From the NCBI RefSeq assembly GCF_008831285.2, contig NC_045141.1, positions 24,661,315 through 24,725,314 on the forward strand: DNA of 64,000 nt, read 5' to 3'. The number at the start of each line of letters is the position of its first letter. The stretch's first letter is position 1. Under the pieces are notes generated by a model, which was not told the origin of the DNA, ran no database searches, and worked only from the letters and a program-made list of their open reading frames with translations. The translations under genes were made by a program, and so were the position numbers. Below, one piece after another: positions 1 to 64,000 of this stretch. The DNA comes from Nymphaea colorata. Its lineage: Eukaryota > Streptophyta > Magnoliopsida > Nymphaeales > Nymphaeaceae.

Positions 1-1094
1 TTTACAACGAAGGACCTAATCTTCAGTTGTCATAACCGACTGGCTCTGGCCGACTTAAATAAAATAGCTTCTCGAATCTCTTGCAGATATTACACAGTAA
101 TGCCTGCTCTAAGTTCCGAACTGAACCCCAAAATCGTTTAGTTTGCATGAGTTTTTATTTCCATTCCTTCTTAGCTTTGATCTGAGCATGCTTGGTGAGG
201 ACAACATGGTGGGAAAGCTCATTTATGCAGATTGGTTTTCTAATTTGGTCCAATATTCAACATAAGCTTCTCTTACTGGATCCATTGATCATCTGATTTG
301 GATGAATATCCAAATCTTTTTTGTACTTCTGTAAATGTCAATCCTAAACTAAATTCAGGTTCAATGGAAATTATCTAAATAGTGGAATCTTATAAGAGCC
401 CTACAAGATCTGCTACCTATCATTGATCACCTATTCAGGTTCTTGTGCTGGGTTGTTCAGATCCCATAGAGTGCCCTTCAATTCGTCGATTTAAAGTTCA
501 ACTAACAGTAACCAATAAAAATTATGCACTTGTAGTGCACAATGAACGAGAACATACAGAGATTCAACAGCTTAAATTTGAATCACATGTATCTTTTTTA
601 CCATATTTGATTTATTATATTTTAGCAGGACCGTGTTCATATTCCAATTCGAACTAAGAAAAGTATGTACCATATCTAGATTCGGTTTTGAAATTCACAA
701 TACCGGATGTGATTAACATCCAACGTTTGAATTCACTGCTGAATTGGAACCCCATTATGATATGCTAAGAATCAAGTTTTAAAATGTATGGATGTCAAAT
801 ATAGAAAAATTAATTAAATGGTGCTTATTATTCAATCAAACACCGCTAAATCCAAATCCAAAACTAGATTTGATTGGATGTCAGTTCTGAAATCTGAATC
901 TGGTTGTATTTCTTCATGGAATGTCAAATTTGTTTGTACAATGGAGTTACTTAAAGTTGGTCGATCACATATCTCACCCGAATATGATCCATTGAAATCC
1001 CAGAAAACAGAAAGATTAAGACTTATCATTTTTCAGAACTATAAGAAGTTCCTTTTTCTTTATTTTTTATGAATTTACCTGATGTTAAACTAAG

Positions 1095-1475
1095 ATAAGG
1101 ATGTTAACTGCGACCAAGGATATCAATATATCTGATTTGGATTAGATATACCGAACTGATCTCGAAAATCAAATATGGAAAAAAATTTAGCATCTTATTA
1201 AGAAATCGAATCGGATTCGGATATACATAAATATCTGATCCGATTGAGATTCGGGTCAGAATTATTTTTCAACAAATATCCGATAACTAATACTCTTACA
1301 TTTTGAAAATTGGCAAAATTTGGTTCAAAAATTGGATTTGGATTGTGAAATCGGATTTCGAATTCGAACATGATTTTCTTTATTCGCATTCGAATCCGAA
1401 TTAAAATCCGAATGAGAGAATTTTTGAAAAAAGCACATACAGTTAAGGATATATTTCGAATGACATCCCTAATAA
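1095..1475. mobile_element. Candidate non-autonomous element (MITE-like)
   Basis: The left edge reads taaggatgttaact and the right edge, reverse-complemented, reads tagggatgtcattcg. This looks like an imperfect terminal inverted repeat around a segment dense in 'atccgaat/ggattcgg' words. Plants carry many small elements of this style with ends close to 'ggatgtcaa'. No coding capacity is seen. The boundaries are approximate and no target-site duplication was established. Confidence 0.25.
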
Positions 1476-2899
1476 GCGACAACTAAAGACTCTGAATTAA
1501 TTCTCAGTGATACTCCTTGTAATATCTGATGGTTAAAGCAAAGTGGATGCCAAGTCCCATTTGTGGCTTGAATTTTGGAGATAACGGAGGGAAAAGAAAA
1601 AAAAAATCATCCATTCAAATGTAATAACTGTAGGATTTTGCGCGTTTTGTAAATAACTGACAAGTTGCACCGCTTTTGTAAAGTATTCATCCGTTTTATT
1701 TTCCATTACGCGCGAGAGGAACTAACACACAGAAGAGGGCAAACGTAATTTGATCGAAACAAAAAGCCCCATTGAACGTAGCGCCAGCTGTCAAATTAAC
1801 TACTGCTTTTACCAAAAAACCTGACACTTTCTGGCAAATGCTTTGCCCACCTTTGCCGCGCGGGCGATGAAATTTTTGCGTTGCATTTTTGTTAAACCGT
1901 TGGAGTCACCGTACAAACTAGGGGTGTTTAAGAGTCACAAAATCAATCTCAAGCTCCACTAAGCTATGCCAAATCTAAAATATAACTTAGTATTGAAGCT
2001 TGCACCATGTTAGGTAGAATAATCATATTCCAAGATCGATAAAAGTTATACGTATTAAATCTTAGGAGAGTATTCAGCAAATATTCTTATAACTTTATAT
2101 GCATTTTAAAAACACCATCTCGTTATTGTAAGAAACATGTATTTTGATTATTGAATCTATAAACATATTTATAAACACATTATATTTTTGGAAGCACAAG
2201 ATAGTGCTTTCAAAACACAAACTTTGAGAACATGCATTCTAGAAGCACAATATAGTTGTTATTAAAAGAGTTGAGCAAGAATGCAATGTTCGATTCGGGT
2301 AAGAGTGCGAACAGATTCAGACAGCTGAATCCATAGGAAAACAGATAAAGAATCAAACGTAGCGAACAAATGGGGCTTTAAGAAAGAGTAAAAGATGGAT
2401 TAAAAAAACTAGAAGCAAAGAAGATGTAGATGAAAAAATGCTGGGTGCTTGGACTCCTTTTTTGTAACAATGGGCGAAGATCAATGTAAGGAACTAATCT
2501 TGAGTAAATGAAGGCTTTACCATCAATTACGAGTCAGAAAACTATATATTCTATCATGATGTAAAGTTGGTGCTACAACAAAACCAGAGGTTTTGCTAAA
2601 AATCACTTCAAACAAAATTCAAATTCGTTCAGGAGTTTCATAGTTGAATTCAGGTACTAAGTTTGATGTACAATTGAAATTCAATAAACATCTGTTGATA
2701 TCTTACTTCAATTGCCGGTAAAGATCTGAGACGATTCCATTTGAATGTTCAGTCAAATCTGACTTCATTTTGAAAACAAATTCGAATATAAATTTTAATT
2801 ACATAATTTCTGACCAAATCAGTGGGAGAGTCCCTGTTTTGAACATTGTTCTTGATCGAAAATATTAGTTTACTAGAAAAAAATCTGCAACAAGTTGGA

Positions 2900-3720
2900 G
2901 GGCAATTTCGTAAACAGAGGAAGCCGGGAAGAAGAGGTAGTACGAGGGTGGCCTCTCCGTTAAGTACAGGAAGATGTACTGCAGCGGCTGTCGTTGCACA
3001 AATCGGCCGAGTACTTCGCTTTCGCTCACACCTCCTGCTCTCTCGTGAAACCAATCATCAAGCACTGCAGTACAGCTTCAATGGCGGATTCACTCTATAA
3101 AAACACCTTCAAATTCGAACAGACTTCTGCAAGAGGGAGAGAGCATAGGGGGGGAGGTCCCAATAGGAGCGACATGGGAACACAGGAGGCGTAAAGGCCG
3201 AGAAGGTCATGCTCGCGTGTTCCCAGGTCGCCCCTGTGGGGGCCTTCCTCTCCCGCAACGTCCATCGTCTCCGGCCAGCAGCAAAGCCAGAGAGAGAGGT
3301 CAGAGGCAGCGGGCACCATCTAAAAGGGTGATCCGCCAGCTTGATCGCATGTTTCGGTGTCTCTATTCACACTAAATGGTTTACCTTCTTTCCTTCTCTC
3401 CCACTTGACGGCGTTCTTTTTTTTTTTTCTTTTTTCTTCTCTACTTCCTTCTCTCTCACTTGACGAAGTTTTTTTTCCCTTTGGTTGCCCGTTCCATGGG
3501 GAGCGGCGTCGACGCTCCTGGAGGAACCAGTGGCAGTGGTGGACATGAAGCACATCCTCTGCATCAATTACGGATTCCACCACCCACCAACAGACTCTGC
3601 AGCCAAGGTCGCCGTACCAGATACATGGATGATCAAGATAATGCCCATGAGTGGAGGAGCACAGGAGAGCCTCGAGTCTAAAACTCCTAGTTGGCAGGAG
3701 AACGGAAGATGAACCCTACT
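2900..3720. other. GC-richer patch, function unknown
   Basis: Base composition rises here compared with the flanks, and short frames are open on both strands, for example 3460-3681 (+), 3485-3712 (+) and 3320-3583 (-). A TATA-like ctataaaaa lies at about 3096. A CT-rich run (3370-3480) precedes an ATG at 3496. I do not recognise any of the translations, and no splice chain gives a known domain. It could be a gene relic, a non-coding transcript or a repeat fragment. Confidence 0.15.
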
Positions 3721-4328
3721 GTTTTGTTCTTGCTTTCTTTTCTTGGATGAAAAATAAAAGACGTCAATCTGTTTGAAGGAACCGAGCAATACGTAACAAG
3801 TAGTTACTTACAAATGTAGTTCATCGTACGATACATAAAAAATGGCTTGAATAAGAGTCAGCTTTTAGGGGAAATTATTACATATTTCCTGGCACAATTT
3901 GTTTTCTTCGAAGCTCAAATGAAGATTTAAGATATCGTTAATTGCTTGCTCAGCTGCTCATTGGTTTTCAACGCCTACGATCTGGCAGGAGTATCATAAG
4001 ACAGTAATGGAGAGCTCTGAGATGCGAGTGATGTGGGCTGATCTAAGAACCACAAGAGAGGCGACCAACGTCTTGTGATCAGGACCTAAATTTGTGGTTC
4101 CACATTATACTTGCCTCCATCGCATTTTAGATGATGGTATGTTTACGATTAAAACAAATTACTATAATTCGTCCTTGCCTACGGATCCGTCCAAATCTTA
4201 CGAATAGAAACTCTTATTTTCATACGTCATATTTATTGTTCCTTACTTCCGAATCTATTTAAGTATCTTCTCCAATCTTGAATATCCAAGCCTAGATCCA
4301 CATTTCTATTTTTGTTCTCCCTCTATTT

Positions 4329-4357
4329 ATTCTACCCAGATTCAATCTGGGTAGAAT
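4329..4357. repeat. Perfect 12-bp inverted repeat with 5-nt loop
   Basis: The arms attctacccaga and tctgggtagaat are perfectly complementary around the loop ttcaa. The hairpin lies 47 bp before a tandem duplication and a possible gag-like frame, so it could mark an LTR or element edge, but no tRNA primer-binding site is visible next to it. Confidence 0.6.
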
Positions 4358-4403
4358 CAGAATTTCTTTGAGGTTTAATTCACTTTTATTCTTTCAATTT
4401 CCC

Positions 4404-4550
4404 TACTCACTTATCAGATTCCATCATGGAAGAAGTAAGTGTTTATTTGATCCAATCGTACCGCATAATCTTTACTCACTTATCAGATTCCATCATGGAA
4501 GAATCATTCAGTAAGCATTCATTTGAACCAATCGTACCGCACAATCTTTT
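4404..4550. repeat. Tandem duplication, about 70-78 bp unit
   Basis: Two adjacent copies begin with tactcacttatcagattcc, followed by catcatggaagaa, and end near ccaatcgtaccgca. The first runs 4404-4472 and the second from 4473. Copy 2 has a small insertion (tcattc) and substitutions. The duplication also doubles the ATG of the downstream frame. Confidence 0.8.
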
Positions 4551-4731
4551 AGAAGGTGTTCCGAGTGAATTATTTCAGTTCCATGGGTTCTTTCCCAGTG
4601 CAAATCACGATAATATCCATATCCGCAACTGTCTATGGACAGGCAAGTTCTCAGCTAAATTCAAAGGATTCATAAAAAGAATAAGCTTGTGGTTGGTGGG
4701 GCCACCATATGATTGGTGGAAAGAAGTATAA
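4498..4731 (+). pseudogene. Possible degenerate retrotransposon gag fragment
   Basis: A frame of about 78 residues ends in GPPYDWWKEV and then a stop. The aromatic WW context after 'RISLWLVGPPY' loosely recalls plant retrotransposon gag (compare 'EGEAYDWW'-type sequences). The frame is broken downstream, and no zinc knuckle, protease or reverse transcriptase follows. The assignment is only a resemblance. Confidence 0.2.
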
Positions 4732-5174
4732 GCAACTTTTATGGAAAAGCTGGACAAATACCCAAGAGACGAGGTTAAATGGTAATGAGCACACCCAATG
4801 GAAACTAAAGTTACAAAAATGGTTTCTGGAATCTTTCGATTCGCTCCCCAACATGTTGGGGGAGCGATAATTATCACCAAGAAAAAACTTGACAACACAC
4901 TTATCCAAGAACTTAGAGAATTAATAACAGGAAAACAAAAGAAACAAACGGACAAGGTGAAACAAAAGCAAGAAAAGACTGCCAGACTCCAACTTTTCTA
5001 GCTGCCTGACGTACCAAATACGGTAGGAAACACGAGCACTCACAGGTTCAAAATACATGTTATCATACTGCACATGATGTAGCTAAAGGCCCTTGCAATA
5101 TGAAATGACATCCTCCACTCCTTGACCGCACGTCCATAAGCTGATTTGGGTGCAGCATTCTTTATGTACAGAGT

Positions 5175-10158
<4,984 letters not shown>

Positions 10159-13100
10159 CGCTACGCGATCGGGAGGAGGATATGCAAACCACGAGGCAGA
10201 TCGATCGTTCGATCGATCTCTTTTCCTCTCTGGTTCGGAGAGCTGCCGATTTCCAAAAAAATAACGAAAAGGGGGGGCGGGGATTTTTCAGGGGAAAAAA
10301 AAAAATAAACGAGAAAAAGAATGGAGGGAGTGAAAAGGAAGAAGCAGAAAAAGGAAAACGATTTCCGGGAAAAAGGAGCGGTGAATTTTACCCTAAAACC
10401 CCGGGAAATCCGAGTAAGCGGGAGCCAGGAACCAGCATACCTGACCCGAACTATAACCCGATTTAATCACATTCGGAAAAATCTCATTTAATATGTATAT
10501 AAAAAAAATTTATAAATAAAAGTTTGAGTAATACGAAAAAAACTTCGTTTCTATTAATTGAATATAGGCAAAATTTATTTTTTTTTCTTGTGTTCTACCT
10601 TTTATGAATTTTTTTTTAATCGTCATATATTGTTTGATTTAAAGGTTTGTGGTTAGTTTGAACTAGAAATGATGACTCTCTTGCCTTTCCAAAAGAAATT
10701 TGCACATAGAAATTTTACAATTCGTGTATTATACAAAGAAAATTAATGTTATTAAAATGGCAAATCGACCCAGTAACCAATTTAAAAGTGGCGCGGTGCA
10801 TTACTTATTTTTATTTCTTATTTTAGTTAAGACAACGGATTTTTATTATTGGTAAATATAAAGTACATCGGATACATGTAAACAATTTTATTTTATTTTA
10901 TTTATTTATAATAAGAACAAATTATCCTCATTCGGGGTGTCCTCCTCAAAACCGTATGATGTCAGCCTGTAGAAAAATGAAAAATTCCATGGTTTTCAAA
11001 TGTCAATCAAGCGGACCCGATACCTAAGTTTGAATCCCAAACAGTAGCTTTTGCTTTATATATATATATATATAAAGACATGAAAAAACCAAAAAAAAGT
11101 ATTAAAATTCATAAAAGATTACTGACATGTTCCTGAAGATTACAAACAGAGAAGAGCAAGTAGAGTTTAAACACAGTGGAGCTCATGTAACTCAGACTTA
11201 ACTTGTTTATAACCAGAGTTTCTAACTCAAACTTGAGTTTGTTTATACAGGCAAGTTCGAGTGGAACCCTAGTTGACTTGACTCTTTGTAAATAGACTGT
11301 TACATGGCAGGCCTAACTGGGTTGGATCTTGACTGGGAAAATCCAGATTAGGTGGACAGGGTCAAACCCGGTCCGATTCAATCAGCCTATCACTTTTTAT
11401 TTAGAAAAAAAAAATCCGAATTCGTATCTTACAATTGAATAAATAACAAATGACTGTTCAATTTTTAAAAGTTAATAACTAGGCACTCAACTTTTTGAAA
11501 CAAATATATAAGTAAAATAATGATATTGTTTTTACCCGTGAAAATTTTTGAAAATCGAAATTAGATGACTCTTAGACTCGAATCAAGTCAACTGGAATCG
11601 TAGCATCGTTGGTCAGACAGGCAATAGGTTCAACATGAGGCGAGTCTCCTATTCGATAGATAATTCTGTTCCAAAATCATAATGATACGAAGAACCCGGA
11701 TATTGGAACCCCCTGTTTGAACCCAACAACCAAACAGACTCGATGAAAATTAGGATCAAGTCACTCCTTGTTTGAGCTGCTCATCAACAAAGTTGTTTGG
11801 ATCCAAAACAAAGTGGATATTCATGCCTTGAGAGTTGAGACTCAGGGACCTAAATGCAGTACACAACGTCAAAAATGAATCAGGTGGAATCCGCCGCTTC
11901 CGGTAGCAGGAAATCTGTCTTGAGTTATATTGGGATCACATAAATGGTTCAAACTCGAGCGGATCTACTTACCAAGTTCGACTTAAATGGACTTGAATTT
12001 GGAACCGAATACAATGCTTATAAACGAAATCTAAATCCCAGTTCCAGAGAAATTGGATTTGGATTCATTTTGTTTTTGTCATGTTGTATTGTGATTACCA
12101 ATGCATAAAACACGCAAATAGCCGATTGTTCCCCACAAAGTCCCAGCTGCTTCTGCCTTATGAGTTGTGACAAAAGGACTAATCTACGCCTGAACGGTTC
12201 GTGTTTGGATCGTCGTTTCTATTAATCAAAATAATATAATAGAGATCAAATTCACTCAAATTTGGTACTAGTACAGCTGAAAAAAGAAACCCAAATCTCA
12301 AAACCATATATATATATATCCCAACTCTTTACTTCCCAACCCTCTCTTGTTGGCTCATGCCAAACCAGACTGGGCTCGGTTCGTACACAAGACTTCAGTT
12401 ATAGTGCGCCATTCGCACCTGAACGAGAGTCTTCCTAATAATCCAAAATGCACTACTCCCCTAAACTGCAAATCTTGGGTCGACGACACTTAGTTGACAG
12501 GTGTTCTGCTTTTCACCGAAGTTTCGAAGTAGCTTTGAACCCTGAAAACAGGGGGGAAAAGGAGGAGGAGCTTCAGCTTCTTGGGAATATCTCTCTCGAG
12601 TCATCCAAAATGCTAAAATATGTCAAATTAAGATCCAATAATTAATTTTCATCTCCCAATTTGATCCAGAATGAAATTAAGGCAGGATATAAGACCAGAG
12701 TACCTTGTGGGGCAGTCAGATGCATGAACTGTGTCTGAATCATCCGATCAAGTTGTCCGGAACAAGGTACGTACCTGGTGGATCCAATCTGTTGAAGGGA
12801 GTGACTTGAATCGGCCTGATCCCACGGGATCAGATCCCACCGACAGCCCCAGGTAGGTAGGAACCATCAATCAACCAGATTTGGCGCTTAGTTCCAAATC
12901 TGATTAGGTTTCTATAACTTAATCCAGATCCAACTTGGTTCGGAATCCGACCGACTTCAAGCAGTTTTGGATTCAATAAATATGCATTTTGCAGGAGACA
13001 AATATTAATACCTAACTTTTTTGTTGAAGCAGTCGGTAATGAATGAGATATCTCAAAGAGGTCGAAGCCCCTTCTCCATTTCCTCATGATCTACTCTAGT

Positions 13101-13828
13101 GTTGCTTTGGGACGTGGGTGGAGCGTGATATACCTGTCAACTATAGTATCGCACATCCACTTTTTGCAATCCAGAGGAGTAACTTAGGATTCGCTGTTTT
13201 CTACTACCATTTTCTCGAGTTTACAAGTGGGCCCAAAATTCAGATGAAGAAGAGAAAGCTTTCCATAATTAACTTCAAACCAGATCATATGGAAAAGCCA
13301 AGAGACCAATAATTGAAGTCGAATGAACCATATCCTTTTAATTAATTTCGCTCGAACTCTTAATTATTATAGAGATCAGACATGTAAAGAAGAAAGGCTC
13401 TCTTAACTAATTTTCAAAAAGATTAGTGTTCATATATGATTGGGTCGCTGAGATTTTGTATGTATTCATACATATTTGAATAAAATATTCAATTGGATGC
13501 AGATTCAGTTGCAAGTAAATACACTATATCCTATATTCACACATTTTGAGTCGGTTATTATGCAAGAATGAGCCCAACTCAAATACATAAAGCATCTTTA
13601 ATTATGCAGTTCTTGCTTCTAAAAAACTAATATTTGAGTCCATTTCATCTAAGAATTGAAAAAGTCAGCTGATAAATGGTCTTAGTTTGACTGGATGAAG
13701 CTCTTCCTTGATTGGTGGCCAAGAAATTTGCTTTGAAAACAGAGTTGCTTCCACCCTTGATCTTCTTGGTGCAGTCACGTAATTGGATTTTCAAATTCTT
13801 GTCTTAGTTTTGATTTATGTATTATATT

Positions 13829-14203
13829 GGCGTTTGATGACCTTGAATTTGGATTCTAGGATTAAAATTCTAGAAACAAAATTCCACTTTGGGTTCTAAT
13901 TTTCCTTTAGGGTTAACAGTTTAGAATTTTGAAATGATGTGTTTGATAAAACAAGAATTAAAATTCTAGAATTGATGAATTAAAACCATCATGATGACAT
14001 GCGTCTTAAAGAGATGAAAAAAATTTAAAATTTTGGAATCAGAATTCCATCATTGGGGCAAAATCACAATTTTGAAATTCTGATTCAACAACGAGTCTAT
14101 AAATTCCGGAATCAAAATTCTTTGTTTGATAATGCATCTCCTATTTCATGAAAAACGAAAATCCTAATTTTAGAATTCCACAATTCCAACTTCATCAAAC
14201 ACA
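13829..14203. mobile_element. Candidate MITE with imperfect terminal inverted repeats
   Basis: The left end reads gtttgatgaccttgaattt, followed by ggattctagg. The right end, reverse-complemented, reads gtttgatgaagttggaatt, followed by gtggaattct. The roughly 375-bp interior is AT-rich, non-coding and repeats 'aaattctagaa/ggaatcaaaattc' words in both orientations, as expected of a foldback element. Target-site duplication was not resolved. Confidence 0.45.
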
Positions 14204-17200
14204 AAGATTCTTCATGTGCTATAGATTTCTTTCGCTTGCAGCTTCAAGAAAAGTTAGGGCATCTTTAGGACGACTTAGCAGCAAGGAGATGCACGTCCTG
14301 TCAAAGTATATTGTCAAGGGGATTTAAGATCTCCACCATTGATGCGAGGTCATCTGACGGCTGGAACATCAGATCTATGGCAAAATTTGATTCGAGTGAC
14401 TGACGACTAGATCAGCTCTCTCCTTCACCTATGAGATTTCAAATTCTTTGACATCCCATAAAGAGTAAATAATAAAAGATCAGAAAGCTCTACTACGAGA
14501 TGCAAATCAAGAAGATGTTCATTTTGTTGATTTCAATTTAAGAGTAAACGCTATGTGCCACCCGATAAACCAAACTCTCGGGTGCATTGATAAACTTGAG
14601 AGGTATCATTTTTAGACCCATGATCTACACAAGCTCCAAATTCTGAGTGGGACAAATCCATCTAACAGGCATCAGATGGTCATAATAGTATACAAGAGAT
14701 CACGCCAGCTAGTGATACTTTTTACTGATTAGATTATTTGTTGCTCATCTAGATGACAATAAATCCTCTTACATAGTTTTTTTTTATCATAAGTCACACA
14801 CACATACATACGCATATGTAGAAGACTTTTATGTTGTTGTGTACTGCATGTTGTCAGATGATTAAAAATTAAAAATTTGTTACTAAAAAACAGCTGTCAC
14901 TTAACATTAATTTGTGACAGTTTATCATACAACAACAATAGTTGATGATGCTTTTTAGCAAACGATTTTTGGTGTTTTTTATGATGAGTTTTTAATCTTT
15001 AGCCATCTGGCTACCTCCAACACATGACAACATAGAATTCTAGCATGATCTTCTTTCTTTCTTGTAAAAGAATATGAGATGTAAACGCGATAGCAAACAC
15101 ATGAGGAAGGAGAGCTGTCCTGTCTCAAGTCCAACTAAGCGAGATAGCTAAGAAAGGGAGAGCTTCTCCCACTCGAGCCTATCTTACACAGCCGGCCATC
15201 TGGATCAAAGCTGGTTATATGCACCATATTAGTGCATGAAAATTATATGGTTAATCATAAAAGTACCTCTCTCGTTCATGCAAAAAAAATAAAAATAAAA
15301 ATGAAAATAAAGAAAGTGAAATGCTACAAAGAACACATTTTTTTTTTTTAAATTATAAAAACATCCTCCTTCTTTTATTGCGTACTTAACCGGTGCACAC
15401 ATAACGGCACAGTCAACCTTTACTACATCGGATTGACGCCACAACACACGGCCGCCATATACTGACCCCCACGTTCTTCACTCAGTTCTTCCCCACCTTG
15501 GAGTGTAGCACCCACCAAGCAAGAATTTTGACTAAAAACAGCTCCCACTCGTTCCAATCATGCAAGAAGGAAAAGGAAATCTAGTTAATCAATTTCAATC
15601 AAGAGAGTTGAGTGTCAACTTGCACTAGCTTTCATTGGAAGATGCATGGAAACATTCTGGACTTAGGATTTTGCGCATTATCATATCTTTTATTCGATAT
15701 AATATTAATCTTGTTATTAACTGGTCATCTGCACTTTTCATTAGTCTAACAACTGCGTGATTGATTAGCCTAATAGAAAGTATCTGAAATCTCTAATTGG
15801 TTGAAGTATAAATGGATTATACCATGGATTTGCAGTAAACCTTCAACTTGAATTCCATATATCTCAAATAAACTTTAATTTGAGATGTATTGGGGACCTT
15901 AATTCCAAGCGCTCAATGGTTCCCTAGAAAATAAAGTAGCTTTAAAATAAGCACCAACATCAATCTGTTGGCTGAATATTGGTTACAGCTTCAACATATT
16001 TTCCTCCCTTCTCATTGCTTGCAAGTGAAGTGAAGTGGAGGTTGCAAGGGAGTTCTCACAAGGTGGGGGGGGGGGGGGTGTCCATGGGGCTGGACTGCCC
16101 TAATCATGTGGGACCCTATATAAGGACGCATGTGAGCTAGCTGGCTAGCCGATCGAGATGGCCCGTTAACATGAAACTGAATAGAGTTCATAATGATAAA
16201 GTGGGTCGGCTAGTCGGTTTTCAAATTTTGTAGGATCAAGCCAGATAATTCACCTATGGTTTCCTTTAAAGCAAGCGGAAGCCACCCAAAGAAGGGTCAA
16301 AGCGCTCCACTCTTTTCTTCCCCCCACCCAGGGTCCAAGGCTGCTTTCAAACTTGGATAGACTCGAGGTACACCTGTCAACTAGAGTGTCACACTACCAC
16401 CATCCGCCGTCCAGAGAAGCAGTAACCACGGGAATCTAATTGACGACAGTCCGACTAGCTATGCTATGCCTTTCGGGGCTACCTATGGTTTCCTTTTGCC
16501 TTTTTTGAGAGATCAACCCCTGTAACGTCCTGTTTAGTAGAACATGTAGACACTACCATAACATCAGCAAAAAAGAAAACATGCTTCTAAGGGAAGTAAA
16601 AGCCTAGATTCAGATATTTGGCACTCAACTGTTCACCCAAGAATACTAACAAACACTGCAACTGCAAAATAACCAATGGTGCAAAATATTTTCTTTTGGT
16701 TGCAAATTCGCGGAAAGGGAAACGAAATTATACTTTCTTTTTAACATTAAGATTATTAGGAGAAGCAACTCTTGCAAGCCCCACAATGCCAACCAGCCGC
16801 CTCAGTTGTTCCAAACTTGAATGCACAACGTACGTATATTCCAAACTGAAAAATGTGGACAACCTAATCTTCTTCTGCCACAAGTCCAAAGAAACATCCA
16901 AAGCACGCATTGTCTTGTAAACAAACTAGCTCGTCTCGATCACCACATGCACTTGAGTGAGCAAATTAGGCAGCCCAGGCGTGCACCCAACGCCTTGAGC
17001 CCCACTTGTATTAGCTACTGGATGTCTTGGTGGAAAACAACTAGGTCTAGAGTGCTAATCACTTTAATGGCCGGCTAGGTTATAATAAGTCATAATCAGA
17101 GGGCCGGCGGAGCCGGTAATCGGGTTTAATTTAGCTAGTTAATCCGACGCCATAATGTGGTTAGTATGCAGTGTTGTGTTGTTTACTTATGTGTATGTTT

Positions 17201-17700
17201 TGTCTACTAATTTAGCTGATGTAAAGGGACTCGGACAAATATCAGAAATTTCCATCTCAAGGGGCCCCAAAGCTTTGGCTATGCTGATCAATGTGTTCAA
17301 TATGATAAGGTTGGGATCGTGACTGGTGCTAATCAAAAAGTTGGTTCAGGTCAGAATGGCTATACTGTAAAACAATCCCAGCCGCATGATAGACCTAGGC
17401 TGAACCCACTCAGTGATTTCCACACAAACCTACTACCACTTTTGCCTACATATATATTATAATAATGATAAATCTGCTTTCGAACTTTTAATTGCGGATC
17501 ATTCAATAACTTCTAACTTTATTTTCTCATACAACAAAAAAGGTCGCCTCCTTTCTATAGTGGTGGGTTCCCTGAATGCTGGTTTGAGAAGACATCATAT
17601 GATCTCAAAAAAGATTAACCGAGCTAACCGACCGCCTTATCCAGCACCGACCAACGACTTGGACAACCTAAAACACTAAGGACATGAAAGAAGCGTGACA

Positions 17701-17713
17701 TAAGCCTTGGTTC

Positions 17714-17746
<33 letters not shown>

Positions 17747-17790
17747 GTGATGTAAGCCATTGGTTCTAGAGAGAGAGTGAGTGAGTTGCA
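17701..17790. repeat. Local duplication carrying (GA)n tracts
   Basis: The word taagcc(a)ttggttctagagagag occurs twice, at 17701 and about 17753. The first copy is expanded into a (GA)n run of about 28 bp and the second is short. This suggests a duplication followed by differential expansion. Confidence 0.75.
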
Positions 17791-18309
17791 TGCATCTCAT
17801 TCATTGAGTTTCAATCATGTCAAGCATTTATCTGTTTAGTTATTATATACATTTTTTTCATTTGGATTGCTTTGTTGCTCTTTTCATCTACCCAACAGTT
17901 TTAGTTTGGTGGGCCAAACATGAAAGCTCGAACCTAATCCGCGACTTTGCTTGGGTGGCTGTGGCCGAAAGGAGAAGAGTGCTCCACACCTCCCCAACTC
18001 TCCCCTCTCATGAGGGGCGGTCAATCTTCAAATTGAAGAGAGAGAGAGAGAGAGAGTTTAGCATCTCTCTTTCCTCTGCAGTGGGGCACTTCTCCACCAC
18101 GTTGCCGTAACACCTGTGTGTACCAGACTATTATAACAAACCATCACCTTCCCCAAAAGAAAACAGGCAAAAAAAAGAAAAAGAAGAATACCCATTTACA
18201 GTGAATCAGCAATGAAGAAGATTGTAGCGGTAACAATACTATGAATGGAGAGATAAAATGATCTTTAGAAGGGAAAAAATGAAAAGAATTCAATGAATCT
18301 TTTTAACAG

Positions 18310-18315
18310 TTTATT
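18310..18315 (-). terminator. Poly(A) signal of the ZAT-like gene
   Basis: On the minus strand this reads AATAAA, 184 nt past the stop codon of the zinc-finger gene, a reasonable distance for a plant 3' UTR. Cleavage would fall a few tens of bases further on. Confidence 0.45.
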
Positions 18316-18397
18316 CACAGTGGTAATGCCCAGGTTTTCCCCGCCCATCGGTTGGTTTCAGGCCTGACAGATTCAGGCCAATCAAATGGAAAAGAAC

Positions 18398-18420
18398 CAA
18401 GAGAGAGAGAGAGAGAGAGG
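18398..18420. repeat. (GA)n microsatellite in the ZAT-like 3' region
   Basis: A short GA tract (CT on the gene's own strand) lies about 80 nt beyond the stop codon, probably inside the 3' UTR. Confidence 0.8.
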
Positions 18421-18498
18421 TCGAGGAAAGATGTGGGTGTCTTCCTTGCTAATTCTTTCTTGTTTCTTTGCTGCTGCTTCTCCCTTTCTGTAATTCTT

Positions 18499-19302
18499 TC
18501 AATTATGACAATCCACCAAGGTAGGAAACATGAGCGTTGGCTTCGGCCTTGTGAAGTCGGAGCCGGGTTTGAAGTCTGAGAACTCGGAAGCCGGCTCAGA
18601 GTCGTCGGGGGCCGGCAGGTTGAGATCGAGAGTGAATGCATTCTTTGGTTTCTTGGAGTCGGGCGAATCTGAAACGATGCGGTGGCGCCTCATGTGCCCG
18701 CCGAGAGCCTGCCCAGATGTGAATTCCGATCCGCAGATGGAGCACTCGTGCACCTTCGGTTTCCCTCCCGCCTTGCCCCCTCCTTGCTGCTGCTGCTGCA
18801 TCACCACCGCCATGCTTGCCACCTTGAACAACCTGAACCCCTCCTCTTCCGACGGAGCGGCGGCTACCGCCTTCTCTTTCTCTTCTCCGGCCTTGGGCTT
18901 CTTGTGGCTAGCCCGGTGCCCCCCCAGCGCCTGGAACGAAGGGAAGCACTTGCTGCACGTCTTGCACTCATACAAATCCGGCCCCCGCTTGCTCACAAAG
19001 TTCGTCGCTCGAGCATCCGTCCCCGTCTCCACCGCCCCCCCCGGCGAATTCGGCTTCGGCCCATCCCCGCCGCTCTGAGCCAGGAGAATGAGGCAATTCG
19101 CCATGTCCTCGTCTTCCTCGGCGCTGTAGCTGAACTCCGCGGTCGATGTCGTCGCCGCCGGAGATGCCATCACCCGCTCATCACTGGTTGAGCTCGCCAT
19201 GGCAGGCGCAGGCGACTGCCGGTGCCTCTTGGTCCGCTTCCCCTTCACTATGTGGCTGAGGTCCCCGTGACCAACTTCCATGGCTTCGTCGGTAGCCTCC
19301 AT
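18499..19302 (-). CDS. C2H2 zinc-finger transcriptional repressor, ZAT5-like
   Basis: Single-exon gene of 267 aa. The ATG at 19302 ([10 protein letters not shown]) is the first true start; the frame extends nine codons upstream only through a TTG. In order: basic nuclear signal KGKRTKR (20-26); an acidic/leucine L-box-like stretch [13 protein letters not shown] (64-76); finger 1 with C113, C116, H129, H133 and QALGGH; a Gln/Gly-rich linker (169-181); finger 2 with C187, C190, H203, H207 and QALGGH; and an EAR repression motif LDLNLP (225-230). This order is that of plant C1-class ZAT/AZF proteins, which bind DNA through the QALGGH helices and recruit co-repressors through EAR, often in stress responses. 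The N-terminus resembles ZAT5. The coding region is far more GC-rich than its flanks. The family call is firm; the target genes are unknown. Confidence 0.93.
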
Positions 19303-19340
19303 ACCCACAGCCAGGAAGAACAAGAACAAGAAGTAAAGTC

Positions 19341-19368
19341 AGAGAAAGAGAGAGAGAGAGAGAGAGAG
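19341..19368. repeat. (GA)n tract in the ZAT-like 5' leader
   Basis: This is a (CT)n tract on the coding strand, about 40-65 nt before the ATG and downstream of the TATA box, so inside the predicted 5' UTR. Plant leaders often carry CT-rich tracts, and GAGA-type repeats can be bound by BBR/BPC factors. Confidence 0.85.
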
Positions 19369-19430
19369 GAAGGAGGTTGTTGGTGTCTATGGATCTTCCT
19401 TGCAGGGTGGATCACCAAGGAGGGGAGGAG

Positions 19431-19440
19431 TTATTTATAG
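19431..19440 (-). promoter_or_regulatory. TATA box of the ZAT-like gene
   Basis: On the minus strand this reads CTATAAATAA, about 130 nt before the ATG at 19302. It places transcription start near 19405 and a leader of about 100 nt that includes the CT tract. Confidence 0.7.
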
Positions 19441-22400
19441 GTGAGAGAGTGGGTGCAGTCAAAGCCGCCCTCGTCTCCCCCGTGAAGAGTAACCGTGAAA
19501 GAGTCCTAGAAGCAAGCAAGCAAGCAAGCAAGCAGGGTTGCCAGATGGTTCCGTTTTCCTTTTTTTATAAGCATGTCTTTTTTATATATAGACCATCCTA
19601 AGAAGATAAAAAAAGAAAGAGGAAAAGAATGAAGGGTGGGGAAGTAGTGAAGGAGAGGTAGGGATTGAAGGAAGGAAGTAAGGCTTAGCCTCAGACAGGC
19701 AGGCGTAACAGAAAAAGATGCTAAAATTATACACTCGAACAAAGCAAGCAACAACTGCTAGCTTTTCACTAATAATTGCACCCTCCAGGACAGACTAGTA
19801 TCACAAATATTTCTGCTGCAGTTTATTGGCTTCCAGCGGTTCCGTGAAAGAAGAAAAGTCGGGCTTCCTTTTCGTTGGGTTTTGAGATGGGGAGTTGTTA
19901 ATTTTGTGGCGCCAGATCGTAGTAATTAATTGACAGACGTCGATGGCTGCAGGGAACCAGTAGATTTCTGGAAACCGCCGTTCTTAGCTTTTCTGCAGAT
20001 TCTGAATTTAACTAAGACCATCCAAGATGTTGGTATTAAGAGATCTGGACGGTGGTGATGGTCAGATCAACAGCGGGGATTCGCTTTATTTTTTAAACAT
20101 TTTCTTGTGTTTGTATCTGAAAGGGGAGGAGAGAGTGAGGCACGTACACAACAGTGTCCTTTGCGTGGTTAACCTCAACTCTTTGTGTTTACATCTCTGT
20201 GCCATGTGTCGAGAAACAGTAAACGGAAATGATGAAACCATGCATCCATGTTCACCCAACCTGAAAATTCTCACCTCATAAATTTCCAAACCCCAAATAA
20301 ACAAGGGAGAAGAAAAAAAAGGCAGGGAAAGAAAAGTGGGAAGAGATTCGGTTGGCTTGCAAGCAAACCCGTTCCTTTTTCTTGCGATTCTCTCACACAG
20401 GATTGAACTGCAAGCCTGGAAGCCCAGTGGCCCTTCACACCACGTAAAACGCGGTGCTCCACTGCTCCCCAATTAGATTGTTTGTTTATTTAGAGAGAGA
20501 AAGAGGTTTTTTCTGCGGGTATTGTGAGAGGGGAGTGGTGGCAAGTCAATGGGGGAGAGAGGTGGTGGTGAGCAGATTCTTGGCGTAATGAATTGCTTCG
20601 GTCTCTGGCTTGTTGTTGGTTGCGGGGAGAGAGGGCAGCACGTAAGGGCAAACCCTCCTCCCGCAGTAGGTGGTGGTGCTAATGGTGGAAGCAAGCAAAG
20701 CATCCTGTTTGGTGGAAAAAGCATATGTAGATTCTCACTCCTCATCCCCTCTTCTCCTACATCACAATCTCTATCCCCTTTAAATATTATTTCACATAAA
20801 CAACTTCCTACTGAACCACTACCACTGTCCTGCTACTGTCAACAACCACCCGGGCGCCATTACCAGTGCTGCTAGCTAACTCTCCTGCTAGCTACTAGTG
20901 GTAGTGGCAGTAAAATATTCTCCTCTCAATCATGCCTCTCATCGTTCAATTGAAAAAGACGCAAACCTGGCCATCGGTGTCCGTTTAGGGAAGTAGACGA
21001 GAAGGGAAATTGGTTAGCAGGTTGGAGTTGAAGGCTCATAAGTGTTGTTAAAAGTAGGAAATGAAGATGAAAATGACCATATGTGTCTGATATTATTGTG
21101 GGGGTTCAGCAATTATGTTGCTTAATATAATGGAAAGGTGAAGGTGGGTTAACTGGTATCAATTATGAAAGTAGGGGATGGTTAGAATCGTTTGGTTTGT
21201 GGTCCATCTTCTGGATCAAGCTCACTCTAATAAAAATTATTCAAGTTGAAATTAATTAACTATAAAGAAAATCCTTGCATTATTTGTTAATGGTGGTTTA
21301 CAAGGGATTAAGCGTCACTAATTTGATTCCAGATACACCTTGGAAAGGCATTAAAGAATAGACTTGACTTTTGTTTTTTTTAATACTTCAAGACGAGATG
21401 ATGATCATTGCATTTGGGTTTCCACAAAATACTAAAAAGAGAAAGCAAACTGAAACTCTGATGGCTTTGTGTGGCAAATTTTGTTCAGTTGCCGATCACA
21501 GACGTTTTGGTTCTCTGACAAGAAGATAAAAACATCACCATCTTTTATAATTAAAATTTGTCTCTCGAATCCGTTTCTGACCTTTTCTTTCCCCGATTCC
21601 CTCATTCATTATCTTCAGATGAAATGGGATTGATGGAATATTTCTGATAACATTAGATGAATCGGATTGATGGAAATCAGAGAGCGAGATTAGCTATGTC
21701 TTTTAATCCGATGCCCAAGTTGCCAGTCCAGTACTACTAAGCAACATGGTTAATGCTAAACCACAACTTAGTTCCTTCCTACTGTTTTTAAAATTTTCTT
21801 TGCGAGTTTACTATTATTATAATGGCGAACTAAGTCAAGAGGAAAAGAGCAGTACAGGTTGCACTGGCAGCAAAGTGTTTAGAATAGTACTTCCTGAATA
21901 CTCGCTCCACTCCTCTCACGTCACCCACGAGAGTTTTAGTTTACTTCTCAGCCACTCATAAACATGTTTGTTGCAACCATGTACCAATCCCCACCCCATT
22001 AATTAATCCCAACTTGGCGAAACAAAAATCCCTTCCTCGTAACAGTATTATTGTTGTTACTGCAAAGAATTACCATAGATTGAAGAGTACTCTCTCTGCT
22101 GCTTCCTAAAGAAAGAAAAGAGAAAAAAAATGGGGTTGTTGCAGAGGATAATTAGTTACAGAACACTCGCTTGCTTGAGTCCCATTTTGTGGACCATCAG
22201 AATTGAAAATTGAAAGGTCCCAGTACATTTCTCTCAGAGAGAGAGAGAGAGATTCCGTATGCGTAGATAATTGGGGTGCATGACACATACAACTTGCTTG
22301 GAAAGATGCAAAAGAAACAGTGATAACCTGGCCTAATCTTGGAAGTCTTTCTTTTTTTTTTCCCCCTTTTTTGATGACTGATCATGGAGGTTGTTCATCA

Positions 22401-24240
22401 GAAATGAAACGGATGCCTTTTTCTGCTACCATTTATGTATGGGCAGCTGATTACATGATCCAATCCACCCCATCAACCATGAAAATTTGCAGAAACTCAA
22501 AACCTTTAGTGGTTCTAAAAGTTATTATGATCCTAGGCTTGCATAATTAAGCCTAATCCAAGAGGATAATATTCAGTAATTGGTAGCTCAAAGTTGCAGA
22601 AAAACTGAATCTTGTTTACACGATTACTTCAATAAATTGCTTGGGCGGCGAAAAAGGGACCCTCCGCCTGGTCAGATGATTAGTATTTAGAACCTTCAAA
22701 TTCAAGAAAGTCTGGCAGTTTGGCATTAAGACGCATCTTTTAGCCTAATCTGGCAAGGATCTGCGGCTTACCAATGAAAAGGAAAAGAGTTCCTCTGGAG
22801 CTAATCCAAATGACTCGATCGTTCTTAACTAATATACACCACTTGTCAGACTGAAGACAGAGACATCTGCTGCCAGTGAAAAAAAAAAGGGGGAAATTTT
22901 TTCTGTGCCCGAAACCTTTTCATCTCTTTGTTAAAGATTGAAACGTCCATGAAGCGGCACTCTTTGCACTTATACTGTTGAGGTAAGCACGACTTTTTGG
23001 CAGCTTTTAATATAGCGTGTAGACAACACAGTCCTTGCTCAGCGCCCCCACTAAAACGAGTCTTGGAAGCATGTATTCTTGAGGGCCAATTTTTTTCCTC
23101 TACGCCACAAGATGGTCCAAACTCAAGAAAGACTATTTTCTTTTGTTTTCCAAATGTTCTTAAGCCATTTGAATGTCTTTAAGAAAGTTTTTATAACTCT
23201 GGTATACGTTCCCAGCACGTTGACTACTTTTTCTTCGTTTTTTTTTCAGAAAATACAGATGTTCTGTTTCATACAGAAGAAGGAAAGATAGAACAGAAGA
23301 CTTATTTCAGGAATATATTGTGAAACATAAAATGGGGAGTGCCCTGTTCGGTGAAGAAATCTCATTGTTGCTTGTTTTATCCTGCAACAGCACCTTGCAG
23401 ACCAATTCCCCAAGTCAAGATTTCTTGGCAGAGGATGACAGAATCAGGAACAATCGACTTTGGCAGTGTAGCAAACGCAATTGCTTAAAGCAGAGGTCCA
23501 AGTCCATGCTCATAATTTAAAGGTTATAATGCTTTTAACAGAAGCTTCCATCCAGTCTTTCTTTTTTCTCCACAGATTGCTTTCCTAAAAGCAACTTCTG
23601 CCTTGTAATTATTCATATGGGTGATCCAGACTTGTTGAGCTCTTCCTTTAAAATCAAACCTCATACTACAATCTCTCTTAAAAGTCTTTAATTTATATTC
23701 TCCTTTTCTCTCGATGGACCATCTATATGAAAGTCTTCCCGTCTACCATATAGTGGCAAATCCTGAAACAGTAGACTAAGAAAATCGATTTTGGATTAGA
23801 TTCGCTGTACCAAGAAAGAGGACAACCTCAAAGCCTGAACCGAAGACCGTTTGCACCCCTAAATACTCAGCTAGCTCATTAATAAAACGAAGTCATTCAA
23901 TAAAATAATGCAACTCTCTGAAAGTTGCTCACACATCAAACAAGTGCAGATCAATATGATACATTATTGGTAAAAGAATTGCAGGTATTTTTGCGCATTG
24001 GACTAGCTCTGATCCTTTGAAGAGTCAATAGAGGAACCATCAAACAGTATCAGCTCAAGCCATAGCCCCACTGTAATTTGCTGGCAAGCTTTATATGGAG
24101 AAGCACTAAGTTGTTTCAAGGGCATCAGAACATTAGCGAAGATCCGATGGAAATTGAGACCGGGATGTGTTGGCAACTTTCATAGAAGGCTGGTTTTGAT
24201 CAACAATGCTAAGCTTATGTTTTGCTTTTAATTACGTTGA

Positions 24241-24345
24241 AAAGTTAGTTATTTGGATTGAGAATAATTTACCTAAGATAAAATGCTCTGAGAAAAGTTA
24301 GTTATTTGCATTGAGAATAATTTACCTAAGATAAAATGCTCTGAG
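24241..24345. repeat. Recent 53-bp tandem duplication
   Basis: Two adjacent copies begin aaagttagttatttg and end aaaatgctctgag. I see only one substitution (g to c) between them, so the event is young. Confidence 0.95.
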
Positions 24346-24627
24346 GTTTGGATGCAGTCTAGCTATATACAACGGGCCAGGCTCGAGTAAGGCCCAAATA
24401 GGGTCGGACTTGCCCGGCAAAGCTGCCTCGGACCCACTCAGGCCTGGTCTTATAGCGGCTTTTACAGGGTCAGAATCAGTCGGCTTTGTTGATTTCTGCA
24501 ACGGGCCAAGCCTCGCTGCGAGTGGATACTGCCTAGGGCTGGCGGGCAGTGGCGGAGTCACATGATGGCTGTTGCCGACACCAATATGTTTGTTTATTTG
24601 TACATTAATACTTATATTTATTTGATT

Positions 24628-24630
<3 letters not shown>

Positions 24631-24700
<70 letters not shown>
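24631..24700. repeat. (TA)35 microsatellite
   Basis: About 70 bp of pure TA. The apparent open frames across it on both strands (YI repeats) are artefacts of the dinucleotide. Confidence 0.97.
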
Positions 24701-24704
<4 letters not shown>

Positions 24705-26360
24705 CATTAAAGTTATTGAATTAGTGCCTCTCCAGCTAGCCTGATTTAAGTATCTGGACTCGAACCTGTTGCCAGATGGAAGATGAGTAGGTTGGGTAAG
24801 CGGTATATAGTGGGGTAAGTGTGCTAGATAATGTGACCGATAGACGGGCTGATTATGTTTAGCATAACTTGGGGTATAAAAAGTCTTCACCCACTTGTTA
24901 AAAATAAATAATCAAAATAACGGTAAAAAAACCATGCCCCTTTAGGTAAATAATAATACTAAGAAATATAAGAATAATATTATGTATAATAATCTTAACG
25001 GGGGCGTTTGGTGCTTAAATTATATAAGCAGTTTTGGAGATGGAGTGCTTGGGTGACATCAAAATTGGGTTTGAGAAGAACAACTCATTTTCCACACAAC
25101 ATGGTTTTTCTCCATTAAAAAAAAAAGTTTTAGGTGTGTCATTCAAACGTATAAATTCAGAACTCATAAAAAAACTTGATTTCATCAGCCAAGATTTCAT
25201 AAAATTATCTTAAATAAGGGTGTCATCAAAACCCCATAAAGTTTTTGGTTTTATTTTGGCATTTTGTATCCTGAAGTGACATCTCATCACCTTATTTTTA
25301 ATTGAAATGCGATTTTTTTTCTCTCTCATGCTGTCGCCATATTTTAAACCAATAATGTCAACTAAAGTATTTCCACCTATTCGAAAACAAAAAAAAAAAA
25401 GAAAAGAAAAGAAAAGTGGGTTATTTTCATGTTTTTTGTTCACATTATTACAAAATTAGACAAACCGGAGGTGATAAATTCGCATGAATATTCGTTTAGC
25501 TAAAGATGAAGCTTGAAACGGCGGAGTTTAATTCGTTTACAAATAAGCTACAGTGCACGAAAGTTCTGTTGACTCGGTGTATCAGATTCGCGCAAAAAGA
25601 AGCAAGAACAGAGTGACCCAAGGTTTGACAGCACAATAATCACCAAAAGCGTCTAATGCATTAGAGCTTGGCTCGAATTTGATGCATCCTCGTCCTGTGA
25701 TTCCCGTAGATGTGCTCCTTAATGTCCTTATATATACTGGACATGAAAATTTTTGGCATATATATGATCTATAAGGATCTCCAGCGCTACCTTGACTGTT
25801 CATTTATGAAGAAGATATGATTTTAAAGAAAAGAAGGGACAAAATTGCACCAAGACCAGTGATTCTACATATAGATAGATCGTCTTCACAAGTTTGTGCA
25901 AGAAAGGAACAGTTATGAACAGGAAGGAATTGGATCAATGCCATCTAAGTTCTTGCTTTTACTTGAAAGGAGAGAAGATAGTTGCAGATTCCTTCTTTGA
26001 GGAGAACTCTTATGCCTTTAAGACTGTCCTTGACAAAGTGCTGCCAAGCAGGAGAATTCGTCCTCGTCTTGCTTGTACGCTTATTTCAAATCAACCATAG
26101 AGCACGTTGCATGTTCGAGGGCCGAACACACACACACACACTGCTCACACTGAGGGGTATTTGGATTATCAACTGAAAAAAAAAAGAAAAGGCATTTTTG
26201 GGTATTTAAAAATGCCACTTTTTCTCCATTTTCGTTTTTGTCTTAAAAGCCAAGGGTCTTTTGGTCATTTGGGTGCATGTTGGGGCCGAACTTCTTTGAT
26301 TCAGCCTACCCTTACATGAGTTGCTTGTACTCAGAGACTTGTTTTCCTTTTTTTTTTTTT

Positions 26361-26602
26361 TTTCTTTCAGGTCCAGTTTGATGCACATAGGTTTTACTCT
26401 CCATCAAGGAAAACTTACCCTTTTTTACGGCTTTTCATACTCAAATCAAACACATGAAAAATTACTTTGCCAAATTACTTCCTTTTTTTTCTTTCACGCC
26501 TCTTTTGATGCACAGAGATTTTACTGTGAATCGGAAAAAACTTACCCTTTTTGTACTACTTTTCATACTCAAATCAAACATATGAAAGTTTACCTTGCCA
26601 AA
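26361..26602. repeat. Diverged tandem duplication, about 120-bp unit
   Basis: Both halves contain, in order, ctttca, ttgatgcaca, ttttact, aacttaccctttt, cttttcatactcaaatcaaa and catga/tatga, followed by a 'ttgcca' word. A third, shorter trace may follow at 26640-26710. The divergence suggests an older event than 24241-24345. Confidence 0.75.
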
Positions 26603-27143
26603 ATCGATGGATTAGGGTAATTTTACCCTGGAAAAAAAGTCGGACCTCTTCCTATCGATTTTCTTTCATGATAATTTTACTGTTCAAAATTTTATTTTGC
26701 CATCAAACCGGACCTCAATAAATTATAATTGTGGTTACGACTCACTCACTGTCAAAGGATTGAGTGCATGTGATTTGGATCGTCTTCTTAAGCACACCCA
26801 ATTAACATGCCAAACTCAAAGAGAGCTCCTAAATTATATTAGAGAGAGGAAATGTATCCCAAACGCATTTTGACAAGCATTTAAAGCATATACCATTTTT
26901 CCATTTCTAACACACCTTGCTGTTGTAGCACACTTAGTCCTGTATAGATCTTCAACCCTCGTTTCTTTCTCTCCCTGCAACCAGTTGAGTAGGGTGACGT
27001 GTAGTAACCACTTCTACAAGAGCAATGGTGCATAAAGACAAGTGAGTTCCGTTCCGTGTATGCTGGGGGACAAGTAGCTTAAGCAACTGCATTCCTACAC
27101 AAGCAATTTTTTTTTTTTTTTTTGTATTTTTTAGGTACTCAAA

Positions 27144-27147
<4 letters not shown>

Positions 27148-27212
<65 letters not shown>
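27148..27212. repeat. (TA)n microsatellite
   Basis: About 65 bp of pure TA, preceded by a 20-bp T run at about 27107-27123. Another poly(A) run follows at 27345-27361. Confidence 0.97.
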
Positions 27213-27215
<3 letters not shown>

Positions 27216-29282
27216 TGGCTACAACTACCACTCGCCTACCGGCTACCAACACACAAGTTATATGAGGATGGCCTACCATTCTGTTCACAGGGCACCCACC
27301 GTCTTACTTTATTGAAGAAAACGTTTTTCTGGTTCTTCTTATGCCAAAAAAAAAAAAAAAAAATCTAACCTCCCGCAATCATCGCCAACCGTGAAGTAGG
27401 CACACCTTTTCCAATCGACATTAAGTAAAATCTCATGTAAATAAAGCCAAGAATCTCCTTTGGCCCTTTGGGAGGTGGAGTCGATCGAAAGAGAGACGGG
27501 AACTAAAAATTTTCGTTAAATTAGTTTCCAGAACGTAGTCGAAATAGCTCATCTTCACCTGAATTTTCATTTCCATTTTTCAGGTCGCTGCTGCTTATGA
27601 ACGAAGCTGTTGTTAGATTGGAGCGGCCATTTTTTCCGGCCAAAATCTCTTTCTAGCCGTCTGGTCTGGAAGTTCAACTGCCAGCAAATTGCTCAAGAAC
27701 ATAATGGAGGGGTCATATTTACAGAGATTATTCGAAAACGTGCGTCTCTTAGATCAGCAAGTCCTAATACATGACATGCACCTGCTACGTGATCAGTAAC
27801 TTACTTGCGGTGTATAAAAAGGTTTGATGTGGCAGAGAGTCGCTTTCACATACATGAAGCACATAATTATATGTTGCCTAAACGGCAGTCCAATGCTCGG
27901 CCATCAGAAAAATTTCTTCTGTATTTATGTGATAGAAGCACCTTTCCCATGTGCTTGCCGTTAACGCAGAGCTCCATCTAGCAAGCCGCGGGGTTGCCAA
28001 GATCACGCTCTCGTGAAGGGCGTTGAGAAAGCGATATGCCGTGTTGGAATTGGCATTTGCCAAATCCACTGTCGATGGCTATGCTTATTGGAAAAGCACT
28101 GTTCTTCCCAAACAATAAATGTTGCCGCCTTTGAACGGAGGCCGGCGTAGGAACGAGGGTGTTGAATCATTTACGCAAAGCGTGTTGGCAATTGCCACCT
28201 CGATCTGGGTGTCGTTGCATGAATTTTCTTTCGGTTTCTAATGGTGAGAGACAAATTACTAATGCTTTCTGAATGATCTTGGGATCAAAGATGATGTCAT
28301 TTGAGATTCATGCTGCTGTGAAATTCATCGATTTAGACCAAATGGGCCGATTTGAAAACTTTATTGTTTTAGTTCTGAAATTGTGTGTTGTATATATATT
28401 ATTCTAATTAATTACTTTTGAAAACTTAAATATGAAAATACCCATTTTATCTGTGCATACTGGTTCAACTGATATGGGCATGGGAAAGATATGGAGATTT
28501 TAATCTGCCAGATGGTCGGCCGACTGCCTGCTGGGGTCCATAACAGCGTTGTAGAAATGGGCTTGAATTGACCAATTTGAAGGACGATGATGTTTCACCA
28601 GATACATGGGCGCCACATGGTAGGTATTAGACTCTCACATACCAAATTTTAATGAGTATTTATTTTGGTTGTCAATTTGAATGAGATCCACAGTAGAAAT
28701 TAAGTTGCAAGTATAAAGCCAAGTTGTTTCTTTAAGAACTCAGAATAACTTTCAAAGAAGGAAAGTGAGGGGGGAAGAGAGAGAGAAAGAAAGACGAGGA
28801 AACAACTTAGTATTGTTAAACAAAACTTCTTGTCTCATTTGAGAGGTGTTTTGGTTTCTTGAAAAACAACTTGGCTTTTATATTTGCAGTTTAATTTTTA
28901 CCATCCAATCTCATGAGAATTGATCGCATGAATGATTCTATCAAGTCTGGTACAAGAGAGCCTATTTTCTTATATATAGGCATCAAGAGTTTGATAATTA
29001 CCTGTTTTCTTTATATATATATATATATATAGGCCGATTTACTGATCCAGTAACTTAACTGCTTCGATTCAATTTCCAAATTTGAGGAACAATGGTTGAC
29101 AAATGATATGCACATGCATTGAAATCATTGTTTTCATTTGGCTTTCGAATTATAAATGTGCACTGTAGACATAGGTATAAAGGCACGAGGAGAGATCCCC
29201 GAGGAGCTGAATGTCGGTGCCAACGCTTCAAAATCTTTCCTTCTTCTTCTATCTGCCAATGTTAATGACATTCATAATTTGG

Positions 29283-29285
<3 letters not shown>

Positions 29286-29335
<50 letters not shown>

Positions 29336-29413
29336 GAGAATGGCTGCCTGTTCAGGCTGGGGGTGCAAAGGAAGGTATCTGTTTGTGTGTGGGAGGGTGT
29401 ATTTTTGTGTGAA

Positions 29414-29462
<49 letters not shown>
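29286..29462. repeat. Facing (CT)n and (GA)n microsatellites
   Basis: A CT run of about 47 bp (29286-29332) and a GA run of about 47 bp (29416-29462) are separated by about 83 bp of unique, G-rich sequence. The two arms are mutually complementary, so a transcript or extruded DNA could fold into a long stem. Confidence 0.9.
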
Positions 29463-29465
<3 letters not shown>

Positions 29466-30886
29466 CAATTCTTCCTTGTGGCGTTGAGATACAGTAGAGG
29501 GATCTCTCTTTGCTAGAAGAATGCATATCAAGTTGATTATGGAGGTTACATGTGCCTCCCATTGACTCCCTTTTATCATTTCAATTGATGGGCACCAACT
29601 AAAAAAAGCAAAGCATGTTTTCTTATTCATTACTTTTACTTGTAAGAAAGCAAACTCAACTGTAGGAAGGTTACCTTTAGTTTCTTCGTTTTCTCTGAAG
29701 TAATCCAAATTTATAACGAATCTGCTTTTATGATGTAAAGTTCTTGTCATGGCAATATCCTTGCATCATGCAATTTCTCGCCTTTATAGAACAATTGAAT
29801 ATTCTTACCAGTGCTGCATTTTTCTCAAGAAGCCAACAATTGAAACGATAAATAATATACTTAAATAGCAATTTGGAACTTTCTTGTTCGCATTACAAAA
29901 TGCAGGTGTCACTATTCAGTTTAATAATCTTCTTTCAAGTGCCAATCTGATGCAGAAGAGTATCTTTCAATTGATTTTTAAATTTCAGAAGTTGTCAATC
30001 TATGTGCAAGTCAACTGAGTGATCTAAAACAGCACCAAGATCATGAATGTCGAGTGTTCGCTTGTCTTCTTAAATTTTTTGTTCACTAATGGTTAGGCAC
30101 TTCACTTCTAAACCACTTACCTAGACAATAATTTTTTTTTTTACCCCGGTCATACGTGCATTTGCGCTTTGAGGAAATGCACTTGGGCAGATGCAGGCTC
30201 TTAGTTTCATGGCATTCATAGACCACTTTCTGGAAGTTGGAAATCATTTTGCAGTAGATCATAATCTTAAGTCCCGTTTTAGTAGAGATCTGCCCATGTT
30301 TTCTTTAGATGGTACAAATTACCACTAGGAGCTGATGGATGATACTGACCAAAAAGGAGGACTTAAGAAGCCCTTGAATGTGTAATGTGACTGATCATCA
30401 CATCTCCTCTCTTCATTTTTAAAATAATGCAGACTTTGAATTTATTGTTTTCTTCGTGACATCAACTCTATGAAGCCTGAACTCAAAGGGTTGACAAAGT
30501 GAGGTGCGCCTTCGCTGTCATATAGATTAAATTGCTCACTGCTTACGCGTGATGAAGATTTAAGTGTGCAACTTGGATTTGAAGAAATATATCCAACGGT
30601 TTTACCGCTGCTTTGAAGATGGTTTAGGTGTGGAGTCTTGCTTTGGACTCTTCCAGGCCTAACTTTTTTTTTTTCCCTTAATGTTTTATCCCTTCATATT
30701 TATGCATTTTATTTCAACAGTTTCTCCAAGAACAGTACCGCAAGCTCTTCTTTTGCTGAGAGAATTATGCAAGACTAATTCTAATATATATATGCATTAA
30801 AAGATTCGGGCAGACTCATAGGACATTATAACACAATGTTTTATGACGCTACTCCAATCTTTGGAATAAGTTCATGATACAATAAC

Positions 30887-30922
30887 AAGCCCCGTGTTTC
30901 TTTTAAGCCCCGTGTTTCTTTT
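30887..30922. repeat. 18-bp perfect tandem duplication
   Basis: The unit aagccccgtgtttctttt occurs twice with no spacer. Confidence 0.95.
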
Positions 30923-31002
30923 TATGGTTCGTTTCAGTTTTTACTGCGATTGCATAGTGAGATAAAAATTTTGAAAGTCTGAAGAATTATACATGTAGGT
31001 AT

Positions 31003-31262
31003 TAGGCCTGGGCATCGGGCTGGCTTGACCCAATAAGAGTGGGGCCCGAGTCGGCCAGATGCCCGAAACCCGAACCCAGATTCAGCCCGATGCCCAAAAC
31101 CCGAGTCACGGCTAGGCCTGGTTAAATAAAAAATATTTTTAAATATAAAATTTATTTTTAATAACAATATATATATTATTAATAAAATAAAAATAATCTT
31201 AAAAACTTATCGAGCTGAATCAAACCCAGTTGGATACCGGGCCCATTGCCCACCTCTATCAA
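31003..31262. mobile_element. Candidate hAT-like MITE with 7-bp direct flanks
   Basis: The left end reads taggcctgggcatcgggc. The right end, reverse-complemented, reads tagaggtgggcaatgggc, an imperfect terminal inverted repeat. The 7-bp word taggtat flanks both sides (30996-31002 and 31263-31269) and could be a target-site duplication; hAT elements make 8 bp. The GC-rich ends bracket an AT-rich, non-coding core. Confidence 0.45.
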
Positions 31263-32024
31263 TAGGTATATGACCATCTTTTAGCTTTTCATCACAAACA
31301 AAAAATGCTCTACCGTGAGGAATCAAACACTTGACTTGTGTGTTTTTGACGAAATAATGTTCCTTCAAATCCACGAAATATGGGATCAACCAATCCTAGA
31401 GCTCGCAAGTATATCCCCAGTGTGATGAGAAGACTCAGAGTTTATTTAATTTACCTAAGGACGAAATTAATGATTTCCTCTTAACGGAAAGAGCCCGTAT
31501 CCATAATGGTCCAATTGAGTTAGTTAATGTACAAAAAAACTGTAATTATTTAAAGGAACTCGGTACTTTCATAAAAGCTTCCAATAGAGATCGATGGCCG
31601 CCAACCTCGGTGACTATGGCTCAAGTTCTGTTAATATGTATATGTTCATCATTGTTTTGAACCCAACCTCGTTTTAGATGCAGCACGTACCGTGTCAACA
31701 GCTTTGTCCTGCCCCGTCAAGTGCTCATATTGGCGAACAGGGGAAGTTCACGACTGTTCAGCAGGGAAGAATATTCTGTCCTTATAGATATCATGGGAAA
31801 CTGATAAACTTGGAACTTCTATAAAAAGATAAGCTGCATAACCTCTGTGAACAATTTTGGTGGACGTTTGTGTACTCAAACATCCTCAAGAATCAAAACT
31901 TGTGACCTTGAGACATCTAATTCTCATATATAAGAAAATAAAGAGGCAGCTTGGATAACAAAAGCGCCTCAGCAGGAAAAAGGAAGAAAAGGTATTCTCC
32001 TAATCCATATCGGAATTTAGACTA

Positions 32025-35000
32025 TCAGCAAACAGCTGGATTATTCGCTGCATCCTCTAGAACGCGCCTTACTTCTGTGCCTGGATCTGAGAGTTCGGCA
32101 GGAATCTGTCATGCACATCAATTAGATGAGACTCAACGCAATCAGGTAGAAAAACGTGACAAAAAATGTATTCCTGCAAACCTTTCCAAAGATGTTAATT
32201 TTGTCATGAGATGCACCGACAGACAGTAAGTAGCGCACAACGTCTAAATGCTCTCCCCTTGCCGCATGATGAAGAGGCTATATATATCAAGCAAAAAGGT
32301 GGTCTTATCGTGAGAATACTGGTCAGGCGCAAATAGAAACGATTACTTATTATTTTCAAGTCTAACTCACTGTGTCACCCTCTGCATCAACTGTATTCAG
32401 CATTCGCTTCACAGCATCTGAATTGCCAGCTGAGTTGACTAGGAGCTGAACAATTTCAGTGAAACCTGCAGGTAAGGCAGCCAAAAAAGAGGAAAGAAAA
32501 AAAAGAATGAATCAGCATTGGGAAACTCTTCTCCATCTCGATGAAGCTCAAGTCCAAACATCCAATATTGCAAGCAGTCAATCAACCACCGTACTGACTC
32601 TTAACCAACTCAGCTGGTCAATTTAAGAGCTCCAAAGAAATAATAACATAATAATGAGAATGTGAAAGTACAGTTCATGAAACAAACGCTCACCTCCAGC
32701 ACAAGCATCATGAAGAGGAATAGCCCCATCCTCATCCTTAACCTCCAGATTAGCCCTTCTTTCCAAGAGTAGCTAGTAAAATGAAGAACCCTCAGCCACA
32801 CTGAACAAAAATATGAAAGGTTTGACTTCAAGAGTTTCTCAAACCTGAACGCATGGAAGATGGCCGTATAGGCACACCAAATGCAGAGCACTGTCTCCAT
32901 CTTCCACTGGATCATCAACACTCCCATTCCAATTCTCTGCATTTCAGAGAAAAATAGGATTATTAAACCATATACAAGGATCAGTTTATAGAAACAATCA
33001 ACGAGCAAAGTGCAATAAAACAAGCTGAACTATTGTACAATAAAATCCCAGATACACCCTTAAATGATAAATGGTTTTCCACTTTCCAGCAACCTACAAG
33101 GAAATATTATCACAATCGCATCCAGGCAGGGTTGAACAGAGCACTAAGTGAATTTTGGAGAACAGTTTGCAGAAGGTTTGCATTGCAGGTCATGAGATCA
33201 CTAAAACAGCCCCTTCTGACTATAGGCTAGCTCATGTTAAACATAACTATGCCAAATAGGAATAGTGAACCAAAAGATGGCTTCCCAGATGTGTGGCGAA
33301 TCTATCAGTGATTCAATGACAGGAATCAAATTGTTGGTTGCCCCATCGGAGCCAAGCTCGCACGTGTGTGTTGTCAACTCAGATGCAGTGACAATTGTGG
33401 CAAGTCAGCGTAACCGAGCAATATATACATGTCGTTTTTCTTTCATTCTCTTGTGACTGTGATGATGATGATGATAATCTGGTGAGGCTCAGGTTATCAG
33501 ACACAAACAGTTGGTTCTCTTCTAAATGGCATTTTACTAATTTCCTAACCAACTTTAAGTTGGGAGTCAGTTGTCACCACAGTCACTAATAATATCATTT
33601 GTGGTAATTTCTTGGTATGGTTCTTTTCTAGAGCTATTCCAGTAAGTGCTTTTCTCAGTAAAATATCAAAAAAATCTCAAAAATTTTAAAGCTTGAAAGA
33701 AAATATAAAGCTATAAACCAAAGGAAAAAAGCATAAAAATTATAAAGAAACCAGTAATTAAAGAAAAAAGATAAAGTAAACAAAACAAAAATAAAAATCA
33801 CACAATGGAAAACATAAGTAGACACTTTCGAAAGTTCAAGAAAAATATCAGGAATATCTCAGGATAATATTGTGGTAGGGTTGCTTTTTCAAATTTTGCT
33901 CATATTTTGAAATATTTAGGATTTTTTTTCAATATTATCGGCTGGCTTTTAAATGGCAATAATATTGAGATACTTTTAAAATATTGAAGATTTTTTTTAC
34001 TATGGTTATTGTACTGACACTACTGAAAGGTGTTCAATTTGCTTATATATATATATATTTATATACACATATATATATTATATCTGTGTGTGTGAGTATC
34101 ACCCTTTCTGCACCTGCACTCACATTTTTATGGGAAAAGCCCCATTCGCATCCACATCATGCACCTGTGTGACATAGATATATGCACTTGGACATACACC
34201 AGTATGTGGTGGTGACACCTTAAATGGCAGACCAACACAGCGCTCAAGCCCTCTTGCATCGGAAATGGTGCCAGGAATCTAAGCCCTAACTACCACCAAC
34301 CACTATCTCTCACTAACTGAGAAATTTAGAAGTATTTTTGACCACATACTTTGCTACTTCTAACAAAAAGTTAACCAACAGAACTGCCATTGTACAAGCT
34401 GGGCATGATCACCAAAGTGGATTGGGAATTGAAGGAGGAGGAATGAATCAAACTAACTAATGCAGTCCTTAATAGGGAATTGCTAATAGGAACAGTGTGT
34501 TCTTTGGAACACAAAGTTTTATGAAAGCGTCCCAAACAGGGATATTGTTGGAATTGGCAAAGCATCATAATTTTTTTTTTCTTTATACCTTCTTTTTCCA
34601 GAAGCAACACAAACAAACTACAGAACAATAAGAATCGACTGATAGAGGGAGGAATGTGACTTCATTCCTAGCCTGTATTTGCGAACATGGAAATGCTTAT
34701 ACAAGAGTTAGTAAATAACCGTTTAATCATATGAATGTTAACACCAAGCGGTTGAACCTTTGTTTGCTATGCTATGCCTTTCATAGGCCTAAATGCACAA
34801 CACCAAAAAAGGTTTCTACATGCAAGCAAAAATATAGGATTATAGACAAATGAGGAAATTCATTATTCTATAAGTATTATTTGTATACAGGTGAAAACAC
34901 TGTCCTATACTCCTATTCCTAGAAGATGCACTCACTATCTATATTTCAATATGTGAATAGGTTTGTTGTATTTGTAGGCATCACACAGACACCCAACATG

Positions 35001-36348
35001 TAAATTGATCATTAAGCATTTAGCGCTAAGAAATAGGAAGTGCGCAAAATACCATGGTCCTCTAGAGTAGGAAAGGACCACAAATATCACATGTGCCGAA
35101 AAGTTGGTAGAAGCCATAAGTTAACAATTGGAAACATTTATAGTTCCATGCAACAAGTTCTGGTAGCTTTGAGAATAGAAAAGACATTATCTCCAGAAAC
35201 CGACATGACAGTTGCATGAACAATATGAGGATAACCTTCAATTTCAACAGCAAAAGCACTAACGGCTCAAAAAAATAATCTCATCCAGTTACTAAATGTC
35301 CAAAAGTAGCATCTGGTATCCATGTTGCATCGAGCACGACCTACGTTAAGAACTTGCTGACATGGACATACGTCATAGTGACCAGAAGCATATAGCGTAT
35401 ACCAGGTTTAAGGGTTCCAATGCCTATCCAATTAAAAGTATAGTGCTCAAAGATCTAGGACCTTAAGCAAGGCCTTACATTTCAAATTAGGTATTGAAAA
35501 CGAGATTACTAAGCTAATATCCAAGCCCTTCTTTACAGTAGATATTAACATTTCATTGCACTGTTTTAGGAGTTCAGTGCAGACAATCATGCTTACCAAG
35601 CACGAGACCTAGGAAATGTGCTGTTGCACATTACAAAAGAAGTGATCAAACGCCCCGCTAAACAAAGAGAGACTACTGCTATAGGACTAGATACTGTTCT
35701 AATGCCCCGTTGTTGAACTCTGTTCCACATTCTCATGCCGACCTGACTCCTGTGCCACTTTTCTTCGAACTTGGATGTGCTCCAACTCAAATACAAAGCT
35801 AGGGCAAATTCGTATCTTGTGATTTCCGCTTTGTATTGCAGCATTCCAGATCACAAAATCTTTATATATCTAAACAATCCTTTAACCACTTACAACGAAA
35901 CGATGGCAACTAGGGATGTCGCGTTTGAGGGCAAACGTACAAAAAAAAAAAAAAACCAATTAATCCTGGCTTATCTGGATAAACAGATGACACCAAATGA
36001 GTGGGTGAATGAACAAAGTGAAGACCACGCCCTTGTCAACATACATTCCCAATTTCTACATACTCTTTCAACATAGACCAAGCCAGCTAATTTTTTTTTA
36101 CGATCAATTGCTTCACGCGATACACACGAAAGCCAGGGCCTCAACTAAGATAGAAAGGAGAATGAAAGACAGAGAGTCACACCGAGAGCGGCGCGGAGGC
36201 CTTCGACGTCGCCGGACTCCGCTGCGGTGGCGATGTCGACCAGTTCCGGAGAGAGCTCCTGCGGGCGAGACAAGTCGACCCACTCTTCTCCTTCATCGTT
36301 GTCGTCGTCCTCCTCCATGAGCCCGTTCAGTCTACCAGGAACAGCCAT
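32025..36348 (-). CDS. Ankyrin-repeat protein, 6 exons, 202 aa
   Basis: Six exons join in frame with GT-AG introns: 36348-36183, 32936-32845, 32772-32694, 32465-32371, 32277-32182 and 32105-32025 (609 nt). The protein opens with MAVPGRLNGLMEE, then an acidic stretch (residues 13-24), a helical region (ELVDIATAAESGDVEGLRAAL), and four ankyrin-type units marked by DGDSALHLVCLYGHLPCV, DGAIPLHDACAGGFTEIV, EGDTPLHHAARGEHLDVV and a last degenerate one at GKIPAELSDP. No transmembrane or kinase domain is present, so it is a small soluble scaffold, probably for protein-protein contacts. Exon-intron borders fall inside repeats with phase kept. Short plant ankyrin proteins of this architecture are widespread, but I cannot assign a specific function. 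The gene is head-to-head with the NKAP-like gene. Confidence 0.9.
32937..36182 (-). other. Ankyrin gene intron 1 (3.2 kb)
   Basis: The intron separates the N-terminal acidic exon from the ankyrin exons, splitting codon E56 (CTCG|gtgtga ... gcag|AGAATT). It holds one copy of a dispersed repeat (33008-33145), an AT-rich block with poly(A)/poly(T) stretches (about 33650-33990) and a (TA)n patch at about 34044. No nested gene was recognised. Confidence 0.8.
33008..33145 (+). repeat. Dispersed repeat, copy A
   Basis: Shares with 39587-39722 the ordered words caataaa(a)acaagctga, ttccactttccagcaacc (copy B: tcccactttccagcaaccc), gaaatatta, cacaatcgca/cacgattgca and accaggcag. Both copies are in the same orientation, about 6.6 kb apart, on either side of the divergent gene pair. 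Confidence 0.7.
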
Positions 36349-36747
36349 GTTGTTCCCACGCTTCCCAAGCCCACGGAATTCGCGATTCGCCTCTTTCTAT
36401 TGACAATGAAGAGAAGGAGGAGGCGGCGGCGGAGGGCCTGCTTTGTGAAAATATGCCGGGAAAGAACGAGCAGCTTGCAACTCTCCATGCGGCCCCGACC
36501 CATATATCTCGCATGAGGCTGCCGTCTACCCGTTCGATTCTACGCGCTCTCTCTCTTAACTGGATCTTGGGGTTGTCAGTGGTTCGGGCATGGACCGGTT
36601 CCAATGGTACCATATCCGACTCGCTTCTTTATAAAAGCCGGCCGCGTTCTCCGCCCCCGAGCATTGGGCAAATCCGTGGTCCTTCTCTTCCGTTTTCATT
36701 TCTTTTCCTCTCTTCGTTCTTGCGGGTTTTCTCGCTATCCCTCTCTC
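36349..36747. promoter_or_regulatory. Divergent promoter between ankyrin and NKAP-like genes
   Basis: The two start codons are 399 bp apart and point away from each other, so both promoters must fit here. The interval is more GC-rich than the surrounding DNA, with CT/GA-rich and GGCGG words near 36410-36435. A TATA box is clear only on the NKAP side. This arrangement suggests shared or coordinated transcription of two constitutive genes. Confidence 0.65.
36630..36637 (+). promoter_or_regulatory. TATA box of the NKAP-like gene
   Basis: TATAAAAG lies 111 bp before the ATG at 36748. It is downstream of the earlier in-frame ATG at 36604, which argues that the 36604 start is not used in the main transcript. 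Confidence 0.75.
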
Positions 36748-39039
36748 ATGTCGAGAAGAGGGGACACTGATAATGGTGTGAGGATCGCCTCCGCGGTGGA
36801 GCTCCCCGATAGAGAGCACAACGGCGGCCACCGTCGTTACGATCCGGTGCCGTCGCCTGACAGAGGTACGCCGCCTTCCCATCTCTCGTTTTCTGATCAT
36901 GATCGCTCCTCTTCAGATTCCGATGGAGAGACCTCCCGTCGCGCCTACCGCCGGTGCTCACGGAGTCCGTCTGAGGGCGATCGCCGGGAAACCTTAACCC
37001 GTTACCATAAACCTTCTGTTGCTGCGGATCGGCGCGAAGTCTTAGCTCGTGGGTCTGATGAGAATTTCCGTAACCCTAGTGTGGATGATTGTTATGTTTC
37101 CCCTGCTCGTGGTTCCGGCCGCGGCTCGGGTAGCCCGTATCTGGATGGACGGCGTGAAACCCTAGATCGACATTATGGAAGACGTTCCCCTAGCCCTAAT
37201 TTTCGCGAGCGTGGGAAGACCTTGAGTCGCAGATCGGAACGCCTTTCTCCTAGCTACGAACGGTACGAAACCCAGGCCGCTAGGTCTGGACGTCGTTCCC
37301 GTAGTCCTGGTTTCAGCGACCGTTTTCCTAGCCATGGTCGAAGTGAGAAAGATGATTACTGGTACGAGCAGGGTACGGATAGGAAAGAAAATGGGCGTGG
37401 AAGCCCTACTTCGAGAAAGTTTCATCGTCATGGCGACGGATACAGGAGGCCTTCAAATCAGTCAAGGTTTCTGGATAGGGGGTCTCGATTGTCAGAATCT
37501 GAGGGGGAAGACGAGGATCTCAAGGGATTGAATTTCCATGAGTACAGGCGGCTTAAGCGGCAAAAACTGAGAAAGAAGCTGAAGAATTGCATCTGGAGAG
37601 TGACTCCGAGCCCTCCACCCGACTGGAGGGGAAGATTGGACTCACCGGCTCAGGATGACAAGACAGCTAGTGCATACCAGGACGGAAATTGTGTTGTGGA
37701 TCGAAAGGATGGCTCTTTGGTCGATGGACGTAAAATGGATGCAACGGTTAAAGGGAAGAAGCCGGAGGATACCAAGAAGTCGGCCAGTAACCCCGCAGAT
37801 TCCGATAGTTCGGGTGAGTCCGCTTCTTCATATTCTTCCTCGGAGTCGGACAGAAGCATCTCGCCTCGTGCGGCAAAGCGGAAGAAAGGACAATCTTCTA
37901 GGCGGAAGAGCAGATCTTCCACCAGGAAAAGCAAGAAGAGCAAGTACGATACGGAATCCGACTCCGACGAGTCCTTCAGTTCGACAGATGAATCGAGTGA
38001 CGAGGAGCAGAAGGTTAGAAAGAAGAAGTCCGGAAGCACTTCGTCTCGTAGGCAGCAGTCGAAAAGCAAAAGAGGTAGTCGAGCAACTGGGAGCCACCGG
38101 AGGAGAAGAAGGGGTAGGGATGACAGTTCCGAGAACACTGAAAGCGAGGACGATTCTGAGCCGTCCCGGAAGCAGAAGAAGACGATGAAGGAGAAGAAGT
38201 TGGACGCCGGGTTTAACACGGATGAATCTCTTAGTTTGACAGAGACCTCGGGTGATGAAGTGGAAAAGAAGAGCTCAGGGAGTGTTCGAGATCGACTGCA
38301 GTCGAAAGACGAGAGGAGCAATCGAACAAGTAGGAAGAAGAGGAGGAACAGCAGGGGTAAGGATTCTGATGATACTGGAAGCGAAGGCGATTCTAGTTTT
38401 GATTCCTCCGACGATCAAAGTAAGTCTAAAAAGAAGAAGAGTAAGTCGAAAACATCAATCTCGTCATCTCATTCCAAGAGAAGAAGGACAAGGCACGCTT
38501 CGGATTCCGACACAGCTTCCAAATCAGATGGATCTTCAGATTCAGACTCTGGTGCTCACGAAGAAAAAGAAGCTGAACCAAGAGCAGCCGAGACCGACAG
38601 CGAAGTGCTCAAATTCAAGGAATTGATAGAATCGCAGAAGAAGCCTGCTTCAGCGTTGGACAATGAACCCTTCGTTGGGCCTGCTCCTTTGCCTAAAGCC
38701 GAGGGGCATATCAGCTATGGTGGAGCTCTCCGGCCTGGAGAAGGAGACGCCATTGCTCAGTATGTGCAGCAAGGTAAGCGTATCCCGCGGCGAGGAGAAG
38801 TCGGTCTGACGGCAGAAGAGATTCAGAAGTTCGAGAGCTTGGGCTATGTCATGAGTGGAAGTCGGCATCAACGTATGAATGCTATTCGTATCCGGAAGGA
38901 AAACCAGGTTTACAGTGCAGAAGACAAGCGGGCGCTGGCTATGTTCAATTACGAGGAGAAATCTAAGCGTGAGCACAAGGTCATGTCCGATTTGCAGCGC
39001 CTTGTACAGCGACATATCGACCAGGAGTCCAAGACATGA
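36748..39039 (+). CDS. NKAP/MAS2-like RS-rich nuclear protein, intronless, 763 aa
   Basis: The start at 36748 ([10 protein letters not shown]) is chosen because the frame's earlier ATG (36604) lies upstream of the TATA box. Residues 1 to about 280 are rich in Arg, Ser and Pro with recurring [14 protein letters not shown]-type units. The middle (about 280-620) is a low-complexity Lys/Ser/Asp tract with many SDSD and KKKSKSK blocks, likely phosphorylated. Residues 638-763 form the conserved NKAP/SynMuv C-terminal domain: [40 protein letters not shown], the segment [20 protein letters not shown], then a basic Glu/Lys-rich end. NKAP proteins are nuclear speckle and spliceosome-associated RNA-binding proteins; the Arabidopsis orthologue is MAS2, linked to splicing and rRNA expression. 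The whole CDS is one exon and markedly GC-richer than its surroundings. The product call is firm. Confidence 0.92.
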
Positions 39040-39586
39040 TCCTTTTTTGGTTTTAAATGCAAACTTGAACATGGTATGCTATTTTGTGTACGCTTGTTGG
39101 CCCGTGCTGTTAGTCAATGAGCGTTCTTAATTGTTTAATCTGTTGAGCTTGAAATGGTCTTCCTTTCCAGGGAAAAGGAAAAACATCACCCAGAAAGAGT
39201 GTAAATCAAGATCATGTTGAGGATACACGCTAGTCGCTCTGACACCAATTGATGACATCAATTAAAAGAAAACTGGGCATGTAATCTTATCCAGGAGAAT
39301 TTTACTGGTAAACGAGCAATGGAACTGATTCAATTATGGAAAATGTGTTTTTTTATTCTCTCTGTTTTTCTCGACATTCTCAACTATAGAAAATGTGCCT
39401 TTTAATTCTTTCTGTTCTTCTTGACATGAAATGCCATCTCACTATCACATGCCACAGTGGTTGTCATAAGTTTTCATGACTTTGGGTTCTCGTATTCTAA
39501 AGCCAATTACGGATACAAATTACAGTTCCAGAGAACAAAGTAAGATTGTTAATTATGTTCGGGAATCGGTTGAAGAACACATGTAC

Positions 39587-39722
39587 AGCAATAAAAACAA
39601 GCTGAGCTATGTTAACGTTACAAATTCTAGCAATGTTTTCAAGCATGAATCAGATGGCAGATCGTTCCCACTTTCCAGCAACCCATGAAATATTACCACG
39701 ATTGCAACCAGGCAGAACTGTA
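39587..39722 (+). repeat. Dispersed repeat, copy B
   Basis: Partner of 33008-33145 (same orientation), sharing the cactttccagcaacc core and the flanking words in the same order. It lies between the NKAP-like stop codon and the limit dextrinase promoter. Confidence 0.7.
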
Positions 39723-40125
39723 CGGAACCCTCATTCGTATTTTTGTGTCTGAGACCAAAGAATAAGCAAGGGGGAGGAGGGGAAGGGGGAATGACGGCTA
39801 ACTAATGACGCCAATTGAGCGTATTTCCAAACTCAAACTATGGGCTGAAAGCAATGCTGGTGCCGCTTCTGGATCTAAATACAGAACAGGTGAGTGTAAG
39901 CAGTCGATCCAATGTCGATCATGCAATCAGTTTGCTCGATCTGATGACACCCACACTATGACGAAGCGATAGTGCGGAAAATGAGGCGGTGAGTCCCTCG
40001 GGAACGTGGGGTCATAAACAGGGTCCAGATAAAGGCGGCGTACTTCATCCGCGGGGCCAAACTGGAAAAGCAACAAGTGCGGAAAGAAAACAGGCAAAAA
40101 TTGCTTTTTAATGCCGATATACTTT

Positions 40126-40133
40126 TATAAAAT
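40126..40133 (+). promoter_or_regulatory. Possible TATA box of the limit dextrinase gene
   Basis: TATAAAAT lies 247 bp before the ATG at 40380. The distance would require a leader of about 220 nt. It is the best TATA candidate in this interval, but AT-rich DNA makes chance matches common. Confidence 0.35.
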
Positions 40134-40379
40134 AAGGAAAAGCGCTTGTAACTTTGCGATAATAGCGTCGGGAAAAATTGTTCCTTGAAATATTCGAAAA
40201 GCACTGAGCCTGTTTATGAGATTATGACTAAAAATAGGCACTTTTTGGGCAAACATTTCCCGGGAAAATGTGAACGGAAAAAAGGTGCCGAACCGCCTGT
40301 TGGCGATTAAAAAAGATCTTTTCGTTGAGAAAGCCTGCTGCTGCTGCGTTGCAGAAAGCGCGAGCAGGCAATCTTCTTG

Positions 40380-43300
40380 ATGGCAACTTCTCCTGCATCG
40401 GCCTTTATCCGTTCCATCTCTCCTCCACATCCGTCTAGTCCTTCTTCTTCATGGTTTTCTTCTTTACATCCCTTTCCATGTGGTGGGATCCTCTTCCAAA
40501 GCCCTTGCCAACTCTCCCATCTCATCTATTCATCCTTCACTACTACGCGGAGCCCACGTTTGTCGCCTTCCACGATCGCAAGGAGGCGCCACCGAGGAAT
40601 TATGTGCTCTTCGACAGTGGCGATTGATCAACTATTTGTCGTTCGGATTCATTATCACAGGTCTGCTCCCATACTCTCTGTGTCCTCTGAGGCGATTCTG
40701 CCACTGTTTGCAGATCTTGATTCTGTCATCGCGTTGATCGGCAGGCCGGACGGGTTGTATGATGGGTGGCAATGTCGTGCCGAGAGTGGCGCTGCTGCGC
40801 AGACGACGCAGGTACCGGAGGTTGGTGAGAGGGGAGAGGAGGAGTTCGGCGTGTTTTGGGACGTCGCGATGAAGGACAAGGATGGCTTCAAGTTCGTCGT
40901 CCACAAAAGCGGTTTAGAGGTTGGAGTTACTTTCGATGAAAGGGAATTTGATAGTTTCTTTTTCTTCTATCCGTTTCGAATCTGTAAACGATAAGCAAGG
41001 GAGGTCGATGGTTTTATCTTATGGTGTTTCTGTGTTCTTATGGACGTGAATCATGCTAGTTTAAGGCGTGCTGTTGTAGCAATGATTCCATTCATGGGTA
41101 GAAATAGAAATTCTCCATTTGCCGATCGAGATGTTAGAGGATAGAATGTCCCGTCGTTTCTTATATTTTTTGGGGTCCTTCAGGCACGTTTGTTGCCCCT
41201 TTCCTCTTCGTTGCCTCCGACGTTCTCGACAGGCTTGCGGTTAATTTCCACTCAGTGTGGTATAGCAGGTGGAGACGCATGGGTTTTACCCTAGTGAATT
41301 CCTTGAGTGCCGTTTTATCTATGTGGGTGAATAACACTCTGACCACCACTTAGTAGAATTGTTTTTAGCCGATCTATTCGCCCTAAATGCTGTTGATCTA
41401 GAGCAACATTGGTGCTGGATTTTTTTTTTTTTTCATGAGGTTCACCTAAGAATCGAGGAAACGGAAGACTGTGTCTGGGTAACTTTCTAATGGCAACTGA
41501 GGGAGCACCGGGCCTTGTCATCACTCACGTCGTCCCGCTCTTATGGAAAAATTTGAAGCCATTGAAAATCCATCGTTACACCGTTAACCGTTACAGGAGG
41601 CTTCTGTCCCGAGGGCCTGAATCCTATGCTTTTTCCCGTTCCAGCATATCTATCCGATGTCAACGTTTCCTTTGGTTGTCCAACGATTAGAATAATAACT
41701 TTCGTGAATGAAGTTTATGGACTTGGTTTTCTCCATCTGGTAAGGACTCACAACCTTTGGGAAGGAATTGGATAAGAACTCACAACATTAGGGGGCAATT
41801 GACAATGGGGTATATAAGAAAGTTCGGAATTTTTTTCTTTTTGGGTGACACTCTCATGTTATTCTTTTTAAAAATATTAAGTTGCATGTCGTGCATGTGT
41901 CGAATGACTACACATGGTCAGGTACACAAAGCCTGAAAGTAGTGAGTTTTATTACTACGCATATAATTGGAAACTAGCAATCAATTTTTATTTTTGTATG
42001 ATATAATATGCGCATGCATCTTCATGTTCGTACATATGGAAAATACAGTGTCCATTTTGTGCGTACATTGAAAAATAAGAAATGTTGCTATTGGCCGTTT
42101 TAGTGTCATCAATAGGTGCAAACCATGGTGCTTACACCTTGTGTGCCGGTCAGGATTTTTATTAGCATATCATGGTTTAATTGCAATACTATCAAAATAC
42201 AAAGGCAGATACATCATAAGAATTCCATATTTGGTGCTCATTACTACATTATCTACCTTTAACATATGTTGGGAAGTGGCTTCCTCTAAACATTGCCAAA
42301 TTTAGCCAGGTGCAAAACGAAAGAATAATTTTCTTCACAAAGTTCTAGTAATTTGTTCTGTTAACAAAATATATACTCCTTTTGTGCAGCCACATTCGAG
42401 GTTCACATGGTATTCTGAAAATATTTTCATTTAGCATATGATTAACTCGATAATTTCACTAAAAAATGTGAAAAAAAAAACACAAATGCATAACTATAGA
42501 CTAAAAAAAAACTCAAATGCATAACTATAGACTCTCTCTCCCACTGTCATCATGCTCCAATGCATAGTTAAGATCTCTCTCTCTCTCTCTCTCTCTCTGT
42601 GATACCCATATATGCATATTTGTGTCTGTGTGTTAGTAAAACCTTAGTTTTGGTTTTTTATAAGTTTGAATATCATGGCAGGACTGCAAAGGATCTGCAT
42701 CGGTTGATCATACAGATGTGTGGGTAATTTCTGATGTGCATGATGTGTTCCCAGAAAGACCAGATTTATTTTCATTTATGAAGGTGATTAATTTTTTTTC
42801 TTTTCTGTTCTGTTCGGTTTATGTAAAAACATGTCATTTAATGGGGCTATGCTTTTGTTCTGCATATTTCTTCTCTATCACAACCCTTAACAGCTAGTAT
42901 ACTTTAATTTAAGAAAGTTTCTGTTGTGATGTTAATCCTAAAGCATAGCTTCTTCCATCGAATATCAGCTTAGCTTTTATCTTGGACAAGGTGTCAATAA
43001 TTCTCCACAGTTATTTGCTAGAAGATCATCAGATTGATTGTTATAGTATCAAACTTTCTATCTATCAGTCAGACATTATGTTTCTTAATATAGAAGAAGT
43101 CTGTATAAGGTATGACTGTTGTGGTCAGATTTTTTATCCTTGATATATCATAGGCATACAACTAAAGAAGATCAATTGATCCTTTCACAGTTGTCCATTA
43201 AGATAGCATTAGCTATATAATTGCTTTCTAATTGCACAAGTGAAAAAAATCATTAATCATCCTTTGAAATACTATTCTTGTCCAATTTACATGATTAACT

Positions 43301-44678
43301 TCCTTCTTCTATTTATCTGCATCTAAGCTACTTTGTCAGTATGCATCCCATACCATCGCCAAACCATCCATTTGAATTTTCTTCTGCATGCAGGATAATC
43401 TGTCCTTTTCTAGGGCATTTTGGGTTACAAAGTCTCTCATTGCCTGGAATATGTGTGTCAACAATGCCTGCTATTACATTTATGCTAGTAGAAGGGCCAA
43501 GCTACAGCTCACACGTGATGGAGTTGAAGGTTAGCATTTGAAACAATTGGAATATCTCATTTATATAGCTTAAGCAAACACAATAGTTGATTGCTTTAGA
43601 AACTTTGTGGTTTTTCTTCATAAAACTGTAAATTACAAAATAAAATCAGTTGAGTGTTGCATGATTCTAAAGTATTCAATGGCTTGTCTGAATCATTTAA
43701 CTTCTATCTCGATCTTCAAATGTTTGTTGTGCTATAGTAACTTGAGCATGACATGTTTTATTTCTTCAATATCAGGTCATGATACAAGAATACGTCTTGA
43801 GCCAGTTGAAGGCAAGCTTCCTTTGAATGTAAGCTTTCAATTTTTATTCTGTTGCTGTAGGTTGATTTGCCCAACTTTTGCTTTACAAGAATGATCTGAT
43901 GCTTAACTTTGTATATCAACAGTCCGACTAAAATTATTTAGTGGTTGCACTCAGGTTGCCACCAAATTTCCTCATATTGCAGATTATAAAGCTTTCAAAA
44001 TTACATCTGAGGTGGATGTTGAGGAACTTCTCAAAGCGCAGTTAGCAATCATATGCTTGGACGGTACATGGATTTTGGTACCTTGGCTGTGTCTGTCTTC
44101 TACTTTTTGACTTCTTTATTGCCTTGGCTATTTTCTTGTAGCTTTTCAAGTCTTCACCACATTACAGCTATCACAATAAACACTTTCTTCTAATTATGAT
44201 GGATAAACACAAGAAACACGTTTTTTTTTAAAAAATGCGAAAAAAACGTAATGAATTAAATGTCCATTTAAACTAAAAAAAACACGTTTTTTTGAAAAAA
44301 ACGTTAAAAATAAAAAAAAACACGTTTTTCACTTTTTTCATTTTTTTCAGTTTTTTTAATGCCAAACAGTTTTTTTTTTCATTTTCTATTTTTCATTTGT
44401 TGCAAATCTACTTATTTTTTGTTGTTTCTGTTATTAGTTTCTCAGTTATTTTATTTTTTTCCATTTTTAGTTTTTTAAAATTTTTAAAAATTTACGGTAT
44501 TTTTTCCCTTTTTTTCAAGCTTGCCGTATTATACCAGAGAAAAACCTCGCCGTTTTAAAACTCCGAGTCGTTATTTGTGACTATGGATAAAAGTCAAACC
44601 TAGATAATATTAACTTCATTCCTCTTCTGTCATCTGTTGCTTTTCTCTTTGTTGCTTTTCTCTTTAATCACTTATATA

Positions 44679-44736
<58 letters not shown>

Positions 44737-47700
44737 GCTTTATTCAGGTTCTATTTTCTTCTGCAGCTGGAAATAGCAGAAAAATTGCTCTTTTAATGTC
44801 ATTCTAGCTAGCAAACAGCAAAGTTGTATAAGTGGTCCAACAAATACATCCCAATCAAGTGCATGCATTTAAGTGGTTGTTGCTTTTGTAGCCAATGGAA
44901 GGTTAATAAATTCCACTGGTCTGCAGTCACCGTGGATCCTAGATGACCTATCTTTTTATGATGGAACGTTGTTGCTTTTGTAGCCAATGGAAGGTTAGTG
45001 AATGCAACTGGCCTGCAGTTACCAGGGGTCCTCGATGACCTATTCTCGTATGAAGGACCGCTTGGTGCTGTCATCGCTAAAGACACTGTGGCTCTTTATC
45101 TTTGGGCACCAACAGCACAGGTGGAGAAGTTTTACCTCTATAATAATTCTCGTGTAGTTAATGAGGATAGCTCTTTAATGAGGATAGCTCTTTTTAGATT
45201 TATTTGACATTTCTGAATTCTATTTCATGCTTCAGGCTGTGCAGGCCTATATATTTGGTAGAGCATCAGACGACATTCCACTTGAAACTGTAGACCTTGT
45301 AGAGATGAATGGTGTATGGTTTGCTAGTGGACCAAGGACATGGGAGGGCTGTTACTATGTCTATAAACTTACTGTATTCCACTCAAGTACTATGAAAATA
45401 GAAACTTGTTTTGTCAATGATCCATATGCGAAGGGGTATGCCATTTCATATCTCTGAATCTTTTCAATGAACTCCCATCATATCTTTCAGAGCACATTCG
45501 TGCTTTTGATTATTGGTGCAGACTCTCAGCAGATGGAAAAAAGACGTTAATTGTCAATCTCAACTCTGATAACTTGAAGCCAGCTGGATGGGATAGATTG
45601 GCAGAAGAAAAACCTAACCTTTCATCTTTTTCTGATATCAGTATCTATGAGTTGCATATCAGAGATTTTAGGTACATTACTCTACTTTTGTTTGTAATAC
45701 ACCATTGCATACAGTTAGTACCTAATGTGTTACAAAATATTATCTAAGATATTCTTTGAATCGCGTAGTGCTAATGACAAAACTGTGAATCTTGATCTCC
45801 GAGGGGGTTACCTTGCTTTTACATTACAGGTAGCACCCTTAACATCTACCCCACTAATTAAGTTCTTTTCTTTTCCCATTTTACAGATTTATTATTTTTT
45901 AGCTCCTGTGCTCTACATAGCAAGATTGACATGTGCTTTCTTCTCCACATACAGATATAAATATCTTATTCCTGCTGAACAGTTGCCATAAGATGGTCAT
46001 GTTCCTTTTAGTGCTTTGCATGTACAAATTGCGGCTGACTATATTCCATGTTTTAATTAGAAAATAGTGGCCCTTGTATTTTTAATTTTAGGCTTCGAGC
46101 CTTATTTGACTTCGTGCTTCATGGTTATTCTTATATTGAAAATGCAAACTCTAAAATACATTCCAATTTGCAGTGGATGTTACTTGTTTTGGTAATGCAA
46201 TATCTGATAATTATTGACTCTACATATTTTGTAGGATTCAGCTGGTTTTCTTCACTTGAACAGATTGTCCAAGGCAGGTCTTACACACATTCATCTACTT
46301 CCAAGCTTTCATTTTGCTGGTGTTGATGATAATAAGAAGAAATGGAAGCATCTAGGTACTCCTTGGTCCTGCTAATTTAAGCACAAAAAGTGGGTTCATT
46401 ATTATTCTTCCATGTAGCTTTTGTTTTCCAAAATTCCATTAAGGTTGTTGTAGTATTCATTATATGAGTGGCAAACCAACAAGGTAGCAGTTGAAGGAAA
46501 TTCTTTGGGTATCTATTTGTTCATAGCAAAGGCAGTTTAGCATCACTTTTTTCTAATTTGGATTCTGGAATACCCAAAAAAAAAGGAGGGCAGGTGATTG
46601 ATATTATTTTACTGTGATATGTGTTGGTTTTGTGGAGTATTCTGTTACTCGTTGCATCTATTTAATACAGTGCAACTTAGATTTTGGATAATCTATAAAC
46701 AAAACTCAAAAATCCAGTATGTTCTTGAATTCACCAAATATATTTTCCCCTCACAGGTGTAATTTTGTTGCTTTTGTGATCGCGGAAGGTTTATCAATGT
46801 CAATGCCTCTTGTCCAGTTATTCGAGTTCAAGGAGACTGAGTCATGTGCTTACTTTTCTTATTTGTTTCTTTTGTAGATGAAGAGAGATTAGCTTCTCTA
46901 CCTCCAGATTCAGAGTTGCAACAAGCTCATGTTGTGGCCATCCAGGAGGAAGATGGATATAACTGGGGGTATTCATCCTCTAAGATTTTCCCTTTATAAT
47001 GAAGAACCTGGCATGTGGTATTCTGAGACCGGTAATAGGACTTGCCCCATTTTTGCCCATTGTAAAGTGGCAGAGCTTTAGCAACTCTGCTATGGTCCAC
47101 ATTGTATAGGACTGGGGGCCCACTATGGGTTCCCTTCATTCAGCAAGCTTTAGCAACTCTGCTATGGTCCACTTAGTGAAGCTTCTACAAAAGCTCAAAA
47201 TTATTATGGCTTGGATTAGTTGCTTATGCACAGTCAAAGTTGTCAATGCATGCTTATGAGATGTTTTGGAACTCTTACTGTTCAAGGTACAATCCTGTTC
47301 TCTGGGGGGTTCCTAAAGGAAGCTATGCCAGCAACCCTGATGGACCATTGCGAACATTGGAGTTCAGAAAAATGGTTCAGGTCAGTGTTGTCTGTCTTGT
47401 TTCAGTGTTCCTTTATCAATTTAGTATTAATGTTTTTTAATAATGGCAGGCACTTAATCACATTGGTTTGCGTGTTGTGCTGGATGTTGTGTATAATCAC
47501 GTTCATGGAAGTGGTCCACATGACAATTTCTCTGTTCTTGACAAGGTTAGCATCAGATATAGAGCTTTGATTAGTAAAGCATGTCTCTTAAAGAAAGTTC
47601 CTTCATTTTCAGGGATTATTAGTTTTGCTGTAGCATGCCTAGCTGAAAGCTAGGTTTGTCAAAATGACCTGACCTGGCAGTTGATGACAAAACATCTGCT

Positions 47701-50700
47701 ATTATTAGTTGGGCCTAACTCCTTAAAAATGGCTGGCTTGCTTTTTGGATGTAAGACGAGTATTAATTTTTGCATGTTCATCTCCTAGGTGACTAGCAAG
47801 TTGCTAAAGAGGGTTTGTTGGATGTTAATTCATGTTTCAGTTATGTGCCTAGCCATTTCAGGCTTTCGGCTCCATATCCTATTTTAAGAGGTCATATTTG
47901 ATATGCCTCCAGAAGTTCATGTTCTATAGTTTCTAGAGTGGAGTTTATCTGTCTTTTGTGAAGGGGCACATAATTGTTGCCATATGCCAATGATTGGAAG
48001 CACTAGTTTCCATTAGCATTATAAATTTGACTTGTCCAGGAGTTTTATTCCTTCCTTGGATGTGAGTTCTAAAATAGGTTGTTCCCGGGTATTACCTTCG
48101 AAGAAATGCTGATGGGCACATTGAGCATAGTACATGCACAAACAATACAGCTAGTGAACATTACATGGTTGAACGCTTAATTATTGACGATCTTCTTCAC
48201 TGGGCACTTCAATACAAGGTAACTAACTAAGCTATCTTATTTGGGTTTTCTGCTTTGTGATGGATGCTGATGACCTTCGTTTAACTCTAGCTACTGTTAC
48301 CCATCATCTTTATGCCTTTTAGGCATAAAAACAAGTTGAAGAAACTTGATAATTCATTTTCTATTCTGTGACCTGATCTCCTTCTTCATAGACTTTGGTA
48401 TTAGGAAATGGTCCCATCTACCTATTAACTAGCAAGTAGTTATCGGCTGATATGGCTTCTTTATAATTTCTTCTTTTGGTATGGAAAACTCGGGGACCAT
48501 TAGTTTTCTCCTTCTTTGTCTCTGATGTCGATCAACACAGAAATCTCTTTCTTGTTATATCATCATACAAGAAGCGAAGAACCTAAACATGATGAATTGC
48601 ATACCTGCAGAGCCCGTTGCCAGATGATAGGTCAGAGTATCTTGGATGTCTGGTTTTTCTTATCAGGTTTCTTTTGGAAACATTCTGTATATAGTTTTCA
48701 GAGTCATGTAATCAGACATATACACATTTGTTAATCTGTTTTTGTTGTACCTTTCATCATATATATTTAATGACATTTTGATAAAGTGTTGGCGCTATAT
48801 CCTGCTAGAGCAGATACAGAGAGACACTGTTACTTATAACGTTATAAAGTTTAATCTTCCTGATGATATCTTAATTTTGAATAATTACTGAGTTCTTTAC
48901 ATTTCCAATTTAACCGTCATATTCTCCTTCTTTTGTTAGGTTGATGGATTCCGGTTTGACCTGATGGGCCACATCATGAAAAGTACCATGGTAGTGCTTC
49001 TTTCTAGTTGATGTCAAGCATCTTTCTATCTCAATCCACCATAAAAATCTGATGCATGTTGTCTGCAATGAAGGTCCAATCTTGTCTCATATTACCTTCC
49101 AGATTTTAACTTTTTAAATATAATTGAGGGAAATTCTGATCAAACATATATTTCACTTGCATGAGGCGGCGTATGTCATCTCTTGTTTAACTAAAACAAA
49201 CTACCACACAGCTATTCCCGAGTGCGGCCTAAGGTTCTTGAATCTTATCAGCCTTCACACCTCCGGGGGCATTTGAGCTCTGGACACTAGTTACCACAGG
49301 ATATTTGTGACAGTACTCTATCCAGTGGCTAAGGCAAGGTGCCAGAGTTTTGAAGGCTTATGTGCTTCTTTCTTTTACTAAAAAAACCTGTACAAATATT
49401 TTTTCCCAGATGCCCCTTCAAGGGTCTGGAGGATGACTATATATAGCGTCTTACATAACTGTGGAAGTTGCATATTACAAGTGTACAACCCCCTGCACTC
49501 ATCTGCCAGGCATGTGGTACTCACCTGCCAGGTCTTCTTTGGGTGAAGAGGATGGCCAGAAGCTTCTTCCTGATCAATTTGTTGCTTTCCACAAAAAATA
49601 TCAAAATGTCTTAGGCTGGTGAACCATATGAAAGGTGACTTTATTTCTAAAGGACTTCAATGTTTCTATCTGTCTGGCAGTATGAATATTTCTTACGAGG
49701 ATTTCAAAATTTTATTTCTTGTGTCTTTTGTTAAAAATGAATATTGTCATATGACATTTTTAGAAATTTTAAAAATAAACTAAGAAAGTAGAAAACCAAT
49801 GCCTGTTAGAACAGCACCAGCCAAAGTGTCATGGCTGATACTGACAAGCTTTTCTGAATTTTTTGCGGTATTACTGAGTATTTATGAAAAATTGCTAGTA
49901 CAAGATATTCTGAAGAAAATGCAGAGTTGGTGTCTGATGCCATCGTGACATATCGTATTAGTCATATTGCAAAAGTGGAAGCTCATTTATTTGATTATTT
50001 CTATCTGATCCCTGTGGGCACCTTTAATACATGCTACATGAATGTTGTTCTTTGCAGTGGTATAAACATGCTTCTTTTATGGCATAGCTATTAAAGCAAT
50101 TAGAACGAATTGGCTCTTATTGTGGAATTGCTGTATGAATTTCGTTGTGTTATTGTGTTTCTTTACTTCTGCTGGCACAACAGAATTAGTGCAAAATATG
50201 GAAATATTGCTTCCTCTCAGCCTTTAGTTTCACTTAAGTGAAAGATTAGTCGGTAGGTCGAGATAAAATTATCCTAGTTTAGCAATGACATAAATGCATT
50301 ACATTTAGAATTATCCACTAAATATGCACTGTTGAAGCTTTGAAGGTTATGATAGATAGAGGGTACTATATATAGGGTGCTATCTTAAGTGTTTAAGTGT
50401 AGTCCTGGACCATTGACAGGTTGAAACCTCAAACATGGCTGCTGGTGATATATCAGCCACATAACGAAGTTGGCGCTGGATGGCAAGATTTTTAGCACTT
50501 CCAAAAGTTTGAGATGTAATCGTCTTACACTTTTGAACTTGTCTCTATTTACTGGAAAGTAGGTGTATTTGAACACCCTCAAACTGTATCTAGGATCTAA
50601 TTTCACTTTGGGAGACATGATCAATGTATATGCAGCCTGGGTGTGAGGGATCTTTGAATATATTGCCAAAATCTATTTAGTAAGGAAGTTTTTACACCTC

Positions 50701-53700
50701 CTGTCACTGAACAGTTTTAATATCTAAGTCCATTCTAATGTCAAGAATTTGAATTTTATTTTTGTTGCCTGCAATTCTCATTGGAATGTTTGGAAGAATG
50801 TACTTAACTGGATATAGCCATTCTTCATTAATTGTTGTTGGATGCCAATAATCATGGCTGCTGTACTTCAGTGATAGGAAGTAGTTTCAGGGCATTAGTG
50901 TTTTTCAGTTAATATGTTTGGACAAAAAGCAATTATTGTGCTTTACATTATAAGGGTTCATTAGTGAAACTTCTGATAAATATCCATAGTACAAAATGTA
51001 ACCCTACCAAGGAAAGACTGAAGGAGTTTTTCTTTTAGAACTTCAACTTTTCCATCTTCTCCTTAGCATAGTTTATTTGAATTGGGGTTCTGACTGATGG
51101 TGACAGAAATATTGCTATTGCTGAAATTTTTCTGTTATGTAGGTGGAGGAAGAAAAGGGAAATCTTATAGTATAGGTACAAGTTTTGGATTAGTCCAGTT
51201 TCAACCTGGTAGTGATTTGGAATTGAGTATCATTCAGGTGATGAACCAACTCTCATGTGGGGCATTCGGATGATTGGCCAAATTAGCATTAGTGTTTGCT
51301 ATGATTTGAAGCGCTGATTTGTTGTTTAACAAGTCCAGTTTTGAAGCTACATTTTGAGGAATGCAGAAAAACTTGAAGTTTGCATTTAAACATTTACGCT
51401 TCCAAGGTGTCAACATTTAAACACAATACAGTGTAATCAGTTGTAACGTGCATGGTGCATTCTTATGCTTGATGAAATGATCTTTTACAACTGCTTTTGT
51501 TGGTTTACAGTTGAAGGCAAGAGAAAGGTTGAACAGTTTGTCCAAGGATAATGATGGGGTAGATGGCTCAAAAATATACATGTAAAAAGAAATAGTGCTT
51601 GTGTTTTTCTTCTTAAAATCATCAAATATGCTACTTATTTGTACAAGTTAGAATCTTTATATAACATTATCTCTCTCTCTCTCTCTCTCTCTCGCTCTCA
51701 TAAAGATATGGAGAAGGTTGGGACTTTGGTGAAGTTTCTAAGAATGCTCGTGGAACAAATGCGTCTCAGTTTAATATGTGTGGAACTGGTATTGGGAGGT
51801 TAGATCTCGCCTTCCCTGTGAGACATAAACTACTTTATCTATGTAAAAGTGTCCTTTGTTTTTTTGTCTAGACAGATTTCTTTTCTCCTCCTTCCCTCTT
51901 ATTATATTATGCACTGATGTTTCATTTTCTCATATCAAGTAAATATGTAAAAATATGGCAGACTCCTTTGTGTGGTACTATGCCATGTTTATAAATTTGA
52001 ACATTGTAATGCTTTTAGTTATCCCAGTTGTTTCTGTTCATCTTATTACATCTTGCTTCAAGCTCATCTTACTTTTGAGTGAATTATTGAATGATATTTC
52101 AAATAGTGTTCAATATTAATCAGTAGCTTTCTGATGTGGTTTAATGAATCAGTTATTGTTGCAACAGTTTATGGGGGATGCAATTGCTACCTTTTGTGCT
52201 CTTATGTAATATTCTAATCGATGCTGTTATTATGATAGTACCCTATTGGGAGAAATTTGGATGCACAAGAACGTTACACGTGATATTGTATAATAAAATT
52301 CATAAAATTGTCTTTATAAGATTAGCATGATAAGGGAAAAAAGGTCGAGATCATAGTTGATGAATATACTTAATTACATGAAGTTCTCATTTTTACCTTA
52401 TGACAAGGAGAAATTTAGATACTCTGCAATTGATTGAATATTGAAATTTGAAGTGGTTTCAGACAGATCATGATAGACATGAGCTCCTGTTTGTGTCAGG
52501 TTTTAGTTTGATTTAGCGTTCTCTAGTCTTCCCATCTTGTTGCTTCTAAAGGCTGTCCGTCTGTTTTATGGTTCCCTGGAAGCATTCTTCAAACCCAGAA
52601 AGAATTAGCTATACAATGTAGCTATGTCTATGGTTATTGATTGATCGATTGTAAGCTTTTTTTAGAATTAAGAGTGGAGAACATTGTTGACTTCATCATA
52701 TATGGGTCCTACAAGTACCCAATTCAATTGAGATTTTATTTCTGAAGTAGGACTCCTACTACTTGAAACAACATCACTCAAGCATTTACTGCTGAAGGAC
52801 AATTTTTTTTGAATGACTTGCCCCAAAAAGCATTTCTGATATAAGGCTATGTGTATTTTATGGACCTGGTTGTCCTGGACTTGCTAACAATCAACTACAC
52901 ATAATTTCTTATTGGGTTTATACGACAAATATCCTGTCTTCATGATAATAGGATTTCACGGTGTCTTGGAGGGGCCATCCAAGTATGCCAGTCCATGCGC
53001 CTTCTATAGATGCTCAAGTTACATTTTTCATGTGGCCTTACTAAATAAAATGTCTTATTCTTATTTTGTTGTTCTGTTGTGCCCTTTGTAGACACTTTAT
53101 GTTGCCTGTGGTTCTTAATTGATTTCTAGTCCTGTCAAAGTCAGAAACTGTACTTATCCAAGCGTATCTTTTTATGTACGTAAAAAATTTTGATTGTATC
53201 TAATATGAAGTATTTTCTGTATGCACCTTTTGCTGGATTTCATGAGAAAAAAGAAAAACACTAAAAGGAGCTCGTTTATCCTCTTGAAATTGTCCTTTTT
53301 ATGTAATTGCATTCTATTTTGACATCTGGACAATTGAAAGCAAACTATTTGCTAATTTACGTTGGCATGCTCTCCCTGTAACAAAGTTATTGTAATATAG
53401 TATACACAAGTAATTTCCATTTGAAGTGATGTGGCATAACTTAGTAAATTACTATATGTGTGTGTCTGTATTACGTACATATGTGGTTACCTATGTAGCT
53501 TTGCTCGTATTATGCTTGTCTATAGAAAATATATACTGTAATATAACATTGACAAATAGTCTGTTTTAGAGCTTGTTTCATGCAAAAACGTGAATTGGTT
53601 TAAATTTTTGGATCATCCCTGAAAGATGGAGAATTTTTCCCACATCTTTAACTACTCCATGTGTTGTCATGAAATATGGATTATTCACACCACTGTATTT

Positions 53701-56700
53701 TAAAGTTGAACTTTTACTGTCTTTGATATGTATATAATTGGATATATCTCATTTACACTTCTGTAGCTTTAATGATCGAATTCGAGATGCAATACTTGGT
53801 GGATCTCCATTTGGTCCTGTTATTCAACAAGGTTTCTCGACAGGCTTGTTGCTGCAGGTAAATTTTATGTTTAGAGAAATGGTGGAAAAGAGGTTTAGTC
53901 CTTTAAACCTATGAGACTTAGTTGGGTCTTGCTATTTTTTTGTGGTGTGTCTTTTTCTGCATTACTGATCAGAATTGTAGTTTTAGCTTTTCAACTTTTT
54001 GGTAAGCAAGGCATGAGGAAGAACCTCTAAAGTGTTAATCATGATAAATAGCACATTTTCCTATGGGTAGACCTAGGTGCACTGTTCCTCGCATTATAAT
54101 ATCACTGTTACATTTGGGGATTTTAAATTTTTAACAGTAAATGTGTGACAGTTAAAGGTATTAACATGATTCCATGCTGAAATACCAACATGATTATATG
54201 CCAAAGTTTTGTTGTGATTATAGTTGGACTTTATGAAATACTTTTTCTATTCAAAATAGTAAGAAAATGCAGAAATTAATATGGTTGTCTGTTGCAACTT
54301 AACTAATTTTTTCTTTTTTCTTTTTTGTAGCCCAATGAGCATGTACTTGAGTCAGAGAATTCAGATCACATTCTTGCAGTCCTAAAAGATCACATTCAGG
54401 TTATTCCTGCATAATTTTCACATTTTCTTAGTGACATTTATTTATTTTACTTATTTCATGTTTATATGTTATTCCATGATTTATGAATCTATTCCAGGTG
54501 CTTCACGTAGAACCTAAGTCACGAAAATTGCTTAACCATGTTGTAGTTCTATGCTATGTCACATGGGTGCAGGGTGCGTGTGCGGATGCGGCAAGTTTAA
54601 AAAAAAAAATTGGGTGCGGGCGCGGCAAGGGCATATAGATATATCATATATGTATACGTATTATATAAGTAATTTTATTTGTCTATATTGTTAATTTTTT
54701 TTTATCAAGATTACCTTTATCTCATCCAAAATTCAAAGTTTTATTAAATAAAATGCGAGGAGGAAAGAGAAAACAAGAAGAAAAAAGATGAAGGAAAAGA
54801 TAGGAGAAGGAAAAAATGAAAAAAAAAAAGAAAAGAAAAGAGAAAACAATTTCAAAAATGTGTTAATACACTGATATTTTTATATCTGGTTTTTCACTTT
54901 GCAACTTAATAATTTGAATACTTCCTGGATTTTCTTGTTGGGGGCCATTCATTTAAAATTCTACTAAGAAAGGCACCTTTTATATATTATTGCAAGATAA
55001 AGAGAGAAAGAAGATGCCAACCTAGCGGATCAACTACATAAAATTCTGTATTTTGCAGCTTATGACTCTGAGGTCAAACATACTAAGCAGTAAGTGGGGC
55101 ATTCTCATTCCATTTTCCCAGGTCAATTGTTTTTTTTCAGCATCATGATCTCATAGGCAAAGGGAGATGATGAAGTTAGTTAAATAATGACAGTAGAAAA
55201 ATTCTATCTATGAAGGTTGGTAGCTATCTTGAGTTAATAAAGCAGACATTTTTACTTAAACCTCTTTTGGCAAGTCTCTTAAGACTTGGGAAGTACCATG
55301 TTACTGTGTGCATAAAATTTTGCGCTTTCCTCCTATCTTCCACTAGTTGTTCCAAATACTTGCTCTTTAAACTGCTGTCTGTTCTCAATTTGGACTGATC
55401 AGTGAAGTTGGGGAAGCATGATTTGTCATTTGATTGGTTCAAGTTTAATTTAACTTGAATAATATATATCGAAGAATTTCATCACGCAGTCAAAAGTACT
55501 AGTGTACCCTAGGGAGCACACTTGGAGCACTGTTGGAACTTGGAACTAACTTGCTCTGTATGAGAAAAGGAAAGAAATAAAAGAACAGGAATGGTGAGCA
55601 AGAAATGGGAAAGGTGGGGGTTTTGAGGTCTTCCTATCTAGCCAACACGTTAGAAAATAAATGAACAAAAATGATAGTTCTAGAAATTAGAGTTCAAAAT
55701 TGGACAAGTATACTCGTTTTTTTTAGGCTGTTAGGTGCCCCTAGGCCTGCTTACCAAGCATTAACAAGTATTCTCAAGCTGTTGCCAAACAAGAAAAGGT
55801 GATTTTGGTTGAGCGAAAGGCAGACTGGCAGAAGACAGGTACAAAAAGATGTTTCTTCATCTCCTCATCAAACATTTCTCTTTTCCTGTCACAATGAATT
55901 TGGATGGTATCCATATTGGGTCAGATGGGCTCCAATAGCATCCTCAAATTTTTTTTCTAGTTGGTTAGGATATAAAAAATCAATTTTCTCAACGTTGTGA
56001 CATTAGATTACTGCTGGTCAAAGCATGTAAAGTGTCATACATGTCCATGACAATAATGTAAGTATGCATTTTTTATGGCTTCTTAGGTCTATAAGTGAAT
56101 TTCAGAGTAAGCTTGAAAGGCTGAATACTAAATGGCCTCTCCATTTCTTTATCAGGTTGGGTTGGCTGCAAATTTGAGGGACTTTGTTTTCACAAATCAT
56201 GAGGGAAAAGCAGTAAGGCACCAATTTTTTTGGAAAAATTTCTTGTGCAATTTTCTTTTCTTATGCAAAAATATTTCTTGCCTTGATATTATTGGCATCA
56301 ATATTGAATCACAAACTTTTTCCTTTTTGGTTCCTTTGACCGTGTGAATATTATTTTGGCATTTGAGTTGATTTTGATTAGGAAGGGCTATAAATTACAA
56401 ATCCCTAGTAGCTGGGAATGAATCCCATTATGTTTACAGTTTACTATATTATTATTATTCTGCTTTCTATCTATGACTGTCGCAGGTCAACATTTCATAA
56501 CTTGGATTCCATGCAGTAACTAGACTTGGTAACCTATATAACACATGCCGGTCAATTCTCTGTCCATGCCTGTGTTGATGTGATGTGGGTGCGGATGTGG
56601 ATGCGACAGCAATGTGGTGCCAGATGTGGTCAGTGTGCATCTAGCGCCTGGTACTCGGACATTGGCTCGAGGCATTTCCTCTACCCCTTCTTACCCTGAA

Positions 56701-59700
56701 AAAAGCTGATGCGGTCAATGGCACCAGGCCACCTTCATCCTCTTCTTATTTAAAAAAGTTGAAAAGAAAACTGAATGAAAATGTGAATGGAGAGTATCAA
56801 GAATATTCCCGCCACCTTCCTCCTGTAGTACTCCTTTCTTTGGCAGCAATAAACCTCCTTTCTTTGGTGATTGGTGATTGTCGATTTCCAATTCCTCTCT
56901 TTGGTGATCTTCACCGTGTCAACAGCCAATCCATCTATTTGACATTGCAGACCTCTTCTCTTCGGTGATTGGCAATGACCAAATGGATTGCTGATGACAG
57001 GCAACTGATTGAGCCCAACACTTTGAAAGTTATATATATATAGTGATGGTCTTTGATAAACCACCACGTAGAAGCCTACTTTTGTCTTTATATACCTTTA
57101 AAACCAAATTGCTATAAAAGTATTTCACATATCTTGTCCTTGACAGCTTTAAGTGTTAGGAATCCTCTTTGTTAATGTCACCAGATTAGCACCTGGCTTG
57201 GCCCACATTTTGTTTTGCATGCTACATTATCCTCTTCGGTAATCTGAAAGTTGAAGCAGAAAAGGAGGAAAAGGATGGTCTTGAAGAACCTATGGCCTCA
57301 TCTACTTTTTATTTCCAATACAACCCTGTCTATATCTAGTGATGTCTAGATCAGTTTATAGGCCAACTAAGTATATGCCATCAATTGACCTCTATGTAGT
57401 TAACAGTTTAAGATACTGTAAAAGAGGAGGGGACACATACAAGGGTTCATCTGCATATAGCTTTTGATGTTTATCGTTCAATACATAGTGGACAAATCAT
57501 TCCAAGAAAGGGGTTATGCTTGTTTACTTTGTTTTCCTTTTCACAATTTAATGTGCTTATTTAATTCTTTGCCTTTCTGCTTATGCTTTCATGCAGGTGA
57601 AAGGGTCTGAAGTTTTAACTCATGATGGAGTACCAGTTGCATTTGCTCTTTCCCCGACAGAAACAGTAAGAATTTTTGATGCAGTATTAGTCTATATAGT
57701 TGGATCTGAATCTTATAGAGGATTTTACGTTACCTTTATTTATTTTATTTAGTTTCCATTTGGACCCATTATGATTCTTTCCCATGTCCAGGATCCATTG
57801 ATCCAAGTTACTTAGAAACCCCATTTAAAAGGGCGTGTGATTCTGCAGATTATTGAGGAGCGATCAATTGAGTTAGCCCTGATTTCCTCTGTTCTTTATG
57901 CTCCTTCTTCATTACTTTCATTCTATTTGCTTTCTACTTCTGCTTGAAGTGCACTTCCATGGGGATTAGAGTAAGGGCCTCTAATCACTGCATCAATTTT
58001 GCTGCTAAACTTCGTTTTTCTTTCCATCGTGCTGTTTAACATCATTTTGTGCAAGGTGATGGTCTGTACTTTGTGAGATGGCAATTGTGTTAGAATGCTA
58101 ACAGGATAATTTACTTAATGTCTAACCATATTATTTTCTTGAGAAACTTGTGCTCACTGAAGCATGGATTGAATATGTCCATTACTGAAACCCTGCACAC
58201 ATAGTTCTTGTTTTATACTAGAAAGTTAGTTAGCTTGAAAACTAGCACGCACATCAAGTCAACCATATTGGATGGGAACAAGGGAAGTAGCAATGAAGGA
58301 ATTGAGAATATATCTTTATGCATTCCAAACGTGTCCATAATGAAAAGTAGAAGTAAAACTGGATATTTCAAGATGTGCACAGTTTTCATTATATGTACCA
58401 ACTACCAACCATAGATTTCTGATTGATATTTTATAGTTAGAAAATTACAGTAAACTATGTTCAATCTCTTGGCTTAAAAAGGAGATCTTTTCAGTGACTC
58501 TGATGTTTCTTGTCTCTCTTAATCTCTTGAAGGTGAATTATGTGTCTGCTCATGACAATGAGACCTTATTTGATGCTATAAGTTTGAAGGTACTTATTCT
58601 TGAAGTTCTCAATAGCATTTTCTATTTATTTTATCATAGTTTCTGATAAGTCTCTTGCATGTAGACTAGCGTGGAGATTTCCGTCAGTGATAGGTGCAGA
58701 CTAAATCATCTTGCAACCAGCTTGGTAGCCCTTTCTCAGGTTTTTGTCCTCTTAACTGTTGTAGTTCTTACATGCATTATGTTTGATCTTTTGCTTCAGC
58801 AGAGAGTGTTCTGCTGCTTCATCTATCTTCTAGATGTCCAGACCTGCGACAAAAAATACACTGGAGTGTTCCTTGCTTCTCGTACTTCTGCCCCATCTTC
58901 TTCTCTTACTGTCATTTGATTCGGCCATGAAATGAGATGACACCCATAAAATTGAACTACCCAGCGTCAGTCAACAAAGAAGCAAATAGTGCTCCAGAAA
59001 TATGAAAAATATCCACATGACATCAATCATTTTTCCAGTCACATGATTCCAGAACTCATTCATGCCCCAAAAATAAAACTCCACGACACACCTTTTCAGC
59101 ACATTTGATGATGATCTATTCCCAGAACACCAGTCATCAACTGATTCAACATAACTTACATGGCTGATCTCTTGATCCATGCATTGCAACGGCGACCAAT
59201 CAATTCATGATTGATCAAGATGTTGCTTGCTATTGCGCGATAATGAGAAGAGGCCTCTGCTACTTTATTATGCAGATCATAGCCACAAATAGTACGATAT
59301 TTTCGAATATCACAATATCAATGAAAAAATGAAGAAAAAAGAAAAAATGGAAAAAACATTAAAAATCAATGCATTGATATTTTATCATGATTTTTTCATT
59401 AATTTTTTTATTTCACTTTTTGTTTTCATTTTTTTCAACTTTTATTCTACTGTTTTATTTGCTCTTGTTTTAGGTATATAAAGTTTTAATGTGACCCCTA
59501 GATGAAATACAATGCTTATTACTTTATCATTTTTATCAGTTTAACTAGATGTTTTTTTATGTCTTCTTATTAGTTTCTCATTTGTTGTATTTTTACCTAA
59601 CATTTTCATTTTTTATTTATCTCAAAAATTTTCAAGATTTCCCAATAAGGCAACTTTGCCAAAGAACGATATTTGTGGCTATGCTTGAGATGCACTAGGA

Positions 59701-62700
59701 AGAGGAGCTAGAAGGTGATATGGCCCGATAGCTAGGGTACAAGATGATGGTCAAAATCCTTATTGAAAAAGATGTCTGGAGGTCTCAAAGTCGGTTTGGC
59801 TCTGATACCATGTACAAACCGATACAGAGGAGAACAAAAAATCATCTCTCTGTTAACCCTAATATCTACTTAAATAGTGATTAGTAAGAAATTATAGAAA
59901 GGTCCACCTTGTTTTAGTAAATTGAGAAATACTAAAACTATGATAAAATTGCTGCTAACTACCTAAAGATATCTCAACAATAACAATTAAGAATTCAGTT
60001 TAAAAACAAATGATGAAGGCTGCATGGCTATGTCTTTTCCTACAAGCATATGAATGATTGTTGATAGTGTTTATTTTTACTTAATGGTTCTGAAGCATTA
60101 GCATATAAAGAATCTCTTCCTTTCTTTAAAGAAATGACCATAAATAATTGAACTAAAAATCAGCAACTTGTTGAAACACAGAGAACAAAAATAAGTCAGA
60201 TTATGTGAAATCACAATAAATCTGGAGTCGGAAGGAAGAGATGACCTTTTCCTTGCCTCATTTCCCCATGGCAGTGAGATAGTTCAGTGATAAATGGAGA
60301 TGATAAAAGTTTTGAAGATGGGAGGAAAGAATATTAACTTGTCGCGTTGGATAGTTTGGTGAAATGATAGAGCAAACTGAATCGGAAACTGCACATGTAC
60401 ATGTTGAATGCGCAACAAGTCCTTTAACTTAGGTGGTGAGAGTACAAGGGAGTACAAGTAGACAAAATTTCCTGATTCTGCCACACTCCTTTTCATATTG
60501 GGAGTGTGAAGATCTCAAATGTGTATCTTAGGAACTAGATTCAGAAATTACTGTACCTAGAACTTTAGTAAAAACATCAAGAAGCTGGACTTCAACAAGA
60601 ACACAGGTAGGCCCAAAGCTATGTTTTTCATGAACTAAATGGCATCATTGTCAAGGTCTCTCATTTGCTGACCATCAGCAAGCATGATGTTGATGAGATA
60701 ATATTCTAGTTACTGTGCTTCATGCAGGTGATAAAAGCTGCAAGAAATTAATCATTCGAATTGCAAATCTATTTCTATACTTAGACGAGGAATGTTTCGT
60801 ATGACTTGGGGATAAACATATTTTATGTCCTTGAGCATGATTTAGAACCTTCTTATGCTTGTAGTCTGGGCTTCTCCTGGCATTCTCTTCCAGTTCATGA
60901 GTGGCATATATTATTTTGTAAATATTAACAATATGATTCTAATTAGGGGATACCTTTTTTCCACTCTGGTGATGAGATGCTGCGGTCCAAATCACTTGAT
61001 CGGGATTCTTACAACTCTGGTGATTGGTTCAACAGGCAAGATCTAACTGTCTTGTGTACTAGATTGTGTTCGTAAGTTTACGTTTTCTTGAATCTCCAAT
61101 GCAGGATTGTCTAGATATGCTTTATAGTTTTGTTTATTTATTTATTTTTTCCTGTCATTATTCTGTTTGGTGAATCCCTTGGACACTCTATTGTCCATAG
61201 GTTTGAGGAATGCCTAAAACTCCTTATATGGTCTATATGTTGGTTCAAAATGGAAGAGAGTAGTTTGAACTTTGAACAGGCTGTTGTTTTTCCTGCACAA
61301 TGCTATCTATGGTGGTTTTATTATTAATCAGAGAGCAACAGGAGTATTGGCCAACCAATATCAGATATCAGTGAGTAATTTCCCGAGAACCATTGAAATC
61401 TATAATAGGCTATGCTGCATTTTGTAAACCTTAAGCTGGAACGATATTTACTTTCCTGAGAAAGATCTTAAGAGTTTTTAATGTTTATGAGCATCTTCCT
61501 TGACATGAAAATTGCCTGCACTGATGCATTTTAACATGCACTGGAATTTAATTGATATCAGGTTTTTGGATCTGAATTTTTATTCCAGATTGGATTTCAG
61601 CTACGAATCAAACAATTGGGGTATTGGCCTCCCTCCGAAAGAGAAAAATGAAAGGAACTGGCCACTGTGAGTAGTTGCATATTTGTGTCATTCTTTTCCC
61701 TTTTCTCTGAAAAAATGTCTCACTGCTCTGTGTGCTTGTAGTTGGCATATTGTCTGTTTTTTTGCTCAAATATTTTGCTCTCAAGGTTGGATGTTTGATA
61801 TCCATCTATCTTAGCTTTTATCCAAATTGTTGTTGATTTAGGATTAAATCACGGCTAGCAAATGCATCATTTAAGCCTCAGAAAATTCATATTCTTTCTG
61901 CGGTAGAAAATTTTGAGGATGTTCTGAGGATAAGATATTCTTCACCACTTTTTCGCTTGAGGACAGCAAACGAAATTCAGGTGAGATCCCTTTTTTGCTT
62001 TGCACATATTCAATGCAGAAAGTACAAGCTTTTTTTACTTATGAATGTTGTTATGAAGAACCATCCTTCATTAGCTGTCATGAAGCCAAGGTAATGTTTG
62101 CTTTATATTTAGTTGTGTACTAAGCAAGAAAATGTCTAAATGTAAAGCATAGATAATGAGACTTTCTATGATTTTGACATTTTTTGTGGAATATGAAATT
62201 GCTTCTGTTTCCAAACATCCAAAACCTGTTCCTTCATAAAGTGAAGGCAGTTAGTATTTTATCCTATATTTTCTACATGATGACATGCCAGGCAACAATG
62301 GAGACATGGACGATTACTTGTCCAGAAAGTCTCTTTCTTTTGCAAGATAAACAGTTCTACTTTCTAAGCGGACATTAACCTAGCGTAATTGTTCAGGAAA
62401 GAGTTCGCTTTCACAACTGCGGTCCATCATGGGTTCGAGGTGTTATTGTGATGAGCATTGAAGATGGATACAGCGGCATGCCGGGAATGACTCAAATGGA
62501 TCCCTTGTATGTTACACATTCATTTGGTTGTTTTATCTTTTGTTCTGGTACAGTGGTGCATACAAGCACAAGTGCGTTATTCGTGATAATCATCATAGAA
62601 CTGTGCCATAGGGCCTGCAATCTGATGAATGATGGACTAAGTTTACAGGGTTATAGAAGTTCCTCCTTGTTTTGATAACTGATGTCTGCTTTTGCAGTGG

Positions 62701-63009
62701 TTTTGTGTTCTGACATTCTATGATGCTCCAGGTATTCGTTTATTGTCATTGTCTTCAATGCGTGCCCTTCCAATGCCTCTTTTTCAATTCCTTCATTGAG
62801 AAGAAAGAAACTTGAACTACATCCACTGCAGGTGAAATTTTTTCTATTTGATAATATGCCCACGTAGGAGCAATGCACTAAGAGGTTTCAATATGCAGTT
62901 GATGTCTTCTGACAAGGTTGTCAAGAATTCATTTTATGAAGCAACGAGTGGCAGCTTCAGTATACCGGCAAGAACAACTTCTGTATTTGTTGAAGTCCGT
63001 GCTATTTGA
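40380..63009 (+). CDS. LDA: Limit dextrinase (type I pullulanase), plastid, 30 exons, with an extra CBM41-like module
   Basis: Hydrolyses alpha-1,6 branches of starch and limit dextrins in plastids. Exons: 40380-40660, 40745-40919, 42682-42783, 43394-43529, 43776-43828, 43955-44063, 44984-45120, 45236-45435, 45522-45671, 45769-45829, 46235-46355, 46878-46968, 47287-47380, 47450-47545, 48078-48218, 48940-48990, 51511-51581, 51706-51798, 53767-53857, 54331-54399, 56156-56212, 57597-57665, 58533-58589, 58665-58739, 60947-61035, 61589-61666, 61842-61980, 62397-62506, 62732-62831, 62899-63009. They total 3207 nt in one frame: 1068 aa, against roughly 900-965 for plant enzymes I know. Order: Ser/Pro/Arg-rich transit peptide (1 to about 75), CBM41-like module (about 86-186), pullulanase N domain (187 to about 285), CBM48 (about 290-400), GH13 barrel, C-terminal domain to 1068. 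Barrel motifs are intact: YNWGYNP, DVVYNH (582-587), GFRFDLMGH with nucleophile D656, YGEGW with acid/base E693, and VSAHDN with D824. Confidence 0.93.
40661..40744 (+). other. LDA: Limit dextrinase intron 1: 84 nt, in frame, no stop (exitron-like)
   Basis: The intron runs from gtctgctccc to gatcggcag. It is a multiple of three (28 codons) and open in the coding frame, so an unspliced message would insert 28 residues between HYHR and PDG of the CBM41-like module. Its removal restores the family consensus exactly, which is why I call it an intron. Confidence 0.8.
42472..42533. repeat. 31-bp tandem duplication in limit dextrinase intron 2
   Basis: Two adjacent units, each nine A followed by cacaaatgcataactatagact (copy 1) or ctcaaatgcataactatagact (copy 2), differ by one base. 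A (CT)n run at about 42571-42598 follows. Confidence 0.9.
44163..44587. mobile_element. AT-rich inverted-end element in limit dextrinase intron 6
   Basis: The left end (agctatcacaataaac) and the reverse complement of the right end (ccatagtcacaaataac) are imperfectly related and resemble the perfect ends of the element at 59278-59683. The interior repeats 'cacgttttttt' blocks and shares 'tattagtttctca' with that element. It has no coding capacity. Confidence 0.35.
44682..44731. repeat. (TA)n microsatellite in limit dextrinase intron 6
   Basis: About 50 bp of TA, about 250 bp upstream of exon 7. Confidence 0.95.
44876..44967 (+). pseudogene. Duplicated decoy copy of limit dextrinase exon 7 (5' half)
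   Basis: The 92-bp segment directly before the real exon 7 is a diverged copy of that exon's acceptor and first 76 bases (copy acceptor ...gcttttgtag|CCAATGG at 44892). Its translation parallels the real exon: [20 protein letters not shown] against [20 protein letters not shown]. It has no donor of its own. Reading on from it meets an in-frame TAG, the acceptor TAG of the true exon at 44981-44983, so use of this acceptor would truncate the protein. Confidence 0.85.
45159..45192. repeat. 17-bp tandem duplication in limit dextrinase intron 7
   Basis: The unit taatgaggatagctctt occurs twice with no spacer, in the 115-nt intron between exons 7 and 8. Confidence 0.95.
47074..47172. repeat. 27-bp direct repeat in limit dextrinase intron 12
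   Basis: The word agctttagcaactctgctatggtccac occurs perfectly at 47074-47100 and 47146-47172, with 45 bp between. Confidence 0.9.
48991..51510 (+). other. Limit dextrinase intron 16 (2.5 kb, largest)
   Basis: Lies between the nucleophile exon (GFRFDLMGH) and the exon before the acid/base glutamate. It is AT-rich, with an unrecognised minus-strand frame at 50385-50669 that may be part of an old repeat. No recognised gene is nested here. Introns 18 (51799-53766), 20 (54400-56155) and 24 (58740-60946) are similarly long and gene-free. Confidence 0.75.
51671..51705 (+). repeat. (CT)n microsatellite serving as polypyrimidine tract of exon 18
   Basis: About 22 bp of CT, then cgctctcataaag, end directly at the acceptor of the exon carrying YGEGW (51706). 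The repeat occupies the position of the polypyrimidine tract, so length changes could affect splicing. Confidence 0.8.
59278..59683. mobile_element. 406-bp element with perfect 14-bp inverted ends in limit dextrinase intron 24
   Basis: The left end catagccacaaata (59278-59291) is perfectly complementary to the right end tatttgtggctatg (59670-59683). The interior is AT-rich with long A-runs on the left and matching T-runs on the right, so it can fold back. It has no coding capacity. The target-site duplication is unclear. Confidence 0.6.
61036..61588 (+). other. LDA: GC-AG intron (limit dextrinase intron 25)
   Basis: The only way to keep the conserved WFNRLDFSY junction in frame is AAC AG|gcaaga ... 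ttccag|A TTG, that is, a GC donor. GC-AG introns are a known minor class of U2 introns in plants, and the rest of the donor (AG|gcaag) fits their strong consensus. Confidence 0.85.
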
Positions 63010-63085
63010 ATATGGGTGTTACATGCAGATACTCATCCATGAAGTTGGCTTGGAGTTGCGCAAGCTTGGAGATACCAACTGCTTT

Positions 63086-63149
63086 CATTATGCAGTTGAT
63101 GCCTTCTGACAAGATTGTCAAGGGTCCTTCTTTGGTGTTAACACTGTAA
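63086..63149 (+). pseudogene. Duplicated 5' end of limit dextrinase terminal exon
   Basis: The acceptor and first 27 bases of exon 30 recur here (tatgcag|TTGATGCCTTCTGAC at 63096, against tatgcag|TTGATGTCTTCTGAC at 62899). Spliced in the same phase it would encode LMPSDKIVKGPSLVLTL and then TAA (63147-63149), a shorter C-terminus lacking the conserved [10 protein letters not shown] end. Confidence 0.75.
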
Positions 63150-63811
63150 GCTTTAGAATATAGCTGAAAAACTTCTGTATGTTGAAACTTAAACCACTTC
63201 ATGCGGGTGCCACATTCTTATGTACATGCATCCGGTTGGGTAGGAGCAGGCCAAGCATGGCAAGGAGAATAGCACTTCTAAAGTGTCTTAAAATTGGGAG
63301 ATAAAATATGTAGGATATGTATATCTAAGAGTTCGATCCTGGTCCAAGAAAAGAGCCATCCAGACTGTGGTGGTTCCTTGGTTAGGCCCAAGGGGGGATG
63401 TACGCTGGATAGCTTTATTTGGAGTGTGCCTGTTAATTCTGGAAACCATGCCTTTGTATTGTGAGAGTATAAGCAATGTCAATTCTGCGTGGGTGCTTAC
63501 CAATAAGGCCGTAAAAAAGGAAGTGTGCCACTCATGATTCATAGTTCTCATTCAAGCCTGCAAGTATGCTTGAAGGGGCCATAGTTTAGGTGGCTGAGCT
63601 AGGGCATGTGGAAAAGCCTGTTTTTAGTTTGATTATCGTGGGCACTATACTTGAATATATTAAAGTGGTGAGATGCGGTGCTTAAGTTGAAGGGTACATT
63701 GCTGCTACTATTGATGCCGATGCAGTCCAAGACAATGGGGGGGCCTTTCTTTTTAAATTGTGGATTTAACCTTTGGGTCATCTGAAAATATGGTTGTATA
63801 CAGTCTCTACA

Positions 63812-63875
63812 AACAACAGGTGCTTAACAATTACAGTTTCCATAACAACAGGTGCTTAACAATTACAGTTTCCAT
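63812..63875. repeat. 32-bp perfect tandem duplication
   Basis: The unit starts aacaacaggtgcttaac and ends tacagtttccat. It occurs twice with no spacer and no mismatch seen. Confidence 0.95.
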
Positions 63876-64000
63876 AATGGTAGACGCTTGATTGCACATA
63901 ATAAACTTAAAGCTCAAAACCTATTGCTTTATCATTGACTCTTGTTTGGGAAATTGGGAGTTGCAAGTGATAGGTGTGACGATCGATCCGTTTTTAAGTC

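Follow-up and report, generated by a model that had tools for sequence, protein, structure and literature searches.

The window analysed here is a 64,000-nucleotide stretch of the Nymphaea colorata genome (contig NC_045141.1, positions 24,661,315 to 24,725,314, forward strand) and it carries a limit dextrinase gene (Table 1). The predicted gene model encodes exactly 1068 amino acids, the length given for the enzyme in an earlier note that was made from the sequence alone. That note had placed exon 1 at 40380-40660, exon 2 at 40745-40919 and exon 3 at 42682-42783, and its coordinates and junctions proved correct: the three exons are followed by GT donors, exons 2 and 3 are preceded by AG acceptors, and the reading frame of exons 1 to 3 runs on into exon 4, which starts at 43394. 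The peptides that it quoted from these exons are present in the joined translation. All introns of the 30-exon model are of the GT-AG type, with the sole exception of the intron after exon 25, which opens with GC instead of GT at 61036-61037; both the reading frame and the alignment to barley limit dextrinase need this junction. When the bases of exons 1 to 3 were simply shuffled 5,000 times, no shuffled sequence stayed open throughout. We compared the protein with its own genome (408 Mb, 783 contigs, with telomere repeats of the plant type) in a search that scored the best candidates only; 28 matches were reported, all of them inside the limit dextrinase locus, and no second limit dextrinase copy was seen among them.

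The first 75 residues contain 18 serines and 7 arginines and neither aspartate nor glutamate, a composition suggesting that they are probably a chloroplast transit peptide. Intron 1 is 84 nt long, a multiple of three, and its retention would insert 28 residues in frame inside the CBM41 module described below. With the intron kept, the module scored 36.1 bits in Pfam, down from 49.7; this drop supports the splice, and read-through of intron 1 as the main form was ruled out on the same ground. Skipping of exon 2, or of exons 2 and 3 together, breaks the frame, while skipping of exon 3 alone keeps it. A plastid-targeted product that begins in exon 1 would thus normally hold most of the module. 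Further downstream, a 92-nt tandem duplication was noticed at 44876-45059. It repeats the end of an intron together with the beginning of exon 7, and the two copies are 83% identical and spaced by exactly 92 nt. The upstream copy has an AG acceptor too and resembles an exon start that was duplicated and has since decayed.

The body of the enzyme is that of a pullulanase. TIGR02103 (pullulanase-type alpha-1,6-glucosidase), a model that itself starts at the N2 domain, matched residues 189-1066 with 1186.4 bits against a cut-off of 697.6. Within this body, Pfam recognised Pullulanase N2 (PF17967, residues 192-304, E 5.7e-33), CBM48 (PF02922, 22.6 bits against a cut-off of 22.4) and, in the full protein, the pullulanase C-terminal domain PF11852. 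The best solved structure was barley limit dextrinase (4J3W, 2Y4S), with 1269.9 bits; PMC9911869 names 4J3W as the barley enzyme. The barley enzyme shares the N2, CBM48, GH13 and C domains with 63% identity over 862 columns, and it can be aligned only from residue 191/192 of the window protein. The alignment of 2Y4S begins at its residue 6, upstream of which the window gene adds about 90 CBM41-derived residues and a linker. PMC9911869 also gives cassava pullulanase four domains, N, CBM48, catalytic and C. The statement in the earlier note that cereal enzymes lack CBM41 is borne out by barley, whose structure is known, and the cassava enzyme as printed lacks it too. Judged by its sequence, the limit dextrinase of the window should cut alpha-1,6 branches as the barley enzyme does.

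Table 1. Features of the limit dextrinase gene, in positions of the window
Feature	Position	Strand	Basis
Whole limit dextrinase gene, 30 exons	40380..63009	+	GH13 catalytic and C-terminal domains included
Exon 1, aa 1-75, probable chloroplast transit peptide	40380..40604	+	composition
CBM41/PUD first part, end of exon 1, from aa 88	40641..40660	+	PF03714; exon end precedes GT donor
Intron 1, 84 nt, stop-free, in frame	40661..40744	+	reading frame; PUD score loss if kept
Exon 2, CBM41 core (PDGLYDGW ... FGVFWDV ... FVVHK)	40745..40919	+	Pfam and gene model
Codons 105-107 (Arg, Ala, Glu), sites of two bacterial binding-face aromatics	40776..40784	+	alignment; PulA Tyr78/Trp80
Exon 3 first part, CBM41 end (DVWVIS strand, to aa 175)	42682..42750	+	Pfam and gene model
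Exon 3 second part, linker towards N2	42751..42783	+	Trp-to-Trp spacing CBM41-N2 = 30
Exon 4, start of Pullulanase N2 domain (aa 192-304, into exon 7)	43394..43529	+	PF17967; barley alignment begins here
CBM48, aa 311-396, exons 7-8	45058..45430	+	PF02922

The module encoded by exons 1 to 3

Ahead of the pullulanase body, whose N2 domain starts at residue 192, Pfam recognised PUD/CBM41 (PF03714) at residues 88-175. This profile search on the joined exons, which the earlier note had proposed as a check, was significant: against a gathering cut-off of 25 bits, the module presented alone scored 49.7 bits (E 7e-13), and the score was 45.4 bits (E 1.5e-11) when the first 570 residues were searched and 44.3 bits (E 3.5e-11) with the full protein. 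A CBM41 profile that we built from bacterial copies matched the module with 39.0 bits and a domain E-value of 5e-14, which refers to a search of one protein. The module also matched the isolated CBM41 structure 2J71 (E 0.0023), which we take to be the CBM41 of Thermotoga maritima pullulanase, and the HYHRxDGxYDGW strand and VWxxxxVxxxF end of that structure align to it.

Bacterial relatives were collected by a profile scan of genome contigs with a three-row seed (the window enzyme, barley limit dextrinase and PulA). The scan gave at least 587 stretches, at least 530 of which encode relatives, and the best 80 loci of these were analysed. With the module alone as phmmer query, 15 bacterial frames were matched at E <=0.01 among the best 80 of at least 530 relatives, the top match being locus L039 with E 1.1e-21 over three repeats. 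A chance profile match was ruled out by the Pfam scores far above the cut-off, by the bacterial profile and by the conserved junction with N2 that is described below. We conclude that the module of exons 1 to 3 is a true CBM41/PUD homologue. A six-frame search of the plant's own genome with the PUD profile gave no match and missed the limit dextrinase locus itself, in our reading because the domain is split over three exons.

Bacterial relatives and the descent of the module

With our CBM41 profile, 34 copies were detected, spread over 16 of the best 80 loci (of at least 530): 10 in four Acidobacteriota loci, 2 in L080, an unplaced MAG, and 22 in 11 Micromonospora loci, these last being near-copies, so that the 34 are not independent. 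Ten of the best 80 loci were scanned with Pfam, and the order PUD-N2-CBM48 was found in six of them (the four Acidobacteriota, one Micromonospora and L080), that is, in 6 of 6 of the CBM41-bearing loci scanned. The order CBM41, N2, CBM48, GH13 and C, which the earlier note had given for bacterial type I pullulanases, is the order that we found in the window enzyme. PulA (PDB 2FGZ series, which we take to be the Klebsiella enzyme) also has CBM41 (there called N1), N2 and the body in this order. The Acidobacteriota pullulanases (L039, L049, L064 and L083) have two or three CBM41 copies each, placed, as in the window, directly ahead of N2 and CBM48, and by eye most of these copies show the FGxxxDV and HYxRxD motifs. 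In the other 4 of the 10 Pfam-scanned loci, X25 replaces PUD (two Chloroflexota, two Pseudomonadota). These four relatives of plant limit dextrinase (L006, L009, L023 and L030) thus carry X25 where others have CBM41, suggesting that the N-terminal module was swapped between lineages before a conserved N2-CBM48 body.

The junction was measured as the distance between the final conserved Trp in CBM41 and the first one in N2. This spacing is 30 in the window and 30 in 12 of the 14 bacterial loci measured (8 Micromonospora and 4 Acidobacteriota), the exceptions being L025 with 29 and L080 with 27. Two further loci of the 16, outside the automatic 14, gave 30 by eye, and the corresponding span of PulA is nearly equal in length, at 29. 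The conserved junction argues that CBM41 and N2 descended as one unit.

By identity of the catalytic region, the nearest group among the best 80 of at least 530 loci was that of Chloroflexota MAGs, with up to 61%; the two of this group scanned with Pfam (L006 and L009, Anaerolineae) have X25, not CBM41, before N2. In a tree of the catalytic region (295 columns, 83 rows), the window and barley enzymes grouped with support of 100/100 and stood beside the four Acidobacteriota with 94/38, and plants and Acidobacteriota lay inside a clade with Chloroflexota (100/97). In a tree from N2 to the C-terminus (871 columns; 33 rows, namely 31 hand-chosen loci of the 80 and the two plants), the plants again stood beside the four Acidobacteriota, with 88/94. 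Both trees have midpoint roots, with algae left out, and the support for the Acidobacteriota-plant pairing is modest, below the tool's starred level in both. PUD was found in 4 of 149 sampled genomes of Acidobacteriota, the phylum of L049, whose own genome is among the four, and in 4 of 151 sampled genomes of Chloroflexota, the phylum of L006. Given the modest tree support and the rarity of PUD in both phyla, we would claim bacterial inheritance of the architecture and name no donor phylum. A review (PMC12448838) cites work in which the green lineage acquired its pullulanase from bacteria; against this, PMC12711439 questions many claims of transfer into plants. The best reading of our data is that the module was inherited together with the bacterial gene ancestral to plant limit dextrinases.

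One contig among the relatives (L058) is filed as Stenotrophomonas maltophilia, and its pullulanase region is almost identical to that of Microbacterium, with an end branch of 0.0087; it is perhaps a contamination of the S. maltophilia assembly.

Binding face and possible role of the module

We compared the binding face with the 34 bacterial copies, counting positions from the Trp of YDGW (Trp102 in the window). At +3, 33 of the 34 have Tyr, His or Phe and the window has Arg105; at +5, 33 have Trp, Phe or Tyr and the window has Glu107. The sole exception at both positions is the first copy of L080, and thus the loss of these aromatics is not unique to the plant. A Lys conserved in 33 of the 34 copies corresponds to Glu152, and the Asp that follows it by five residues in 30 copies corresponds to Ser157. 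A third Trp column (23 of 34) corresponds to Gln116, although the alignment is less secure in this part of the module. The scaffold tells another story: six columns are invariant in all 34 copies, and the window keeps five of them (His91, Trp102, Gly129, Asp153 and Trp166) and has Glu for Asp in the sixth. As we read the alignment, the module preserves the CBM41 scaffold and no longer has the usual binding face.

Known CBM41 domains differ from the window in the same way. PulA has Tyr78, Trp80, Trp95, Lys133 and Asp138 (chain numbering), which we take to be its sugar-binding residues; their counterparts in the window are Arg, Glu, Gln, Glu and Ser. Tyr78 and Trp80 were paired from the printed alignment and Trp95, Lys133 and Asp138 by eye and spacing. 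By eye, all ten Acidobacteriota copies have both binding-face aromatics that the window lacks. The two Trp after YDGW in 2J71 are unmatched in the window, and so, by eye, is a later Trp. The earlier note had proposed a retained ancestral glucan-binding module. Its ancestral part is upheld by the domain order, the 30-residue junction and the trees; its glucan-binding part sits badly with the substitution of five binding-type positions (Arg105, Glu107, Gln116, Glu152 and Ser157), which makes canonical starch binding unlikely. The module is better described as CBM41-derived and is unlikely to bind starch in the canonical manner.

We consider it likely that the gene encodes a plastid-targeted limit dextrinase with a bacterially inherited, CBM41-derived N-terminus, which lost canonical binding and may have been kept as a cap or contact surface. 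The enzyme would probably be targeted to plastids, where its mature N-terminus would be the domain encoded by exons 1 to 3. This domain would have arrived with the bacterial gene ancestral to plant limit dextrinases, have been lost in the barley and cassava lineages and have been kept in the lineage of the window. The N2-CBM48-GH13-C body would still cut alpha-1,6 branches. The domain itself would no longer grip glucan canonically, because the binding aromatics and their polar partners became Arg, Glu, Glu, Ser and Gln, and it would most likely survive in folded form, capping the N-terminal side of the enzyme or offering a contact surface there, for the sake of stability or protein contacts. 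A more specific proposal, which we regard as conceivable and rather doubtful, is that the bacterial CBM41 has been kept intact, folded and translated since its acquisition, with a binding face that is now charged, because the domain acquired a further function in the plastid; it might, for example, contact a partner protein, assemble with other starch enzymes or control debranching. The starch debranching of plants is carried out partly by an enzyme thought to be bacterial in origin. A bacterial N-terminal module in a plant gene would mark the transferred architecture and would help to date its loss in barley- and cassava-type enzymes, and it would offer a natural test of what role a starch-binding module has once its binding face is gone.

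The functional claim of the earlier note, that the module still works as an alpha-glucan-binding CBM41 by means of other residues and binds starch granules differently, could draw on the well-kept scaffold and on other aromatics such as Phe131 and Trp132 in the FGVFWDV stretch; moreover, Janecek and co-workers are said to have proposed, in 2017, CBM41 groups that lack the usual aromatic motif. Yet five binding-type positions differ, two of them now being acidic (that of Gln116 is uncertain in alignment), and we think this reading unlikely. Neither do we put much trust in the possibility that exons 1 to 3 are decaying outside the main transcript and that the enzyme starts elsewhere. An in-frame ATG does lie at 43388 in intron 3, just ahead of exon 4, and the binding face is lost, but exons 1 to 3 are stop-free with usual splice sites and exon 1 is the only transit-peptide-like start that we noticed; decay is thus very improbable. 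A later separate transfer or exon shuffling could also have placed a bacterial CBM41 before a plant limit dextrinase. The tree of CBM41 modules alone, in which the window joined no group and had a long branch of 2.41, leaves room for such a graft. The colinear order, the bacterial-like 30-residue junction, the three introns, of which two lie within the module and the third behind it, and a divergence so great that the best identity is 31% over 84 columns, unlike a recent graft, make it extremely improbable.

The strongest challenge to a special history of the window lineage is that early plants in general, and even many seed plants, have the module, which would be seldom named because annotation ends with N2 and CBM48. 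We incline somewhat against this and take it seriously; other early plant lineages may well carry the module without its having been remarked on. TIGR02103 has its start at N2. Domain charts of plant limit dextrinases that begin there may be incomplete. A 2014 paper (PMC4236520) ascribes PUD or DUF3372 to the pullulanases found in land plants, in green and red algae and in bacteria, making no assignment of which has which, and the review PMC7410926 counts just five eukaryotes in which CBM41 was known, namely four algae plus Ostreococcus tauri, termed a fungus there. In the literature that we searched, the partial coverage of which makes this weak evidence of absence, we found no report of a land-plant limit dextrinase that has CBM41. 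As for Ostreococcus, the genus belongs to the green algae. Against a general occurrence stand barley and the four-domain enzyme of cassava, which are without the module. In addition, the review PMC6243121 states that plant debranching enzymes carry at least a CBM48 and names, for starch-biosynthesis enzymes, four starch-binding families, CBM20, 45, 48 and 53.

Other reading frames in the window

Two further reading frames were noticed in the window. Upstream of the limit dextrinase gene, at 36517-39039, lies a long frame of 840 amino acids (stop to stop). PF06047, the C-terminal domain of NKAP, matches it with 160.4 bits, and a long part of the frame is rich in Arg and Ser. On the minus strand, at 18499-19338, a 279-aa frame shows C2H2 zinc fingers (PF13912) in two stretches, and its DLNLPAP sequence resembles an EAR repressor motif.
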